Assembly (NCBI RefSeq): GCF_000210055.1
Contig: NC_021021.1
Location: forward strand, 3,513,790-3,577,789
DNA: 64,000 nt
Source of the DNA: Gordonibacter pamelaeae 7-10-1-b
GTDB lineage: Bacteria; Actinomycetota; Coriobacteriia; Coriobacteriales; Eggerthellaceae
Reading direction: 5' to 3'
The first letter of the stretch is position 1; every line of letters begins with the position of its first letter. Below the pieces are notes generated by a model. It made no database searches and had not been told where the DNA came from. It worked only from the letters and a program-made list of their open reading frames with translations. Shown piece after piece: positions 1 through 64,000 of this stretch. Both the position numbers and the translations under genes were made by a program.

Positions 1-252
1 GAGCGTGCCGGCCATGCCAAGGCGGCATACGAACAGCAGCCGCGCGTCGTCCAGGTCGCTCGGCGCCGTGCTCGCCACCTGCTCGTGCGACACGGCGGCG
101 AACCAGCGGAACGTGCGGCGCGCGGCGGGAGGCCGATGGACGACCTCGCAGTCCGACAGGAAATCTTCCAGCATGGGCAACGTCACCGTCGCCAGGCTGC
201 CCCCTTGCGCGGGCGCGAGGAAGACGTCGTCCCCGAAATCGTGAGATGCCAC
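1..252 (-). CDS. Hypothetical protein, N-terminal part (runs off window)
   Basis: An open minus-strand frame runs from a GTG at 252-250 to the window edge without a stop (84 residues visible, beginning VASHDFGDDVFLAPAQGG). The GTG is preceded at good spacing by a GGGAG ribosome binding site. Composition and codon use are those of a real high-GC gene: acidic and hydrophobic with no low-complexity stretch. No family was recognised. The shorter plus-strand frame over the same bases (5-244) is arginine- and serine-rich and looks like a shadow. The gene is divergent from nothing visible and lies downstream of the AbiE pair on the same strand, about 100 bp away. Confidence 0.55.
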   Translation of the reverse strand, partial: MASHDFGDDVFLAPAQGGSLATVTLPMLEDFLSDCEVVHRPPAARRTFRWFAAVSHEQVASTAPSDLDDARLLFVCRLGMAGTL

Positions 253-357
253 TGAGAACTCCCATTCACGTGACGGCCAGAGGCGCAAGTGCCGCTTTAC
301 GGTATACCCGAACAGTATAGCAGGAGCCCGGATGCAACCGCGGAAGTTCGCCGGGCG

Positions 358-1248
358 TTACTCCCAGCCCAGATTTTCGTGGTACCAGCGCCGCCCGTCG
401 GCCTCTTGCGACAAGACCGGGTCGAGCAGGCTTGCCGCAAGTGCTTCTGCCGTCTCGATCTCGGCGTATTCCGGGGGCAGACCGGTTTGCCGAACAAGCT
501 TCCTGAAGGTGCCGCGGTAAAGCCGTTTCCACTCCATGGGCGCCGCGTACTTCTCGGGAAGCTTTATTCCCCGCACGGTCGCCTCGATGCGCGCCCGCCT
601 GCAAAGCTCTCCGCCGTCGAAGTCGGTGGTCACGGCGTAAACCGCAACGTCTACAAGGTCTTTGACGCGCGAGGAGGGCCTGTCGCCATGCATTTCGACC
701 ATGGCGCAGAGTTTGTCGGCAAGGGAGCACGTGGCGGGGTAGATGCGATAGCCGAACGTCGGGATATCCGGTACGTCGATTCTGTCGGCTGGCTCGACAA
801 CCTCGGATTTGCCGTACGCGATCTGATCGAACACGAGGTCGATGGAGATATCCTGCAGCCGTTTTCCTCCAAGCAAGGGTGTAAAGGTGACGTTGAGTCC
901 TGCTCGGTAGTCGTCTTCGGCCTTGATCGGCTTGTATCCGACAAATTCGAAGGTTACGAAGTCCTCGAGGTCGATGGCTGCAAGATGCTTGAGTTCGGCG
1001 AGCGCTTCGTCGATATCCGCTTTCTCAGAAAGCAGGTCGATGTCTCGGGTGGCTCGTGCATCCGCAGTACGTGCAAGCATGCTCTGGCCTCCCTTCAGCA
1101 CAAAAGGCGTGTCCTGCCTGCTGAATATGCGGCACAGGAATCGATGGAAGTAGAAACCCGAGACGGCTCTCCCGGTGTCAAGCGATGATGCCTTCGCGGC
1201 GGCCTTGACCGCCATTTCGAGGGCTGTGGGGGTTGCGTACGCCATCAT
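358..1248 (-). CDS. abiEii: AbiEii-type nucleotidyltransferase toxin
   Basis: This 296-residue protein belongs to the nucleotidyl transferase AbiEii/AbiGii family (DUF1814). These are toxins of type IV toxin-antitoxin, abortive-infection systems, which transfer nucleotides to tRNA or other RNA in studied members. The signature KGGQSML followed by ATRDIDLL (residues about 52-73) gives the glycine-rich loop and the paired Asp metal ligands. A conserved LADKLCAMVEM plus KDLVDV block (about 178-200) matches the family's helical part. The start overlaps the stop of the upstream AbiEi gene (ATGA), so translation is probably coupled. Length is usual for the family. Function is inferred from family and operon layout. 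Confidence 0.85.
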   Translation of the reverse strand: MMAYATPTALEMAVKAAAKASSLDTGRAVSGFYFHRFLCRIFSRQDTPFVLKGGQSMLARTADARATRDIDLLSEKADIDEALAELKHLAAIDLEDFVTFEFVGYKPIKAEDDYRAGLNVTFTPLLGGKRLQDISIDLVFDQIAYGKSEVVEPADRIDVPDIPTFGYRIYPATCSLADKLCAMVEMHGDRPSSRVKDLVDVAVYAVTTDFDGGELCRRARIEATVRGIKLPEKYAAPMEWKRLYRGTFRKLVRQTGLPPEYAEIETAEALAASLLDPVLSQEADGRRWYHENLGWE

Positions 1249-1871
1249 GCTTCCTCCCCGAAGATCCTTGCCATCTTCCTTTTCGCTTGAGCCGAGGCAC
1301 CGGCATCTGCCGCAAGGCGTATGAGCCTTTCTTCGTCTAAGCCCTTTTCCCGGGCATCGGAGAGCGCGTCCTCCACAAGCGACGGGTCTTCGCCGTCCAG
1401 CACGAGGTCAACCAAGGTGCGCTCGATGCTTGTCACGGGGATGCCGCTTGCAAACGACACCTCGTTGCGGGAGATGTCGCGCACGCCGAACCTCGTCTCG
1501 ACGTTGCGCGAGTTGATGCGCCTCGGGGCGAGGATGCGGTAAGGCGAGAGGTAGAAATCCCCGATGCCGAGGATCGAGGCGGCCGTGTTCCCTGCGACGG
1601 CAATGCCGTCCCAGGCATCGACGGGCACCCGCTCGTGCGTCATCTTCGCGGGGTCGGTGAGCTTCCATGCGGCGGTCAGCTCGTCGAGCTGCGACGCCGG
1701 AGTCCCCGCCATCCGGTACGCACCATGGGCGATGCGCACGAGCTTCCCTGCTTCGCGAGCCTTGGCGAGCACGTTGCGCGGAATGCCGAGACGCATGGCT
1801 TGCGCCGTGGTGAAAACGCCCTCCGATGCGGAAAGCTCATTCATGATGGAAAGGTAATCACGTCTATTCAT
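1245..1871 (-). CDS. abiEi: AbiEi-type antitoxin / transcriptional regulator
   Basis: This 208-residue protein has an N-terminal winged-helix segment (GVFTTAQAMRLGIPRNVLAKAREAGKLVRIAHGAYR region, residues about 19-54) and a C-terminal antitoxin domain (SIERTLVDLVLDGEDPSLVEDAL). This is the standard arrangement of AbiEi antitoxins, which repress their own operon. It lies directly upstream of and overlaps the AbiEii toxin gene. An inverted repeat abuts the start codon (1872-1906), consistent with autoregulation. Function is inferred from family architecture. A second, sequence-divergent AbiE pair lies at 37772-39195. Confidence 0.82.
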   Translation of the reverse strand: MNRRDYLSIMNELSASEGVFTTAQAMRLGIPRNVLAKAREAGKLVRIAHGAYRMAGTPASQLDELTAAWKLTDPAKMTHERVPVDAWDGIAVAGNTAASILGIGDFYLSPYRILAPRRINSRNVETRFGVRDISRNEVSFASGIPVTSIERTLVDLVLDGEDPSLVEDALSDAREKGLDEERLIRLAADAGASAQAKRKMARIFGEEA

Positions 1872-1906
1872 GTTTCAATTGTATCGTATAAGGATACTTT
1901 TGAAAC
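1872..1906 (-). promoter_or_regulatory. Inverted repeat, probable AbiEi operator
   Basis: Outer arms GTTTCAA (1872-1878) and TTGAAAC (1900-1906) enclose inner arms GTATC and GATAC. The element starts one base upstream of the abiEi start codon, where an autoregulatory antitoxin would bind. Binding is inferred. Confidence 0.5.
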
Positions 1907-2066
1907 AAGATATTGGAAAATGTAACCTACGGACGCTCGGCACGGAACGATGGTTCACGGTTGCGCGAACCGCTATTATGGTGGGCATGGTGGTGAGGAA
2001 AACCGTCAAGTGGAGTTGAGGGCGCGCGAGGTCGCGCCGGCAAGAAGGAGAGGGAAGGAGAGGCGT

Positions 2067-2767
2067 ATGTCTGCGGGATTGGCGATCTGCCTGGTGTGCG
2101 GGGAGCCGCTCGATTACTTCGAGGAGGCGCGGGAGGTTTCCTGCCATATCTGCGGCAAGAAGGAGACGGGGCATTCCGTGTGCACGGCGGGGCACTACGT
2201 GTGCGACGTGTGCCATCGCGAGGGCGGCGTCGACCATGTCATGGAGTACTGCTCGTTCGCCGATTCGAAGAACCCGGTGGAGATGGCGATGGCCATGATG
2301 GACGACAAGTCCATCTTCCCCAACGGGCCGGAGCACCACACGCTCGTGGGCGCCGCGCTGCTCGCCGCCTACAAGAACGCCGGCGTCGACCTCGACCTGC
2401 CCCGGGCGCTTGCTGAGATGCGAAACCGCTCGATGAACGTGCCGGGCGGCACGTGCGGGCTCTGGGGGACTTGCGACGCGGCCGTGAGCGCGGGCATGTA
2501 CTGGAGCATCGTGTCGGGTTCCACGCCCATGACGCGCGGGCCGTGGGCCGAGACGCAGCGCCTGATTCGCGCATCCTCGCCCGCCTGGCCGACCTGGGCG
2601 GGCCGCGCTGCTGCAAGCGCACAGGCTTCGTCGCCCTCCAGGAGGCGGCGGCGTACACGGCCGAGCTGCGCGGTATCGAGATGGAGATGCCCGAGCGCAT
2701 AACCTGCCGTTACTTCCACCGCAACCGCGAGTGCCTGAGGGCCGGCTGCCCGTTCTTCGGCAGGTAG
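2067..2767 (+). pseudogene. DUF5714-like protein, frameshifted
   Basis: An ATG at 2067 follows a strong AAGGAGAGG-type site. The first frame encodes a zinc-finger-like head (CLVCGEP, CHICGKKE, CDVCHREGG) and the conserved block GGTCGLWGTCDAAVSAG. It stays sensible until about 2555, then turns into arginine/serine-rich shadow and stops at 2702. The next frame continues the family-like tail (ILARLADLGGPRCCKRTGF up to RECLRAGCPFFGR) and stops at 2767. A -1 (or +2) shift near 2555-2570 would join them into a protein of about 233 residues. DUF5714 proteins are uncharacterised, Cys-rich and often near methyltransferases. The gene is the first of the metalloid cluster, 184 bp before the ArsM-like gene. 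A sequencing error is possible. The family call is from recognition of motifs only. Confidence 0.6.
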
Positions 2768-2902
2768 CCTGCCGCCGACGGCGCGGCTGCTTCCCGGCGG
2801 CGTAACCGGCGGCATATTCCGCCTGAACGCCGGCCGTCGGCACGCTGCACTTCCCTTGCCGACGCTTCCCCGCTTGAACATCCGCCTCAAAGTGCTAGAC
2901 TA

Positions 2903-2922
2903 CATCTTATAATAATAGGATG
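2903..2922 (+). promoter_or_regulatory. Promoter -10 with overlapping palindrome for the metalloid operon
   Basis: A TATAAT hexamer (2908-2913) sits in the imperfect palindrome CATCTTATAATAATAGGATG (8 of 10 positions pair). It lies in an AT-rich pocket of otherwise GC-rich DNA, about 30 bp upstream of the first methyltransferase. A repressor overlapping the -10 element is plausible, but no ArsR gene lies in the window. Confidence 0.45.
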
Positions 2923-2951
2923 CAAACAACTATCGGGGAGGCGGGGCGACG

Positions 2952-4049
2952 ATGGACTACCATGCTTACTACCTCAAGGCCGAGGCCGGCGGCTACCAGG
3001 AGTATTACGATGCGATCGCGAAGGCGCAGGGCATCGACCCGCAGGCCACCGCGCGCACGCGCAACGCCGAGGACGCCGTGCCCGGCGAGGCGAAGGACAA
3101 GCTCTTCAACGTGGCCGCCGAGATCAAGAACACGTTCCATGAGTTCGGCGCCCCGCTGCCGCCGTTGCTGGAGGGGTGCACCGTGGTGGACCTGTGCTGC
3201 GGGTCGGGGCGCGACACGTACTTGGCGGCCCAGCTCGTGGGCTCTGCCGGCAAGGTCGTCGGCGTGGAGCCCAACGCGGAGCGCCTGGCCATCGCGCAGA
3301 AGTACCTGGACAAGGAGATGAAGCAGTTCGGCTACGGCCAGCCCAACGTGGAGCTGGTGCACGGTGTGCCCGAGGACCTCTCCTTCCTGGCCGACGGCAC
3401 GGCCGACGTGGTCATCTCCAACTGCACGTTCAACCTCTCGCCCGACAAGGCCGCCTACGTCGCCGAGGTCAAGCGCGTGCTGAAGCCGCAGGGGGAGTGG
3501 TACTTCACCGACGTGTTCGCCGACCGCCGCATTCCGCAGGAGACTTCGGACAAGATCGAGAACGTCGCCCTGCGCCTGGGAGGCGCCCTGTTCGTGGAGG
3601 ATTTCCGCCGCATCGCCCAGGGCCTGGGCTTCCACGACCCGCGCTACGTGGTGACGCGCAAGACGCCGTTGACCGACGCCGAGGCGTCCCTCTTCCCCGG
3701 CATCGCGTTCGCCACCGTCACCTGCCGCCTTCTGAACTCCGAGCTCACGTCGGACCACTGCGAGGACTACGGCGAGGAGGTCGTCTACGACGGGACGCTT
3801 CCCGACTATCCCGACTTCTTCCTGTTCGACAAGGACATCAAGTTCCCGGCCGGCCAGCCGTGCCACGTGTGCGACAACGTGTCGGTGCTGGGCCTTGGGG
3901 GCTGCCGCTACGCGAAGGTCATCACCGTGAAGGGCGACCGCTCGGCGCACTACGGCGATATCCACGGCGACCATATCATCAAGACGGCCGCCGACTGGGA
4001 GGGCGTCGTGGACGAGGACGACCAGCCCGTCATGGTGAGCTGCTGCTAG
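2952..4049 (+). CDS. ArsM-like SAM methyltransferase lacking one arsenic-site Cys
   Basis: This 365-residue protein has a class I methyltransferase fold: SAM motif VVDLCCGSGRD (78-88), acidic loop GVEPN, and SNCTFNLSP (156-164) including Cys158, which matches a conserved arsenite-binding cysteine of ArsM. FRRIAQGLGF follows. At the place where ArsM proteins and the downstream paralogue have GECLSGAL, this protein reads LRLGGALF, so that cysteine is missing. A C-terminal region holds CHVC (304-307) and ends in CC. It probably methylates arsenic or a related thiophilic metalloid, or has diverged to another substrate. A GGGGAGG site precedes the start. It is the first intact gene of a tight operon and ends 13 bp before the GTPase gene. 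Confidence 0.75.
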   Translation: MDYHAYYLKAEAGGYQEYYDAIAKAQGIDPQATARTRNAEDAVPGEAKDKLFNVAAEIKNTFHEFGAPLPPLLEGCTVVDLCCGSGRDTYLAAQLVGSAGKVVGVEPNAERLAIAQKYLDKEMKQFGYGQPNVELVHGVPEDLSFLADGTADVVISNCTFNLSPDKAAYVAEVKRVLKPQGEWYFTDVFADRRIPQETSDKIENVALRLGGALFVEDFRRIAQGLGFHDPRYVVTRKTPLTDAEASLFPGIAFATVTCRLLNSELTSDHCEDYGEEVVYDGTLPDYPDFFLFDKDIKFPAGQPCHVCDNVSVLGLGGCRYAKVITVKGDRSAHYGDIHGDHIIKTAADWEGVVDEDDQPVMVSCC

Positions 4050-4062
4050 GAAAGGCACGGAA

Positions 4063-5151
4063 ATGGACAAGATCAGATTCATGGTGGTGAGCGGCTTTCT
4101 GGGCGCCGGCAAGACCACGACGATGATAGCCCTGGCCGAGCACCTGAGCAAAACCTACGGCGAGACGGCCATCATCGCCAACGACCTGGGTGCGAACCTG
4201 GTGGACACGAACCTCACCCAGACGTCGGGCTGCACGGTGGCCGAGATAGCCTCGGGCTGCATCTGCTACCAGATGGACAACACCATCGACCAGATACGCC
4301 GCCTGCGCGACAAGGACGGGGCGGTGTTCGTCATGTCCGACATCCCCGGCTGCGGCGTGGGCGCGCTCGACCACGTGTACCACCGCCTGGCCGAGGACTG
4401 CGCCGACGAGTTCACGCTCTCGCCGTTCACCGTGGTGGTGGACCCCGAGCGGCTGCGCATGATCATGCCCGAGCGGGCCGACATCAACCTGCCCGAGGAG
4501 CTGGTGTACCTGCTGAAGCTGCAGCTGGAAGAGGCCGACCTCGTGGTGCTGAACAAGGCCGACCTGCTGGAGGAGGCCGGCATCCACCGCTACGTGGACT
4601 TTCTCAAGACGGCCTGCCCCGACATCCCGGTCATCGTGATCTCGGCGCTGGAGAAGACGAACATCGCGGAGCTCGCGGACTTCATCACCACGCACGAGAC
4701 GGCGCTCAAGAACTTCTCGGTGCGCCACAACCAGGAGTTCGCCGATGCGGAGGCGAAGCTCACCTGGTACAACCGCCGCCTGTACCTCAAGACGAACGAT
4801 GGCGGCAAGATAGACTGCAATGCGGTGGTGGACGACCTCATCGAGGGCATCCGCATGGGGCTCATCGAGCGCAAGCGCAACGTGCCGCACCTGAAGACGT
4901 TTGCCACCTCGGGCAACGGCGACTTCAACAAGGCGTCGCTCATCGGGGTGGACTACGACGTGGAGTACGCGCAGAAGCTGTTGCGCCCGCACAAGAACCT
5001 GCGCATGATCATCAACGCGCGCGCCGTGTGCGAGGCGCGCCCGCTCGCGCGACTCATGGACGACGCGCTGGACGAGGTGTGCGAGAAGTACGACCTGGAC
5101 TGCCAGGTGTTCTTCACGGAATGCTTCGGCATGGCGGACGAAGGTCGATAG
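4063..5151 (+). CDS. COG0523/CobW-family GTPase (metallochaperone-like)
   Basis: This 362-residue G3E GTPase has Walker A GFLGAGKTTT (11-20), SGCICYQ at the metal-binding switch position, the Walker B/GxxG region DIPGCGVGA, and the NKADLL base-recognition motif. The family's metal-binding CxCC motif appears here as CIC-Tyr, so one thiol ligand is absent. COG0523 proteins insert or deliver metals such as zinc, cobalt or iron to client enzymes. Its place between two ArsM-type methyltransferase genes suggests that it serves them, or the radical SAM cluster of the next gene, but the client is unknown. It starts 13 bp after the first methyltransferase and ends 8 bp before the fusion gene. Confidence 0.8.
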   Translation: MDKIRFMVVSGFLGAGKTTTMIALAEHLSKTYGETAIIANDLGANLVDTNLTQTSGCTVAEIASGCICYQMDNTIDQIRRLRDKDGAVFVMSDIPGCGVGALDHVYHRLAEDCADEFTLSPFTVVVDPERLRMIMPERADINLPEELVYLLKLQLEEADLVVLNKADLLEEAGIHRYVDFLKTACPDIPVIVISALEKTNIAELADFITTHETALKNFSVRHNQEFADAEAKLTWYNRRLYLKTNDGGKIDCNAVVDDLIEGIRMGLIERKRNVPHLKTFATSGNGDFNKASLIGVDYDVEYAQKLLRPHKNLRMIINARAVCEARPLARLMDDALDEVCEKYDLDCQVFFTECFGMADEGR

Positions 5152-5159
5152 GGGACAGC

Positions 5160-7217
5160 ATGGGAGTCGATGAGAGCAGGGATATTCGCGAGCTGGTGCG
5201 CGAATATTATGGGGAGACGCTGCAGGGGAGCGACGACTTGAAGACCGACGCTTGCTGCTGCACTGCGCATACGCCGCCGAAGTACGTCATTGACGTGATG
5301 AACGAGATCGACGACGAGATCATGGCGCACTTCTACGGGTGCGGCTCGCCCATCCCGCCGGCGCTGGAGGGCGCCACGGTGCTCGACCTGGGGTGCGGCA
5401 CGGGGCGCGACGTGTATATCTGCTCGAAGCTCGTAGGGCCTTCGGGGCGCGTCATCGGCGTGGACATGACCGAGCAGCAGCTGGCATTCGCGCGGCGGCA
5501 CGAGGCGGCGCAGATGGCGCGGTTCGGTTTCACGCGCTCCAACGTGGAGTTCCACTGCGGGTTCATCGAGGATCTGGGGGCCCTTGGCATTGAGGACGAG
5601 TCGGTGGACGTGGTGGTGTCGAACTGCGTCATCAACCTGTCGCCCTTCAAGGACCAGGTGTTCAAGGAGATAGCCCGCGTGCTGAAGCCGGGCGGGGAGC
5701 TGTACTTCTCGGACATCTTCTCGGACCGCCGCGTGCCGCCGAAGTTCTACGACGACCCGGTGCTGCGCGGCGAGTGCCTCTCGGGCGCGCTCTACATTGA
5801 GGACTTCCGCCGCATCCTGGCCGAGCACGGCATGCCCGTGTTCTACGACGTGGAGACGGAGCCCCTGCACGTGGGCGACTTCCAGATAGAGACGAAGCTC
5901 GGCTGCATCGGCTTCGCCTCGCACACGGTGCGCGCCATCAAGTGCGCCGACCTGGAGGACCGCGAGGAGAACTACGGGCAGACGGCCACGTACCTGGGCA
6001 CCATGCCCGAGAACGGGCGCTACTTCGACCTGACCGAGGATCTGCGCCTCATCAAGGGCCGGCCGGTGGCCGTGAGCGGGAACATGGCCGCGATGCTGCG
6101 CGCGTCGCGCTATGCCCCGCATTTCGAGGTGCGGGGCGACCGCACGCACCATGTGGGCGCCTTCGACCAGGGTGCGGCCCAGGAGGCGCTGGAGCTGGCG
6201 CGCGGGAAGCGGCGCATCGGGTTGGCCGAGCTGGAGCAGGCGTACCGCGACCTGGGCATCGAGCCGTTCGACCAGCGCGTGCACGACAAGGAGCTGCTGA
6301 GGAGCGCGCCGGAGCTCGCCACCATGCAGGTGAACGTGGGCTACCGCTGCAACCTTGCGTGCAGCCACTGCTTCCTGGAGAGCGGCCCGCAGCGCGCCGA
6401 GTGCATGGAGCGCGAGACGATGGAGGCGGTGCTCGCGGCCTTTGCGCGAGGCGGCTTCCGCACGCTCGACATCACCGGCGGCTCGCCCGAGATGAACCCC
6501 CATCTGGAATGGTTCGTGCGCGAGGCGTCCGCGCTGGCCGACGAGGTCATCGTGCGCAGCAACCTCACCATCTTGGACGCGCCGGAGTATCGGCACTTCA
6601 TGCAGGTGTACGCCGAGTGCGGGGTGCACCTGGTGACGTCGCTGCCGTACTTCAACGAGCAGGGCTGCGACCTGCAGCGCGGTCGCAACGTGTTCGACCG
6701 CGTGGTGGGTGTGCTGCGCGAGCTGAACGAGCTCGGGTACGGTGTGGACCCCGCCCTCAAGATCGACGTGGCCTACAACGTGTCGGGCCCGTTTTTGCCG
6801 CCCGATCAGCGCGAGCTGGAGGAGTTCTACGCTTGGGAGCTGGAACGCGAGCAGCACGTGAGGTTCGACAACCTCTACGCGTTCAACAACTACGCGCTCG
6901 GCCGCTTCGCGAACCAGCTCAAGCGCGAGGGGAAGTTCGACTACTACCTGGACCTGCTGTCCGAGAACTACAACGGCGCCGTGGTGGCGCGCATGATGTG
7001 CCGCTCGCAGGTGAACGTCGACTACGACGGGCGCCTGTACGACTGCGAGGTGAACCACGTGCTGGGCCTGCCGCTCGACGGGCCGCGCAACGTCCGCGAC
7101 CTCGTGGACGAGCCGCTGGGCCCGCGCACCATAGCCACGAGCCCCCTCTGCTACAGCTGCGCCGCCGGCTGCGGCAGCTCCTGCGGCGGCAGCCTCATGG
7201 ACAAGTACGGCGAGTGA
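5160..7217 (+). CDS. ArsM-ArsS fusion: methyltransferase plus radical SAM arsenosugar enzyme
   Basis: This 685-residue protein has two recognisable halves. Residues 1 to about 345 are ArsM-like: a Cys-rich start (ACCCTAH, 31-37), SAM motif VLDLGCGTGRDVY (74-86), SNCVINLSP with Cys156, and GECLSGAL with Cys206, so the expected arsenic-binding thiols are present. Residues about 385-685 are ArsS-like radical SAM: the 4Fe-4S motif CNLACSHC (397-404), the GG-SP loop DITGGSPEMNP, and the diagnostic C-terminal CYSCAAGCGSSCGG of the DUF3641/ArsS tail. ArsS is the radical SAM enzyme thought to attach 5'-deoxyadenosyl to methylated arsenic in arsenosugar synthesis. Joining both steps in one chain would channel methylarsenicals. 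The start at 5160 follows GGGGA. No in-frame UGA selenocysteine is present, although some family members are selenoproteins. Confidence 0.82.
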   Translation: MGVDESRDIRELVREYYGETLQGSDDLKTDACCCTAHTPPKYVIDVMNEIDDEIMAHFYGCGSPIPPALEGATVLDLGCGTGRDVYICSKLVGPSGRVIGVDMTEQQLAFARRHEAAQMARFGFTRSNVEFHCGFIEDLGALGIEDESVDVVVSNCVINLSPFKDQVFKEIARVLKPGGELYFSDIFSDRRVPPKFYDDPVLRGECLSGALYIEDFRRILAEHGMPVFYDVETEPLHVGDFQIETKLGCIGFASHTVRAIKCADLEDREENYGQTATYLGTMPENGRYFDLTEDLRLIKGRPVAVSGNMAAMLRASRYAPHFEVRGDRTHHVGAFDQGAAQEALELARGKRRIGLAELEQAYRDLGIEPFDQRVHDKELLRSAPELATMQVNVGYRCNLACSHCFLESGPQRAECMERETMEAVLAAFARGGFRTLDITGGSPEMNPHLEWFVREASALADEVIVRSNLTILDAPEYRHFMQVYAECGVHLVTSLPYFNEQGCDLQRGRNVFDRVVGVLRELNELGYGVDPALKIDVAYNVSGPFLPPDQRELEEFYAWELEREQHVRFDNLYAFNNYALGRFANQLKREGKFDYYLDLLSENYNGAVVARMMCRSQVNVDYDGRLYDCEVNHVLGLPLDGPRNVRDLVDEPLGPRTIATSPLCYSCAAGCGSSCGGSLMDKYGE

Positions 7218-7232
7218 GGGGGGGCGAGTCGT

Positions 7233-8132
7233 ATGCGCGCACATGCGTCGGCTGACGACCGCCTCATAGAGCGGCACCTCGATGGCGGGTGCACCGACGG
7301 GGGCTTCGTGGACGTGCGTGGCGGACGGGCGCGCGACCGGGCGAAGACGTTCGGGTCCATCGTGGCCGGCCTGACGGTGGTGCTGGCCATTTGGGGGCTG
7401 TTCGCCCTCTTCTTCAACGGGACGGGGGCCTCCGCCCTGCGCTTCCCCACGCCGGTGGAGACGTTCGCGCGCCTTAGCGAGTACCTGTTCGAGGGGCGCT
7501 CGCTTTACGGGCAGAGCATCTACGCGCACGTGGGGGCCAGCGTGCAGCGCCTCCTGGTGGCGTTTTCGCTCGCGGCGGCGTTCGGCATCGTGCTGGGGTC
7601 CGTCCTCGGCTACTTCACGCGCATCTACGCCATCGGCATGGCGCCGGTGTCCATCTTCCAGATGATTCCCGGCCTGGCCTGGCTGCCCATCGCCATCCTG
7701 CTGTTCGGGCTGGGCGACGAGTCGGCCGTCTTCATCATCTTCGCCGTGTCGTCCATGGTCATCACCGTGGACGTGGCGGGCGGCATCCGCATGGTGCCCG
7801 CGGTGCTGGTGCGCGCGGCCAAGATGGCGGGCGCGAGCGGGCCGGCCATCTTCCTGAAGGTGCTCGTGCCGCAGGCGTCGGTGTCCATCATCAACGCGCT
7901 GCGCGTGGGCATGTCATCGGCGTGGCGCGTGCTCATCGCCGCCGAGATGGTGGTGGGCACGGGGATCGGCCTGGGCTACTCCATCGAGCTCACGCGCGAT
8001 TTGCTGGACTACGTGGGCGCGTTCGCCTGCATCGCGGTCATCTGCGTCATCGGGCTGGCCATCGACCGCGTGGTGCTGGCGACCTTCGAGAAGGCCATCC
8101 GGCACCGTCTGGGCCTGGAGGAGGGGTACTGA
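7233..8132 (+). CDS. ABC transporter permease, NitT/TauT (SsuC-like) family
   Basis: This 299-residue inner-membrane protein has about six hydrophobic segments and the BPD_transp_1 loop (VRAAKMAGASGPAIFLKVLVPQ, about 190-211), which contacts the ATPase. The family imports nitrate, taurine, alkanesulfonates, thiamine precursors and similar small molecules. The N-terminal 45 residues are cytoplasmic and polar. The gene starts 15 bp after the ArsM-ArsS gene and follows a G-run (7218-7224) that acts as the ribosome binding site. Its stop overlaps the ATPase start (TGATG). Operon position suggests that the imported substrate feeds the methyltransferase pathway. The substrate itself cannot be read from the sequence. 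Confidence 0.85.
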   Translation: MRAHASADDRLIERHLDGGCTDGGFVDVRGGRARDRAKTFGSIVAGLTVVLAIWGLFALFFNGTGASALRFPTPVETFARLSEYLFEGRSLYGQSIYAHVGASVQRLLVAFSLAAAFGIVLGSVLGYFTRIYAIGMAPVSIFQMIPGLAWLPIAILLFGLGDESAVFIIFAVSSMVITVDVAGGIRMVPAVLVRAAKMAGASGPAIFLKVLVPQASVSIINALRVGMSSAWRVLIAAEMVVGTGIGLGYSIELTRDLLDYVGAFACIAVICVIGLAIDRVVLATFEKAIRHRLGLEEGY

Positions 8133-8911
8133 TGGCGCTCATCGAGCTTTCCCACGCCACGAAGGCGTACTGGACGGACCGCTCGAAGCGCCGGGCGCGC
8201 ATCGTGCTGGACGACGTGGACCTCGCCATCGAGGAGGGCGAGTTCGTGTGCCTCATCGGCCCCTCCGGCTGCGGCAAGACCGTCACTCTGAACCTCATCG
8301 CGGGGTTCGAGCAGCCCACGCGCGGCTCGGTGCGCTACCGCGGCCGCGAGGTGGCGGGCCCCGGCCCCGAGCGTGGGGTGGTCTTCCAGGAGTACAGCCT
8401 GCTGCCGTGGCTCACGGTGCTGGAGAACGTGGTGTTCGCGCTCGACTCATGTGGGGCCCCGCGCGCGGCGCGCCGCGACACGGCGCTTTCGGCTCTGCGC
8501 GCCGTGGGATTGGCCGAGTTCGCCGACCAGCGGCCCAACCTGCTGTCGGGCGGCATGAAGCAGCGCGTGGCCATCGCGCGGCTTCTGGCCATGGACTCGG
8601 ACGTGTTCCTCATGGACGAGCCGTTCTCTGCCCTCGACGAGCAGACGCGCGCCGCCCTCGACGCGAGCCTGTTCCATTTGTGGCGCGAGCGCCGCAAGAC
8701 CGTGGTGTTCATCACCCATAACATCTCGGAGGCGGTGCTGTTGGCATCGCGCATCGTGCTGTACTCCGGCACGCCGGGATCCATCATCGGGCAATGGCGC
8801 GTTCCCGAAGACCTGCCGCGCGATGCGGGCAGCCCCGAGGCCCGGCGGCTCCATGCCGAGATCCGGGACCTCATGCCCGCGAGCGCGTGCTCGTTTGCGG
8901 AGGATGCGTGA
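8132..8911 (+). CDS. ABC transporter ATP-binding protein, NitT/TauT family
   Basis: This 259-residue nucleotide-binding subunit has Walker A GPSGCGKT, Q-loop QEYSLLPWL, signature LLSGGMKQRVAIARLLAM, Walker B VFLMDEPFSALDEQ and switch His ITHNIS. All catalytic motifs are intact. It powers uptake with the permease directly upstream, from which it is translationally coupled by a one-base overlap. The start at 8132 gives MALIELSHATKAY, a standard beginning for this family. The longer upstream extension of the frame is permease shadow. Confidence 0.9.
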   Translation: MALIELSHATKAYWTDRSKRRARIVLDDVDLAIEEGEFVCLIGPSGCGKTVTLNLIAGFEQPTRGSVRYRGREVAGPGPERGVVFQEYSLLPWLTVLENVVFALDSCGAPRAARRDTALSALRAVGLAEFADQRPNLLSGGMKQRVAIARLLAMDSDVFLMDEPFSALDEQTRAALDASLFHLWRERRKTVVFITHNISEAVLLASRIVLYSGTPGSIIGQWRVPEDLPRDAGSPEARRLHAEIRDLMPASACSFAEDA

Positions 8912-8975
8912 TGCGCATATGCCGGGAAAGGGCGGCCGCACGGCCGCACGACGCAAGAAGGAGAGGGAAGCGATC

Positions 8976-10121
8976 ATGAGAACAAGGAAACGCACGGCGA
9001 AGGCGAAGGTGCTGCTGCTCGCCTGCATGGCGGCTCTTACCCTGGGCGTGGCAGGCCTATGGGGCTGCGCCTCGGGCGACGGCCAAGGCGACGCGAAGCA
9101 GGGCGAGGCCCCGGCCTCCGAGAGCCAGGAGGCCTTGGAGCCCGTATCGGTGGCCTACCTGAACAAGGCCGGCTACGAGACCGTCATCGTGGCCGACAAG
9201 AAGGGCTACTTCGATGCCGCGCCCATGGACGTGGAGCTGCTCACCGTGAGCGGCTCGGGCCAGCAGTCCGTCGAGGCGCTCCTCGCAGGCTCCGCCGATA
9301 TCGCGGCCACGGGCCAGGGCCCGGTGGCAGACGCGCTCGGCCAGTACGGCGATGACATCGTGGTGCTCTGCGGCACGAACTGCAACACGAACTCGCAGGT
9401 CATCGTTGCATCGCCGTCAATGACCGGTGATACGGCCATCACGCCCTACGACAAGGCGTCGGACAACAAGGCGGAGGTGAAGGCCTCGTTCGAGGCGGCC
9501 GCCGCCGCGCTCGGCCGCCCCGTGAAGCTGGGCGTGCAGCAAGGAGCCACCACCGAGTCGGCCGTGAAGTCGTGGATGAGCGCCATGGGCGTGTCGGTGA
9601 ACGACTTCGGCACCGAGGGCGACGGCACCGTGACGCTCGTGGACGTGAAGGCCAACACGCTGCCCACGGTGCTGGCCGCCGGCAGCGACATCGACCTGAT
9701 GGCCGCGAGCCAGCCCTACCCGGACACGGCGCTTTCCGCCGCCCCCGGCTCCTACCGCGTAGGCTCCAACGCGGACACGAACTCCTACGACGTGGCGGCG
9801 TACATCACCACGAAGGAGGTCTACGAGAAGGAGGAGGCCTCCCTCAAGGAGTTCGTTAAGGCGCTCGACCAGGCCACCGACTATATGGCTGACAGCGCGA
9901 ACGAGGCCGAGTGCGTGAAGATCTGCGCCGACAGCATGGGCGCGTCCGAGGACACCGTGCGGGCGGCGTTTTCCGTGGCCGACTGGAAGACGGGCATGAC
10001 CGACACCATGCTGGACTCCCTTGCGAAGGCCGTGAAGAAGAAGGGCTACGAGATGACGCCCGACCAGATCAAGGCCGCCTGCCCGCTCATCCCGTGGATG
10101 GACGCGGAGCTGGGCGACTAG
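8976..10121 (+). CDS. Substrate-binding lipoprotein of the NitT/TauT ABC importer
   Basis: This 381-residue exported protein has a basic N-terminus (MRTRKRTAKAK), a hydrophobic core and the lipobox LWGC (Cys31), after which the mature lipoprotein begins with a Gly/Ser/acidic linker. The body matches TauA/NMT1-like binding proteins: VAYLNKAGYETVIVADKKGYF, then LLAGSADIAATGQGP and a hinge region. The start at 8976 follows AAGGAGAGGG. Binding-site residues cannot be assigned to a substrate. Two cysteines in VLCGTNCNTN lie where the ligand cleft is expected and could be of interest if the ligand is a metalloid. The gene completes the importer and ends 97 bp before the DUF1847 gene. Confidence 0.85.
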   Translation: MRTRKRTAKAKVLLLACMAALTLGVAGLWGCASGDGQGDAKQGEAPASESQEALEPVSVAYLNKAGYETVIVADKKGYFDAAPMDVELLTVSGSGQQSVEALLAGSADIAATGQGPVADALGQYGDDIVVLCGTNCNTNSQVIVASPSMTGDTAITPYDKASDNKAEVKASFEAAAAALGRPVKLGVQQGATTESAVKSWMSAMGVSVNDFGTEGDGTVTLVDVKANTLPTVLAAGSDIDLMAASQPYPDTALSAAPGSYRVGSNADTNSYDVAAYITTKEVYEKEEASLKEFVKALDQATDYMADSANEAECVKICADSMGASEDTVRAAFSVADWKTGMTDTMLDSLAKAVKKKGYEMTPDQIKAACPLIPWMDAELGD

Positions 10122-10218
10122 CCAGCAGGCGCTGCGGGAGGGGGTCGGCGGGGGCTTATGCCGCACGGCCCCCTTCGAACTGCGCGCAAGGCGCGAGTCC
10201 GGGGAAAGGACAACGACC

Positions 10219-10890
10219 GTGGACAACGAACATGCAGCGGCCTACGGGCCCTCGTGCGCCGACTGCGGCTCGGGCGGCTGCGCCGACGGGTCGGGGGCGT
10301 ACCCGCCCTTCTGCGCGACGGCGGCGCTCGCCGCGGAGGATCGCGCCGCGCTGCTCGAGCAGTACCGCGACGAGGAGGTCTACCGCATCATGGCCGCCGC
10401 CTCGGACACGGCGCGCCTCGCGTTCGACGAGCACTGGTGCCGCGTGGAGGAGACCATGGAGTACGCCCGCCGCACCGGCGCGCGGAAGCTCGGCATCGCC
10501 GTGTGCTCCGGCCTGCTGGGGGAGGGGCGCACGCTCGCGCGCATCCTGCGCGCCAACGGCTTCGACGTGTACGGCATGGCCTGCAAGGTGGGTTCGCTCA
10601 CGCGCGCCGAGCTCGGCGTCGCCGACAGCTGCTGCGACTACGGCGCGGTGTCGTGCGACCCGCTGCTGCAGGCGCGGCTGCTGAACGAGGCCGGCACCGA
10701 CCTCAACATCGTCATGGGCCTGTGCGTGGGCCACGACATCCTGTTCGCGCAACGCTCCGCCGCCCCCTGCACCACGCTCGTGGTGAAGGACCGCGCCCTC
10801 GTGCACAACCCGGTGGCGGCGCTGCACGCGGCCTGCGGCCCCTCGCCCTACAACCGCATGCTCAAGCAGCACCCCGCCTGGCGGGCCTGA
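10219..10890 (+). CDS. DUF1847 Cys-rich metal-binding-like protein
   Basis: This 223-residue protein starts at a GTG after GGGGAAAGGA. The N-terminus carries a cysteine cluster (CADCGSGGC, then YPPFC). Further paired cysteines occur in VADSCCDYGAVSC and GLCVGHD. The order matches DUF1847 proteins, whose function is unknown but which are regarded as metal-binding. It is the last gene of the metalloid operon and converges with the EAL gene, with 6 bp between stops. A thiol-rich partner fits a pathway for arsenic or another soft metal. It could be a cytosolic carrier, a reductase or an enzyme; nothing in the sequence decides this. Confidence 0.72.
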   Translation: MDNEHAAAYGPSCADCGSGGCADGSGAYPPFCATAALAAEDRAALLEQYRDEEVYRIMAAASDTARLAFDEHWCRVEETMEYARRTGARKLGIAVCSGLLGEGRTLARILRANGFDVYGMACKVGSLTRAELGVADSCCDYGAVSCDPLLQARLLNEAGTDLNIVMGLCVGHDILFAQRSAAPCTTLVVKDRALVHNPVAALHAACGPSPYNRMLKQHPAWRA

Positions 10891-10896
10891 CGGGCG

Positions 10897-12855
10897 CTAT
10901 TCCTCGCCGCGCCCCTCGCTTGCGGCGATGGCTGCGGCGGCCTCTTCGGGCGGCAGGGGGCGCGAGAACAGGTAGCCCTGCATAAGGTCGCAGCCGCACC
11001 GGCCCAGGAAGGCCCGCTGCTCCGGTGTCTCCACCCCTTCGGAGAGCGCCTGCGTGCCCAGCACGCCGAACCCGGAGGCCAGAAGCGCGAAGAACTCCAC
11101 CAGATGCTCGTCCTCCGTCACGGACCGCAGGATGCTCTTGTCCAGCTTCACCACGTCGAACGGCAGCTCCAGCAGCGTGGACAGGTTCGAGTACCCCGTG
11201 CCGAAGTCGTCCAGGTAGAAGCGCACGCCCTGTGCGTGCATCTTCTCCATGAAGGCCCGCACGGCCTCGGGGTTCGCGATGATGGCGCTCTCCGTCACTT
11301 CCACGCGCAGGCACGACGCCGGTATGCCGTGGCGCGCCACCACGGCCAGCACCGATTCGGCCAGGTCGTCCTGTATGAACTGCACGGCCGAGAAGTTCAC
11401 CGACACGCCGTGGAACGTCGTGCTCGGGTGGGCGTCCCGGTAGGAGCGCACGAACGCGCAGGCGCGTTCCAGCATGAACCGCGTGACGTCTGATATGACG
11501 CCGATCTGCTCGGCGATGGGGATGAACTCGTCGGGCGGGATAGGGCCCAGCTCGTCGTCGGTCAGGCGGCAGAGCGCCTCGGCCGCCACGAACCGCCGAG
11601 CGCTCTCGGACCAGATGGGCTGCAGGTTCAGGGTGAAGCCGTCCTGCTCGGCCGCGCGGCGCACCACGTCGGCGATGGCGTTGCGACGGTGGATGGCCCC
11701 CATCATCTCCGGCGTGCAGACGCAGGGGGTGTTTGGCTCCAGCTTCCTCGACTCCACCGTGGCGTATTCCAGGGCGGCAACCACGTCGCCGGGCGTGCGC
11801 GCGATGGCGGGATAGCTCACGGCGCCGATGGCCGCGCCCACCGTGCAGGAGTGCCCCCCGATGCGCCACGGCTCTTCAAGGCGCTTTTGCAGCGGGGCGA
11901 TCAGGGTGGCCGTCGCGGCGGCCTCGTCGTGGTTCCCGCCTGCGCCGTCGCAGCTTGCGATCAGGGCGAACTGGTCGCCGCTGTAGCGGTAGAGCCGCGC
12001 CTCGCCGACAGTGCCCAGGTACGCGGCGAACTCGCGCAGGAACCGGTCGCCGTTCTCGTGGCCGAACTTGTCGTTGATGAACTTGAAGTTGGACAGCGAA
12101 ACGAGCACGGCCGTGAACGGCTGCCCCTTCTCGTCCATGAGCGAGACCATGGACAGGAACTCCTGGCGGTTGGAGGCGCCGGTGAGCTGGTCGACCGACA
12201 GGCGCTTGTTCTGCAGGTACAGGTAGATGGTGAGCAGCGAGCACGCGGCCGCCGACCCCGACAGCAGATAGGTTGGGAACAGCTGCTGCACGGCTATCAC
12301 GCCCACGGCGATGAGCGGGAACACGGCCAGGATGCGCTTGATGACGGGGTCGATGGGCGCCCGCGTGAACACCACGAGCGCGAAACAGGCCACGCAGTAG
12401 AAGTAGAACACCAGGTAGGTGGCTATAATGAGCGGCCCCTGCATGTAGACGCCCGCCGCGTCGAAGGAGAACAGGCAGCCGGTGGGGACGTTCGCCAGCA
12501 CCAGCAGGAAGTACGCCGCGCACGGCACGCCGCTCGCCAGGACGAAGGCCCGCCCGACCGGCCGCGCCTCGCCCACAACGGCCACGGCGTAGTAGAAGTA
12601 CACGGTGCCCAGAAGCGGCGTGAGCACGAAGTAGCAGAGGGTCACGAGGTAGGTGAGCGGCAGCAGCTCCAGCGGCGCATAGGCGATCATGAGCGTCGAG
12701 GCCAGGTTCGTGCCGATAGCCCCCAGTGTGGTGGCCAGGCAGAGCCGGAACACCCGGTTCTTCGGCGACGGCACCGCATGGCTCTGGCGCGAGTACACGG
12801 AGATGACGAGCACGATGATGAAGGCGATGACCTCAGCCGATACGTTCCATCCCAT
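10897..12855 (-). CDS. Membrane GGDEF/EAL protein (c-di-GMP phosphodiesterase, degenerate cyclase)
   Basis: An N-terminal integral-membrane region of about seven to eight hydrophobic segments (residues about 1-215) is followed by a GGDEF-type domain and a C-terminal EAL domain. The cyclase signature reads SGDQF instead of GGDEF, so cyclase activity is doubtful. It may bind GTP and regulate the EAL domain. EAL motifs are intact: AAEALCRL, VNFSAVQF, VEVTESAI, DDFGTGYSNL, KLDKS and EGVETPEQ, so c-di-GMP hydrolysis is likely. I take the start at MGWNVSAEV (12855). An in-frame upstream ATG at 12909 would add 18 polar residues. It may sense a membrane or lipid signal. It is convergent with the metalloid operon. 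Confidence 0.82.
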   Translation of the reverse strand: MGWNVSAEVIAFIIVLVISVYSRQSHAVPSPKNRVFRLCLATTLGAIGTNLASTLMIAYAPLELLPLTYLVTLCYFVLTPLLGTVYFYYAVAVVGEARPVGRAFVLASGVPCAAYFLLVLANVPTGCLFSFDAAGVYMQGPLIIATYLVFYFYCVACFALVVFTRAPIDPVIKRILAVFPLIAVGVIAVQQLFPTYLLSGSAAACSLLTIYLYLQNKRLSVDQLTGASNRQEFLSMVSLMDEKGQPFTAVLVSLSNFKFINDKFGHENGDRFLREFAAYLGTVGEARLYRYSGDQFALIASCDGAGGNHDEAAATATLIAPLQKRLEEPWRIGGHSCTVGAAIGAVSYPAIARTPGDVVAALEYATVESRKLEPNTPCVCTPEMMGAIHRRNAIADVVRRAAEQDGFTLNLQPIWSESARRFVAAEALCRLTDDELGPIPPDEFIPIAEQIGVISDVTRFMLERACAFVRSYRDAHPSTTFHGVSVNFSAVQFIQDDLAESVLAVVARHGIPASCLRVEVTESAIIANPEAVRAFMEKMHAQGVRFYLDDFGTGYSNLSTLLELPFDVVKLDKSILRSVTEDEHLVEFFALLASGFGVLGTQALSEGVETPEQRAFLGRCGCDLMQGYLFSRPLPPEEAAAAIAASEGRGEE

Positions 12856-13184
12856 GTCGTTCGCCCATCCTCGTCTCCCGGCGCCCGCCGAGAGGGCCGC
12901 ATCCCGCAACCCCCTGTCTTATTGTAACGTCTCGTCCCCGCTCCGCCCCGCACAATTCATTCTTGAACTTCCCCTGAACGCCGTCGGCGCAGGTCCTCCG
13001 TTCCCGCAGGTCCTCCCCGGGCGCCTCCTTTCCCGCATGGCGGGCATGGCCGGCATCGCTCGCCGAGCGGTGGTGTAGCGCTCCGGCGCCCCTTTTGGCA
13101 GAAAACGGCCGGTTTGGCAATCTCCGCGCCCCTTAACGTGCGAGCGGGGCGGCCCTTTCCCTGCGGTCCTCAAGGTTTTCCCTG

Positions 13185-13664
13185 TTCGGAGCATTCTGCG
13201 CAGCACGGTCTGCGCCGGGGAGTGCCATAGGCGACCATGGCGTTCCGTACCTGACTTGGGAATGCGCGGAGGGAGGTCTCCTGCATAGCCCTAACGCGCT
13301 GGTGTTCGGCCACCATCTGCAGGACGGGACTATGTTCTCCAAGCTCGGCGGCTTCATCGACGTCGCCTACCTGGACGAGCACACGCCGATACAGATCCAA
13401 ACCCCAACTGAGAAGGCTAGCTTGACCGTCCTGGCGGTAGACAGGGTCAACGCCAACCGCGAGACCGCGAGGCTCGAGTTTGACACAGCCTCAGACCACG
13501 CCACATGGCTGGCAAGCGTCACGGCCGCATCCGACCGTAACTTGAGCTCTGCCGGATTCGACTTCGGTTCAGTCGAGAACGTAGTTACGCTCTGCACCTG
13601 CAGCTACTCGACATGGGGAAACGAGAGGACGCTCCTTTACTGCAAGATCGAAATGGTTCCCTGA
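13185..13664 (+). pseudogene. Class B sortase, N-terminally truncated remnant
   Basis: The frame shows the catalytic His motif VFGHHLQDGTMF, and at the end TLCTCSYSTWGNERTLLY with the catalytic Cys and Arg of sortase B. The N-terminal membrane anchor and first strands are missing. The open frame extends upstream of the GTG at 13302 to about 13185 (PYLTWECAEGGLLHSPNAL) without any start that would restore the domain. A complete sortase B lies at 54772-55464, so this may be debris of an older conjugative element. A good terminator follows at 13757. Confidence 0.6.
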
Positions 13665-13992
13665 TTAGCCATCCCGAAATCGCGCCACGTTCGATTCGCA
13701 GTTTGCGCACCAACTAAGCGCATCTCTGCCCATCATTGGTCAGCGCTAAACAGGCGGAGAGAAGGGCGAAACCCGCCCTTCTCGACCGTTTTTTTAGGGT
13801 ATGTAAAAACTGGTTTGAATTGTTGGGCAGCTGGTTGAAAGATTTACCAACGCTTTGTCGAACCATTGGTTGGAAATCGCTGTGATTCCCATGGCTGCCC
13901 CGTACGTTGTAGCGAAAAAGCTGCGCGGTAACGTAAGGAAAGTGTCGCATGTCCGACCATCGGAACACGGCACATTCCCCAAAAAGCAAGTG
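13665..13992. other. Intergenic stretch holding a terminator and one palindromic motif arm
   Basis: No coding frame is convincing here. The stretch holds a factor-independent terminator (13757-13796) and the start of a 33-bp palindromic motif that overlaps the stop of the next gene. Confidence 0.5.
13757..13796 (+). terminator. Rho-independent terminator
   Basis: Arms GAGAAGGGC and GCCCTTCTC enclose a short AAACC-type loop and are followed within a few bases by a run of seven T. It lies 93 bp after the sortase remnant. Confidence 0.8.
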
Positions 13993-14008
13993 CTATTGAT
14001 TTTGGGGA
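13976..14008. repeat. Palindromic motif TCCCCAAAA-N15-TTTTGGGGA, copy 1
   Basis: Perfect 9-bp inverted arms with a 15-nt spacer overlap the stop codon of the DUF4143 ATPase gene. An identical-arm, identical-spacing copy lies upstream of the same gene (15239-15271), while the spacers differ in sequence. Confidence 0.7.
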
Positions 14009-15222
14009 TTCGAACCGCACAGCCAATCGGCGGCGTCGACAATCCGAATGCCTTCGTACTGGTATTCGGGCTGGTACGTTCGGGCAATCAGGATCTTCGG
14101 GTAGGCGTCCCTTACCGCTAGCAGGGGGGCCACCTCTCGTTCAAACGTTCGCTCCTCGGATATGCTGTTCGCAACCTGGATGTAGAGCTTCTCGCCCTGC
14201 TTGATGGCGACGAAGTCTATTTCCTTCTTGTACAGCACGCCGACATACACCTCGTAGCCGCGCCGCAGGAGCTCTATGGCGACGATGTTCTCCAGCACTC
14301 GGCCATAGTCCATGTTCTTGGTGCCGAGGCGGGCGAACCTAAACGACTGGTCGACAAGGTAGTATTTGTCCTCCGACCTCAAGTACCTCTTTCCGCGGAT
14401 ATCGTATCGGCGGATTCTGTAGAAAGCGAACGCCTTGCATAGCGCGTCTACGTACTTGCCGATCGTCTTGTGGTCGGCCTTCGTCCTGTTCGATTCGAGC
14501 GTGTCGGCAATCGACCGGATGGATGTGAGGTTCCCGACGTTATCCATGAGGTAGTCGATGAGCGCATGGAGCAGCTGCTCGTTCTTCAGCTTGTACTTGC
14601 TCACGATATCCCTCACCACCAGGGCGTTCAGGACTTCGGAGTCGATATAGCGCCTTCTTTGCTCCTCGGTCCTGTACATGTACGATCCCGCCATGCCCCC
14701 ATCCGAGATGTAGCTGGTCAGGCTGTCGTAGATGTTCTGGGACGGGTAGTATGCGAGGTACTCCCCGAAGGAGAACGGATAGACGGGGATCTCGTATGTC
14801 CTGCCCACGAACAGGGTTGCCAGGTCACTGCTTTGCAGGAAGGCGTTCGAGCCGGTAACGAATATGCTGTACTTCTCCCTGGCATGCAGGCTGTTTATCG
14901 CCTTCTCGAAGGACCTGCACATCTGTACCTCGTCGATGAAAAGGTAGTTCTGCCGGCCGGGCTCGTAGCGCTCCTCCACGTATGCCTCCATGGAGCGGTA
15001 ATCTATGATGTCCTCGAAGTCCGTGAGGTTGTAGTTGATGCGGATGATGTTCGCATCGGGCTGTCGCCCGGAGATCTTCTGCGCCAGGGCCTCCAGAAGC
15101 TTTGACTTGCCCGACCTGCGAACGCCGGTGATGACTTTGATGTCCGGCGTATCGGCAAGCTCCAACATCTCCGAAAGGTACGCCGTTCGTTCAATAAGCT
15201 TCACAGGTATCCTCCTCAACAA
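13993..15222 (-). CDS. AAA-type ATPase with DUF4143 C-terminal domain
   Basis: This 409-residue protein has Walker A GVRRSGKSKLLE (about 33-44), Walker B QNYLFIDEVQ (about 90-99) and sensor region IFVTGSNAFLQS. The C-terminal part matches DUF4143, an uncharacterised domain with nuclease-like core residues (VYVGVLYKKEIDFVAIKQGEKLYIQVA: D, E and Q in a PD-(D/E)xK-like order). Such ATPases are common in bacterial and archaeal genomes, with no clear role; some are linked to mobile DNA. The start lies just after AGGAGG on the minus strand. It stands alone and is flanked on both sides by the TCCCCAAAA palindromic motif. Confidence 0.8.
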   Translation of the reverse strand: MLRRIPVKLIERTAYLSEMLELADTPDIKVITGVRRSGKSKLLEALAQKISGRQPDANIIRINYNLTDFEDIIDYRSMEAYVEERYEPGRQNYLFIDEVQMCRSFEKAINSLHAREKYSIFVTGSNAFLQSSDLATLFVGRTYEIPVYPFSFGEYLAYYPSQNIYDSLTSYISDGGMAGSYMYRTEEQRRRYIDSEVLNALVVRDIVSKYKLKNEQLLHALIDYLMDNVGNLTSIRSIADTLESNRTKADHKTIGKYVDALCKAFAFYRIRRYDIRGKRYLRSEDKYYLVDQSFRFARLGTKNMDYGRVLENIVAIELLRRGYEVYVGVLYKKEIDFVAIKQGEKLYIQVANSISEERTFEREVAPLLAVRDAYPKILIARTYQPEYQYEGIRIVDAADWLCGSNPQNQ

Positions 15223-15238
15223 CGTATGTTGTGTTTAT

Positions 15239-15271
15239 TCCCCAAAATTGAATTATATTACGTTTTGGGGA
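15239..15271. repeat. Palindromic motif TCCCCAAAA-N15-TTTTGGGGA, copy 2
   Basis: Same 9-bp arms and 15-nt spacing as the copy at 13976. It lies 17-49 bp upstream of the ATPase start, where an operator would be. The spacer is AT-rich (TTGAATTATATTACG) and may hold part of the promoter. Confidence 0.7.
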
Positions 15272-15575
15272 TTTGTGTATTCTACAACTGCATGCAATGA
15301 CGAAAACAGTGTATGGATGGCCGCTGCAAACGCCTAGGGTCTTGGAGGCCCTTCGGATCCCGATTGTGGGTGGTTCTACCGGGCGGACGCCGACGGTTCC
15401 AGGGCGATTGCTGGGAGCCGAGGCAGGTGAGATCGAGGGCTTCCATTACGGGACTGAGCCATTGCGGTATGCAACGTGTCATAGTTATCACCTCTATCAC
15501 TGATATGGTGATAACCATTGTGTTTTTGGCACGGTTCGATTGCGGTGCCGACGGCCCCGCGACGCGGGAGCCGGC
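15272..15575. other. Intergenic stretch with one inverted repeat
   Basis: No convincing gene lies here. Arms GTTATCACC (15484-15492) and GGTGATAAC (15507-15515) form a hairpin with a palindromic core. It could be an operator, or the end of the mobilisation operon. Short frames through it are low in quality. Confidence 0.45.
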
Positions 15576-15656
15576 TCACATGAATCTGAACACGGCCTTG
15601 ATGAGCCACCTGCAGAAGCCACCAATGGCTCCGAAAATCACCCTAATCGTCTTCAT
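15576..15656 (-). CDS. 26-residue hydrophobic peptide
   Basis: A short frame beginning MKTIRVIFGAIGGFCRW overlaps the last 14 bases of the upstream gene and ends at 15576. It has a basic start and a single hydrophobic stretch, like small membrane peptides at the end of mobilisation operons. Support is only position, coupling and composition. Confidence 0.35.
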   Translation of the reverse strand: MKTIRVIFGAIGGFCRWLIKAVFRFM

Positions 15657-16218
15657 GGTCCATCCAACCTTCCTCTTCGCCTTCAACCTCGATTTGCCGC
15701 AGGGGCTGCAGCTCCCTGGCCCATGCCAACGACTCCCAGTTGGAGCCGGCAAGGGCAGCGGCCGCCTCATCGTCCATGGTCGGGTCCGCCGCTTTCAGCG
15801 CCTCGACCACGCCCTGCAGTTTGCTCGCCAGGGACGGGCCGCCTCCGTCGGAGAGCAGCAACGCGGATGCGCCGTCCAAGCGCATGACGTCCACCAGCCC
15901 TTCTCCCATCCGGACGAGCATGCGGTCCCCGTCGACAAGAACCTGCTCGACTTCTTTCAACTCGGCCTCCTCCGCGAGGAGGAAGCGCCAGCCCATGGAC
16001 CTTCGCCCTACGGGAACCACGCCGTCGTCCAGGTCTTCCTTGAACCTCGGGTCTGCATCGTAGAAGTGGGCTTGCAGCCACAATCCCTTCTCAAGGCGGT
16101 CGAACCGGACCTCGTAATCCGCCAGCATGCAGCCGTCACCGAACGGCTGCGCGGGCGTGTACGAGTCCGTGTCGAAGACGTCCAGCCGCCCGCTTCTGTA
16201 CTTAACCTGAACCCTCAT
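15643..16218 (-). CDS. Hypothetical protein of the mobilisation operon
   Basis: This 191-residue acidic protein (MRVQVKYRSGRLDVFDTD) was not assigned to a family. Its start overlaps the relaxase stop (ATGA), so it is co-translated with the relaxase. The sequence is mixed alpha/beta with many Glu/Asp in the last 60 residues, with no membrane segment and no cysteine cluster. It probably has an accessory role in DNA processing or regulation of the element, judged only from its position. Confidence 0.6.
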   Translation of the reverse strand: MRVQVKYRSGRLDVFDTDSYTPAQPFGDGCMLADYEVRFDRLEKGLWLQAHFYDADPRFKEDLDDGVVPVGRRSMGWRFLLAEEAELKEVEQVLVDGDRMLVRMGEGLVDVMRLDGASALLLSDGGGPSLASKLQGVVEALKAADPTMDDEAAAALAGSNWESLAWARELQPLRQIEVEGEEEGWMDHEDD

Positions 16219-17516
16219 CGGCTACGCCCTTCCTGTTGCCTGTCCCTGCTGTCCCGCCTTGCCGCAGCGGAGCTCTGACCCGCCCTCTGAGGCCTGTTTC
16301 CGCTGCGCTGCGGCCCGTATTGCCAACGGTCGGATCCAGAGCCTTGATGCCTTCTTGCGAGCTCCCCATCTGGAACCAGGGAGTGTCTTGAGGCGTACTC
16401 CCTGGCCTCGGCGAGCTCCTGGATTCGCTCGGCGCATTTCGCCGCCGCCTTGGCCTCAGGCTCCCTTTCCATGCGCCTTTGAAGTGTCTCGATGCGCCTT
16501 CCGTAATCCCCGCTCGATCGGATCGAATATTGTGCGTTCGTCTCGACCGCCTTCGCCAGGCTGCCGAGCTCCGCAACGTCTTTGATCTCCACGGCGTCGG
16601 TGGCCATGGAGAGGATCGCCCTGGAAGATGCGGCGTCCGGATGGTAAGAGCCGATTCGCACGAAGCGCTCTGTCAACGCTATCTTGCCGAACGTCATCCC
16701 GAGCCTCTCCCCTGACACCTTCCTGGATGGCTGGTCCGCCAAGGAGAAGATCCAGTCCTCCCGGGGTGCCTGGGTCGAATTCTCTGCGACCTCGATCTCC
16801 ATGAGCTCCAGTATTCGCATGAACTCGCCTTCGTTGCGCGACAGCACCTTGGCCACGGACACCCTGTTTCTGATGTCGCTGACCCACGAGTAGCCACCCG
16901 CGTCCAGGATTCCGCGCTCGGCTTTGTTGATATACGTGGCCCACCGCGTTCGAGGTCGGGGAGGGGTTCTCGGATCGCTCCGCCCTGCCCTGCCCTTCGG
17001 CATCTCGTTGTCGAAGACCGTCAACCCTCTTGCCTTGGCAACTTCCTGCAGGCTGCGGTTCATATCAAGCACATTCGGGATGTGGAGTCTCCGGCCGGTT
17101 TCGAGATTGGTATTGTTCACCACGATGTGCGCATGCGGGATCCCCTGCCTGTTATCGTCGTGGTAGACGACGGCCACCTGATAGTCGGAGAAGTGCTTTT
17201 TGACCCAGGCGTGCGTTAACTCACGCAGTCCTTCGAGGCCGATGTTGTCGCTAGGATCCGGGGAGATCGCGTAGTGACGGAACGTGATGGCGCGCTGCCC
17301 CTTCCATGGCCTGTCGTTGCCGTAGTCGTGGCGTAATGCGTCCATCTCTAAAGCCCAGTCCACTTCGTCCTTAAGAGCGGCATCCAGCCCCTTGTCCTCG
17401 ACCTCGTCCCAGGAGAGGTTGAAGAAGTCGCGCAGCAGCGCCCTTCCGCCCTTCTCAAGGTAGTCCTTGATGCGGCCGCACCCCGTGTGGCCGTTGATCG
17501 CCTTGAGGACCGCCAT
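16215..17516 (-). CDS. Relaxase / mobilisation nuclease (MOBP-like)
   Basis: This protein of about 433 residues has a relaxase domain at the N-terminus: AVLKAINGHTGCGRIKDYLEKGG, then AITFRHYAISPDPSDN, and the metal-binding histidine motif YHDDNRQGIPHAHIVVNNTN. It would nick the transfer origin and covalently bind the strand through an N-terminal tyrosine. The C-terminal 200 residues are polar and end in a Gln/Arg-rich tail, with no helicase or primase domain. I chose the ATG at 17516, two bases after the MobC-like stop; a TTG at 17528 is the alternative. It belongs to an operon with the MobC-like gene upstream and two small genes downstream. Confidence 0.82.
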   Translation of the reverse strand: MAVLKAINGHTGCGRIKDYLEKGGRALLRDFFNLSWDEVEDKGLDAALKDEVDWALEMDALRHDYGNDRPWKGQRAITFRHYAISPDPSDNIGLEGLRELTHAWVKKHFSDYQVAVVYHDDNRQGIPHAHIVVNNTNLETGRRLHIPNVLDMNRSLQEVAKARGLTVFDNEMPKGRAGRSDPRTPPRPRTRWATYINKAERGILDAGGYSWVSDIRNRVSVAKVLSRNEGEFMRILELMEIEVAENSTQAPREDWIFSLADQPSRKVSGERLGMTFGKIALTERFVRIGSYHPDAASSRAILSMATDAVEIKDVAELGSLAKAVETNAQYSIRSSGDYGRRIETLQRRMEREPEAKAAAKCAERIQELAEAREYASRHSLVPDGELARRHQGSGSDRWQYGPQRSGNRPQRAGQSSAAARRDSRDRQQEGRSR

Positions 17517-17518
17517 CG

Positions 17519-17944
17519 CTACCGCCAAAACCTCTCGGACTTATGGACCGCCTGAACCATGTCCTTGATTTCCTCGACGGAGCCCTGGACGAGTTCCAGC
17601 TCGCTTGCCGCCTTGTTTAGCTGCTCCTTCGCGACCTGCGGGTCGATGCCGCCTTTGTTCCTCGCGAACATCGCTATGGTGTTCAGGGCCCTGACCGCCT
17701 GGTTGTAGTGGCGTCCCCAGCGGACGAGCTCGCGGTTGATGCGGCCCATGGTCTTCGCGTCGATGACGACGACGCGGCTTCCCTCGTCTATGGCGGCGAG
17801 GTTGTCGGGATCGGCTATGGGCAGCCTAAGGAGGGCGCGGATGGCCTCGGAGTTCGCAAGCTCCAGACTCTCCGCCCTTTGGTCCAAGAGCTGCCTGTCC
17901 TCCTCTGTCATGCGGCAGCTCACGGTGCACGTGTACACACCCAT
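17519..17944 (-). CDS. MobC-like relaxosome accessory protein
   Basis: This 141-residue protein begins MGVYTCTVSCRMTEEDRQLL. It has an N-terminal ribbon-helix-helix-like segment (VSCRMTEEDRQLLDQRAESLELANSEAIRALL) and the MobC signature region (INRELVRWGRHYNQAVRALNTIA), followed by a helical tail. MobC proteins bind near oriT and help the relaxase open the strands. The start at 17944 is preceded by AAGGAG. It is the first gene of the mobilisation operon, directly next to a palindrome-rich intergenic region that is a likely oriT. Confidence 0.75.
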   Translation of the reverse strand: MGVYTCTVSCRMTEEDRQLLDQRAESLELANSEAIRALLRLPIADPDNLAAIDEGSRVVVIDAKTMGRINRELVRWGRHYNQAVRALNTIAMFARNKGGIDPQVAKEQLNKAASELELVQGSVEEIKDMVQAVHKSERFWR

Positions 17945-17945
17945 C

Positions 17946-18131
17946 GTTTTCTCCTTGCGTCTTGTAGGGGCCACGGGGGATCCCCCGTGAAGGAAGCGGC
18001 GACGGTGGAAGGCGTCTTGCCGCTTCCGGTTGCCAGAGGTCGGGGAGGGTTTCCGGATGGCGTCCCCATCCGGGGTGGAAGCGCCCTGCCCCGCCCCGGA
18101 ACGAGTTCATTGCGTTGTAATACGCAATGAG
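17946..18131. other. Putative transfer origin (oriT) region
   Basis: The 186-bp gap between the MobC-like gene and parB holds a perfect 18-bp palindrome CACGGGGGATCCCCCGTG (17972-17989) and further arms CCGGATGG and CCATCCGG around 18053-18077. Position next to mobC/relaxase genes and dense inverted repeats fit an oriT. The nick site cannot be placed. Confidence 0.45.
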
Positions 18132-19091
18132 TTACTCGCTACGATTCGTATATGACGGGTTCTGCCGAGCCCCATGGGCATCGGTGAACCCTGAAACCGC
18201 ATCGCCGGCCTGGCGGGCCAGCTCAGCGATGCGGGATATCGCCTCGGAATCCGCCGCAGTAGGGGTCTTGGGGAGGTTCGCGACGAAGCGGCGGAGCGCC
18301 TTCTCGGCGCTTGCGAGCCGCTTGTCGGCGGCGGGTTTCGAGGCCGTCATCGAGGCGACCAGCTCGGTAGTCGCCGCCTTCGATCTCGGCGACTCCAACC
18401 ACTTCTCGAACGCCGATCTCTGCGTCGCCTCGTCGGACCCGGCCAATGCGTCGACGGCCTTGACCGAGAGCCCGCCGGAGTCCGCCGCATCGCGCCATTC
18501 TGGAATGAGGCCCGCGACCTCGTCCGCGAGCGCCTCCTCGCGCTTGATGGTCTTTCCGCTTACCTTGCGGCCCGTCATCTCCTCGACGATGCGCGCCTTG
18601 ACGTCCTCCGTGCGCATGCCGGCAAGGGACGGGTCCGCTGCGCGCATCTGCTCGACTTGGATGCCGAGGGCTTTGGTGGCGGCAGCGCGCTCGGTGACGG
18701 TCAGGGAGCGTGTGAAGAAGTTCGCGGTGTGAAGCAGCACCACGGCCTGCTCGTCGGAGACGTCGGAAGCGATCCTGCAGGGGATCTTCGAATAGGAGGG
18801 ACCCTGTTGGGAGAGCAGCCTGAATGCCGCCATCCTGCGATGCCCGGAGATCATCTGGAATCCCCCGCCCTGCAGCCTCCTGACCAGAGGGAGGTCCGTC
18901 AGGCCGTCGTGCCGGATGGACTCGGCGAGTCTTGCGATCCCCTCCTCGTCCATGGAGTACGCGACGTTGCCGGGGTGCCCTTGGATGTCGGAAAGGGGTA
19001 TCTCCCTTACCGGAAACCTGCTTGCCGTCTGGGATCCGGCGTCGAGCAGGCCGCTGATGCTGAAGCCTTCGGCCACGTCCGCCGCGCTCAT
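18132..19091 (-). CDS. parB: ParB-family partition protein
   Basis: This 319-residue protein has a ParB N-terminal domain (VREIPLSDIQGHPGNVAYSM, then ISGHRRMAAFRLL, the GxxRxxA motif of the CTPase fold) and a helical middle (LTVTERAAATKALGI, KARIVEEMTGRKVSGKTIKREEAL), which should be the HTH/KorB-like DNA-binding part. It would bind parS sites and, with ParA, segregate or stabilise the element. The start at 19091 overlaps the parA stop (ATGA). The longer frame upstream is parA shadow. Confidence 0.85.
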   Translation of the reverse strand: MSAADVAEGFSISGLLDAGSQTASRFPVREIPLSDIQGHPGNVAYSMDEEGIARLAESIRHDGLTDLPLVRRLQGGGFQMISGHRRMAAFRLLSQQGPSYSKIPCRIASDVSDEQAVVLLHTANFFTRSLTVTERAAATKALGIQVEQMRAADPSLAGMRTEDVKARIVEEMTGRKVSGKTIKREEALADEVAGLIPEWRDAADSGGLSVKAVDALAGSDEATQRSAFEKWLESPRSKAATTELVASMTASKPAADKRLASAEKALRRFVANLPKTPTAADSEAISRIAELARQAGDAVSGFTDAHGARQNPSYTNRSE

Positions 19092-19855
19092 GCCATCGCC
19101 TCCCAAAGCTCGTCGGCAAGGCGTTCGTAGTCCCTGGCGGGCCTGCTGCCGGGCTCGAACACTGAGACGGGCTTCCATTGCCAGCTTCCCTCGCAGACCT
19201 TCGAGGACGCATGGATGACGTTGGAGAGCTGCTGACCGGAGAAGAACCGGTCCAGCACCGCCTCGCCCGTCCTCTCGGCGTTCGCCATGCGCCCGGGCAC
19301 GCATGTCCTGAGGATCCTGAACTCGGGGACGGGCACGCGCAGCGCGTCGGCGATCGCCTGGATGGCGTTCACGGTGAGCGCGGTTCCCCGCATGACGGTC
19401 GAATCGAGCTTCACGGGGATGACGACCATGCCGGACTCCGCTGCAGCCAGGTAGGCGTTGAAGGCCAGCCTCTTCATGGTGGGGCTGCAGTCGATGATCG
19501 CGGCGTCGTAATCCCCCGCACAATCGTCCAAGGCGAAGCGGAGCCTCTGCTCTCGCAGCATCAGCTCGTTCTGGTCGGTCAGCTCGATGATGGACGGGAT
19601 GACGGACAGGTTCTCGATGCCGGTCTCGTAAGCGACGTCCGCGACGGCGGCGTTCTCGTAGAGAAGCTGGATGGACGTCTTCCCGTCCTTGGCGGCCCGG
19701 TCGTACAGGCCGAAGTAGTCGGTGGCGGATGCCTGGGGATCCAGGTCGATGAGCAGGACCCTCAGGCCGCGCGCCGCGTATATTGCGGCGAGGTTCACGG
19801 CCGTGGTCGTCTTGCCCACCCCGCCCTTGTAGTTGCTCACTGCAAGGGTTCGCAT
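19088..19855 (-). CDS. parA: ParA-family partition ATPase
   Basis: This 255-residue protein has the deviant Walker A motif KGGVGKTTTAVN (10-21), the A' motif LLIDLDPQASATDYFG and Walker B region DAAIIDCSPTMKR, typical of ParA/MinD ATPases. It binds DNA non-specifically and positions the element through ParB. No N-terminal HTH is present, so it is the short type and ParB or another factor probably regulates the operon. A 15-bp-arm palindrome upstream (19968-20003) is the likely operator or centromere. Confidence 0.9.
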   Translation of the reverse strand: MRTLAVSNYKGGVGKTTTAVNLAAIYAARGLRVLLIDLDPQASATDYFGLYDRAAKDGKTSIQLLYENAAVADVAYETGIENLSVIPSIIELTDQNELMLREQRLRFALDDCAGDYDAAIIDCSPTMKRLAFNAYLAAAESGMVVIPVKLDSTVMRGTALTVNAIQAIADALRVPVPEFRILRTCVPGRMANAERTGEAVLDRFFSGQQLSNVIHASSKVCEGSWQWKPVSVFEPGSRPARDYERLADELWEAMA

Positions 19856-19967
19856 GGGAAAGCTCCTTCGCGTCTTGCGGTCCCGAGGTTGTGGAAGCGA
19901 GGGACCTCGTATTCGGCTGGCTGGATGGGCTCCTTAAACGCAGTTTCCATCCTGTATTACCGATGGT

Positions 19968-20003
19968 AACACAAACTGATACGTTTTTGTATCAGTTTGT
20001 GTT
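19968..20003. promoter_or_regulatory. 15-bp-arm palindrome upstream of parA
   Basis: Perfect arms AACACAAACTGATAC and GTATCAGTTTGTGTT with a 6-nt loop lie 113 bp upstream of parA in an AT-rich pocket. Probable operator or parS-like centromere. As RNA it would be a strong hairpin without a following T-run on either strand. Confidence 0.6.
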
Positions 20004-20344
20004 AGTCAACGGATAAGGATTGCCAGTCACGGATGGGGTTTACTACGCCCTCCCGACCGTGCGTATAGGGAGGCTTGTCCGATTCAGGAGGCGCGACGTT
20101 GCCGCTTTCGTGCGACGGGGCATCTCGTAGCCAGGCCCCTTGGCTCTCCGCCACTCTGCCGGGGAGTTCTTACTTTCACGCCGAACCCGCACCCCGCAAG
20201 GCCCTCTAGCGTCGCCGCCTCGACGCGCTCTCGGTTCTGTAACGACTTCCATCGGACGACAACGAAAGCCTCGCCCCTTCTTCAGGAGGGGCGAGACTGA
20301 ATCAGGGTGTCTTTGTCAAAGGAGGAAAGCGCCGTCCTGTTTGT
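20004..20344. other. Intergenic stretch between parA and the exonuclease gene
   Basis: No gene is supported. It contains the hairpin at 20270-20295, which follows the minus-strand exonuclease gene. The rest shows no pattern that I could identify. Confidence 0.5.
20270..20295 (-). terminator. Hairpin after the exonuclease gene
   Basis: Arms CTCGCCCCT and AGGGGCGAG with an 8-nt loop lie 50 bp beyond the stop of the minus-strand exonuclease gene. The following T-run is weak on the minus strand (GCTTTCGTT). Confidence 0.5.
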
Positions 20345-22051
20345 TTACTCGTCTAGGTACTTCCACCTATACCCACCAGCATGCTGCTGGATCCCCTTTG
20401 CAGCGTCCCGAATGCTTTTCGTGCTAACGCCCACCTCTTTGGCCGCCGCCGATACCGACTCAAACCGGCTAATTTCATTTTCGTCGTCATCCATCATCGC
20501 AATGGGGCGCTTGTGGCCTTCATTATTCCGAGCGGGTTTGCTCTCTGCGGCGCCGTTGATCGCCTCGCGCTTGCGTCTCTCTCGCGCTTCCCGACGCCTC
20601 GCCTTCTTTTCGGCTTCCCGTTGTTCTGCGCGCTCGTCCTCGAGCTCTTTGCGATGCCTTTCGATTGCGCTTTGAAGCAGGTCTTCCACTTCTGCGTCGG
20701 AAAAGGTTACCCCCGCATAGCTCTCCATGGTCAAACGGGCCTTGCGTCTGTGCCGGCTATTCTCTTCGATGTATTCGAGTGCTTCCAGCCTGCAGTCTCT
20801 GTATTCGCTAACAATGCAATCCGACAGTGGCGAGAGGTCAGATGGGGTTTTGAAGAACACTCGAACAAACGCATCTCCTCCCTCGCTGGCGGTGCAACTA
20901 GCTGTTACGAGCTCTTGCGGGAGATTCGCAGAGTCCTTGACGATTAAGAAAGGACCTTTTCGAAGTACTTTGAACCTCAAGAAGCTATACAGGTATCGTG
21001 CGCTTACATATCCGGATTTCGACTTGGTCAAGGCGAACCAGCTTAAATCGCCGCCGTTATCTACTATCGTTTTCTGAATCCAGGCGCCAATTTCTTTTTC
21101 CACGTCAGTAAGATTAGGAATACCCCGTTCTTCGCGATTAAGGGCTAGTCTCTGTTCCCCAAGGCTTGCGAGTTTGCAAAACATCATTCCGCAGACTTCG
21201 GCATCGCCGTATGCTCTGTGTTCCGCATTATTTTGAATATTGAAGTACTGGGCTACAGTCGGCTGCTTGTAGTTGGGCAAGTCCGAAATCAAGCGGCGAG
21301 AAAGCGATAGCGTGTCCACGTAATTGATGGTTCCGCTATAGCCCAAGCGCTCCAGGGTGTTCTTTAGGAAGCCCATGTCGAATCTTGCATTGTGGGCGCA
21401 CAGGATCGAGTTGCCTGCAAGAGCATCACCCAGAAATTCGACGAACTGCTCGTAGGCTTGATTCTCTGAGGGGGCGTTTCCAAGCATTTCGTTGCTTATG
21501 TGGTTAATGCGGCTGGCCTCTACAGATATCCTCACACCGGGATTTACAAGGGTGCTAAATGAGCGCATGGGCTTGCGGTCTTCGAAGCAAATGGCGCCGA
21601 TCTCTACAATCCGGTCTGCATATTCGCTGAGGCCTGTGGTTTCTACGTCAAAGGCGATGAACTTTGACTTCACCGAAGCCATAGCACCTGGTGCCACGTA
21701 AATTTCATGCAACTCCACGCGTCCCAGGGAGTGAGATTCAAACGCGGAACCGGAAATCGAGGTGTCGGGCGCAGCACTGGGCGTTGCAGAAGAATTCGAG
21801 GAAAAGGATGCCGAATCAGTTGCTGGCTTAGATGAGGGTACGGATAAGGATTCAGCGGTTCGACAGCCGGCAGCAACTTGGAGTTCGTTCAGGGTATGTT
21901 TCTTGACGTCTACCGCGTTGATTCCAGATGCGATTATTCTCGTCAAGCACGGCCTGCACAGATGCAGACCATTGTATTTTGCCATGGTCTTTTCAAAGGC
22001 GTTTGTTCTACGCCCGCATATGGGGCAATCCTCAGTTTTGAAAATACTCAC
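20345..22051 (-). CDS. DEDDh exonuclease with zinc-finger head and NUMOD1-like tail
   Basis: From the preferred GTG at 22051 the protein has about 568 residues. Residues about 7-35 form a CxxC...CxxC zinc finger (CPICGRR, CRPCL; DUF4428-like). A Ser/Thr/Ala-rich linker follows, then a DnaQ-like exonuclease: FIAFDVETTGL (first Asp-Glu pair), HNARFDMGFL, and HRAYGDAEV (His-x4-Asp). A charged coiled-coil region rich in Glu, Lys and Arg precedes the C-terminal FESVSAAAKEVGVSTKSIR plus GGYRWKYL, which resembles NUMOD1, a DNA-binding module of homing endonucleases. It probably degrades DNA or RNA 3' to 5' and may be a defence or mobile-element nuclease. An in-frame ATG at 22228 is the alternative start. 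The GC content is lower than in neighbouring parA/parB. Confidence 0.72.
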   Translation of the reverse strand: MSIFKTEDCPICGRRTNAFEKTMAKYNGLHLCRPCLTRIIASGINAVDVKKHTLNELQVAAGCRTAESLSVPSSKPATDSASFSSNSSATPSAAPDTSISGSAFESHSLGRVELHEIYVAPGAMASVKSKFIAFDVETTGLSEYADRIVEIGAICFEDRKPMRSFSTLVNPGVRISVEASRINHISNEMLGNAPSENQAYEQFVEFLGDALAGNSILCAHNARFDMGFLKNTLERLGYSGTINYVDTLSLSRRLISDLPNYKQPTVAQYFNIQNNAEHRAYGDAEVCGMMFCKLASLGEQRLALNREERGIPNLTDVEKEIGAWIQKTIVDNGGDLSWFALTKSKSGYVSARYLYSFLRFKVLRKGPFLIVKDSANLPQELVTASCTASEGGDAFVRVFFKTPSDLSPLSDCIVSEYRDCRLEALEYIEENSRHRRKARLTMESYAGVTFSDAEVEDLLQSAIERHRKELEDERAEQREAEKKARRREARERRKREAINGAAESKPARNNEGHKRPIAMMDDDENEISRFESVSAAAKEVGVSTKSIRDAAKGIQQHAGGYRWKYLDE

Positions 22052-22646
22052 TTTAGCCTGTCTCCCCAAAAGATGAATCAAGAAATATCTAGATACGTCT
22101 ACGCCGCTCGTCCATGAAGAGCGCCAATTCGTATTCTCGTATTCATAGGCAAGAAACTCCGTTGTGAAGTAGATGCCGACTACGGATCGACGCCATATTG
22201 CATACCCGCGATAGCGCTGAGGCCGCATCTGCGCATCCGCTTCGAACTCAATAAACTACCTATCCAATTAAACCACCATTATCCTGCCGGCATTCGCTCA
22301 TTGTTGAACTACACATTAACAATGCCGATGCTCTATTTTTACGAATCTATCCAAACTGCTGCGAACAATTCAATTGATTGTCTGAAGCCGACAGGTGAAG
22401 GTGTTCGGCAGCCGTGTGGCCATAATGGCTTCCACGAAAAGATTGCCCTCATCTGTTAGTGTGGGACACGGCCTCGTTCGCCCGAGGTGCAGACCAGTTG
22501 GCCACGGCCTACCCAACGTGGTGCCGTCGGGGGCTCCTCCTGCCCGGGGCCGCGTCTTGTTTCGCGTAGTCAGCGTCAAGCAGTGATGGAGCGTTTCCGC
22601 AGGCCAGTCGTGTCACTCTTCGGTCGGTGGAAAATACTCTTCGAAA

Positions 22647-22750
22647 GTGACTACACGGCCTGTAGTCACCTCCGGCTACACGGTGACTACACGTTTTCCG
22701 TGAGCGAAGAATGACAACAACCGCAGGTCAGGCACCATGTTGACTACACG
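22647..22750. repeat. TGACTACA repeat cluster
   Basis: GTGACTACA-CGGCC-TGTAGTCAC (22647-22669) is an inverted pair. GTGACTACACG recurs at 22683-22693 and TTGACTACACG at 22740-22750. No adjacent gene explains it. Confidence 0.55.
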
Positions 22751-22819
22751 AATTTGGGGTATGTTTCCATTGAGTGGGAATAGCAATAATACCTGCAATA
22801 CACTTGCAAAGACAGCCAG

Positions 22820-22854
22820 CTTGCACCCATGCGGCAATCCGGCATGGGTGCAAG
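22820..22854. repeat. 13-bp perfect inverted repeat
   Basis: Arms CTTGCACCCATGC and GCATGGGTGCAAG with a 9-nt loop, with no T-run on either side. It could be an insertion-sequence end or a structured RNA element. Confidence 0.5.
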
Positions 22855-22986
22855 CCTCATGCATGGGGGCAGATCACAACGCGTTGTCGTCATGTCATGG
22901 CGTAAATCCGTCATGACATGATGAATCCCAAGGAGATCCCGCCCGCCGCACGTACAATCCCCACATAACGCATGCACACGCCGCTC

Positions 22987-23313
22987 ATGCACCTCGCCGA
23001 GAACTCCGTCGTGGTGCATGACATGGAGTAAGCGCACAACGCCCCGATCAGGGAGACCGGATGCATAAGCGAGCCGTAAAGGGCCGATGTCCGCGACCCG
23101 TAGTACCTGGAATGCATGTTGATGGTGAACAGCATGTGCTTGTGGCTGAAGCGCTGCATCTGGCGGTTCATCGGCACGGACACGAAGAACCTGCAATCGT
23201 ACCTGAACTGGTTCGTCTGCCTGTTCGGGGTTCGCCAGACCGAGGTAAGATGGCTGAAAACGGAAAGCGTCCGCCATTTGCTGATGTCCGACGCGCATTA
23301 CCGCACGTCATGA
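22987..23313 (+). pseudogene. IS1595/ISXO2-type transposase remnant with in-frame stops
   Basis: One frame reads MHLAENSVVVHDME-stop, then PIRETGCISEP-stop, ADVRDP-stop, and YLECMLMVNSMCLWLKR with TKNLQSYLNWFVCLFGV up to 23313. The last part matches the end of ISXO2-like DDE transposases (SxLKR...TKxLQxYLNWF). At least three in-frame stops and the missing N-terminal half show that it is dead. Terminal repeats could not be assigned with confidence. Confidence 0.6.
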
Positions 23314-23358
23314 TGCCCCTAGGAAGACCACACTCCTATACTGTCAGAGCGCATAATG

Positions 23359-23406
23359 TTGCGAGAATATTGACTCGCACAATATTGCGAACTATCATAA
23401 TCGCAA
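23359..23406 (+). promoter_or_regulatory. Tandem HipB-type operators
   Basis: Two sites of the form TTGCGA-N10-TCGCAA lie at 23359-23380 (one mismatch) and 23385-23406 (perfect). They are separated by 4 bp and lie 43 bp upstream of hipB. HipB proteins bind paired palindromes in this position and repress the operon. Confidence 0.65.
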
Positions 23407-23448
23407 AATGATGCGAAAGAATAATTCACCCGAGATGGGAGGATATCG

Positions 23449-23760
23449 GTGGTCGACGCGCTGGAGATAGGCTACGCCATAAAGGACAGGCGCGCTGAAT
23501 TGGGGATGACCCAGGCCCAGCTGGCAGAGGCCGCGGGCGTGTCGAAGCGCTGCCTTTGGTCGTTGGAGCTGGGGCAGAACCCCGGCGTGCAGCTGGACAA
23601 GCTCATCGCCGTGCTCGGGGCCCTGGGGCTGGGGCTGGAGCTGACCGCCGGGAACCCCTCGGATGAGCCGCAAGCCGGGCAGTTGGGCATCAGAGAGCCT
23701 GCGGCTCGCGATGACGCCTCCGCAGGCGCTCTCTCCATCCTGACGGGAGGTGCGCGATGA
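23449..23760 (+). CDS. hipB: HipB-like XRE antitoxin
   Basis: This 103-residue protein has an XRE helix-turn-helix domain (GYAIKDRRAELGMTQAQLAEAAGVSKRCLWSLELGQNPGVQLDKLI, residues about 8-52) and a flexible tail. It starts at a GTG preceded by GGGAGG. It should repress the hipBA promoter and neutralise the HipA kinase. The hipA start overlaps its stop region (ATGA), a classic coupled antitoxin-toxin order. Confidence 0.87.
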   Translation: MVDALEIGYAIKDRRAELGMTQAQLAEAAGVSKRCLWSLELGQNPGVQLDKLIAVLGALGLGLELTAGNPSDEPQAGQLGIREPAARDDASAGALSILTGGAR

Positions 23761-25055
23761 CGGCCTGCGTCCTCGACGTGCTCATCGCCGGCAAGCTCGC
23801 AGGAGCCCTTTCCCAGGACGGGGCCGACTCGCTTTCCTTCGCCTACGGGAGAAACTACCGCGGCGTTCCGCTGTCGTCGTCCATGCCACTTTCCACCAGG
23901 CCCTACCGGGACAAGGTCGTGCTGCCCTACCTCTGGGGGCTTCTGCCAGAGGACCCGGCCGTGAGAAGGCATGTCGCCGCCGACGCCGGCATCTCTCCCA
24001 ACAACCCCTTCGCGCTCCTCGGCGTCATCGGCCTGGACTGCCCCGGCGCGGTGCAGTTCGTCCCCCAGGGTTCCGACGCCTGCCGCGATGAGCGCCTCGT
24101 TGCCGTGAGCGACGCCGAAATTGCCCGGAGGCTGGCCAAAGGCCGCCTGGATGGCGCCGGCTGGATCGCCGACGACGAGCATTGGAGCCTCGGCGGCCAG
24201 CAGAGCAAGTTCGCCTTGCGGCGCGTGGATGGCAGGTGGTACTCCTGCGAGGGCTCTGCGGCAACCACCCACATCCTGAAGAGCGGCGTGCGCGGACTGG
24301 CCCATCAGGCGCTCAACGAGTACGTCTGCATGCGGCTCGCGGCAAGCCTAGGCGTGCCTGCGGCAAGCGTCGAGTATCTGGAATTCGAGGGCGAGGGCGG
24401 CGTGGAGCCCGCCATCGTCATCGAGCGCTACGACCGCTTGGTCGAGGGGGACGATGTGACGAGGCTCCATCAGGAGGATCTCTGCCAGGCCCTGGGATGC
24501 CTCCCCGACAACAAGTACACCATGTACGGTGGGCCGAACTGCGCCGAAGCGCTGGGGCTTCTCACCTCGACCGGGCCCACCGCCCAGGCAAACGCCGCGG
24601 GCTTCCTGCAGATGCTCTTCCTCAACTACCTGCTCGCGGCGACGGACGCGCACGCCAAGAACTACTCCATCATGCTCGCCGCCGACGGGTCGCACAGGCT
24701 GGCGCCCATGTACGACGTGGCATCCATCGCCCCCTACGTCGAGGGGGCGAAGCTGAAGGTCAAGCCGCCCAAGCTCGCCATGTCCATCGGCGGCGAGAAC
24801 CGCGCGGGCCGTGTTTCGGCAAACGACCTCGCCAAGCTGGTCGAGCAGTGCGGCCTCGGACGATTCGGCATAACCGCCGAGGGCTGCCGCGACTTGCTGG
24901 CGCTCTACGCCGAAGAGATCCCCGGCAAGCTGGCCCGGGAGTTCGACGCTTTGGAGAAAACGGGGTCGGCCGACGCCGCCAGGGAGCTCAGGGGGCGCAT
25001 GGAGGAACCGATCGCGCAGCTGTGCGCAAGGTCGCTGAAAGGATTGGGGGGCTAG
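23757..25055 (+). CDS. hipA: HipA-like serine/threonine kinase toxin
   Basis: This 432-residue protein has an N-terminal couple_hipA domain (VLIAGKLAGALSQDGADSLSFAYG, then PLSTRPY and PYLWGLLPED) and a C-terminal kinase domain with TDAHAKNYS (catalytic Asp and Asn) and MYDVAS (metal-binding Asp). HipA kinases phosphorylate glutamyl-tRNA synthetase or other targets and induce growth arrest. All key residues appear intact and the length is normal. It is coupled to hipB and ends before a bidirectional hairpin at 25116. Confidence 0.9.
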   Translation: MTACVLDVLIAGKLAGALSQDGADSLSFAYGRNYRGVPLSSSMPLSTRPYRDKVVLPYLWGLLPEDPAVRRHVAADAGISPNNPFALLGVIGLDCPGAVQFVPQGSDACRDERLVAVSDAEIARRLAKGRLDGAGWIADDEHWSLGGQQSKFALRRVDGRWYSCEGSAATTHILKSGVRGLAHQALNEYVCMRLAASLGVPAASVEYLEFEGEGGVEPAIVIERYDRLVEGDDVTRLHQEDLCQALGCLPDNKYTMYGGPNCAEALGLLTSTGPTAQANAAGFLQMLFLNYLLAATDAHAKNYSIMLAADGSHRLAPMYDVASIAPYVEGAKLKVKPPKLAMSIGGENRAGRVSANDLAKLVEQCGLGRFGITAEGCRDLLALYAEEIPGKLAREFDALEKTGSADAARELRGRMEEPIAQLCARSLKGLGG

Positions 25056-25115
25056 GCCCCGTGCCGCTCGCGGCCAACTAGCGAATCATGGGGAACGGCC
25101 GATAAGAGAACGGAA

Positions 25116-25144
25116 GAGCCCCTCGGGATGACCCCGAGGGGCTC
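25116..25144. terminator. Convergent hairpin between hipA and the YraN-like gene
   Basis: Arms GAGCCCCTCGGG and CCCGAGGGGCTC close around a 5-nt loop (the inner G-C pairs may shorten it). It lies between two converging genes. On the minus strand a TCTTCCGTT stretch follows. Confidence 0.65.
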
Positions 25145-25178
25145 CCGGCCCTCCAGCGGGGGCCGGGATGGAGGTCGG

Positions 25179-25544
25179 TTACTCGACCCCGCAGCTGAAG
25201 GCGTTGATGTGGTGCCTCAGGAGTGCCCTGTCGGCGCTCACGACCAGCATGTCGATGATGTCGAAGCGGACCTGGATTTCGCCGTCGGGTGAGTTACCAG
25301 CGAGCCAGGAAGCCGCCGCGATCTCAAGGTCGCTGCGCTTGACCTTGCCACCCTCGAAGCCACCCTCGCCGTACTCGGTTGCGGTGACGTCGATGAAGAC
25401 CAGGGTGTCCTCGTCGTTGGCGACCAGATCGATCCGGGTTCCCTCGGGGGAAGTCCAACCGGCCTCGAGAAGCTCGTATCCCTTGCGCTCGATGAAGCGG
25501 GTGGCTGCCTTGACTGCCTTCTCCTGAAGTTCGAAATTGCTCAT
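25179..25544 (-). CDS. YraN/UPF0102-like nuclease-fold protein
   Basis: This 121-residue protein resembles the YraN/UPF0102 family of restriction-endonuclease-like fold: a helical start (ELQEKAVKAATRFIERKGYELLEAGW), then GTRIDLVANDEDTLVFIDVTATEYG. The usual GEIDLI...FVEVK core appears with Asp retained but the Glu-x-Lys replaced by Asp-Val-Thr, so catalysis is doubtful. Similar proteins are common on actinobacterial mobile elements. It is monocistronic on the minus strand, convergent with hipA. Confidence 0.65.
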   Translation of the reverse strand: MSNFELQEKAVKAATRFIERKGYELLEAGWTSPEGTRIDLVANDEDTLVFIDVTATEYGEGGFEGGKVKRSDLEIAAASWLAGNSPDGEIQVRFDIIDMLVVSADRALLRHHINAFSCGVE

Positions 25545-26284
25545 GATGACCTCCGTTTGTTCGTGGCCGGCCCCTTTGGCCTGCCTTGTGATCCGGAAGC
25601 CGCTCAGGTTCTGGCCGAAGGCAAGGAGTGAAGCGAAAACCCGTCAGGGCCCGAGTTTTGCGCAGCAAAAGTTTTTCGCGCCTTGCCCGAAGAGCCTGGT
25701 TCTGAGCGAGCGTGGCGAAGCCAAGGAAGGCGAAGGAGGGCGTCCCGGCATAGGGGGGTTCTGCGCAATGGATTCAGTAGTCTGGACGGCCTGCCTGCTA
25801 TGAGCGTGAATTTGAGCTGAAGACGGTTGGACCGAACGAGGCAACCAGAGTGATTGACTGCATGACGATAACTTGGTTTCATCGGCCATTGCCATAGGTG
25901 GGTTCAATTCGAGGGTTGGCAAGGTCGCGCGAAGAGTTTGCAACAGCATGCTGACTCAGCGACAAAACCAGAAACATTCCCTGCTTCTTCATCGACTTGC
26001 ACGTGAGCACTAAGGGCACTTGTCGCCACTCGCCTTCATTGCGGGAGCTATACCGACCGGGCTGGTCCTGCGGAAGCCAATGGCTTAGGTCTCCCCGCGG
26101 CTCTTTCGTGCGAAAGGCCGCTCCTCATGATTCGCTCTCAAGCCCGCCGCCCCGCTAATCCAACGGGTGGGCGGGCTTGCCCCCTCCACTGTCCAATATG
26201 CGGATACGCCAACCACCTGCAACTATTTACGATACAAATGAGCTGTTATTAGACGATAGCTAAGGACTTCGCCCTGGTCAGTGA
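25545..26284. other. Intergenic region upstream of the type I restriction operon
   Basis: No gene is supported; a plus-strand frame at 25537-25803 has poor composition. The stretch holds inverted arms AAGCCCGCC (26140-26148) and GGCGGGCTT (26170-26178), and a sequence ATACAAATG (26232-26240) that is inverted relative to the operator at 26293. Confidence 0.45.
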
Positions 26285-26307
26285 TATACTTTCATTTGTA
26301 TTGCATT
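26285..26307 (+). promoter_or_regulatory. Promoter and 15-bp operator of the type I restriction operon
   Basis: A -10-like TATACT (26285-26290) is followed by CATTTGTATTGCATT (26293-26307). The same 15 bases occur in the same orientation before the RHH gene of the second restriction operon (54668-54682). The inverted half-site ATACAAATG lies at 26232-26240. Confidence 0.7.
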
Positions 26308-26333
26308 CCGCAAACAGAATGTAAGGAATGACG

Positions 26334-26543
26334 ATGAGCTACAAGGAACTGATTAAGAGCGGTGTCGACGCGACCGACATCCAGCAGTACCTGGTCGATG
26401 GCGAGATGACAGCCATCACCATTCGCATCCCAAAGAACCTTCGAGATAGCGCCAAAGAGGCCGCGGAGCTTCGCGGTATGAGCTTCAGCGCGTTGATCCG
26501 CAAGTGCTTGATCGACGAGCTTTCTAATGTTGAGAGGGGCTAG
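26334..26543 (+). CDS. Ribbon-helix-helix regulator heading the type I restriction operon
   Basis: This protein of about 69 residues begins MSYKELIKSGVDATDIQQYL, followed by an RHH core (MTAITIRIPKNLRDSAKEAAELRGMSFSALIRKCLIDEL). The beta strand TAITIRIP would read DNA. AAGGA at 26323-26327 is correctly spaced for the ATG at 26334 and too close for the ATG at 26328. It ends one base before hsdM. It is a clear paralogue of the RHH protein at 54436-54648 (shared YLVDG and LRGMSFSA) and shares its upstream 15-mer, so it probably autoregulates and may cross-regulate. An antitoxin role is possible but no small toxin is adjacent. Confidence 0.8.
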   Translation: MSYKELIKSGVDATDIQQYLVDGEMTAITIRIPKNLRDSAKEAAELRGMSFSALIRKCLIDELSNVERG

Positions 26544-26544
26544 C

Positions 26545-28125
26545 ATGGCCAATACCACTAAGGAGCAACAGAGGGCGGAACTGCATAAGACAATTTGGTC
26601 CATTGCAGATGACCTGCGCGGCAGCGTTGATGGCTGGGACTTCAAGCAGTACATCCTCTGCACGCTGTTCTATCGTTTTGTCAGCGAGAACCTTTGCACC
26701 TATCTTGCCGAGCAAGAGGGCGATGCTTCTTTTGACTATGCCTCCATGTCTGATGATCAGGCCGAATGGGGCCGCGGGGAGACTGTCAAGGAGAAGGGCT
26801 TCTTCATCCTTCCGAGCGAGCTCTTTTGCAACATCCTCAAGCACGTTGACAAGGATGGCATGCGCTTGACGGAGGATGGGCAGGACCTCAATGAGCTGCT
26901 TTCCCAGACATTTAAGAATATCGAGGGCTCTGCCGTTGGCACGGAATCTGAGGGCGACCTCAAGGGTCTTTTCGACGATATGGACGTCAACAGTGCCAAG
27001 CTTGGCAACTCCGTCATCGAGCGTAACAAGAAGCTCGTTAAGCTAATTTCAAAGATTGGTTCGCTAGATTTTGGCGGAGCATTCCAAGACAACTCCATCG
27101 ACGCCTTTGGCGATGCGTACGAGTACCTCATGACTATGTATGCCTCCAACGCCGGCAAGTCCGGTGGCGAGTTCTTCACCCCGCAGGAGGTGGGCGAGCT
27201 TTTGGCGCGTATCGCCATCGGCGATCGCAAGAGCGTGAATAAGGTGTACGATCCTTGCTGCGGCAGCGGTGGACTGCTTCTTAAGTTTGCAAAGATCCTG
27301 GGTAAGGAAAACGTGCGCAACGGCTATTTTGGCCAGGAGATCAACCTGACCACATACAACCTGGCGCGTATCAACATGTTTCTGCACGATGTGAACTTCG
27401 ATAAGTTCGATATCGCGTTGGGCGATACCCTCAAGGAACCTGCCCATTGGGACGATGAGCCGTTCGATGCCATCGTTTCGAATCCCCCATATTCGATTAA
27501 GTGGGAAGGCAAGGCCAATCCGCTTAACATCAATGACGCACGCTTTAGCCCCGCAGGCGTCTTGGCGCCTGCTAGCAAGGCGGACCTTGCCTTCACGATG
27601 CATATGTTGAGTTGGCTTTCCACTGAGGGCACGGCTGCCATCGTCGAGTTTCCCGGCGTGCTCTACCGTGGAGGTGCCGAGGGCAAGATTCGCGACTATC
27701 TGGTGCGCAACAACTTCGTTGAGGCGGTTATTCAGCTTCCTGCTGACCTGTTCTTCGGTACCACCATCGCCACCTGCATCATCGTGCTCAAGAAGAACAA
27801 GACCGCAAGCGATGTGCTGTTCATCGATGCGAGCGAGCAATTTGAGCGCCGTGATTCCAAGAACAAGCTGATGCCGGCGAACATCGAGCGCATCATGGCT
27901 GCCGTCAGCTCGCGCGAGGAAGAGGAGCATTTCGCCAGGTGCGTCGCCAATGACGAGGTCTTGGCAAATGATGCGAACCTGTCCGTCAGCTCGTATGTCG
28001 AGAAGAAGGATGAGCGCGAGGAAATCGATATTGCCGAGCTCAACGCCGAGATCACCCGCATCGTTGCGCGCGAGGACGAGCTGCGCCGCAAGATCGACGC
28101 CATCGTCGCAGATTTGGAGGCCTAG
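26545..28125 (+). CDS. hsdM: Type I restriction-modification methyltransferase subunit HsdM
   Basis: This protein of about 526 residues ([18 protein letters not shown]) carries an HsdM N-terminal helical domain, [16 protein letters not shown] motif [12 protein letters not shown] and catalytic NPPYS (N6-adenine class). It methylates the host site together with HsdS and forms the core of the restriction complex. The length is normal and the motifs are intact. The start at 26545 lies one base after the RHH stop region, and the stop is 2 bp before hsdS. Confidence 0.93.
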
Positions 28126-28127
28126 CT

Positions 28128-28772
28128 ATGAGCAAGATTGACGAGCTGATTGAGCGCCTCTGTCCTGATGGGGTGGAATATAAGAAACTTTCATGTCTTG
28201 CAAGTTATGCAAGAGAGAGAATTGCCGCAAGTGACTTGGAACCAGGTTCGTATGTTGGCGTTAACGAACTTCTGCAAGAGTATCGTGGCCGCAGCTATGA
28301 AGTTCACGTTCCGTCAGAGGAAAAATGCATCTCGTATAGGCCGGGAGACGTGCTTCTTGGCAATATCCGCCCGTATCTGAAAAAGATGTGGTTGGCTGAT
28401 TGTTTCGGGGGGACGAATGGCGATGTCCTTGTTATTCGCGTCTGCGACGCTGCACAGTTGAGTCCGCGTTTTTTATGGCAGGTTTTGGCAGGTAGAGCTT
28501 TCACGGAATACAACATTTCGCATTCGAAGGGCGCAAAAATGCCGCGCGGCGACAAAAAGGCAATCATGGATTTTTACATCCCTGTTCCGCCGATAGAAGT
28601 GCAGGAAGAAATCGTCCGAGTGCTAGACTCCTTCGCGGAGCTGGAGGCGGAGCTGGAGGCGGAGCTGGAGGCGGAGCTGGAGGCGCGCAAGCGCCAGTAC
28701 GCCTACTATCGCGATCGACTCTTGACCTTTGAAGAGAGAGAGAGAGAGAGTAAGGTGGGTCACGTTAGGTGA
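28128..28772 (+). CDS. hsdS: Type I specificity subunit HsdS, N-terminal half (out of phase with C half)
   Basis: This 214-residue frame holds the first target-recognition domain ([15 protein letters not shown] to [19 protein letters not shown]) and the central coiled region with four LEAE-type repeats, ending in [19 protein letters not shown]. It then runs through nine AG dinucleotides (28733-28750), switches to [12 protein letters not shown] and stops. The second half of the protein continues in another frame. With 7 or 10 AG units the two halves would form one normal two-domain HsdS of about 387 residues. In the present state only a half-subunit would be made. Half-HsdS proteins can sometimes dimerise, so activity is not ruled out. 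Confidence 0.85.
28638..28685 (+). repeat. Four 12-bp tandem repeats in the central HsdS helix
   Basis: GAGCTGGAGGCG is repeated four times exactly, encoding (ELEA)4 in the spacer between the target-recognition domains. In EcoR124-type enzymes a change in copy number of a 4-residue repeat here changes the length of the recognised DNA spacer. Confidence 0.85.
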
Positions 28773-29292
28773 TATAGCATCTATGAAAGCCGGCAAAGCT
28801 ATAGCTGCTTCGAAAATTACAGAGTGCGCGAATTCTGTGAGTTCTGTGAGATGCTTTGGGGCTAATGGCCTGCGCGGGTATGTGCCTCGATCGAATCAAT
28901 CCGGAAACGCAGTTTTGATTGGTAGGCAAGGCGCCTTGTGCGGGAATGTGTACTTTGTGGATGGCGACTACTATGCCACTGAACACGCCGTTGTTGCTGC
29001 CCCACGTGAAGGAGTTGATTGTTGTTATCTGTTTTATGCACTTGCAGCGGCTAACTTAAATCAGTTTAAGACTGCGGGCGCCCAACCGGGGCTTTCGGTT
29101 GAGAGGCTTAAAAAAGTTAAGGTGGCGCTTCCCGATGTGGAAACGCAACGCCGAATTGCTAAGACTCTCGAGCAGTTTGATGTTCTCATCAACGACATCT
29201 CCCAGGGTCTTCCTGCGGAGATTGAGGCGCGGCGTAAGCAATATGCTTACTACCGTGACAAGCTCTTGAGCTTCAAGGAGAAAGTCGCATGA
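28729..29292 (+). CDS. hsdS: HsdS C-terminal half (second target-recognition domain)
   Basis: This frame begins within the AG tract and encodes [21 protein letters not shown] through [22 protein letters not shown] and [15 protein letters not shown], a complete second recognition domain with its conserved helical end. It has no ribosome binding site or proper start of its own; a TTG at 28729 is the first possible start. It overlaps the hsdR start (ATGA). Frame comparison shows that it needs two more bases, or one fewer (mod 3), in the AG tract to be read from the hsdS start. Confidence 0.8.
28733..28750 (+). repeat. (AG)9 tract in hsdS
   Basis: Nine uninterrupted AG units lie exactly where hsdS changes frame. 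Slipped-strand mispairing in such tracts switches genes on and off. Confidence 0.9.
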
Positions 29293-32200
29293 GCGAGATA
29301 AACTACGAATACACGAGCGTGCCTGAGCCAGAGCTCGGGCCCTCTTTGGCTGATGAGCTTTCAGGTAGTATCGACTTCGACGTCATGGCGTTTGGCGGTC
29401 AGGCTACGGTGTGCTCGACGCTGCCCAAGCAGCAGCGTCGCTCGTCCGCTTATCAGTCGGAAGCGCAGCTCGAGGACGCCTTTGTAAAACAGCTCTGCCG
29501 ACAGGGCTATGAGCGTCTTGTTGTTTCTAGCGAAGAGGAGCTCATCGCCAATCTTCGCGCGCAGCTGGAGGCCCTAAATCACATTAGCTTCTCCGACAAG
29601 GAATGGGTGCGCCTGTTCAAGGGTTGGATCGCTGCAGACAACGACGGCATTGTCGAGAAGACGCACCGCATTCAGCGAGACCATGTCTATGCACTTCGCA
29701 TGGATGACGGCTCAGTTCGCAACGTTTCCCTCATCGACAAGCGCAACGTGCACAACAATCGCATGCAGGTGATGAATCAGTACGCTCAGCAGGGAAGCTA
29801 CGACAACCGCTATGACGTGACGGTGCTGGTGAATGGCCTACCGCTCGTGCACATCGAGCTCAAGCGTCGCGGCGTCGCTATCCAAGAGGCATTCAACCAA
29901 ATCGAGCGCTATCAGCGTGACAGCTTCTGGTCCGGCTGCGGGCTGTACGAGTATGTGCAAATCTTCGTCATCTCCAACGGCACGCATACCAAGTACTACT
30001 CCAACACCACTCGTTTCTCTGCTATCGAGGAGCGTGCTGGCAAGAAGACGCGTGGCAAGAAGAGCTCGAACAGCTTCAAGTTCACCAGCTGGTGGGCTGC
30101 AGCTGACAATATGCCCATCTACGACCTCGTGCCCTTCACTGCGACTTTCTTCGCCAAGCACGCATTGCTCAACATCCTCACGAAGTACTGCGTCTTTGAC
30201 GTTGAAGAGAAGCTGCTCGTCATGCGCCCGTATCAGATCGTGGCTACGGAGCGCATCTTGAACCGCATTCTCGTCAGCGAGAACAACAAGGACATGCTCG
30301 GCACCCTGCGCGCCGGCGGCTACGTGTGGCATACCACGGGATCGGGCAAGACGCTGACCAGCTTCAAGACGGCGCAGCTCGCCAGCCAGATGGAGGGCGT
30401 GGACAAGGTCATGTTCGTCGTGGACCGCAAGGACCTCGACTATCAGACCATGCGCGAGTACGACCGCTTCGAGAAGGGCGCGGTTGACGGCAGCGAGTCC
30501 TCCACGGTGCTTGCAAGGCAGCTTGCCAACCCTGACTGCCGCATCCTGGTGACCACTATCCAGAAGCTCGCCTGCTTTATCAAGAAGAACAAGGGGCATG
30601 AGGTCTATGCGCAGCATTGCGTCATCATCTTCGACGAGTGCCATCGCAGCCAGTTTGGCGAGATGCATGCGTCCATCACCAAGCACTTCAAGAACTACCA
30701 TCTGTTTGGCTTCACGGGCACGCCGATCTTCGCCGACAACGCCGGCAGCGGGCGCAATTTCAACTTGCGTACTACCGAGCAGGCCTTCGGTGACAAGCTG
30801 CATACCTATACTATCGTGGATGCCATTCGCGACGAGAACGTGCTTCCCTTCCGCGTGGATTACATCCAGACCATACGAGAGCGCGATCAGTACGAGGACC
30901 AGAAGGTCTACGACATCTACCGCGAGGGAGCCTACAAAGCGGCGGCCCGCGTTGATTTGGTGACCAACTACATCCTCGACCACTTTGCTCAGAAGACCAA
31001 GCGCAGCCACGGTTATTCCCTTAAGGGCACGCGCGTCATGGGCTTTAACTCCATCCTTGCCACTGCGAGCATCGATATGGCCAAGGTGTACTACACCGCT
31101 TTCAAGCGCATTCAGGAAGAGCGCGGCGGCGAGAGGCTGAAGGTGGCGATCATCTACAGCTTTGGCCCTAACGAGGCCGACGACGGCTGCGGTCTGCCCG
31201 ACGAGAGCTTCGATGTGGAGAGCTTGGACACGCCGAGCCGAGACTTTCTTGCAGATGCCATCGCGGACTACAACGCGATGTTCTCCACGAGCTTCGACAC
31301 GAGTTCCCAGGGCTTCCAGAATTACTACAAGGACCTGTCTGATCGCATGAAGAAGCGTCAGGTGGATTTGACCATCGTGGTCAACATGTTCCTGACGGGC
31401 TTTGACGCCACGACGCTTAACACGTTGTGGGTTGACAAAGACTTGCGTGACCATGGTCTCATCCAGGCGTTTAGCCGCACCAATCGCATCCTCAATTCTG
31501 TGAAGACCTATGGCAATATCGTCTGCTTCCGCAATCTTGAGGACCGCGTTAACCACGCTATTAGCCTCTTTGGCGACAAGGAGGCCGGCGGCGTTGTGCT
31601 GCTCAAGCCGTACGCGGAGTATCTGGGCGAGTACCGCGAGCGTTTGGCTCAACTGCGCGAGCAGTTCCCTTTGGAGTCGGTTCTCAACGGCAACGCTCTT
31701 TTGGGCGAGGAGGCCGAGAAGGCTTTCATCCGCCTGTTTGGCGTGATTCTGCGTCTGCGCAACATCCTTACGGCTTTTGATGACTTTGCAGCAGACGACA
31801 CGTTGAACCCACGTGATGAGCAGGATTATCGCAGCGTGTATACGGACCTGTACCAGAAGTGGCGCAAGCAAAAGGAAGACGCCACGATCATCAACGACGA
31901 CCTTGTCTTCGAGGTCGAGTTGTTGAAGCAGGTTGATATCAACATCGACTACGTGCTGATGCTCGTGCAGAAGTATCACGATTCGAACTGCACCGACAAG
32001 ATGATCATCGGGGACATCGAGCGTGCGATTGGCGCGAGCTATGAGCTGCGCAATAAGAAGGACCTCATCGAGGCATTCATCGACAGCCTGGATTCTAGCA
32101 ACGATGTCACTGCCGACTGGGAGAAGTACCTGGCAGAGGCCAAGGAGCGCGAGCTTTCTGCCATCATCGAGGAGGAGGCTCTGGATGATATGGCAACGCG

Positions 32201-32381
32201 TGAGTTCATGGCCAATGCTTTCGTAGATGGCGGCGTTCCCGAGAGCGGCACCGAGGTGGCAAGTCTCATGACCAAGAAGCCGAGCCGCTTTGCCCCTGCC
32301 AATGCCTATGCGGACATGAAGGCACGCGTCTTGGAGAGGCTCAAGGGTTTTTTCGATAGATTCAATGGGTTGGGAAGGTAG
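29289..32381 (+). CDS. hsdR: Type I restriction endonuclease subunit HsdR
   Basis: This 1030-residue protein has a nuclease domain (YDVTVLVNGLPLVHIELKRRG; Asp and ELK of the PD-(D/E)xK fold), helicase Walker A WHTTGSGKTLTSF, DEAD-type box IIFDECHRSQFG, motif III GFTGTPIF and a late helicase motif (LIQAFSRTNRI). It translocates and cleaves unmethylated DNA with HsdM and HsdS. All motifs appear intact. The start overlaps the hsdS stop and the end is 6 bp before the next gene, so the operon continues. Confidence 0.93.
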   Translation: MSEINYEYTSVPEPELGPSLADELSGSIDFDVMAFGGQATVCSTLPKQQRRSSAYQSEAQLEDAFVKQLCRQGYERLVVSSEEELIANLRAQLEALNHISFSDKEWVRLFKGWIAADNDGIVEKTHRIQRDHVYALRMDDGSVRNVSLIDKRNVHNNRMQVMNQYAQQGSYDNRYDVTVLVNGLPLVHIELKRRGVAIQEAFNQIERYQRDSFWSGCGLYEYVQIFVISNGTHTKYYSNTTRFSAIEERAGKKTRGKKSSNSFKFTSWWAAADNMPIYDLVPFTATFFAKHALLNILTKYCVFDVEEKLLVMRPYQIVATERILNRILVSENNKDMLGTLRAGGYVWHTTGSGKTLTSFKTAQLASQMEGVDKVMFVVDRKDLDYQTMREYDRFEKGAVDGSESSTVLARQLANPDCRILVTTIQKLACFIKKNKGHEVYAQHCVIIFDECHRSQFGEMHASITKHFKNYHLFGFTGTPIFADNAGSGRNFNLRTTEQAFGDKLHTYTIVDAIRDENVLPFRVDYIQTIRERDQYEDQKVYDIYREGAYKAAARVDLVTNYILDHFAQKTKRSHGYSLKGTRVMGFNSILATASIDMAKVYYTAFKRIQEERGGERLKVAIIYSFGPNEADDGCGLPDESFDVESLDTPSRDFLADAIADYNAMFSTSFDTSSQGFQNYYKDLSDRMKKRQVDLTIVVNMFLTGFDATTLNTLWVDKDLRDHGLIQAFSRTNRILNSVKTYGNIVCFRNLEDRVNHAISLFGDKEAGGVVLLKPYAEYLGEYRERLAQLREQFPLESVLNGNALLGEEAEKAFIRLFGVILRLRNILTAFDDFAADDTLNPRDEQDYRSVYTDLYQKWRKQKEDATIINDDLVFEVELLKQVDINIDYVLMLVQKYHDSNCTDKMIIGDIERAIGASYELRNKKDLIEAFIDSLDSSNDVTADWEKYLAEAKERELSAIIEEEALDDMATREFMANAFVDGGVPESGTEVASLMTKKPSRFAPANAYADMKARVLERLKGFFDRFNGLGR

Positions 32382-32387
32382 ATCTCG

Positions 32388-33317
32388 GTGTGTGTTCCAG
32401 AGTGGGATTGGAGCTTCGTTTGCAGCGTTGCTTCTGCAGTTGCGGCCGTAGTTTCCGCAATTGTGGCTATTGTTGCAGTTATTCTCTCGCTGCGTGTGGC
32501 CTACAAGCAAGGGGAGGCGGCAAAGGAGCAGGCACGTCTCGCAGAAGAGCAGAAGGGAATTGCCGAGAGACAGGCGGCGTTCGAGCTGGAAATCAACCAG
32601 CGTGAAGAGCGAAGACACGCAAATTGGGTTGATGCAGAGGTCTGCGCCTTCCATCAAAAGCACAGTGCGGAAAGGTGGCTCATGCCGCTTTGCTTTGCAG
32701 CTTCTGCTTTTGACAAAACATGGCCTTACCGCCGTGAACTGTATCGAGACTTCTGCTGTTTGACTAATGAGGTTCAGCGCGCGCTATTTGAACGTGAGGG
32801 AATATCTCTTCGAGTGGGCGAATGGGATTGCGATAAGTCGCTATTCTCTTCGTGTGTAGACGCCCTTGAGGAGCTGTCAGCTCGTTCTTTCCCTGACGAT
32901 CGCTCAAGTGTTCTGTATGACAATGGCAAGTATCTCAGACGTTGTCTTGGGTATGGCGAGGCGCGTGTTGACGTTGTTGCAAGAGATGCGTGCTCCGCAC
33001 AGTCTCTTGGACGATTGTATGAACAACGGATTGTTGACGTGTTGTCAGAGGCCCTCGATGGCAAGGGAGGCTGTTGCCGCAAGCCCATTTCGCTTCTAAT
33101 GAAGGAGTATTCATTCGCAGAATCTGATGAGATTCAAGCTTGCCTCTTTGTGGCTGAGCTATGCATGTATTTGGCGATATTGGGAACATCTTCAGAGGAG
33201 TCTGAGCATGAATACGGCTCGTTAGATGACTACTTTGCCTCTGGTGGCTGCACTATGGAGGATTTGTTCCTTCGCGTGCTGTTTGAAGTCTATGTTCGTT
33301 TGCTTAGAAGCCGCTAG
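32388..33317 (+). CDS. Unknown membrane-anchored protein in the type I operon
   Basis: This 309-residue protein (GTG start) begins with a short polar head, a strongly hydrophobic segment (VASAVAAVVSAIVAIVAVIL, about 14-33) and a charged coiled coil (KQGEAAKEQARLAEEQKGIAERQ). The rest is a soluble helical domain with many Cys and Glu residues. I do not recognise a family. The architecture (one membrane helix, coiled coil, soluble domain) resembles sensor or effector proteins of defence operons. It starts 6 bp after hsdR and precedes the GmrSD-like gene by about 140 bp. It stands where the unrelated gene at 44304-45438 stands in the second operon. Confidence 0.6.
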   Translation: MCVPEWDWSFVCSVASAVAAVVSAIVAIVAVILSLRVAYKQGEAAKEQARLAEEQKGIAERQAAFELEINQREERRHANWVDAEVCAFHQKHSAERWLMPLCFAASAFDKTWPYRRELYRDFCCLTNEVQRALFEREGISLRVGEWDCDKSLFSSCVDALEELSARSFPDDRSSVLYDNGKYLRRCLGYGEARVDVVARDACSAQSLGRLYEQRIVDVLSEALDGKGGCCRKPISLLMKEYSFAESDEIQACLFVAELCMYLAILGTSSEESEHEYGSLDDYFASGGCTMEDLFLRVLFEVYVRLLRSR

Positions 33318-33455
33318 TAAATGTGCAATCTGTTCCAGCAACGCCGCCCAGCGGCCGTCGCGAAACTAAATTACAACGTCGACCTGCAACCCGTCCGGGT
33401 CAACTAGAATCCGTATCATGGTTTTCGACTCGTATTCTTCTTGAAAGGAAAACAT

Positions 33456-35522
33456 TTGAAAGGCGAAGAACGATACCTTCTTAACTTGCTCGAAGGCACG
33501 AAAACTCGATTTGTTATCCCCGTCTATCAGCGCAACTACGACTGGAAGATCGAGAACTGCAAGCAATTGTTCGACGACCTTGAGGATGTCGTTTCCGAAG
33601 GCGTGGAGAGCCATTTCTTCGGCAGCATCGTCTCCAAGGCAGATGGCCCCGACACGCGTATCGTCATTGATGGCCAGCAAAGGATCACCACGTCATATCT
33701 TCTCCTGCTTGCCCTTGTGAGCAAGCTCAGGGAAGGCGCCATCGCCTCAGAAGACGACAACTTGGCCGACATGATCAACGAGGAATACCTCATCGACAAA
33801 TGGCATAAGTCCGAGCGAAAGCTGAAGCTGAAGCTCATCAAGGACGACCAGGCCGCCTTTGAGGCGATTTACTCCGCCGACGCAGAGAAGTTCATCCAGG
33901 ACTCCAACGTAACCCAGAATTTCATCTATTTCTGCGGCCGAATCGACAAGACAAAGCTGACAGCCGACCAGCTGCGCGAAGCCATCGAGCGCCTGATGAT
34001 CATCGACATCAAGCTCGACAAAGAAGACGACGCCCAGCGAATCTTCGAAAGCCTCAACTCAACAGGCCTCGACCTCAACGAGGGCGACAAGATCCGCAAC
34101 TTCATCCTTATGGGCCTCGATGCCCAAATGCAGGAGGAATACTACGAGCAGTACTGGAACGAGATCGAGAAGAACACCGGCTACGACGTAAGCTCCTTCG
34201 CCCGCGATTGGCTTGCTGCCGTCCGCAGGAAGACCCCCGCAATCAAGAAGGTCTATTCCGTGTTCAAGGACTATGTAAAAGCGGAGGCATTCGATACGAA
34301 GGTTCTGCTTGAGGAGCTTCTCAAGTACTCAAAGCATTACAAGGCGATCAACGCCGCCGATTCCGGAAACCATAGGCTCGATGCGGTTTTGAGGCGACTT
34401 ATTCTGCTGGACATGAGCGTCATGAACCCGTTCACGCTGAATCTGTTCGAGTACAGGCGCTGTGGAGAGATCAGCGACCAGCAGGTGATCGAGGCGCTCG
34501 AATCCGTCGAGACCTACCTTTTCAGGCGCTGGGTCTGCAAGGTTCCCACCAATGCGCTCAACAAGGTCTTCGAGACCCTGCACAGCGAGGTCCTGAGAGG
34601 CGTCAAGGACGGCGGTTCGTATCCTGACGTGTTGAACAAGGTTCTCCTCTCCAAGGAGGGCAGCGGGCATTTCCCAGATGACGCCGAGTTCATGCAGGCG
34701 TTCGAAGAGAGGGACTTCTACAGGATCGCAGGCTACAAGTACTACCTCTTCGATCGTCTTGAAAACGGAGACAGCCTCGAAAGGGTCAGCGTCGTCGACA
34801 ACCTTCGCGATGAGTCTTTCAGCGTTGAGCACATCATGCCCCAGACGCTTTCGACAAGTTGGCAGCAGGATTTGGGCGACGACTTCGCAGAAATCCACGC
34901 AAGGTGGCTGAACAGCATGGCAAACCTGACGCTTACCGCATACAACTCCAAATACAGCAACAGGCGCTTTGTCGAGAAGCGGGACATGGAGAACGGCTTC
35001 AAGCAGTCTGGCTTCAGGATCAACGGCTTCGTCTGCCAGCAAGAGGCCTGGGGTGAGGAGCAGCTGAAGGCTCGCAACGAGCTCATAAAAAGGAAGTTCC
35101 TTGAGCTTTGGCCACCCATCGAGTCCGACTTCGAGTGGAGCAACGGCGCCTACGAGGAGCATGCCCTCGACGATGACTTCTCGTTTACCGGCAGACAGAT
35201 TGCTGCATACAGCTTCATGGGCTCCCGCTTCACGGCGAAGACCTGGGTTGACATGATCTGCGGCGTGCTTTCTATGGTTTACGAGCTTGATCCAGTCGTC
35301 TTCCATAAGTTCGTCCCCGAAGGCTCGGACTTTCCGGGAAGGTATTTCTCATGTAAGGAAAGCGACTATTGCTTCAAAGTTGGCGAGGGAATCTACTTCA
35401 ATCCTGGAAGCTCAACTTACGTGAAAATCGAAACCCTAAAGATCGTTTTCGAGGCAGCGGGCATTGATTGCTCGGAGCTTCTGATTGAGCTGTACAGGTC
35501 GAAGATCGGGGATCCGTCGTAG
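33456..35522 (+). CDS. GmrSD-like restriction protein (DUF262 + DUF1524)
   Basis: From the preferred TTG at 33456 (AAAGGA just upstream) the protein has 688 residues. The N-terminal DUF262 domain shows VIPVYQRNYDW and VIDGQQRITTSYLLLL, the DGQQR nucleotide-binding motif. The middle is helical. The DUF1524 domain shows VEHIMPQTLS, followed by NLTLTAYNSKYSNRRF, an HNH-type nuclease arrangement. Such proteins are type IV restriction enzymes (GmrSD, BrxU, SspE types) that cut modified DNA. A further 170-residue C-terminal part follows; its end is duplicated at 39239. A TTG at 33441 is the alternative start. Confidence 0.82.
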   Translation: MKGEERYLLNLLEGTKTRFVIPVYQRNYDWKIENCKQLFDDLEDVVSEGVESHFFGSIVSKADGPDTRIVIDGQQRITTSYLLLLALVSKLREGAIASEDDNLADMINEEYLIDKWHKSERKLKLKLIKDDQAAFEAIYSADAEKFIQDSNVTQNFIYFCGRIDKTKLTADQLREAIERLMIIDIKLDKEDDAQRIFESLNSTGLDLNEGDKIRNFILMGLDAQMQEEYYEQYWNEIEKNTGYDVSSFARDWLAAVRRKTPAIKKVYSVFKDYVKAEAFDTKVLLEELLKYSKHYKAINAADSGNHRLDAVLRRLILLDMSVMNPFTLNLFEYRRCGEISDQQVIEALESVETYLFRRWVCKVPTNALNKVFETLHSEVLRGVKDGGSYPDVLNKVLLSKEGSGHFPDDAEFMQAFEERDFYRIAGYKYYLFDRLENGDSLERVSVVDNLRDESFSVEHIMPQTLSTSWQQDLGDDFAEIHARWLNSMANLTLTAYNSKYSNRRFVEKRDMENGFKQSGFRINGFVCQQEAWGEEQLKARNELIKRKFLELWPPIESDFEWSNGAYEEHALDDDFSFTGRQIAAYSFMGSRFTAKTWVDMICGVLSMVYELDPVVFHKFVPEGSDFPGRYFSCKESDYCFKVGEGIYFNPGSSTYVKIETLKIVFEAAGIDCSELLIELYRSKIGDPS

Positions 35523-35809
35523 CTACAAGGAGAGGGTTTGCAGAGGCTTCTCTACCCTGCCCTCCCTTGGCGTTGAAGGCGAAATCCTTTTGGCAGAACA
35601 CGCAGACGGCAGTCGGCGCACCATAGAAGTCGTTCTGATGGAGGGGTCGTCGATGACGCATTTCACTTGATAGTGCATGCAAAAGGCGAGTAGGCACTTA
35701 TTTTTAGCTGCGTACCTTTTTGCGAAACCGGCGCGATCAAGAAGGAGAGTTTCCCGTGATGGCGATAAGACGGAGGGGCTTCTGTAGGCGTGTAACCAGT
35801 AGGAGCTAC
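35523..35809. other. Intergenic tail after the GmrSD-like gene
   Basis: No gene is seen. The first 50 bases (to about 35570) resemble the sequence at 39360-39415 as part of the duplicated tail. No strong terminator was found. Confidence 0.4.
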
Positions 35810-36160
35810 TTATCGAAGCCCGCCGCCGCGGAGCTGCTCCTTGTAGTTCTCGCCCCAAACCCTCATTGCGTCGAGAACGGGCCTGAGCGTCTGTCCCAGG
35901 TCGGTGAGCGAGTACTCCACCCGTGGGGGCACCTCTGCGAACGCCTCACGATGAACGAGCCCCGTTTCCTCCATGGTTCGTAGGTTGCTGGTCAGAACTT
36001 TCTGCGAAATCTTGCCGATCGAGCGTTGCAGCTCCTTAAAGCGCATCGTGCCTCTGAGCGAGAGTTCGCGCAGGATGAGCACCTGCCACTTGTTGCCGAT
36101 GAGCAAAAGCGTTGTCTCCACTGGGCAGGCAGGCAGGTTCTCCAAAGTCGGTGCTGTCAT
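35810..36160 (-). CDS. HxlR-family transcriptional regulator
   Basis: This 116-residue protein starts at MTAPTLENLPACPVETTLLLIG (GGAGG lies 10 bases upstream). It has the HxlR winged-helix sequence: CPVETTLLLIGNKWQVLILREL, then MRFKELQRSIGKISQKVLTSNLRTMEETGLV and EYSLTDLGQTL. The cysteine in ACPVE is the conserved redox- or electrophile-sensing residue of many HxlR proteins. It is divergent from the NAD(P)-binding gene, which it probably controls. Confidence 0.87.
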   Translation of the reverse strand: MTAPTLENLPACPVETTLLLIGNKWQVLILRELSLRGTMRFKELQRSIGKISQKVLTSNLRTMEETGLVHREAFAEVPPRVEYSLTDLGQTLRPVLDAMRVWGENYKEQLRGGGLR

Positions 36161-36215
36161 ATTCGCGAAACCTCCGTCTGCAATCATGCACGTCATTTAC
36201 ATTAGTTTCCTTTTG

Positions 36216-36228
36216 GTGCTTACAGCAC
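36216..36228. promoter_or_regulatory. HxlR operator candidate
   Basis: The palindrome GTGCT-TAC-AGCAC lies midway between the divergent HxlR and oxidoreductase genes. A TATATA-like -10 element (about 36251) follows toward the plus-strand gene. Confidence 0.5.
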
Positions 36229-36321
36229 TTTAATGTGCCTTCTTTCCATTATATACCTTTGACGCGTATCGTACGAGCTGTAAAGAAAGCAGCGGCGAGT
36301 GCCGCAAGTCGAAAGGAAAGC

Positions 36322-36960
36322 ATGATGACCAAGAAGATCGCAGTTGTAGCAGCGAACGGCAGGGCCGGCAGCCTCATCGTCGAGGAGGCCGTGCGTCGCG
36401 GATTCGACGTGACCGCCATCGTACGCGGCGAGAATAGGACCGCCGCTCAGAACTCCGTCATCAAGGACGCGCTCGAGCTCACTACAGAGGACCTCGCAGG
36501 ATTCGACGCAGTGGTGGACGCCGTGGGCGGCTGGACGCCCGAGACCATCCCCGCTATCACCGACGCGGGCATCCACTTGGCTGATGTGCTGGTTGGCACC
36601 GATGTGCGCCTGCTCGTCGTGGGTGGCGCGGGCTCGCTGTTCGTCAACCCCGAACATACGGTCACCGTCGACATGGGCCCGGACTTCCCCGATGACTGGA
36701 AGCCGCTGTCCGCCGCGGCCGGCAAAGTCCTTGCTCACCTTCGCGAAACGGACGGCCTCAAGTGGACCTTCGTTTCCCCTGCTGCCGACTTCCAAGCCGA
36801 CGGCGAGCGCACCGGCGAGTACATCCTGGCGGGCGAGGAGTTCACGCTCAACGGCCGCGGCGAGTCAACGCTCTCGTACGCCGACTATGCGATCGCCATG
36901 GTCGATGAGATCGAGTCCGGTGACCACGTCGCCCAGCGCATCTCGGTTGTGAGCAAGTAG
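36322..36960 (+). CDS. NAD(P)H-binding NmrA/YwnB-like protein
   Basis: This 212-residue protein has an N-terminal Rossmann motif (IAVVAANGRAGSLIVEEAVRRG, with GRAGS as the nucleotide loop) and LLVVGGAGSLF in the middle. It looks like the NAD(P)H-binding, NmrA-related proteins commonly induced by electrophile or disulfide stress beside HxlR regulators. Substrate unknown. AAAGGA precedes the start at 36322. A second ATG three bases later is equally good. Confidence 0.82.
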   Translation: MMTKKIAVVAANGRAGSLIVEEAVRRGFDVTAIVRGENRTAAQNSVIKDALELTTEDLAGFDAVVDAVGGWTPETIPAITDAGIHLADVLVGTDVRLLVVGGAGSLFVNPEHTVTVDMGPDFPDDWKPLSAAAGKVLAHLRETDGLKWTFVSPAADFQADGERTGEYILAGEEFTLNGRGESTLSYADYAIAMVDEIESGDHVAQRISVVSK

Positions 36961-37101
36961 CTTCATGCCGTCTGGGAAACGGGGAGGGTCGATGCCAGCC
37001 GCGTCGACCCTCCCGTTGCGTACCGAGGCAACCAGTCTTGTTGCCTGAGCTGTGACATCTGGGGGGGAGTGCTCCGCGCGGGCAATCGCAAGGAGGCCCC
37101 G

Positions 37102-37296
37102 ATGGAGACGGCCAACGTCACCGTACGCATGGGGAGGCAGACGAGGGACGACGCGGCGAAGCTCTTCTCGGAGCTCGGCATAAGCACGACCCAGGCGATC
37201 AACATGTTCCTCAAGCAGGCCGTGAGGGAACAGAGGATACCCTTCGAGGTAACCGCAAGGCCCGCCGTCGAGCGCGGCGGCGAGAAGCCTGGGTAA
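37102..37296 (+). CDS. Orphan RelB/DinJ-type antitoxin
   Basis: This 64-residue protein (METANVTVRMGRQTRDDAAKLF) matches the RelB/DinJ family: an RHH DNA-binding start and the typical ELGISTTQAINMFLKQAV core. It would pair with a RelE/YafQ-type toxin. No toxin frame follows in the next 470 bp, so it is an orphan, a remnant or an antidote to a toxin elsewhere. AAGGAGG lies just before the start. Confidence 0.8.
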   Translation: METANVTVRMGRQTRDDAAKLFSELGISTTQAINMFLKQAVREQRIPFEVTARPAVERGGEKPG

Positions 37297-37708
37297 GGAA
37301 GTCCGGCGCATTCCCTCCCAACAGGGCGAGGACGCCCATCCAGGGATCTCATCTGCTATTTGCAGAACCCGTCATTCCGACAAGCAAAACTCGACGCTTG
37401 GGGGCATGGGCCCCTTCGGTGCAGGAGGGAGCCGAGGCTCGCCGCATGGGCCCCATGTGCGGGAAACGCCAGCACCCCCCCCCGTGCGAAGCTCCCATCG
37501 GATGCCCGCAAAGGAAACACGCAGCAAGACGTGCGGGCCAATCGGCTGCAAGGAGGCCGTGCGCGCGGAGATCGCGCCGGCACGGCGCAAGGCGTCAAGG
37601 GAGGGGAATATCGTGAGGGCGGCACCGAGAGCCTGCCTTGGGCTCGCGAAGTCCGTTCTCCGCCCTGCGCCTCGCCTCATGCGATACGCGCGCAAAGAGC
37701 CTCCCTGT
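37297..37708. other. Intergenic region without a supported gene; contains a C9 tract
   Basis: Frames here are arginine/proline-rich on both strands and look like noise, perhaps of a decayed toxin gene. A run of nine C lies at 37475-37483 and lies in a frame that is open into the abiEi gene downstream. Confidence 0.4.
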
Positions 37709-37754
37709 TGTACAGATCTGCTGAATGTGAGAGAATATTCAGCAGATCTGTACA
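37709..37754 (+). promoter_or_regulatory. 18-bp-arm palindrome, AbiEi operator
   Basis: Perfect arms TGTACAGATCTGCTGAAT (37709-37726) and ATTCAGCAGATCTGTACA (37737-37754) with a 10-nt spacer lie 17 bp upstream of the abiEi start. AbiEi antitoxins bind inverted repeats at this place. Confidence 0.7.
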
Positions 37755-37771
37755 GTTGGGAGGGACGGGCG

Positions 37772-38356
37772 ATGATGGGGATATTGGAAATGGCGAGGAA
37801 CGCAAACGGCTACGTCTCCTCCGCCCAGGCGACCGCCGAAGGCATTCCAAGGAGGCTCCTGGCCGCCGCCGTCGCTTCCGGCGAGCTGGTCCAGGTCGAC
37901 CGCGGGCTGTACGCGCTGCCCGACACCTGGGAGGACCCGCTGCTCATAGCGCAGCACCGCTTCTCCAAGGGCACGTTCTCGGATGAGACGGCGCTGTACC
38001 TGCACGGCATGACCGACCGCGCGCCGTTCTCGCTGACCATGACCTTCCCGAGGTCCTTCAACACAAAGGCCGCCAAGGGCGCCGGCATCACCTGCCGCAC
38101 ATGCGCCGACGACGTGCTCGATCTGGGGGCGTGCCGGGTGGCGACCCAATACGGGAACGCCGTCCGCGCCTACGACGTCGAGAGGACGCTCTGCGACATC
38201 GTGCGGGGCCAGAGGGCCGTCGACTCGCAGGTCGTCGCCCCGGCGATGCAGAAGTACGCGGCGAGCAGGGAGCGCGACCCCGTGAAACTCCTGGGCTATG
38301 CCCGCAGGCTCGGGGTCGAGGCGAAGATCAGGAACTATCTGGAGGTGCTCCTGTGA
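37772..38356 (+). CDS. abiEi: AbiEi-type antitoxin, second pair
   Basis: This 194-residue protein has an N-terminal winged helix (GYVSSAQATAEGIPRRLLAAAVASGELVQVDRGLY region) and a C-terminal domain with YDVERTLCDIVRG, the same layout as the first AbiEi but with little direct sequence identity. The start (ATG at 37772 or 37775) follows GGGAGGGA. The stop overlaps the GTG of the toxin gene (GTGA). A large perfect palindrome upstream is its likely operator. Confidence 0.82.
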   Translation: MMGILEMARNANGYVSSAQATAEGIPRRLLAAAVASGELVQVDRGLYALPDTWEDPLLIAQHRFSKGTFSDETALYLHGMTDRAPFSLTMTFPRSFNTKAAKGAGITCRTCADDVLDLGACRVATQYGNAVRAYDVERTLCDIVRGQRAVDSQVVAPAMQKYAASRERDPVKLLGYARRLGVEAKIRNYLEVLL

Positions 38357-39195
38357 GGACGAAGAACGCGATGCAGCTCAAGGCGCGCATCAGCAACAAG
38401 GCCAAGGAAGCCGGGATTCCGGCGCAGGCTCTCATGCAGAACTACCTGATGGAGAGGCTCCTCGAGAGGCTTTCGAAGTCGAAGTGGCAACCGAACGTTG
38501 TGGTGAAAGGCGGCATGCTCATCTCCTCCCTCGTCGGCGTTGCCTCGCGCACGACCATGGACCTCGATACGACCGTGCGGGGGTTCGACCTCACCCACGA
38601 GTCCGCGGAATCGGTCTTCCGACAGATCGCCGAGCTCGCATCCGATGACGACTGGACCTTCGAGTTCGACCGCACCGAGGACATCCGCGAAACCGACGAC
38701 TACCCTGGCATCCGTGTGCATTTGAAGGCTCTGTACCCTCCGATGGCAGTGCCCCTGACCATCGACGTGACCACGGGCGACAAGATCACGCCGGCACCCA
38801 TCGAGTACAGGTACCCGCTGCTCTTCGACGAGGGCTCCATAAGCCTCATGGCATACACCTTGGAAACGGTGCTCGCCGAGAAGCTGGAGACCGTCGTCTC
38901 GCGCGGAGTGGCCAACACCCGCCCCCGTGACTTCTACGACATCCACGTGCTTTGGAAGCTCCGGGGTGAGGGATGCGATCCAGCCACCCTCAAGGACGCC
39001 GTCTCGGCAACATGCGAGAAAAGGGGCAGCGCCGAAAGGATGGCGCATTGGGCTCATGTCCTCGGCGAGGTGGGGCAAGACGCGCAGATGCTGGCGCTTT
39101 GGGCCAAGTACGAGAAGAGGAACCCGTACGTCACCGGAATTACCCTCCAGGAGTGTTGCGAGACGGCTCGTTGGATCATGGCAAGCATCGCCTAA
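38353..39195 (+). CDS. abiEii: AbiEii-type nucleotidyltransferase toxin, second pair
   Basis: This 280-residue protein has the family motif VVKGGMLISS followed by RTTMDLDTTVRG (Gly-rich loop and the two metal-binding Asp), and the later LAEKLETVVSRG plus RPRDFYDIHVL block. It is the toxin of the type IV AbiE system and is coupled to the antitoxin gene by a GTGA overlap. All nucleotidyltransferase residues that I can place are present. An ATG at 38371 is the alternative start. Confidence 0.85.
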   Translation: MRTKNAMQLKARISNKAKEAGIPAQALMQNYLMERLLERLSKSKWQPNVVVKGGMLISSLVGVASRTTMDLDTTVRGFDLTHESAESVFRQIAELASDDDWTFEFDRTEDIRETDDYPGIRVHLKALYPPMAVPLTIDVTTGDKITPAPIEYRYPLLFDEGSISLMAYTLETVLAEKLETVVSRGVANTRPRDFYDIHVLWKLRGEGCDPATLKDAVSATCEKRGSAERMAHWAHVLGEVGQDAQMLALWAKYEKRNPYVTGITLQECCETARWIMASIA

Positions 39196-39207
39196 ATGGC
39201 CGTGCAT

Positions 39208-39352
39208 GGGATTCTGCCGCCTGGTAGAGCGGATCCGCCTCAATCCCGGAAGCTCAACTTCGCTGAGGACCGAGACGCTGGGGATCGCTTTTGAGGCAGC
39301 GGGCATTGACTGCCCGGAGCTTCTGATAGGGCAGCGTAGCTCGAAGATCTAG
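39208..39352 (+). pseudogene. Duplicated C-terminal tail of a GmrSD-like gene
   Basis: The frame reads LNPGSSTSLRTETLGIAFEAAGIDCPELLIG, closely matching the end of the GmrSD-like protein at 33456-35522 (FNPGSSTYVKIETLKIVFEAAGIDCSELLIE). DNA similarity continues beyond the stop into the 3' flank (to about 39415). Only about 40 codons remain. It marks either a second, lost GmrSD gene or a recombination scar. Confidence 0.75.
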
Positions 39353-39619
39353 GAGCCATCGTAGAAGCTAGGGGGGGTTGCAGAGCTTCTCTGCCTTTCC
39401 CACCTTTGGCATATGGCGTCCATGTTGCCATTGGCTGTTGCTCGCAGCTTGTCGTGACCCACCGTGACCCACCAAAGCACCCTACTCCGCCCCGAAAACC
39501 GTGACCCAAATTTGACCCCATGGATTCGCGGGCATTTTTGAGACTGAACCACATTAGGACAAACAGGAACAAACTATAGCGAACCGGAACAAACTGGAGA
39601 GAGTTTTCGACTATAGAGT

Positions 39620-40156
39620 GGGAGTAAGCCGATAGGGCTTTGACCTGCACTTTTTAGTGCCGCACTATGCCGCTGAGTTTCGTTTCGTACGAGAGTCACG
39701 GCATAGCCGCCAGCGACATTGGTGAGTAAATACGGTAATCGAGCCTCCGTCCCCGTGTTGGAACGGAGGCTTTTTCTTTGCCGTTTTACTCCCTTTCACC
39801 TGCGATTTCGCCATTTACTCCCCGTGTTTCAAGACAACAAGGTACGGGGCGGTATTCGGAGGAATGGGAGTAAGGATTCATCCCAAGTGAATGGACGCGC
39901 TGTTTTTGTCCCCGAGGGCGAAAAAAGGCTGTTTCGGGGCCCGTGAAACTCAAATCGAACTCAGTAGGCTTTTCGGCAGCCTCCGCACGGCGTTACCCCA
40001 GGTGGTTGATGGGGAGTAAAGAATCTTGCCATCTCAGGGAAAACGGGAGTAACCAGGGGAAATGCCGCGGCGTACCGCCATGTGATGCCGTGTAAGCCAC
40101 CGCAGCATTTACTCCCGGGGCACGCTGAAAATGTTCGCGTATGCAATGGGGAGTAA
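39620..40156. repeat. Eight copies of GGGAGTAA
   Basis: Copies lie at 39620-39627, 39866-39873, 40012-40019, 40045-40052 and 40149-40156 (direct) and at 39786-39793, 39815-39822 and 40109-40116 (inverted). The density is far above chance for an 8-mer in 540 bp. Most are extended as GGGGAGTAAA or similar. Confidence 0.75.
39742..39778 (+). terminator. Rho-independent terminator
   Basis: Arms AGCCTCCGT and ACGGAGGCT with a 12-nt loop, followed by TTTTTCTTT. No gene ends directly before it, so it may end an unannotated short RNA from the upstream repeat region. Confidence 0.7.
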
Positions 40157-40244
40157 AAACTCAGCAGACGCAGGAATGCGCGGCGCTCGCCGCCTAGCTT
40201 GGCGTCCTGATTCGGTTTCATTGGTTGCGATATGTGGCGGGTTG

Positions 40245-40658
40245 CTATAGCGAGGCTTTCCAGTCCTCGTATTCCCGGGCGCCGATCTCGCCGTCCTCGA
40301 GCTGCGCGCGCTTCTCCGCCCACAGCTCGATCGCCATCGCAGCTTTGGGCGCGTGCGGAGCGTTGGGGTTCAAGGTGAGCCCCGATCCGTCGGATGCGGG
40401 CGCGATGCCGAAGGAGTCCTCGAGCCGCACGAGAAGCGACATGAGGTCGCCCGCGGTCTCGACGCCGTAGTCCTTGAGGGCGTTGACGGAAACGCCGAGC
40501 GTATCGGCGATGGACTCGAGCAGCTCGGGCTTCACGGTGCGGATGCCGCTCTCGTAGTGGCGCACGGCCCCCTCGGTCAGACCGACCGCCTCGGCGAGCT
40601 GCGCCTGCGTCATGCCGCGCGACTTGCGGTACCGCCTTATGTTCTCGCCTACGGACAT
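40245..40658 (-). CDS. XRE-family repressor of the integration module
   Basis: This 137-residue protein starts at MSVGENIRRYRKSRGMTQAQLAEAVGLTEGAVRHYESG (GAGGAGG precedes). It has a standard XRE helix-turn-helix, and a C-terminal acidic helical part (MAIELWAEKRAQLEDGEIGAREYEDWKASL) often found in Coriobacteria and Firmicutes element regulators. It is divergent from the excisionase and integrase genes. The shared gap holds three GTACG-type operators, so it probably keeps the element integrated. Confidence 0.8.
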   Translation of the reverse strand: MSVGENIRRYRKSRGMTQAQLAEAVGLTEGAVRHYESGIRTVKPELLESIADTLGVSVNALKDYGVETAGDLMSLLVRLEDSFGIAPASDGSGLTLNPNAPHAPKAAMAIELWAEKRAQLEDGEIGAREYEDWKASL

Positions 40659-40698
40659 GCGCCCTCCTCCTCGAAATACGTACCCGCACATCTTACCA

Positions 40699-40779
40699 GC
40701 GTACGCAAATGTACGCAATTCTATTGACAGTACGGATTCGTACGTTTACTCTGAATCTGTAAAACGTACGTATCCGTAC
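40699..40779. promoter_or_regulatory. Three repressor operators and a TTGACA promoter
   Basis: Sites GCGTAC-N6-GTACGC (40699-40716), GTACG-N4-CGTAC (40730-40743) and GTACG-N4-CGTAC (40766-40779) lie between the divergent XRE and Xis genes. TTGACA (40724-40729) with TACTCT 17 bp later overlaps the second site. The arrangement resembles a phage-like switch. Confidence 0.7.
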
Positions 40780-40798
40780 GCTATTGATAGGAGGATCC

Positions 40799-41002
40799 AT
40801 GGACGAGAAGGTGGCGAAGACGCCGAGGCCGCACATGCTGGACGTCGACGAGGTCGCGGAGCTACTGAGAATCAAGAAAGGCAGCGCCTACGAGGTGATC
40901 AGGAAGATAAACGCCGAGCAGGAGGCGCGAGGGCGCGTGGTGATCCGCGGGCGCGTCCGAAGCGACGTCTTCGACGCCCTGTACTTCCCGGAGGTGGACT
41001 GA
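40799..41002 (+). CDS. Excisionase-like helix-turn-helix protein
   Basis: This 67-residue protein (MDEKVAKTPRPHMLDVDEVAELLRI) has a MerR/HTH_17-like DNA-binding core: LDVDEVAELLRIKKGSAYEVIRKINAEQEARG, then VVIRGRVRSDVFDALYF. It lies directly upstream of the integrase gene (1 bp gap) and starts after AGGAGG. Such proteins act as excisionases or directionality factors for tyrosine integrases. Confidence 0.78.
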   Translation: MDEKVAKTPRPHMLDVDEVAELLRIKKGSAYEVIRKINAEQEARGRVVIRGRVRSDVFDALYFPEVD

Positions 41003-41003
41003 G

Positions 41004-42074
41004 ATGCCCGTATATCAAGATGAGAGCAACGGAACGTACTACGTGCAATGCTACTACCGCGACGCCCGCGGCTCGAAGCGCCACAAGACGAAGCGCGGCT
41101 TCTCGACGGAGGTTGAGGCCGCAGTGTGGGAGAGCCAGTTCAAGAGCCTTAACGGCGGGGCCATGGACATGACGTTCTCCGAGTTCGTCGAGGTGTACGC
41201 CTCAGAGGTGAAGCCGCGCATACGCGAGCACACGTGGATCACCAAGGAGTACATCATCAGCGACAAGCTCGTGCCGTTCTTCGGGGACATGCGCATGTGC
41301 GACGTGAGGCCGATAGACGTCATCAGGTGGCAAAACGAGCTCACCGAGCACCGGGACGCCGACGGGAAGCCCTGGGCGCCGACGTACCTGCGCACGGTAA
41401 ACAACCAGCTCAACGCCATCTTCAACCACGCCGAGCGCTACTACGGCCTCACCGACAACCCGGTGCGCAGGGTCGACAAGATAGGCTCGAAAAAGGGCGG
41501 CGAGATGCAGTTCTGGACCAAGGACGAGTACCTGAGGTTCAGCGAGGCAGTCATGGACAAGCCGCTGTCGTTCCACGCCTTCGAGCTGCTGTACTGGACG
41601 GGCATCCGCTGCGGCGAGCTCCTGGCGCTCACGCCGTCCGACTTCATGCTGGATAGCTCGCGGCTGCGCATCAACAAGTCGTACCAGAGCCTCCGCGGCG
41701 TGGACACCGTGACCGACCCCAAGACGCCCAAGTCCGTGCGAACGATCGTCATGCCCGCCTTCCTTCGCGACGAGATGGCGGACTTCATCGAGATGCGCGA
41801 CGACGTCGCCCCCGACGAGCGCCTGTTCGCCGTGACCAAGCACTTCCTGGCACACGAGATGGAGCGCGGGTGCAAGGCGTCGGGCGTGAAGCGCATCCGC
41901 GTGCACGACATACGCCACAGCCATGTGAGCCTGCTGATCGAGATGGGCTTCTCCGCGCTGGCAATCGCCGAGCGCATGGGCCACGAGGCGGTGGACATCA
42001 CCTACCGCTACGCGCACCTGTTCCCCACGAAGCAGGACGAGATGGCAGCCGCGCTCGACGGGGCGAGGGGGTAA
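41004..42074 (+). CDS. int: Tyrosine recombinase / integrase
   Basis: This 356-residue protein has an N-terminal arm-binding AP2-like domain (YYVQCYYRDARGSKRHKTKRGFSTEVEA), a SAM-like core-binding domain and a catalytic domain. The catalytic set is visible: Arg in TGIRCGELL, HDIRHSH (His-x-x-Arg), His in MGHEAV and Tyr in YRYAHLF. It would recombine attP and attB of the element. Neighbouring genes are a repressor, an Xis and a MobC-like gene. A nearby cluster of GGGAGTAA repeats may hold arm sites. The attachment core could not be identified. Confidence 0.92.
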   Translation: MPVYQDESNGTYYVQCYYRDARGSKRHKTKRGFSTEVEAAVWESQFKSLNGGAMDMTFSEFVEVYASEVKPRIREHTWITKEYIISDKLVPFFGDMRMCDVRPIDVIRWQNELTEHRDADGKPWAPTYLRTVNNQLNAIFNHAERYYGLTDNPVRRVDKIGSKKGGEMQFWTKDEYLRFSEAVMDKPLSFHAFELLYWTGIRCGELLALTPSDFMLDSSRLRINKSYQSLRGVDTVTDPKTPKSVRTIVMPAFLRDEMADFIEMRDDVAPDERLFAVTKHFLAHEMERGCKASGVKRIRVHDIRHSHVSLLIEMGFSALAIAERMGHEAVDITYRYAHLFPTKQDEMAAALDGARG

Positions 42075-42079
42075 GAAGG

Positions 42080-42505
42080 ATGCCGTGCGATAACAGCGCC
42101 CGCAGGCGCAGCAAGACGATGGCGTTCCGCTGCACGCCCGAGGAGCGCAAGCTGATATGCGACATGGCCGCCTGGAGCGGCATGAGCCGACAGGACTACA
42201 TCATCGCCAAGCTCACCGACACGCAGGTGGTCGTGAAGCCCTCCGTGGGCGTGCAGAAGGCGCTCAAGGACTCGATGGCAGAGTTGACCAAGGAGGTCCG
42301 TCTGGCGGCCTCCTACGGCGAGCTGAGCGAGTCCCTGCAGCAGAGGGTCGAGCTCGTGATGAGGTTCTTCCTGGCGCTCGGCGAGTCTGTTGACGTGCCG
42401 GCGGTTGAGGCATCACAACATGCCGCACCCTTGAAGGAGCCGACGGCAACCGTCATGGACGCAGGCTCCGACACCGCAAGCATCTTCGAGATGGGACGCA
42501 GGTAG
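42080..42505 (+). CDS. MobC-like / RHH mobilisation protein
   Basis: This 141-residue protein (MPCDNSARRRSKTMAFRCTP) has a ribbon-helix-helix type start (KTMAFRCTPEERKLICDMAAWSGMSRQDYIIAKL), as in plasmid mobilisation proteins, followed by helical parts with no further motif. It begins 5 bp after the integrase stop. No relaxase lies beside it. It could alternatively be an accessory factor of the integrase. It is different in sequence from the MobC-like protein at 17519. Confidence 0.6.
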   Translation: MPCDNSARRRSKTMAFRCTPEERKLICDMAAWSGMSRQDYIIAKLTDTQVVVKPSVGVQKALKDSMAELTKEVRLAASYGELSESLQQRVELVMRFFLALGESVDVPAVEASQHAAPLKEPTATVMDAGSDTASIFEMGRR

Positions 42506-42508
42506 GGC

Positions 42509-44212
42509 CTATCGCCAGACCTCCAACGCCTTGTTCGCAAGCCATTCGGCGCGATCGGCGATGTCGTCCTCGCCCCAAGATTCTTTCTCCAAGGCGCCGG
42601 CCATCGTCGCAAGGCCGGCGGCGCAGAGGGCAAGGCCGTCCTTGTACCCCTTTCCCTGCTTCTTGGTGGTCCAATCGGCGTCGCGGATAGAGGCGTTGAG
42701 CGAATGCGTGATGATGGCCAGATTGCCGAGCGTGAGGAGCTTCCTGTCCCTTCGCGTCGCGGCCTCCTCGTCGAGGGCTCCCCATTTGTTGCGCCACTTC
42801 TTGGGCATCATGTGCTCGAGGGTGTACTGGTTGAACCCGAGCAGGGCCGTGCTGCTCATGCCCGGGCGTATGGCGCTTTCCAACAGATAGAGGACGCCCT
42901 TGGACTGGAGGTTGTACAGGCACGATTCCTCGAACGCCGAGCGAACCTCAGCATCGCCGGGCATGTAGGTCGTCGCCTCATCATTGGCTTCAAGAGCCTT
43001 CCTCAGGGCCTCAGCGTCCTTCACCTCGTTTAGGATCAGCGAGGTGAACAGCCTGTTGTAGTTCTTGGTGGTCGCCCGAACCAGCATGCGGCGGACGATG
43101 TAGCTCTCGAGCGTGGCGAAGACCTTCGCCTGCTCATCTGGCGTTTCCACGCTCTTTCGGACGTACAGCACGTATGGGATGAGCGTCGAGTTCTTAAGGC
43201 CGAATATCAGCACGTTCATGCGCTCGGTCGACGGTGCGGGCGGGACGTTCCTATCGCAGCAGGTGGGGTCGAACGTCGACTCGAACACTGCGGCATAGGC
43301 GTTCATTGCATTCAGGACCTCGTCTTTGCCCCCGTCGCAGTACCTGCTGATGAAATCCTTGTAGGACTGGAAGAGATTCGAGGTGCGCGAGTAGTAGAGC
43401 TTGTCCTCGGCGGTCACGCAGCGCGCCTTATCTTGCACCATGATCTGCAGGAACGCGTCGAAGAAGAGGTCGATAAGCGTTCGCTTGATGCGGCCGGTGA
43501 CGACCTCCTGGTCCCAAAAGCTCTTCTTCTCTGCCGTCGGCTCGAAGACGTCTTCCCAGCTATCCTTGAACGCCTGCTCGTTCTCGCGGTTGAAGAAGTA
43601 GTTCTTCAGGAGCTCTGCCGTGGTCAAGCGCACGCCGAGCGAGTTGATGGTGTCGAATATCTGCTGCTCGTCCTCGCCCTCGGTTAGGTCGATGCAGACG
43701 AACTGAACGTTCGACTTGATCGTGTTCCTGTCGACCTTTTCCGGGTCGATGTTCTTGAGGAAGTAGTTGTAGGCGCCGATGATGGCCGAGGAACCCTCGA
43801 CGGGCTCGCTGCCCGTTGCATTGACGACCTTCTCGAAATCCTGCCGGTCATATTTGCCGTGCCTCAAGGCGACTTCGCCAGTCTCTAGAACGAAATCTCG
43901 CTCGAACAGCCTGTTGGCGTCGATTTTCGCGCAAAGCGCCTTGAAGAAGATGACCATGGTCGTGAGGCGCTGCTGGCCATCGATGACGGTGCGAACCTCC
44001 GACACTTCGGACCAGGTGTAGCCGGAAGACTCCTGCTTCAGGATGATGGAGCCCAGGAAGTAGGGCCGCTTCGAGGCCGTGACAAACTCCATATCGCCAA
44101 GGAAGCGCTCCCACTGCTCTTCTCCCCAGACGTACGCCCTTTGGTAGAAGGGTATTTCGAGCAGGCGCGATCCGTTGAACACGCCGCTTATCGTTGCTTT
44201 TCCTGCATCCAT
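42509..44212 (-). CDS. GmrSD-like restriction protein (DUF262 + DUF1524), second copy
   Basis: This 567-residue protein has LEIPFYQRAYVWGEEQWERFL and VIDGQQRLTTMVIFF (DUF262, with DGQQR) and, at the C-terminus, LEHMMPKKWRNKWG followed by LGNLAIITHSLNASIRD (DUF1524 HNH). It is of the type IV restriction/GmrSD group, related in architecture but not close in sequence to the protein at 33456. It is the last gene of the seven-gene minus-strand operon, 91 bp after the frameshifted gene. Both of its key domains are intact. Confidence 0.8.
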   Translation of the reverse strand: MDAGKATISGVFNGSRLLEIPFYQRAYVWGEEQWERFLGDMEFVTASKRPYFLGSIILKQESSGYTWSEVSEVRTVIDGQQRLTTMVIFFKALCAKIDANRLFERDFVLETGEVALRHGKYDRQDFEKVVNATGSEPVEGSSAIIGAYNYFLKNIDPEKVDRNTIKSNVQFVCIDLTEGEDEQQIFDTINSLGVRLTTAELLKNYFFNRENEQAFKDSWEDVFEPTAEKKSFWDQEVVTGRIKRTLIDLFFDAFLQIMVQDKARCVTAEDKLYYSRTSNLFQSYKDFISRYCDGGKDEVLNAMNAYAAVFESTFDPTCCDRNVPPAPSTERMNVLIFGLKNSTLIPYVLYVRKSVETPDEQAKVFATLESYIVRRMLVRATTKNYNRLFTSLILNEVKDAEALRKALEANDEATTYMPGDAEVRSAFEESCLYNLQSKGVLYLLESAIRPGMSSTALLGFNQYTLEHMMPKKWRNKWGALDEEAATRRDRKLLTLGNLAIITHSLNASIRDADWTTKKQGKGYKDGLALCAAGLATMAGALEKESWGEDDIADRAEWLANKALEVWR

Positions 44213-44303
44213 TCCTAAAGACCTACCTGTCCCTTGCGGTTATTGCATTCCTATCAAATCGTTTGCGCGCAGGGCGTTTCGTCCACTTCAATCGAAGGCC
44301 GAG

Positions 44304-45438
44304 CTATACGCTATCGGCGGGCCAGCGCTTTCTCCAATTCTGCATCCGCGCGGTCTTCTCTGATGGATCCATTCCGCCAATCGACTTAAGGACATCCTGC
44401 GGCCCAACATTCCCGTTTTTGTGCTTCAAGGAGTCTTTTGCTATGTCGTAGGCAAGCTGAACGGATGTCGTCGCGGCAAAGGGTTTTCCCCTCCGCGCCA
44501 GATTGAGCGCTTCGGCGGCTCCGCTTATCGCGTTGTTGAACAACTCGATGGCGTCCATCTGCTCGGACGTGTTTTCGACCAGATAGTCAACACCGTCGCT
44601 TCCGACGCCGAACTCAACCTCTCCTTGTCTATCCTGCCTTCCGAAAGGCGTCTCTTTTCCAAGGCCTAAATATGGTGTCTGGACAATGCCTTGTCGAGCG
44701 GCGCTCGTTTCGAACATGCCGTTGCAGCATCTGATAATCGCAGCGTCTCTTACCTCATCGCCGTAAAGCGGGCAAAACGCAAGCAAGATCCAGTCAACTT
44801 GAGCCGATGCCTTCTTGAGAAGCTCATAGGCTTCGCAACTTATTGGGAACTGACCTGGAGATACCTTAGTCTCCTTAAAGCCATCATTGAGGAACCATTG
44901 GCGCAAATCCGTATGGATCTCGATCAGGAATCCTTAGGCGGATATCGGCATTGGCGTCAATCTGCGTTATGTTCTCGCGATACGCATCGAGCTTGAACGC
45001 ATGCCCGCGACCGTCTTTGCCGAACAGTCCCGCGTCGAGCGAAGTCCTGATGTCGTCAACACAGGCGTTCGATTGCTCCCGTATCGCCCGGCTGATCAAA
45101 TCGCCGAACCCTCGATAAGCCTCTTCTGCCAGAGCGCCCCTGCGAGCTGCATCCTCGTGTTGCTTTCGAAACCGCTCCGCATCCGAAGAGAACCTCGCGG
45201 ACTTGGATTCAACCTTCTTGCCTCTCCCGATATGGTGGTCAACTCGGAAGTGCTCTATACCAATTATTCTATTTCCGCCTTCGGCCGTGATGAGAATATC
45301 GGGCCTATCGAATGGGCGGGCGTCGCCCGACAGTCGGGCGACGTTCCTTCTCGCCTCTCCGCCTTTTGCCCTCGCGGCTTTCAGCGATTGCTCATAAATG
45401 GAAAGTTCTGCCTTTTCCTGGTTCTCCTTATGACTCAT
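44304..45438 (-). pseudogene. Unknown protein of the type III operon, frameshifted
   Basis: The first frame (45438-44884, MSHKENQEKAELSIYEQSLK) encodes a charged start and FDRPDILITAEGGNRIIGIEHFRVDHH, a PD-(D/E)xK-nuclease-like strand pair, then runs out as IRLRIPDRDPYGFAPMVPQ. The next frame reads naturally as GFLIEIHTDLRQWFLNDGFKE and on to 44304. A +1 shift near 44930-44940 (CGCCTAAGGATT) joins them into about 377 residues. I do not recognise the family. It may be a nuclease partner of the restriction genes. It begins 9 bp after the Res stop. Sequencing error or true inactivation cannot be told apart. Confidence 0.6.
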
Positions 45439-45447
45439 AAGCGTTGC

Positions 45448-48400
45448 CTAGCTCATCCTGCCCATCACCTCGAGCAGGTCCTCGTACGTTGCCACGTTGT
45501 GGTAGCGCACGTCGCTGGTGCTCATCTCGTTGAAGAGCTTCTTCGCGCAAGCGATCTTGGCGTTTTCCACTCCGGAGAGCTCCAGCGTGTCCATGGTGCC
45601 CTTGGTCTCGGCGACGAAGAACACATGGCGCACGCTGCCTTCTTTGAAAGCAATTGCCCAGTCGGGGGCGTAGTTGCCCACCGGTGTGGGGATCTGGAAC
45701 GTTCGAGGCAGCTTGGCGTAGACCGCTACCTCAGCGGCGGCATCCATGTCCTCGGCGAACCTGCGCTCTCCATCCGAGTCAGGGAACACGAAGCGCTGGA
45801 TGTTCTTCTTCGCCTCATATGCCTTGCTCGCGTTGTCAGGCATGCGCCCGGTGAAGATTGCCTCATCATAGACGTCGTCGATCTCGTGGTAACTGATGTG
45901 TTCAACGACCATCGTCGCTTTCTCCGACACGATGAGCGCAGCGGCCTTCTTGATGAACTCCTCGGGGTTCACGCGGTAGAGCTCGAACACGTTGGGGTCG
46001 ATGCCGGCGAGAATCGTCGCGGCGCTCCTGCGCGTGATGGCAGCGGCCTGCGCCACCTCGCCCACGAGGTCGTAGGTTACGTTCACGGACGCGGTGCCAG
46101 CGTCGACGTCGCGGGTCTCGGTCTGCGTGCGGCCGAACGACGAGCCGCCCTGCACCTCGTCGCGCGTTGCCTGTGACTTTTGCCCGCCGACCGTCAGGGT
46201 GTACTGCAGCTTGCTCACGCGCAGGTCGCTGTTGATGCGCTCTATCGACTTGCGTCTCAGCTCGTCGTCCGAGAAGCTGACCGTGTAGGCGTGCTTGCGG
46301 TTGATGCGCGCCCACAGCTCCTTGAACTCGCGCTTGGCGAAGTTGTCAGTCAGCGTGTTCTCGGAAATCTTCTCCTGGGCGCGCCCGATCATGCCGTCGA
46401 GCGCGTGCGTGTCGTAGACGCTTCTCACCAGCGCTTCGACAGCCTTGGCGTGGGCAACGTCGGCGATTTCCTCGGGCAGCTTCGCGACGAAGTACTCCAC
46501 GAAGGTGCCATCCTCCACTGCCTTGCGGAACTCAGCGGTCGGCTTGTCGTCGTCATCGATGAGGTCGCACTTGTAGAGGGCTTTGTATACGCGCTTCGAC
46601 TCCTCCTCGGTGAAGGAGACCGTCTCGCCGTCGAGCACGAAGTCGCGCCCGCTGAACAGGTTCATCTCCACCTTCTTCGGGCGCTCGCGCAGGCTCTTGC
46701 TTATGTCGGTCTGCAGATCCTTCACAAACGTCTCGTAGCTCTCCGACGCTATCACGGTGAGCAAGTTCACGCGATGCACCTCGCCGGGTCCCAGCAGGGC
46801 GGCGTCCTGACGGTTGCCGTCCTGGTCGACAGCCAGGCGCATGCCGCGGCCGACTTCCTGGCGCTTGCTCGTCTCGGAGCCCGATTCCTTGAGCGTGCAG
46901 ATCTGGAAGATGTTCGGGTTGTCCCAGCCCTCGCGCAGCGCTGAGTGGCTGAAAATGAAGCGTACGGGTTCATCGAACGAAAGCAGGCGCTCCTTATCGC
47001 GCAAGATCAGGTCGTAGGCGCGCTTCGCGTCGTCGTCGTTGATGCCGATGCCATCCTCGCGCTCCGCCTTCTTCTCGGCCTTCGATTCGACGGTATTGCC
47101 CTTCTTGTCCACCGAGAAGTATCCGGAGTGCACCGAGCGCGCGTCGAATCGCCCAAGGTACTGCGCGTACGAGGGGTCAAGGATGTCATCCTGGGTCGGG
47201 TGCTTCATTCTGTCGGAGACGATGGCCTCGTACTCCTCCTCGAAGATCTTTCCGTAGCCCACGGTTTCTCCGTTGCCGGAGAGATCGCGGTACTTCGCCA
47301 CCTGGTCGATGAAGAAAAGGCTCAGGCACTTGATGCCGCGGCGAAGCAGCGCCTCCTCCTTTTGCAGGTGGCTCAGGATCGTCTCGCGTATCTGTATGCG
47401 CTGCATGTCGTCGGCGGCGGAGTCGCCGTAGACCTCGCCGATGTAGATGCGCCCGTCGTCCCCGATAGAGCCGTCCAGGAAGCGCACGTAGCCTGGACGT
47501 CCATCCTGGGGCGGGACCACGCCGTCGTTGCCGCTCGCGATGGTGTAGCCGCGGTACGCTTCGAGCTTCGTCGAGCCGCTGGCGTCGTAGATGCTGTCGC
47601 CCTCGCCGAAGCGCGCGGTCCTCTTGCGCACCTTGCCGCCAGACCCCATGCACTTGAACTCGATAACGGCCTCCGGTGCGCGGTTCTTGGACACCACGAT
47701 GTCGCGCAGGTACAGGTAGCCGTCGGTTCCGCGCATGTTCTTGAGGGCGAAGCCCTTCACCTCGATGCGCTTGACGAGTTTCTGGTTGTAGGCGTCCAGG
47801 GCGTCCAGGGCATACACCAGGTCGTGCTTCTCCTTGTGAGTTGCCGAATAGTTCAGCACGAACAGAGGGTTGAAGCGGGCGATGCCCTTCTGGGTCGCGC
47901 CTCCCTTCTTTCCCATCTTTTGGGGCTCGTCGCAGATGACGATGGGGCGGTTCGCAGCGATGACGTCGATGGGCCTGCGGCTGCTGAACTCGTCGCGCTC
48001 GTCGAAGATGATGCGCGCCGCCTTGTTCTTGGCGCCCTCCTTCATCGACGCGTTGAACGCCTGCATGTTGATGACCATGCAGTTGACATCGCTCGATTGG
48101 GAGTACGAATCCAGCTCGGTCAGGTTGTCCGAGTCGTATATGAAGAACCTGATCCTCTTGTGGTATTGGGAGAAGAAGTGCTCCTGGGTGTTCTCCAAGC
48201 TCTTGGCCACGCCCTCGCGGATGGCGACCGACGGCACCACCACGATGAACTTGCACCAGCCGTACAGGCGGTTGAGCTCGAGCATCGTCTTGGTGTAGAC
48301 GTAGGTCTTGCCGGTGCCCGTCTCCATCTCGACGTCCAGCTGGCAAGCCCCCATGCCGCAGAAAAGCTCCTCCGACTCAGGGATCTGGTTGCGTCGCTGC

Positions 48401-48630
48401 ACCGCGCGCACGTTTGCCAGTATGTCGGCGCCCGAAAGCGCGACGGGCGCGTTGGCGTAGCCCTCGGCGCTCTCGTCGCCGAAGTCGATCTCGCCCTGCG
48501 CGCGCTTGGGCTTGCGGCCCAGATCGCGCAGGTAGACGGAGGCACCCTGGTTGGGCTGCCCCTCGAAGACCGAGGCCACCGCGTCTGCGGCGTCGGTTTG
48601 ATACTGTTGTACTTTGAACTTGAACTTCAT
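45448..48630 (-). CDS. res: Type III restriction endonuclease Res subunit
   Basis: This 1060-residue superfamily 2 helicase-nuclease has Walker A DVEMETGTGKTYVYTK (about 98-113), a DEAD-type box VICDEPQKMG, NYSATHKEKHD (motif III), FSHSALREGWDNPNIFQICTLKESGSE and QEVGRGMRLAVD (late helicase motifs). A C-terminal nuclease-like domain shows YAPDWAIAF and HVFFVAETKGT, the Asp and Glu-x-Lys of the PD-(D/E)xK fold. With Mod it would cleave DNA at unmethylated sites. All motifs are intact. It begins 9 bp after mod. Confidence 0.9.
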   Translation of the reverse strand: MKFKFKVQQYQTDAADAVASVFEGQPNQGASVYLRDLGRKPKRAQGEIDFGDESAEGYANAPVALSGADILANVRAVQRRNQIPESEELFCGMGACQLDVEMETGTGKTYVYTKTMLELNRLYGWCKFIVVVPSVAIREGVAKSLENTQEHFFSQYHKRIRFFIYDSDNLTELDSYSQSSDVNCMVINMQAFNASMKEGAKNKAARIIFDERDEFSSRRPIDVIAANRPIVICDEPQKMGKKGGATQKGIARFNPLFVLNYSATHKEKHDLVYALDALDAYNQKLVKRIEVKGFALKNMRGTDGYLYLRDIVVSKNRAPEAVIEFKCMGSGGKVRKRTARFGEGDSIYDASGSTKLEAYRGYTIASGNDGVVPPQDGRPGYVRFLDGSIGDDGRIYIGEVYGDSAADDMQRIQIRETILSHLQKEEALLRRGIKCLSLFFIDQVAKYRDLSGNGETVGYGKIFEEEYEAIVSDRMKHPTQDDILDPSYAQYLGRFDARSVHSGYFSVDKKGNTVESKAEKKAEREDGIGINDDDAKRAYDLILRDKERLLSFDEPVRFIFSHSALREGWDNPNIFQICTLKESGSETSKRQEVGRGMRLAVDQDGNRQDAALLGPGEVHRVNLLTVIASESYETFVKDLQTDISKSLRERPKKVEMNLFSGRDFVLDGETVSFTEEESKRVYKALYKCDLIDDDDKPTAEFRKAVEDGTFVEYFVAKLPEEIADVAHAKAVEALVRSVYDTHALDGMIGRAQEKISENTLTDNFAKREFKELWARINRKHAYTVSFSDDELRRKSIERINSDLRVSKLQYTLTVGGQKSQATRDEVQGGSSFGRTQTETRDVDAGTASVNVTYDLVGEVAQAAAITRRSAATILAGIDPNVFELYRVNPEEFIKKAAALIVSEKATMVVEHISYHEIDDVYDEAIFTGRMPDNASKAYEAKKNIQRFVFPDSDGERRFAEDMDAAAEVAVYAKLPRTFQIPTPVGNYAPDWAIAFKEGSVRHVFFVAETKGTMDTLELSGVENAKIACAKKLFNEMSTSDVRYHNVATYEDLLEVMGRMS

Positions 48631-48639
48631 GTCGACGCC

Positions 48640-50583
48640 TTAAATCACTTGGGGAACGGTGTCGGGGCTGTAGGTGCGGAAGAGCTCCTCGTAGTTGGCG
48701 TGCGTGGCGTCGTCGGCCATGGACGAGTCGCGGATGACGGCGTACCAGGGCTTGGCTTTCGCCATCTCCTCGATGGTGTCGGAACCCACGTTCGCATCGA
48801 AGCATGCCGCCAATTTGTCGCCGTCAACGAAAAAGACCTTCCTGCCGGCGAGCATGCGCTCCTCGATCTTCGCTGAGTACGGGATGCCGAGTTTGGGCAG
48901 CACCTCGAAGAGCAGATCAAGGTCGGAGCGCCCCTCCTTCACGTTGTCGGCGAAGTCGAAGAGGCTTTCCTGGGCGGTCTCGCCAGGCGTGAGGTAGAAG
49001 TCCTTGAAGTTCGAGGAGTCGATGCGCAGCACGCGAAAGCCCAAATCAGGATAGGGTTTGGGCTCGGCACCGAGCTCGAGCTGCTCGTTTTCCTTGTCAA
49101 TCTGAGCTTTAATATTCTTTCCTACAAGGCGAATTCGTTCCTCGCCGATTTCGCAAATCGTTTTGAATCCGTTTTCAGCTGCATTACTTCCTATGGGACA
49201 CTTATCTGGTATTTGGACAAGAATGCTACTTCTTTCCCCCCCCCCATCTTCCCTGTTAAGCTCGAAAACAGCCTGAGCGGTTGTCCCAGAGCCCGAAAAG
49301 AAGTCAAGCACCGTAAAACTATCATCAGGAATCATTCGAATTAAATACTTAACTAGAGAAGCAGGCTTGGTATATTCAAACAGAGGAAAGCCAAATAGGT
49401 CTTTTACTTCGTTAAATGCCTCATCGTTTCTCAAGACGCCGCACTCGTCCTTGTTCAAGAGGTCGGAAGGCGCGATGTACTTTCCTGTGCTATCCAGATA
49501 GTAATAAAGGGTCACAAACTTAGGGTTTTTGAATAGAAGCCTTTGCCCGTTTGAAACTCGGTCGTTCAAGGTTTCTTGACTCCATTTAAATCTACCAGTT
49601 ATATCAATATCGTTAGCGTTTATGCCGTCTCTAACGATAAAGTCCTTGTGAAGAGTTACGTATTTATCTCCATCGCCATATTTGCCAGCAGGGTATATGC
49701 CATCAGCGAACGTGCAGTCAACAACTCCCTTGGGAATCAAAAGCCGCGAATGGCCATTACCGCTATTGAACAATGGCGCGGCGGTATTGTATGAGTCGGG
49801 CCCTCGCAATCCTTCACAATTTGGAGCGCGGTAAGTAAGTACGTATTCGTATTTATTCCTTATGTATCTACTCAGTGTTGGTGCCTTGCTAGTTTTATTC
49901 CATTTGAAAATGCCAACGCGCATGCTAGCCCCAAATATCTCATCACATATTTTGATGAGATTCATCAGCTCATGTTCATCGATGCTTATGCATATGATGC
50001 CATCTGAGCTTAGGCAGTCCTTTGCGAGAACTAACCTCTGGTAAATCATCGAACACCATACTGAGTGAAACTTTCCATACCCTTCGGTATTGGTCACCAT
50101 CTGATAGCCATTGGCCCATTCATCGCTTAATTGCTCGTAGTCTGCATCGTTCTGTCGAAAAGAATCTGGATATATAAAAGCGTCTTTGCCGGTGTTATAT
50201 GGGGGATCGATATAAATGAAGCGCACCTTGCCAGCATAGGTTTCCTTCATTATCTTCAAAGCATCAAGGTTGTCGCCCTCGATGTAGAGGTTCTCCGTGG
50301 TGTCCCAATCTTTAGACTTGTCCGGCTCGGGAATCATCGTTTTGTAGATAGGGCGGCGCGCCTCGGCCTTGGCCTCGCGCTTACCAGGCCAAGTGAACTG
50401 ATAACGTTCGCGCTGCCCCTCAGCCACATCACCCAGAAGATCGCGCAGCGCGTCGAAGTCCACGGCACGTGCAAGCTCACCGTCGGTGTTCTCTACCTCG
50501 GTCACCACCTGAGGGAACAGCCTGGCAATCTTCTCGATGTTTTCAACGGCACCGTCGGGCGTGCCTAGCTCGATCTTTTCCAT
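48640..50583 (-). CDS. mod: Type III DNA methyltransferase Mod (with G10 tract)
   Basis: This 647-residue beta-class methyltransferase has catalytic FIYIDPPYNTGKDAFIYPDSF (about 119-139), a target-recognition region in the middle, and the SAM motif LDFFSGSGTTAQAVF (about 430-444). Immediately after, NREDGGGERSS is encoded by ten consecutive G residues on the coding strand (plus-strand C10 at 49236-49245). The present length keeps the frame open. A change of one base would truncate the last 200 residues. It starts directly after the DUF4391 stop. Phase-variable mod genes elsewhere switch whole gene-expression programmes. Confidence 0.92.
   Translation of the reverse strand: MEKIELGTPDGAVENIEKIARLFPQVVTEVENTDGELARAVDFDALRDLLGDVAEGQRERYQFTWPGKREAKAEARRPIYKTMIPEPDKSKDWDTTENLYIEGDNLDALKIMKETYAGKVRFIYIDPPYNTGKDAFIYPDSFRQNDADYEQLSDEWANGYQMVTNTEGYGKFHSVWCSMIYQRLVLAKDCLSSDGIICISIDEHELMNLIKICDEIFGASMRVGIFKWNKTSKAPTLSRYIRNKYEYVLTYRAPNCEGLRGPDSYNTAAPLFNSGNGHSRLLIPKGVVDCTFADGIYPAGKYGDGDKYVTLHKDFIVRDGINANDIDITGRFKWSQETLNDRVSNGQRLLFKNPKFVTLYYYLDSTGKYIAPSDLLNKDECGVLRNDEAFNEVKDLFGFPLFEYTKPASLVKYLIRMIPDDSFTVLDFFSGSGTTAQAVFELNREDGGGERSSILVQIPDKCPIGSNAAENGFKTICEIGEERIRLVGKNIKAQIDKENEQLELGAEPKPYPDLGFRVLRIDSSNFKDFYLTPGETAQESLFDFADNVKEGRSDLDLLFEVLPKLGIPYSAKIEERMLAGRKVFFVDGDKLAACFDANVGSDTIEEMAKAKPWYAVIRDSSMADDATHANYEELFRTYSPDTVPQVI
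49236..49245 (-). repeat. G10 homopolymer in mod
   Basis: Ten C on the plus strand, ten G in the coding sense, lie just after the SAM-binding motif of mod. Tracts of this length are known slippage sites. Confidence 0.85.
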
Positions 50584-51204
50584 CTATCTGCCTTCCTCTA
50601 TGGCGGCGATCTGCCGCTTGAGTTCCTTTGCCTTGTCGAAAAGCGCGTTCTTGCGCGCCACCTGCCGTTCCTTGCGACCGCGCGCCTCTACGCGCGCAAG
50701 CTCGTCTCGAAGCGCCTTGAGCCTTGAATCCGCCTCGAAGCGCTCCTCCACGGTTTCGGCGCCGCTGCCGACGTCCCCGTAGGCCACCAACGACGCGAGC
50801 GAGTCCCACGCGGCGTCGATGCTGCATGCTCTTACGTCGAGAGCGAGACCGTCGAGCGGGCGCCAAGGTCCCACGACGAGTCTCTTGAGCATCACCGCGA
50901 GGCGAACCTCATCGTTGAAGGTACACGCGAACAGCAGCTTATGGGGGTTCGCCTGAGCCACAAGCGCCAGCACTTCTTTGGGGACACAGCGGCTCTTGAG
51001 CGCCACTTCCACCACGAGCACCTCATGCACGCGCTCGCCGTCGGGGATGCCGGTCGTGGAGGTCTTTATCGAGTTCGTGATCACGAAGCGCTCGACGTCG
51101 TCGACGAAGGACTGGCGCAGCGCAGCGCTTAGCTTCAGGCGGCCGTAGAAGGCCTCTTTGGGTATGCGGCGGCCCACCTCGGTCGTGCTCGGAAGTCCTA
51201 GCAT
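50584..51204 (-). CDS. DUF4391 protein of the type III operon
   Basis: This 206-residue protein (MLGLPSTTEVGRRIPKEAFY) matches DUF4391, a family regularly found between a helicase and mod genes. It starts within the last bases of the helicase gene and its stop is adjacent to the mod start, so the three genes are translated together. The first two-thirds show VDDVERFVITNSIKTSTTGIPDG and VLVVEVALKSRCVPKEVL. The last third is a coiled coil (RFEADSRLKALRDELARVEARG). Its biochemical role is not known. Its conserved position suggests a bridging or DNA-recognition part of the restriction complex. Confidence 0.8.
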   Translation of the reverse strand: MLGLPSTTEVGRRIPKEAFYGRLKLSAALRQSFVDDVERFVITNSIKTSTTGIPDGERVHEVLVVEVALKSRCVPKEVLALVAQANPHKLLFACTFNDEVRLAVMLKRLVVGPWRPLDGLALDVRACSIDAAWDSLASLVAYGDVGSGAETVEERFEADSRLKALRDELARVEARGRKERQVARKNALFDKAKELKRQIAAIEEGR

Positions 51205-54200
51205 CTGGGCCTCACCACCAAGAAGCACACCAGCTCGAAGTCGTCGAGCCCCTCGATGTCGTTCTCCAAGAAGCTTGTCGTGCCGCCGCCGAAGAAGCTG
51301 TCGACGTCGGACGCCTCCTTGGAGTCCACGATCGACGCCACCGCGTCGCGCAAGAGCCCAGCCTCGCGGCGCATGTCGCGGCCGTTCTTGGTCTCGCGGT
51401 TGTAGGCACGGCACAGGGCTATGTCGGGATCGGACTTGCCTCGGCACAAAAGGCGCATGTCGTCGAGCACTGCCTTGGGCTCGAGGTGGCCGTGGACGAC
51501 GGAGCCGTCGGACCCCATACGAACCACATAGAACGGGTGCAGGTGGTTCGCGCCGTCGCGGTCGATCTGGCTGTTGACGTTGCGCAGCACGAAGATGACG
51601 CCGGGTTCATCGCCCTCCACTACGGCGTTAATGCCGCTCGGAAGCCTGTCGATGTCGGGGTTGTCGCGGTAATAGCCCACAAGGTCCATGCGGAACTCGT
51701 TGAGGCCCAGGTCGGTGATGGACACGCCGCCCGAGACGTCCTCCAGGTCCACGACCTCGTCGCGCATCTGCTCGAGCTGCTGGCGGCGGTACTCCAGGTC
51801 CCCCGTCTCGTCGGCGTTGATGTAGTCATCGTCGCCGGTGGACGTCATCACGGTGATGCGCATGCGCTCCTCGACGCGCGCCTTGAGCTTGATGTACTCG
51901 TCAAGCTCGACGTCCGGCCAGTAGTTCACCAGCTGGATGCGGTCATTCTTAGAGCCGATGCGGTCAACGCGGCCGAAGCGCTGCACGATGCGCACGGGGT
52001 TCCAGTGGATGTCGTAGTTCACCAGGTAGTCGCAGTCCTGGAGGTTCTGGCCCTCCGAGATGCAATCGGTGGCGATAACGATGTTCACGTCGCAGCCGGA
52101 AAGCTGAGGCGCCACCACGTCGCGCTCCTTCGACGCGGGCGAGAAGCAGGCGAGCACCTCCTGCATGTGCGGGGGCACTGCCTTTATCGTGCAGGCGCAG
52201 CCGTCGCCCGTGACCTTGGCGCACTCGAGGCCGAGCTCGCGCTTCGCGAAGGCCGAGACGTTCTCGTAGAGGTAGTCCGCCGTGTCTGAGAACGCGGTGA
52301 ACACGAGCACTTTGCGGTTGCCCGGGTTGATGGGGCTTTGCGACTTCCCTCGGATCTGCTCGCACAGCTCGATGAGCTTGGCATCGTGGGCGGGGTCGAT
52401 GTCGCGCACCATCGAGATCAGGACCTCGATGACGGCGACGTCCGCCTCGATGTCGCGCTCCCAGCTCATCCAGTCCATGTCCTCGACGAAGATCTTCGTG
52501 GCGCCGCCCACCTCGAAGCCGCTCTCGTCGTCGGGGTCGAAGTCGAACCCGCCCGGCAGGTCGCCGTCGGCCACGCTGGCGCCCGAGGCGAGGCCCCTGC
52601 GGTAATCGTCTATGGTCTCGAGGGCGGCGTTCATGGCGGCGAGCACGCGCTCGAGCGTCAGGCGGAACGAGCACACCGAGCTCTCCAGGCGCTTGAGCAG
52701 GTTCGTCGTCATGAGGCGGCGCACGCCCGTCTCGCGGCCGCCCAGCGTGAGGTTTCCGCCGCCGCCCATCTTCGCGTACTTCTCCATCTTGCTGGGGTGC
52801 ACGTACGAGCTCGGCATGTACACGGCGAGCGCGAGGGAGTCAAGCTCCTCGTATATCTCGCGGTAGTTGATCGCGTTCGTCAGCGTCGAGAGCTTGGGGC
52901 GCTTCGATATCGGCGGCAGGCGCTTTGGGAAGGGCCCGATGGCGCTCATGTCGTAGTAGCGCTGGATGTGCTTGCGGCTGCGCGCCACGGTCACCTGGTC
53001 GAGCACCTCGAAGAAGTCGTAGTCGAGCATGTCGGTGAGGGCGTGCGTCGTCCTCTGCTCGGCGGGCAGCTTCGACCAGCGGGAGTAGACGGTCTGCGCG
53101 TTGCGGAACACCGTCTCGATGTCGTTCTCCAGGCGCAGCTTCTCAGACCAGCCGGTGGGGTTGCCCCAGTACGCCAGGGCGAGCTGGTTGCGCAGGTCGC
53201 GGAAGCGGTTGTTCACGGGAGTGGCTGAGAGCATGAGCACCTTGGTCTTCACGCCCTGCTTGATGACCTTCTCCATGAGCAGCTGGTAGCGGTTCATCCT
53301 GTCTTCCGACGCCGAGTCGCCGCCGTTGCGGAAGTTGTGGCTCTCGTCGATGACGACAAGCCCGTACGCGCCCCAGTTCAGGCGGTCGAGGGGCAGGCCG
53401 GTCTCCGACGTGCCGCGCGTGCGAGAGAGGTCGGTGTGGTAGAGCACGTCGTACTGCAAGCGGTCGCCCGCGATGGGGTTGTTCACGACGTTCGAGTTGT
53501 AGGTTATCCAGTTGTCGCGCAGCTTCTTGGGGCACAGCACGAGCACGTCCTTGTTCCGGCTCTCGTAGTACTTGATTACGGCGAGCGCGGTGAACGTCTT
53601 GCCCAGGCCCACGGAGTCTGCCAGGATGCAGCCGTTGTAGGTTTCGAGCTTGTTGATGATGGCGAGCGCAGCGTCCTTCTGGAAGTCGTAGAGCTTGTTC
53701 CAGATGAGGCTGTCTCGGAAGCCCAGCCCCTCGTTGGGCAGCACGTCCTCGGAGACGTCGTCCAGGAACTCGCTGAATATGCGGTAGAGCGCCATGTAGT
53801 AGATGAGTTCTGGCGCGTTTTCTTGATACATTGCCGTGATGCTGTCGATGACGGCGTCGGTGACGTCGTGGAGCTCGCCCGAGTCCCATGCGGCTTCGAA
53901 CTGCTGCAGTAGGGCACGGGACTGCGAGGCGTCCAAGCGCATAGTTACGTCGGGCGCTTCCGTGGAGTTGTCGCAGCCGAGCTTGCGCGTGGTGAAGCCG
54001 TCGAAGGGCATGTAGGCCACGTTGTCGTCGGTCTTTTCCACGTTCAGAAAGCCGCTCATACGCCCCTCGCCCTCGAAGGAGCGGAAACGCGCCTTGCGGC
54101 GGATCCAGTCGGTGCACTCGGTCGCGACGGCCTTCTGCGTGAGCTCGTTGCGCAGCTTGATCTCGAAGTCGGTGCCGCAAAGGCCCTGCTCTCGGGAAAG

Positions 54201-54431
54201 CCGCGGGATGTAGAACTCGCGCTTCTCGCGCGCTGGGCGCTGCTTGGTGAACGCCTGCGACGTGAAGACGAAGCGCAGCTCGTCGATGCCTTCAAGCTGG
54301 GTTGCGAGTTCCTGATAGGCGTACATGGAGAACACCGACGCGGCTATCGCCACGCGATCGCCGTCGGCTATATTGGCGACAAGGTCGTCCTTGACGATGC
54401 GCGCCCTGTTGTCGAAGAAGTCGGGTTGCAC
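51198..54431 (-). CDS. SNF2-type helicase with PLD-like N-terminus
   Basis: This protein of about 1077 residues starts at a GTG (VQPDFFDNRARIVKDDLVANI) located 4 bases after the RHH stop. The N-terminus resembles the phospholipase-D-like region of bacterial SNF2 helicases. Helicase motifs follow: CILADSVGLGKTFTALAVIKYYE (Walker A), VVIDESHNFRNG (DESH box), LMLSATPVNN, then VLVFTAFSDTADYL and IVQRFGRVDRIGS (late motifs). An insertion of acidic residues lies around 640-660. It probably translocates on double-stranded DNA. Its order helicase-DUF4391-Mod-Res points to a composite restriction system rather than plain type III. A TTG at 54455 is the alternative start. Confidence 0.85.
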   Translation of the reverse strand: MQPDFFDNRARIVKDDLVANIADGDRVAIAASVFSMYAYQELATQLEGIDELRFVFTSQAFTKQRPAREKREFYIPRLSREQGLCGTDFEIKLRNELTQKAVATECTDWIRRKARFRSFEGEGRMSGFLNVEKTDDNVAYMPFDGFTTRKLGCDNSTEAPDVTMRLDASQSRALLQQFEAAWDSGELHDVTDAVIDSITAMYQENAPELIYYMALYRIFSEFLDDVSEDVLPNEGLGFRDSLIWNKLYDFQKDAALAIINKLETYNGCILADSVGLGKTFTALAVIKYYESRNKDVLVLCPKKLRDNWITYNSNVVNNPIAGDRLQYDVLYHTDLSRTRGTSETGLPLDRLNWGAYGLVVIDESHNFRNGGDSASEDRMNRYQLLMEKVIKQGVKTKVLMLSATPVNNRFRDLRNQLALAYWGNPTGWSEKLRLENDIETVFRNAQTVYSRWSKLPAEQRTTHALTDMLDYDFFEVLDQVTVARSRKHIQRYYDMSAIGPFPKRLPPISKRPKLSTLTNAINYREIYEELDSLALAVYMPSSYVHPSKMEKYAKMGGGGNLTLGGRETGVRRLMTTNLLKRLESSVCSFRLTLERVLAAMNAALETIDDYRRGLASGASVADGDLPGGFDFDPDDESGFEVGGATKIFVEDMDWMSWERDIEADVAVIEVLISMVRDIDPAHDAKLIELCEQIRGKSQSPINPGNRKVLVFTAFSDTADYLYENVSAFAKRELGLECAKVTGDGCACTIKAVPPHMQEVLACFSPASKERDVVAPQLSGCDVNIVIATDCISEGQNLQDCDYLVNYDIHWNPVRIVQRFGRVDRIGSKNDRIQLVNYWPDVELDEYIKLKARVEERMRITVMTSTGDDDYINADETGDLEYRRQQLEQMRDEVVDLEDVSGGVSITDLGLNEFRMDLVGYYRDNPDIDRLPSGINAVVEGDEPGVIFVLRNVNSQIDRDGANHLHPFYVVRMGSDGSVVHGHLEPKAVLDDMRLLCRGKSDPDIALCRAYNRETKNGRDMRREAGLLRDAVASIVDSKEASDVDSFFGGGTTSFLENDIEGLDDFELVCFLVVRPRC

Positions 54432-54435
54432 GCCT

Positions 54436-54648
54436 CTATGCCCCCTTCTTCGCAAGCTCTTCGATCATACAGGTGCGCACGAAGGCGGAGAAGCTCATGC
54501 CCCGCAGGGCCGCCTCCTCTTTCGCCGCGTCGCGCAGGGTATCGGGGATGCGCAGAGTAACGGACACCTGGTCACCATCCACAAGGTAACTGCGAATTTC
54601 GGTTTGGCTTGGATTAGCGTCTATGAGTTGCTTGTACGTCGTCGGCAT
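54436..54648 (-). CDS. Ribbon-helix-helix regulator heading the type III-like operon
   Basis: This 70-residue protein (MPTTYKQLIDANPSQTEIRSYL) with RHH core VSVTLRIPDTLRDAAKEEAALRGMSFSAFVRTCMIEELAK is a paralogue of the protein at 26334-26543. They share YLVDG and LRGMSFSA and the layout of the DNA-reading strand. The helicase gene begins 4 bases after its stop. It probably represses its own promoter through the 15-mer at 54668-54682. An antitoxin role is less likely without a small toxin. Confidence 0.82.
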   Translation of the reverse strand: MPTTYKQLIDANPSQTEIRSYLVDGDQVSVTLRIPDTLRDAAKEEAALRGMSFSAFVRTCMIEELAKKGA

Positions 54649-54667
54649 CTGTGCCCCTATCGCTCAA

Positions 54668-54699
54668 AATGCAATACAAATGCGTTTCTGAGTATTATA
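54668..54699 (-). promoter_or_regulatory. Promoter and 15-bp operator of the type III-like operon
   Basis: On the minus strand TATAAT (54699-54694) is followed by CATTTGTATTGCATT (54682-54668), 19 bp from the RHH start codon. The same 15 bases lie 26 bp (20 bp to the alternative ATG) before the type I RHH gene. Confidence 0.75.
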
Positions 54700-54771
54700 C
54701 CGCCCGATATCATAAAAATTGCCGGAAGAAGCATTCAAGGGCGAGTATTCGCAGATGAGCGTTCCGCTATC

Positions 54772-55464
54772 TCATCGATTCGGCACCGCATACACGATGG
54801 CTCGGGAATTGGCCGCCTGATAGGAGCAGGTCGTGAACGCGAATACCTTGCTTTCGCCGTCGTATTTGCGCAGGACAACGTCGCTCTTCGCGACCTGTTT
54901 CGCAACCGCTTCCGCATCGCCGAAACTCGGGCACATGGTTTCGTATCTCGCATCCACCACGTCGACGGCGATGACCGAAAGATTGTACGAGCGGCCATCA
55001 CGTGTGTACAGGTCGATTCTCGAATGACCCCTGGCAAACGATTCGTCGCTGTACTTCGCAAAATCCGAGAACACGCCGCCGTCCGACATGTTGTGCCCGT
55101 AGATCGGGACGAGAAGCGACCCTTCCGTGCAGTCGGCGTCGATGTATGGGGTGCCGTAGCCGCCTTGGCCGAGCGCATCGAGAAAGAGATAAGCGTTCGG
55201 GTTCTGCTTGTCGGCCTTGACTACAGGCTGGCTTATGCTCGTGTTGGGCACCTCCACCCACGCGACGATTTCCTGGGACAAGCTGTCCCAGTCGATTCCC
55301 CGGGGCTCCTCATGCTCGCTTTCCTCTGATACGGCGCCTTCGAGCGACCGTGCGATCTTGGCCTCGTCGCTGTCGTCCGCGGCGATCCAGGTGCATAGCG
55401 CGGCGACGGCGAGCGCGGCAAGCACTAGGCCGAGCGCCTCGGCGATCTTCTTCATCTTCTTCAT
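54772..55464 (-). CDS. Class B sortase
   Basis: This 230-residue protein has an N-terminal membrane anchor (residues about 8-28) and a sortase B domain. The catalytic His lies in VPIYGHNMSDGGVF (His124), Cys213 in AFTTCSYQ, and Arg221 in NSRAIVYA. It joins sorting-signal proteins to the cell wall or to other pilin subunits. It is directly downstream of the adhesin gene with YPKTG signal, its likely substrate. A terminator lies between the two. Length and motifs are complete, unlike the remnant at 13185. Confidence 0.9.
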   Translation of the reverse strand: MKKMKKIAEALGLVLAALAVAALCTWIAADDSDEAKIARSLEGAVSEESEHEEPRGIDWDSLSQEIVAWVEVPNTSISQPVVKADKQNPNAYLFLDALGQGGYGTPYIDADCTEGSLLVPIYGHNMSDGGVFSDFAKYSDESFARGHSRIDLYTRDGRSYNLSVIAVDVVDARYETMCPSFGDAEAVAKQVAKSDVVLRKYDGESKVFAFTTCSYQAANSRAIVYAVPNR

Positions 55465-55485
55465 TTACGCTCTTTCCAATAAAGA

Positions 55486-55511
55486 AGGCGGGCCTCGATC
55501 GAAGCCCGCCT
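55486..55511 (-). terminator. Terminator between the adhesin and sortase genes
   Basis: Arms AGGCGGGC and GCCCGCCT with a 10-nt loop, followed on the minus strand by TTCTTTATT. It lies directly after the adhesin stop and would reduce read-through into the sortase gene. Confidence 0.7.
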
Positions 55512-55531
55512 GAACTTGCGGCGATTTGTTG

Positions 55532-58500
55532 CTACTCGACAGGTTCGGCGGTCGGTTCCTCAACCTCTTCGCCGGCCTTCTTGCGACGCTTCGCCGCGGC
55601 GTAGGCCGCGCCGGCCGCACCGCAGCCCACGATCACCGCCGCGCTTGCCGCAGCAGCCACCTTGGCCGCATCGGCGCCCGTCTTGGGGTATCCCTTGCCT
55701 ACGGGGTTTTGGGGAACATCAGGCTCCGGAAGCTCGATGGTCTGACCCTCGTCTCCGATGTCCTCGTGCTTCGCGATGACGTTGTCGCCGTCGTCGGCGA
55801 GCTTCTCGAAGAACACGAGGGACTTGCCAGCTAGGTCAGCGGTGTTGAGCTCGAACACGACCTCAACGGTGCCGTCGGGCGCCTCGGGCACGAAATCCGT
55901 TTCGATCACCATCGGGTTGCCGGCGGCATCCTCAACGGGCTCGCCGGTCGCCTTGTCCACCAGCATGGTGAACAGCTTGTAGCGGTTGCCGGGGGTCAGC
56001 CCCTCGAAGCTCACCTCGTCCACGAGCGTCGCGGATTCGCTCACGGTGCCCTGGTTTGTGCCGGTTTCCGCATCGTGGGCCTTTGTTGCGATGTCGACGA
56101 CGTTGACGGTCTGGCCCTCATCGTCGATATCCTCATGATTCATATAGATGCGGCCTTCGGCGTCGTACATCGCCTCGAACGCAACGAGCGAGGCGCCTGC
56201 GAGGCCGGATCCGTCGAATCTGAACTCGATGTCAATCGACCCCTCGAAACCCTCCGCCACGAAATCCTTCTCGGCCGTGATCTCGTTGCCCTCGGCGTCG
56301 AGCGCGGGCTGGCCGGTGGATTTGTCCATGAGCTTGCCAGTTACTTTGTAGGTTTCGCCGGGGATGCATCCCGTGTAGGCGACGCTGTCGATGATCGACA
56401 TGTCGCTGCGCGCCTGGCCCTCATGGGTGCCACTGTCGCCGTCGGCCGCGGTGGTGCCCATGGTCTTGGGCATGTTCTCGACCACGATGGCGAGCTTGGC
56501 TTGCATGGAATCGCCGTCGAGCGTGGCCATGCCCTGGTCGTTCACCTCGAAATCGTGGGTTTTGGCGTTGCCGTCTTCGTCGACGTCGCTGATCACGTAG
56601 CCCTCCGCCGCGGCTACCTCCTGCAGGTGGTAGCTGCCGTGCTTCAGGTACTTGAGGTCGATGACGCCACTTTCGTCGGTTTTCAGGGTCTGGTCGAAGT
56701 CGCCCGCATCGCTCCAGACGCGGAAAACGGCGCCCTCGATAGGCGATTCACCGTCGAGCGAATCCACCTTGGCCAGGCGCAATTCGGTCGGGGCATCGGT
56801 CACGTCAATCTGCTCGTCGAACACCGAGACCTCCTGGCCCTGGTAGGTCAGGGCAACGCTTTTCTCGGCAACGTCGAGGGCGTAGCCGTCTTTGACCTTC
56901 GCCTCGTATACGGTGTATGTCCCCAGGTAGAGCGGCTCGCTAGTCGCGTGTCCGTCTGCGCCGGTGATGAGCGCCGCCACGATCTGCCCGTCTGCGTAGC
57001 GCAGGGTCCCGTCGGGGGTGGAGACGTCGCCTTCGGCCTTCACGATGTAGGTGGAGCCGTCGACGGGCGACCCCGTCTCGGAGTCGGTCTTCGAGACGGT
57101 TACGATGCCTTTCTGGGGCGCGTCCTCGAAAGTCAGGACGATCGGATCGTCCCATCCACGGTAGTCGGCGGAAACCGTGAAGGCTGCCGGCTCGGAATCG
57201 AGGACGTAGCCCTCGGGCGCTGCGACCTCCTTCAAAAAGTAGCACCCCTCCCCCAAAACCATCGGCAAGGTGAGCTCGCCGCGCTCGTTGGTGGTCCACG
57301 TGCTCACGACCTCCTCGTCCGGGTAATGGAGGGTATAGGTGACGAGATCGCCGTCGGCGTCATACAGCTCGAAGCTCGCCGCAAGCGGAATCCGCTTGCC
57401 GGTTTCGGCGTCGGCCTTGACCACCTTGAGCGGCGTTTGCGGGATCTTGTTGCTCACCAGAACCGGCGGATCGTACTGCCCTTCGTCGGAGATCGTGACC
57501 TTGAAGTCATCGATGGGAAGGAGGGTCTTGCCGTATTCCGCCTTGAACTTCGCGGCGACGTCGGCGGGGATGACCTCGTGCACGAAATAGGTGCCGTACG
57601 CCAGCGCCGCGCTCCAGCCCTCGGGCTTCGCCCAGCCGTTCGCATCGGCGTTGCTGTCTTTGGTGGTGGCTAGCCCGTTCCCGTCGGTCGTTATGGTGCA
57701 CACGACGCCGCCGGGCGCGATCTCCTCGCCGGTTTCGGGGGAAACCACCGGGTTCGCCGAATCATTGATCAGCTGAAACTCGACGCCGGGGACGAGCACG
57801 CGCTTGGCGTCCTGCGGCATGTCGCCTGCGCCCTCGGAGTAGATCGACACCGGCACCTCCTTGACGAGGCGGTAGTCGCCGCGCTTCACGGTATCCTTCG
57901 CCACGGGCGAGTTATAAGTGGAAACGGCTTCGATGCGGTCGTTGTCCGACTCCACCTTCACGAGATGCGTTTCGGGCGCGTTGCCACGGCCGTCGTCGAG
58001 GTTGTAGCCGCAAGGCGCCTTCGTCTCGGTCACAAGGACGGTGCCGAGCGGGATGACCGGCGTCGTCCCGTCGGATGCGTAGTAGAACGCATCGCCGGAC
58101 ACCTTGGAATCGCTGTTCAGATGGGCCTTGCCCTGGTCGTCGGTCGCAAGGACCCAGGTGCGCTCAGGCGAGCCCGATGCGCGGGCCTCGTCGACCGAGG
58201 AGTAGATTCCCCTGTAGTACTCGACGGTGAACTCAGCGCCGTTGAGAGCGGAATCGCCTTGGGGCTGGGCCTTTTCGGTGGCGGCGTCCGCCTTGGCTAC
58301 GACGACGTCGACGGCGTTCGACTGCGGCGTGTCCTGAACATGCCCGGCCGCAACGGTGGCGGCCTTGTCGGGCTCGACCGTCACCGCGTAGGCGGCCTCG
58401 TCGATGGCGAACCCGGGTGCGGCCTTAGACTCCTTGAGCCAGTAGTCGCCGGGCTCCACCTCGTCGATCCTGCCGCGGCCGGAGTCGTCAAGGGTCATCA

Positions 58501-59302
58501 CGGACACCGCCTGCGTGCAGGCCTCGTCCGAATAGAGCGTGTACTCGGCCGCAAGGAAGTACGCGTCGTTGCCGCTGCTCATGGCATCGTTGCCCGACTG
58601 CTTCTCAAGCTCGACGCTGCCGTAGGGCGTGTAGCTGAACGAGACGATCATCTGCGAGAAACTTCCCGTGTAGAGCTGGAACGCCTTGAAGGACTGCTTG
58701 ACCTCGCCCATGCGCGAGTACATGAGGCGTCCCGTGGCGTCGCCGTTGATCACCGAGCCGCTGTCGTCGAAGCCGAGCACGTTCTGCTGGCACCACGAGC
58801 GGAAAGCCTGGGTGCACCCATGCATGGCCTGGTCGCCGCTCGAGCTGTACGTGTCGGACAGGATGATATGCGTGAGCGCGGCATAGCGCGCATCGTTCAT
58901 CGGCGTGCCGTCGTACCAAGCGCCGGGCCACATGGAGTAGTCGAAGCCCGGACCGCCCCATCCGAACCACAGGTCGGCGGCGGCTTCGGCGTCGCGGCCT
59001 GACGCGGTGCTCAAAGGCGCCTTCTCGTAGCCGCCCTCGGAAGGCGTCGCCTTGGAGGGCTGGGCGCAATAGGCCATCTGGCCGTCTGCCCACATCCACG
59101 TGGTGAAGAACCCCGCGTAGGGGATGTTGCCGCCCACGCTCAGGTAGGCGGTTTCCGCCGCGTGCGCCTCCTTCGCGCCGAGCGATGATAGCGCGCCAGC
59201 AACGCTCGACGCTGCGAGCAAGAGGGCGAGCAGGCAGCGAGCGAGCTTCCCGCGCATGTCTTCGGGGCTCGCCCCTCGGGCTGTTTCCTTGCTTTCATCC
59301 AT
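55532..59302 (-). CDS. Thioester-domain, VaFE-repeat surface adhesin with YPKTG anchor
   Basis: This 1256-residue exported protein starts at MDESKETARG (AGGAGG upstream). A signal peptide ends near AHA-AET (48). A thioester (TQXA-type) domain follows: Cys79 in MAYCAQP and Gln165 in GCTQAFRSW would form a Cys-Gln thioester that bonds covalently to host proteins. Next come several Cna-B/SpaA-like domains (for example VVKADAETGKRIPLAASFELYD, VSKTDSETGSPVDGSTYIV), then two VaFE repeats (LVAFEAMYD, LVFFEKLAD). The C-terminus has YPKTG, a hydrophobic segment and a basic then acidic tail. It is a cell-wall-anchored adhesin of the type carried by conjugative elements of gut bacteria. Confidence 0.88.
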   Translation of the reverse strand: MDESKETARGASPEDMRGKLARCLLALLLAASSVAGALSSLGAKEAHAAETAYLSVGGNIPYAGFFTTWMWADGQMAYCAQPSKATPSEGGYEKAPLSTASGRDAEAAADLWFGWGGPGFDYSMWPGAWYDGTPMNDARYAALTHIILSDTYSSSGDQAMHGCTQAFRSWCQQNVLGFDDSGSVINGDATGRLMYSRMGEVKQSFKAFQLYTGSFSQMIVSFSYTPYGSVELEKQSGNDAMSSGNDAYFLAAEYTLYSDEACTQAVSVMTLDDSGRGRIDEVEPGDYWLKESKAAPGFAIDEAAYAVTVEPDKAATVAAGHVQDTPQSNAVDVVVAKADAATEKAQPQGDSALNGAEFTVEYYRGIYSSVDEARASGSPERTWVLATDDQGKAHLNSDSKVSGDAFYYASDGTTPVIPLGTVLVTETKAPCGYNLDDGRGNAPETHLVKVESDNDRIEAVSTYNSPVAKDTVKRGDYRLVKEVPVSIYSEGAGDMPQDAKRVLVPGVEFQLINDSANPVVSPETGEEIAPGGVVCTITTDGNGLATTKDSNADANGWAKPEGWSAALAYGTYFVHEVIPADVAAKFKAEYGKTLLPIDDFKVTISDEGQYDPPVLVSNKIPQTPLKVVKADAETGKRIPLAASFELYDADGDLVTYTLHYPDEEVVSTWTTNERGELTLPMVLGEGCYFLKEVAAPEGYVLDSEPAAFTVSADYRGWDDPIVLTFEDAPQKGIVTVSKTDSETGSPVDGSTYIVKAEGDVSTPDGTLRYADGQIVAALITGADGHATSEPLYLGTYTVYEAKVKDGYALDVAEKSVALTYQGQEVSVFDEQIDVTDAPTELRLAKVDSLDGESPIEGAVFRVWSDAGDFDQTLKTDESGVIDLKYLKHGSYHLQEVAAAEGYVISDVDEDGNAKTHDFEVNDQGMATLDGDSMQAKLAIVVENMPKTMGTTAADGDSGTHEGQARSDMSIIDSVAYTGCIPGETYKVTGKLMDKSTGQPALDAEGNEITAEKDFVAEGFEGSIDIEFRFDGSGLAGASLVAFEAMYDAEGRIYMNHEDIDDEGQTVNVVDIATKAHDAETGTNQGTVSESATLVDEVSFEGLTPGNRYKLFTMLVDKATGEPVEDAAGNPMVIETDFVPEAPDGTVEVVFELNTADLAGKSLVFFEKLADDGDNVIAKHEDIGDEGQTIELPEPDVPQNPVGKGYPKTGADAAKVAAAASAAVIVGCGAAGAAYAAAKRRKKAGEEVEEPTAEPVE

Positions 59303-59312
59303 GATGCACCTC

Positions 59313-59807
59313 CTAACGGTTACGGGAGTCGAAAGGGGCATGTTCGTTGGCGAGCGCCGATGCTCCGCTTCGGGCGTCGCTCGCGCGCTGCGCCAGGGTG
59401 CGCTCGTCGCGCGCCTTGGACTGCGCCTGCAGGTAGCGGCTTCGCGCCTCGTCGAGGGCGCCCTTGATCTGCGCCGGCATCGCGTAGACGGTGTCGCGCA
59501 TAGGCTTGCCGTCTTCGCCCATCACGGGTTTCCCTTGGTCGTCGAGCAGGGTCTTCGAAAGCCGCACCTCTCGGTTGGCGAGCAGCGGGATGTCCCGGTA
59601 GTCTTCCCCCTTGAAGCGCGAGGGGTTCACGAAAAGCGGGCTGAACTGGTAGTAGCCCACGTCGGTTCCGTCGATGACGGTCCCTTTGGGCAGCGTCACC
59701 GAGTTGAACGCCCTCGTCTCGCCCGTGGCGCGGTCGGCGTACTCGATGCCGGTGCGCACGAAGTCCTTGTGGAGCGTGACGTAGACGTTCTTCTTGTCTT
59801 CGCTCAT
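59313..59807 (-). CDS. Conserved conjugative-element protein of unknown function
   Basis: This 164-residue protein (MSEDKKNVYVTLHKDFVRTG) has the conserved TLPKGTVIDGTDVGYYQFSPLFVNPSRFKG block, seen in small proteins upstream of adhesin genes in Tn916-like elements of Firmicutes and Actinobacteria. The role is unknown. The last third is a polar helix. It starts at an ATG with GGAGA a few bases upstream, and its stop is 11 bp before the adhesin start. Confidence 0.7.
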   Translation of the reverse strand: MSEDKKNVYVTLHKDFVRTGIEYADRATGETRAFNSVTLPKGTVIDGTDVGYYQFSPLFVNPSRFKGEDYRDIPLLANREVRLSKTLLDDQGKPVMGEDGKPMRDTVYAMPAQIKGALDEARSRYLQAQSKARDERTLAQRASDARSGASALANEHAPFDSRNR

Positions 59808-59950
59808 TGCTGTCTCCTTTGCATGTTCTTGGATTTGAGCGCAAGGCCGAGTGTGGAAGGGCCTTGCATTGCGCGGCCGCTTTTAGCGCCGCGGCCGCCC
59901 GGCGCAGGTCATCCCATCGCGACCACCTCCTTTCGGTCTGCCCGGTTTCG

Positions 59951-60955
59951 CTAGAAGCCGCTCATGGCGTCCCTTGCCCACGAGCCGCTCTTCGCGAGCG
60001 AGAGCACCAGCAGGACGCACATGGCCAGGTACTGCAGCGCGTAGGTGAGCCCGTTGGCTATCCCGTCGATCGGCGTTCCCGTCCCGGGGTTGGCCGCCAC
60101 CAGGCCGCCAAGGATGATCGGGAACGCTATGAGCAGCACGAGTATCACCAAGCCGGCGAGGCACACCGAGGCGAAGTTCTTGATGTATCCGACGCCCACC
60201 TGGCGCGTCTCGTCGAGCGCCATGAGCGACAGCGGGATCGGCGCGAGCATCGCAAGCACGTAGAGCTGTATGGCGCGCGCCCAGCAGACGACGAGGCTCA
60301 CTATGTAGGCGACGAGCACCACGAGCCAGCTGATGAGGGAGACCACGAGCATCGCCACGAGGGCGGCCACGTCATCGTCGGTGGTCACTATCGAGACCTT
60401 CGCCAGGTCCATCGCGCTGCCGGTGCCGAAGAGGTCCGCCGCCCTGCGTATCGCGAGGCCGACCACCTCGTAGAGCGATGTCATGAGGTCGAAGCTGTTC
60501 TGCATGAGGAAGAGGAACACCGCGAAGAAGACGAGGAGGAAGACCACTTCCTTCACGCCGGGCATGCCGGCGCTTCCGTCCATGCGCTGGGATATCTGGA
60601 TGAGCTTGATGGTGAACACGAGGGAGAGGACCCCGCAGCCGATCGGCAGCACGGCCACCGACCATATGCCGCGCACCACGTCGTACACCGACACGTCGCC
60701 GGCCGAGCCAAGCATGTTCCGGAAGCCGGCGCCGAGGATCCCGTCGTAGCCGATGGACTTCAAGACGTCCACTTGCGCGGCGAACACCCAGTTGCACACG
60801 CCACGGAGCATGTCGCACAGCCAGCCGTTGATGTCCTCGGCGATGCCCGCCCATGCGGGCTGCGTCGGCACGAACACCGCGCAGCAGACCGCGAACGAGA
60901 GCGCGGCGAAGACGGCCGCTTTACGGATGGCCATCCTTTCGACGTGCACGCCCAT
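59951..60955 (-). CDS. VirB6/TrbL-like conjugation membrane protein
   Basis: This 334-residue protein has an N-terminal signal-type segment (AAVFAALSFAVCCAVFVPTQPAWA) and about seven hydrophobic segments, with VVLPIGCGVLSLVF and LAMLAPIPLSLMALDE among them. It resembles TrbL/VirB6-like inner-membrane channel proteins of type IV secretion. Its position between the VirB4/CwlT genes and the adhesin genes supports this. A Gly/Ala-rich C-terminal helix ends in SGF. Family call from topology and context. Confidence 0.7.
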   Translation of the reverse strand: MGVHVERMAIRKAAVFAALSFAVCCAVFVPTQPAWAGIAEDINGWLCDMLRGVCNWVFAAQVDVLKSIGYDGILGAGFRNMLGSAGDVSVYDVVRGIWSVAVLPIGCGVLSLVFTIKLIQISQRMDGSAGMPGVKEVVFLLVFFAVFLFLMQNSFDLMTSLYEVVGLAIRRAADLFGTGSAMDLAKVSIVTTDDDVAALVAMLVVSLISWLVVLVAYIVSLVVCWARAIQLYVLAMLAPIPLSLMALDETRQVGVGYIKNFASVCLAGLVILVLLIAFPIILGGLVAANPGTGTPIDGIANGLTYALQYLAMCVLLVLSLAKSGSWARDAMSGF

Positions 60956-60957
60956 GG

Positions 60958-61710
60958 CTACACCGCCCCCATGGCCCCATCTTGGGACACGCTAACCGTC
61001 ACGATGGTCGAAGCGGCGTCATCGAGCGTGAACGTGGTCAAGGTGCTGTGCGCACCGTAGTCGATCCAGACCTCTTCGTCCCACGCTGCCGACGTTGCGT
61101 AAGGCGAATGCGCCTTCGCGAAAGTTTCTAGGATCGACTCGAAGTCGGCCTCGTTCTTGCCGGTGAGCGCGCAGAGATCCTGTATGTCGCTGGCTATCGA
61201 CAGCGCGGTTTGCGCCTTGCCGTCCTGGACGTAGGTAGCTTTGAGCAAATCGCACGTCAGCGTCGTCGATGCGCCCTCGTTCTCGATGCGCACGACCGTA
61301 TCGGCGCCCGGAATGGCGATGTCCTCGGAGGCGCTCAGGGTCACGCTCAGGCCAGTCGCGTCGGCCTTCTCGTCGCTCACCGTGTAGTAGATCACGCTTG
61401 CGGAGTCGGCCGTGCGCTCGATGAGCGCGTCCTTGATGATCGAGAGCTTCGAGGCTCCGTCGCGGCTCGTCCACGAGGTGTTCGCCAGCGACGAGAACTC
61501 GCTTTCGCTTGGCTGCCGCTCATCGGGCGCCTGCCGCGAAGATTGGCTCGCCTTCGCGTCGTCCTGCTTTCCCGACGCCTGCTCTTGCGGCGCCTGCTGC
61601 CCGTTTTGGGCATCGGGCGCATCCATCGAGCAGCGGGCGGCTCCCGCGCCGATCGTCAAGGCAACGGCGCCCGCTGCCACGGCGGCCACGATCCTTGTTT
61701 TTCCGTTCAT
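60958..61710 (-). CDS. Exported protein of the conjugation operon
   Basis: This 250-residue protein has an N-terminal hydrophobic segment (IVAAVAAGAVALTIGAGAARC) that is either a signal peptide or a membrane anchor, a Gln/Ala/Ser-rich linker (about 30-70) and a beta-rich domain (LSIIKDALIERTADSASVIYYTV; WIDYGAHSTLTTFTL). No family was recognised. The domain's position downstream of CwlT and upstream of VirB6 fits a surface component of the transfer apparatus. It ends 2 bp before the VirB6-like gene. Confidence 0.6.
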   Translation of the reverse strand: MNGKTRIVAAVAAGAVALTIGAGAARCSMDAPDAQNGQQAPQEQASGKQDDAKASQSSRQAPDERQPSESEFSSLANTSWTSRDGASKLSIIKDALIERTADSASVIYYTVSDEKADATGLSVTLSASEDIAIPGADTVVRIENEGASTTLTCDLLKATYVQDGKAQTALSIASDIQDLCALTGKNEADFESILETFAKAHSPYATSAAWDEEVWIDYGAHSTLTTFTLDDAASTIVTVSVSQDGAMGAV

Positions 61711-61723
61711 GTCTCCATCCTCC

Positions 61724-63331
61724 TTATTTGAACCTGACTGCGCAGGTGAAATAGCCTATTCCTTGCGACACCTTGCACACGTCGCCCGTCTGGGGCTCGT
61801 GGATGTAGGAGTCGTCTCCTATGTAGATGGCCACATGCCCGGGCCGCCAGAGCACGTCGCCCGGCTGCGCCATCGAAAGCGGGACCTTGGTTCCCGCCGT
61901 CGCCTGGTCCTCGGAGTTGCGCGGTATCGCTATCCCGGCCTGGCGGTAGCACCATTGCGTGAGGCCCGAGCAGTCGAGGCCCACGCCCGGCGTGGTGCCG
62001 CCCCATACGTAGGGCACGCCGAGCTGCGAGAACGCAGCCGCGACGACGGAGGCGCCTCCGGCGGAGGAGTTGGCCAAATCCCCGGGCGCCATGGCGTCGA
62101 AAGCGCACAGCCCGTATTGGTCCATCACGGCCTTGAGCTTCTCGACGTAGGCCGAGTCGGTCGCCCATCCCGCGTCTTTCAGACCTTCCGCCATCTTGTC
62201 GGAAGACCGCTCGGAAACGGCCTCCCTGATAAGGGCGTTCCCTGAATAGGTGGGGCTTGCCAGGAACACGCGGCTCCTGAACTTGATGCAATCCGCGTCC
62301 GATTTGAACACCGTGAACGAGTCGGTTACGGTCACGTGCGCCCCGTCGACCTCCTCGCCGGTGACCCAGTTCGCCTTGCCGGCGACTTCGGGCGCAGCGG
62401 CGAACGAAGGGGCCCACTTCATCCCGAACAGGTTGTGGTCGCGCGTGGCGAGCCTGCTCATGTGGTCGCCTTGCCCCGATTCGACGATGATCTGGGCTAT
62501 CGTGCACCCGGCAGGGTGCCCGTAATCCTCTTGCGCCTCAAGCGCCGCCTCGACCATCTCGTAGGTGATGTAGGGCGGCAGGCCGGCGAGGCTCTGCTTC
62601 TTAGACTCGTTGTCCCAGAACCCGAAGAGCGCGCCGGCGATCTGGCCGACGGCGAGCATCGCCACGACGAACATGAGCATTCCGGCGACGATCCCCGCTG
62701 CGGGTGCGGCCGTTGCGGCGCCGGCAGCGCCGGTGGCGGCGGTCGAGGACTTCGCGGCTCCTGCGGCAAGCCGGATTTCGGCGTCGGGCGGGGCCGCCAT
62801 CGCAGCGGCCGTATCCTGTGCCGAAGCTCTCGCGGACGCGGCGTTGCCCGCCTTCGCGCCCACGCCCGGCACGCGGCTTCGAGCCGCGGCACCGTTCGAC
62901 TTGCCGGCCTCTCGCCCCAAGCTCTTTCGGGCTTTCGCGCGCGCCGCGATCCTCTTTCCCGCGCGAGCGGCGTCGTATACGCGCTGCGTGCCGGAAAGCT
63001 CCTCCGAATCGTCCAATTCTCCGACGAGCGCCGACATGGCTGCCGATTTCGCCTCGACCTTCGCCCGTTCGAGCTTGGCGGGCTTTCGGGCGACTTCCAT
63101 GGCATGCAGATCTGCTTCAATTGGCTCCTTGCCACATCTAGACTTGCCGCGCTTGCCCTCCGCGGGCTTGGCGCAGCCTGGATCGGGCCGCGCCGCCGCC
63201 TGCCGTTGCGTGGCGGCGCTTTCCCTTTGCGCCAAGGTCGACGCGGATTGCCCTTCCGCGTCCTTCACCGTTCCGGTGTTCAATAAATCGGCCTTTTCCG
63301 AAGTGACCACCTCGCGGATTCCGGCACTCAT
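61724..63331 (-). CDS. CwlT-like bifunctional cell-wall hydrolase (glucosaminidase + NlpC/P60)
   Basis: This 535-residue protein starts at MSAGIREVVTSEK, overlapping the VirB4-like stop (ATGA). The first 200 residues are basic and Ala-rich, then a membrane segment (IVAGMLMFVVAMLAVGQIAGALF). Outside the membrane come a lysozyme/glucosaminidase-like domain (GCTIAQIIVESGQGDHMSRLATRDHNLFGMKW, with Glu in VESG) and an NlpC/P60 peptidase (VPYVWGGTTPGVGLDCSGLTQWCYRQAG, catalytic Cys, and PGHVAIYIGDDSYIHEP, catalytic His). Such enzymes open the peptidoglycan for conjugation, as in Tn916. Confidence 0.88.
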   Translation of the reverse strand: MSAGIREVVTSEKADLLNTGTVKDAEGQSASTLAQRESAATQRQAAARPDPGCAKPAEGKRGKSRCGKEPIEADLHAMEVARKPAKLERAKVEAKSAAMSALVGELDDSEELSGTQRVYDAARAGKRIAARAKARKSLGREAGKSNGAAARSRVPGVGAKAGNAASARASAQDTAAAMAAPPDAEIRLAAGAAKSSTAATGAAGAATAAPAAGIVAGMLMFVVAMLAVGQIAGALFGFWDNESKKQSLAGLPPYITYEMVEAALEAQEDYGHPAGCTIAQIIVESGQGDHMSRLATRDHNLFGMKWAPSFAAAPEVAGKANWVTGEEVDGAHVTVTDSFTVFKSDADCIKFRSRVFLASPTYSGNALIREAVSERSSDKMAEGLKDAGWATDSAYVEKLKAVMDQYGLCAFDAMAPGDLANSSAGGASVVAAAFSQLGVPYVWGGTTPGVGLDCSGLTQWCYRQAGIAIPRNSEDQATAGTKVPLSMAQPGDVLWRPGHVAIYIGDDSYIHEPQTGDVCKVSQGIGYFTCAVRFK

Positions 63332-64000
63332 CGGCCAACTCCCTCGCGGCGCTGCTTGCGCTTCAGCTCGGCGATCTCGGTGGCCTTCGTGTTGAACAGG
63401 TCGTAGAGCGCGCCCTTCGGGAAGTCGTCGCGGATGGGGACCCGAACCCCGCCGGCAACGAGCAGCCCTTCGCCGGCCTTGATGGTGTCGTCGATGTAGC
63501 CCGCCTCGGCGGCGGAAAGCGACAGCAGGTCGACCCAGCTCTTGCGGTCGAGCGCCGACTGCTTGTGCAGCAGCACGAAATCTGAGTTCAGCACCATGTT
63601 GCGCGCGTCCTCGTGCGCCAGCATGTAGGTCGAGTTCTGGGTGATGCCGGTTGCGATGAGGTTGAACTTGCGGCCCTCCGCCCAGAACTTCGTGAAGTAC
63701 TCGATGATCGCGGGGTGCCCGAAGAGAGACTGCACCTCGTCGATGTAGAGCCACGTAGTCACGCCGCGCTCGTAATTCGCGTACATGCGGTTTCGCACGG
63801 CCTCCAGCGCGGTGAGCATTCCGAACACGCGCATGCTGCTCGACAGCTCGTGAAGGTCGACGTTGACGATGCGGTCCTCGAAGGCGACGTTGCTCTGGCA
63901 GTTGAAGAACGAGAGCGGCCCGCTCACGTAGCGCTCGTAGCGTAGCGCGATGTCGCGGGACTCCCGCTCGGGCTGGGCTTTCAAGATCTCGTAGAAGTCG
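63328..64000 (-). CDS. VirB4/TraC-like conjugation ATPase, C-terminal part (runs off window)
   Basis: The frame is open to the window edge and ends at 63328. It shows the second ATPase motif GVTTWLYIDEVQSLFGHPAIIEYFTKFWAEGRKFNLI, followed by ATGITQNSTYML, as in VirB4-type secretion ATPases of Gram-positive conjugative elements. The Walker A part lies outside the window. Its end overlaps the CwlT gene. It would power DNA transfer. Confidence 0.82.
   Translation of the reverse strand, partial: DFYEILKAQPERESRDIALRYERYVSGPLSFFNCQSNVAFEDRIVNVDLHELSSSMRVFGMLTALEAVRNRMYANYERGVTTWLYIDEVQSLFGHPAIIEYFTKFWAEGRKFNLIATGITQNSTYMLAHEDARNMVLNSDFVLLHKQSALDRKSWVDLLSLSAAEAGYIDDTIKAGEGLLVAGGVRVPIRDDFPKGALYDLFNTKATEIAELKRKQRREGVGR

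Follow-up and report, generated by a model that had tools for sequence, protein, structure and literature searches.

An ArsM-ArsS fusion protein and its conserved gene core as candidates for organoarsenical biosynthesis in Coriobacteriales

What might a gut anaerobe do with a single polypeptide that joins an arsenic methyltransferase (ArsM) to the radical SAM protein ArsS? Such a fusion is encoded in the window, the stretch of 64,000 nucleotides analysed here, which covers positions 3513790-3577789 of the 3,608,022-base, single-contig genome of Gordonibacter pamelaeae 7-10-1-b. To our knowledge, only the first two steps of arsenosugar biosynthesis have been established, in cyanobacteria, where the two enzymes are separate proteins. 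Gut anaerobes that can be cultivated and naturally encode an ArsM-ArsS fusion would offer a single-protein system for arsenosugar chemistry, and the fusion suggests that intestinal bacteria produce or process organoarsenicals. The genes at 2067-10890 of the window were assigned from open reading frames and from NCBIfam and Pfam profile scans with curated cut-offs. All genes that an earlier note on this DNA had named were recovered on the plus strand, at or near the places where it had put them. The fusion gene (5160-7217; 685 amino acids, assigned from family scans and orthologues) is preceded by genes for an ArsM-like methyltransferase, here called ArsM1 (2952-4049), and for a CobW/COG0523-type GTPase (4063-5151; PF02492, 75 bits versus a cut-off of 20.7). 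The gaps at these core genes measure 13, 8, and 15 bases, and the scan of the window revealed no terminator-like sites between core genes on the plus strand. The single plus-strand match lies within the fusion gene, and the matches in total are about as numerous as expected by chance. Neither promoter-like sites nor Rfam matches were found in the scans. From 2952 to 10890, every gene has a full-length reading frame that contains no in-frame TGA (selenocysteine) codon.

The two halves of the fusion protein

The ArsM half (residues 8-339; 5181-6176) matches CrArsM (5evj, E 2e-89) and CmArsM (4fr0, E 2.5e-87) and scores below the cut-offs of the named ArsM models (NF008823, 186.2 versus 263; NF038099, 92.7 versus 400). 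Its residues C61, C156, and C206 correspond to C72, C174, and C224 of CmArsM and are cysteines in 25, 26, and 25, respectively, of the 26 fusion sequences. In CmArsM, these three residues bind As(III) (PMC12608789). A structure of the fusion was predicted from the 26 sequences (mean pLDDT 82, pTM 0.69), and the best PDB folds found with Foldseek for its ArsM half were arsenic methyltransferases, among them CmArsM (4fs8; 1.7 A over 305 columns). Arsenic-site cysteines and fold thus bear out the assignment of this half to ArsM made in the earlier note.

The ArsS half (residues 385-679; 6312-7196) reaches 348.3 bits against TIGR04167 (cut-off 300) over model positions 6-303 and contains PF04055 and a C-terminal DUF3641 domain (PF12345). 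No other radical SAM model of NCBIfam scores near TIGR04167 on the fusion, and the reservation that a non-arsenic family might match better was not borne out by this profile search. The cluster motif CX3CX2C (C397, C401, C404) is invariant in all 26 fusion sequences. C675 stands at the selenocysteine position of selenoprotein ArsS and is a cysteine in 25 of the 26, the remaining sequence having a gap. Wherever the aligned sequences have a residue, the C-terminal cysteines of this half are conserved. The fusion does not stem from an assembly artefact or from read-through between frames, because one open frame encodes it in many independent genomes.

An ArsS enzyme would be expected to 5'-deoxyadenosylate dimethylarsenite. 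Judging from these sequence features, the fusion is probably a bifunctional enzyme that dimethylates arsenite and then 5'-deoxyadenosylates it. The ArsM half would methylate As(III) twice with SAM to form dimethylarsinous acid, and the ArsS half would then use its 4Fe-4S cluster to cleave another SAM and add the 5'-deoxyadenosyl group to that arsenic. The expected product would be 5'-deoxy-5'-dimethylarsinoyl-adenosine, which is the earliest nucleoside intermediate on the way to arsenosugars. ArsS has been described to adenosylate arsenic (PMC12159101), and Synechocystis ArsS and ArsM work together according to a report cited in PMC8552651. Methylation may not be universal among the fusions, since the methyltransferase half in genome G006 has apparently lost the equivalents of C61 and C206.

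In the ArsS domain tree, the fusion proteins form a single, long-branched clade (SH-aLRT 100) distinct from the standalone ArsS proteins that these genomes encode. This position could also reflect a related organometalloid pathway, in which both halves act on arsenic but make something other than a classical arsenosugar: the ArsS half might have an altered acceptor, or another organoarsenical might be built with ArsM1, the CobW GTPase, DUF5714, and a HydE-like radical SAM protein. The unusual partners of the fusion, the recurrence of HydE-like neighbours, and the enrichment of DUF5714 in fusion genomes (see below) are consistent with such a pathway. However, the ArsS half exceeds the curated ArsS cut-off and has all expected cysteines, and we regard this alternative as fairly improbable. 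The genome of the window (G000) also contains a second ArsS, a standalone selenoprotein (Sec318; C1:1986276-1987184, locus L054; 390 bits against TIGR04167), which adjoins a TIGR04169 arsenosugar-associated peroxidase-like gene and a PhnP-like hydrolase. The presence of this copy with its usual peroxidase-like neighbour means that the fusion may have another product. PhnP-like metallo-beta-lactamase genes were seen both near the selenoprotein ArsS (L054:11025-11999) and near the fusion of genome G041 (L079:13272-14039).

Comparison with known systems places the fusion close to the cyanobacterial ArsM and ArsS (Synechocystis). The same two families are involved, as the ArsS half passes TIGR04167 and the ArsM half has the arsenic site of CmArsM. 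However, two genes encode the cyanobacterial enzymes, whereas here one polypeptide occurs in anaerobic Coriobacteriales with ArsM1 and CobW as partners. The selenoprotein ArsS encoded elsewhere in the genome of the window likewise matches TIGR04167, but it is standalone and adjoins neither CobW nor an ArsM with the arsenic site. In the arsinothricin genes arsQML of Burkholderia gladioli, a radical SAM enzyme and ArsM also act in series on arsenic, but ArsL transfers an aminocarboxypropyl instead of an adenosyl group, and the present cluster has no arsQ-type efflux gene. An arsinothricin-type cluster was ruled out by the low score against NF040538 (144.1 versus 500 bits) and by the missing genes. 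Haft and Gwadz reportedly defined a selenocysteine-assisted organometal (SAO) gene set in 2023. The transporter downstream of the fusion resembles SaoA and SaoP, DUF5714 is part of MbdU, and NCBIfam contains CobW-related and ArsM-related selenoproteins. However, the scores against SaoA (209.5 versus 360 bits) and SaoP (97 versus 295 bits) are below the cut-offs, the present cluster lacks in-frame TGA, and ArsS is central to it.

The conserved core and its distribution

The fusion was found in 25 loci of the genome-collection scan, all from Coriobacteriia by record title. Among 249 genomes sampled from the order Coriobacteriales, 22 carry it, a count that includes one fusion cut by a contig end and one with a degenerate methyltransferase half. 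The closest relatives are from Gordonibacter (88-89% identity). In the phylum sample, most other ArsS proteins above the cut-off have a length of about 310-340 residues and are hence standalone, with exceptions in G000 and G001. Beyond Actinomycetota, the searches covered plasmids and viral contigs rather than the chromosomes of other phyla: none of the matches in plasmid records extends over 80% of the protein, ArsS being standalone there, and no viral contig carries the fusion. Both enzyme families are already known. The fusion architecture is new, in that no earlier description was found in the literature searched, a scope that excluded most subscription papers. A different ArsS fusion occurs in other Gordonibacter and Eggerthellaceae (L055, L056, L057, L058, L061, and L063). 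It combines TIGR04167 (357 bits in L056) with an N-terminal half that looks metallophosphoesterase-like by eye and has no Pfam match, and it adjoins a sodium/solute-symporter-like gene. This form was not seen near the window, and in the ArsS domain tree it groups apart from the ArsM-ArsS fusion clade.

ArsM1, the CobW GTPase, and the fusion form a conserved core in Coriobacteriales. CobW adjoins the fusion in 22 of the 25 loci, contig edges cutting off two of the remaining three, and ArsM1 does so in 16. The set survives rearrangement: the gene order is altered in L014, and in L018 the opposite strand carries CobW and ArsM1. The link between the three genes thus exceeds inherited gene order. 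ArsM1 and the CobW GTPase may be dedicated partners of the fusion, probably in arsenic or metal handling and not in ordinary methylation. ArsM1 resembles ArsM over most of its length (5evj, E 1e-56; 4fr0, E 1e-46), and the earlier note's ArsM-like methyltransferase is indeed present, but its arsenic site is incomplete. The equivalent of Cys174 (C158) is kept in all 17 orthologues, whereas the position of Cys72 holds F, Y, L, or H in 17 of 17 and that of Cys224 an R in 16 of 17, with never a cysteine at either. The C-terminal Ser-Cys-Cys is invariant, C364-C365 being found in 17 of 17. Because the Cys72 and Cys224 equivalents are missing throughout and the protein ends in Ser-Cys-Cys, ArsM1 is unlikely to be a standard arsenite methyltransferase, and by its sequence it probably does not function as a normal ArsM. 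It could instead serve as a thiol carrier or partner subunit, and the CobW/COG0523-type GTPase is a possible metallochaperone.

Upstream of the core lies the gene for the Cys-rich DUF5714 protein (PF18978; 2067-2767), which encodes cysteine but no selenocysteine and ends 184 bases before ArsM1, versus gaps of 8-15 bases inside the core. The earlier note had counted two Cys-rich DUF genes. DUF1847, discussed below, is confirmed and DUF5714 is present, but the latter is frameshifted near 2565 and thus not intact here. In the Pfam scan, positions 1-109 of PF18978 align in the frame of 2067 and positions 110-173 in another frame, whereas both parts share one open frame in a Gordonibacter relative. 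The frameshift may be a draft assembly error or real decay. Intact homologues are located directly 3' of the fusion in L011 and L072 and 5' of CobW-fusion in L079. DUF5714 relates to the N-terminal part of the metal-binding selenoprotein family MbdU, with a match to NF045648 below the cut-off. It is encoded in 17 of the 22 fusion genomes versus 67 of all 249 (hypergeometric p 3e-7, a value made optimistic by the kinship of the genomes).

Possible base removal or detoxification

In genome G006, genes for a purine nucleoside phosphorylase (PNP; above its cut-off) and an amidohydrolase come after the fusion. Among proteins of solved structure, the amidohydrolase is closest to deaminases of the MTA/SAH type. 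Seven of the 22 fusion genomes (G006, G033, G037, G040, G054, G445, and G521) have such a deaminase at most 5 kb from the fusion. At least four arrangements are seen, and in G043 the deaminase adjoins a standalone ArsS. Its occurrence together with PNP beside the fusion was seen once, in G006. The deaminase was rejected as a fusion-specific gene, because the 91 genomes of the 249 in which it occurs include some that lack the fusion, and its position alone is telling. The repeated placement of this normally single-copy gene beside the fusion suggests a route for base removal from the ArsS product. We know of no enzyme assigned to base removal to arsenoribose-1-phosphate. In some relatives, the adenosine-type deaminase may act on the arsenical adenosine, and PNP may then release hypoxanthine and leave arsenoribose-1-phosphate. 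Both enzymes are testable candidates for this step. Alternatively, they may recycle SAH from the methylations.

The latter function would also fit a detoxification module, in which the fusion converts arsenite inside the cell to a less harmful organoarsenical for disposal, the deaminase counters the inhibitory effect of SAH, and nothing further is built. Methylation yields SAH, which is an inhibitor of methyltransferases, and the SAH/MTA-type deaminase is a housekeeping enzyme that stands beside the fusion in some genomes. The earlier note had argued against simple detoxification because arsR, arsC, and efflux genes are absent. This argument does not hold, since the formation of an organoarsenical can itself detoxify. 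The genome also contains a weak ArsB-superfamily match. Neither Acr3 nor ArsP was found in the genome of the window, the assembly of which is 83% complete, a result in favor of the detoxification module. However, no ArsR-like regulator was seen next to the core, fusion genomes are enriched in importers, which would be odd for disposal, and the genome has a separate ArsS copy. Disposal without further synthesis is conceivable but somewhat doubtful, and it overlaps with the preferred reading of the fusion as a dimethylating and adenosylating enzyme.

Importers and other neighbours

Directly 3' of the fusion are genes for a NitT/TauT-type ABC importer. They encode a permease (7233-8132; PF00528, with TauC, NtrB, and SaoP-like matches below their cut-offs), an ATPase whose gene overlaps that of the permease by one base (8132-8911; PF00005; TIGR01184, 230 bits, below 291.8), and a substrate-binding lipoprotein of the NMT1_2 family (8976-10121; PF13379, 66.7 bits versus a cut-off of 24.7). 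A gene for a Cys-rich DUF1847 protein with a GTG start follows (10219-10890; PF08901, 172.8 bits). The importer and DUF1847 might be unrelated neighbours that by chance lie 3' of the core in one species. No transporter of the window's type was found within the fetched flanks of other fusion loci, Gordonibacter included, and no DUF1847 homologue was found near the fusion in the 25 loci. Absence from most relatives' loci also ruled out the importer as a member of the conserved core. However, orthologues of the lipoprotein (55-57% identity) occur in three other genomes of the 249, all of them fusion carriers. The resulting four of four genomes correspond to a hypergeometric p of 5e-5 (5e-4 without the window), and a second, NMT1-type importer is found in 14 of the 249 genomes, 11 of them with the fusion (hypergeometric p 5e-11), although shared ancestry of the genomes makes all these values too small. 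This second type adjoins DUF5714 in G006, G025, G040, G042, and G521, and in G006 and L022 its neighbours are CobW and the fusion. A purely fortuitous neighbourhood appears rather unlikely in the light of these associations. An accessory link of the importer to the fusion, not always reflected in physical linkage, gains support. The inclusion of the importer in the cluster, as the earlier note had it, is thus backed by enrichment in fusion genomes but not by synteny with the fusion in most relatives.

Taken furthest, the fusion might be part of a near-complete anaerobic arsenosugar route in gut Coriobacteriales, with formation of the arsenical adenosine by the fusion, base stripping to arsenoribose-1-phosphate by the adjacent deaminase and PNP, ArsM1 as an arsenic carrier instead of a methyltransferase, and dedicated NitT/TauT-type importers for an organoarsenical or a precursor. 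We consider this extended scheme speculative and, as a whole, unlikely.

In the genome of the window, another NitT/TauT-type importer adjoins a HydE-like gene, without DUF5714 (L091, C1:1842000-1858000). HydE/BioB-like radical SAM proteins that belong to no named family recur close to the fusion or next to importer modules (L023:12145-13155, L086:1039-2088, L018:20864-21859, L088:11119-12240, and L091:10889-12184). At the 3' end of the cluster, a GGDEF-EAL-type signalling protein (identified by eye) is encoded convergently at 10897-12909 of the window, and its homologue in G001 (L073:257-2164) lies just 3' of the corresponding region. Two gene pairs of the window (358-1871 and 37406-39195), also read by eye, resemble toxin-antitoxin systems of the AbiEi/AbiEii type. 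Minus-strand relaxase-like and ParA/ParB-like genes, followed by a type I restriction-modification set, occupy 16215-19855 and 26527-32381 of the window (by eye), where a mobile element probably has integrated.
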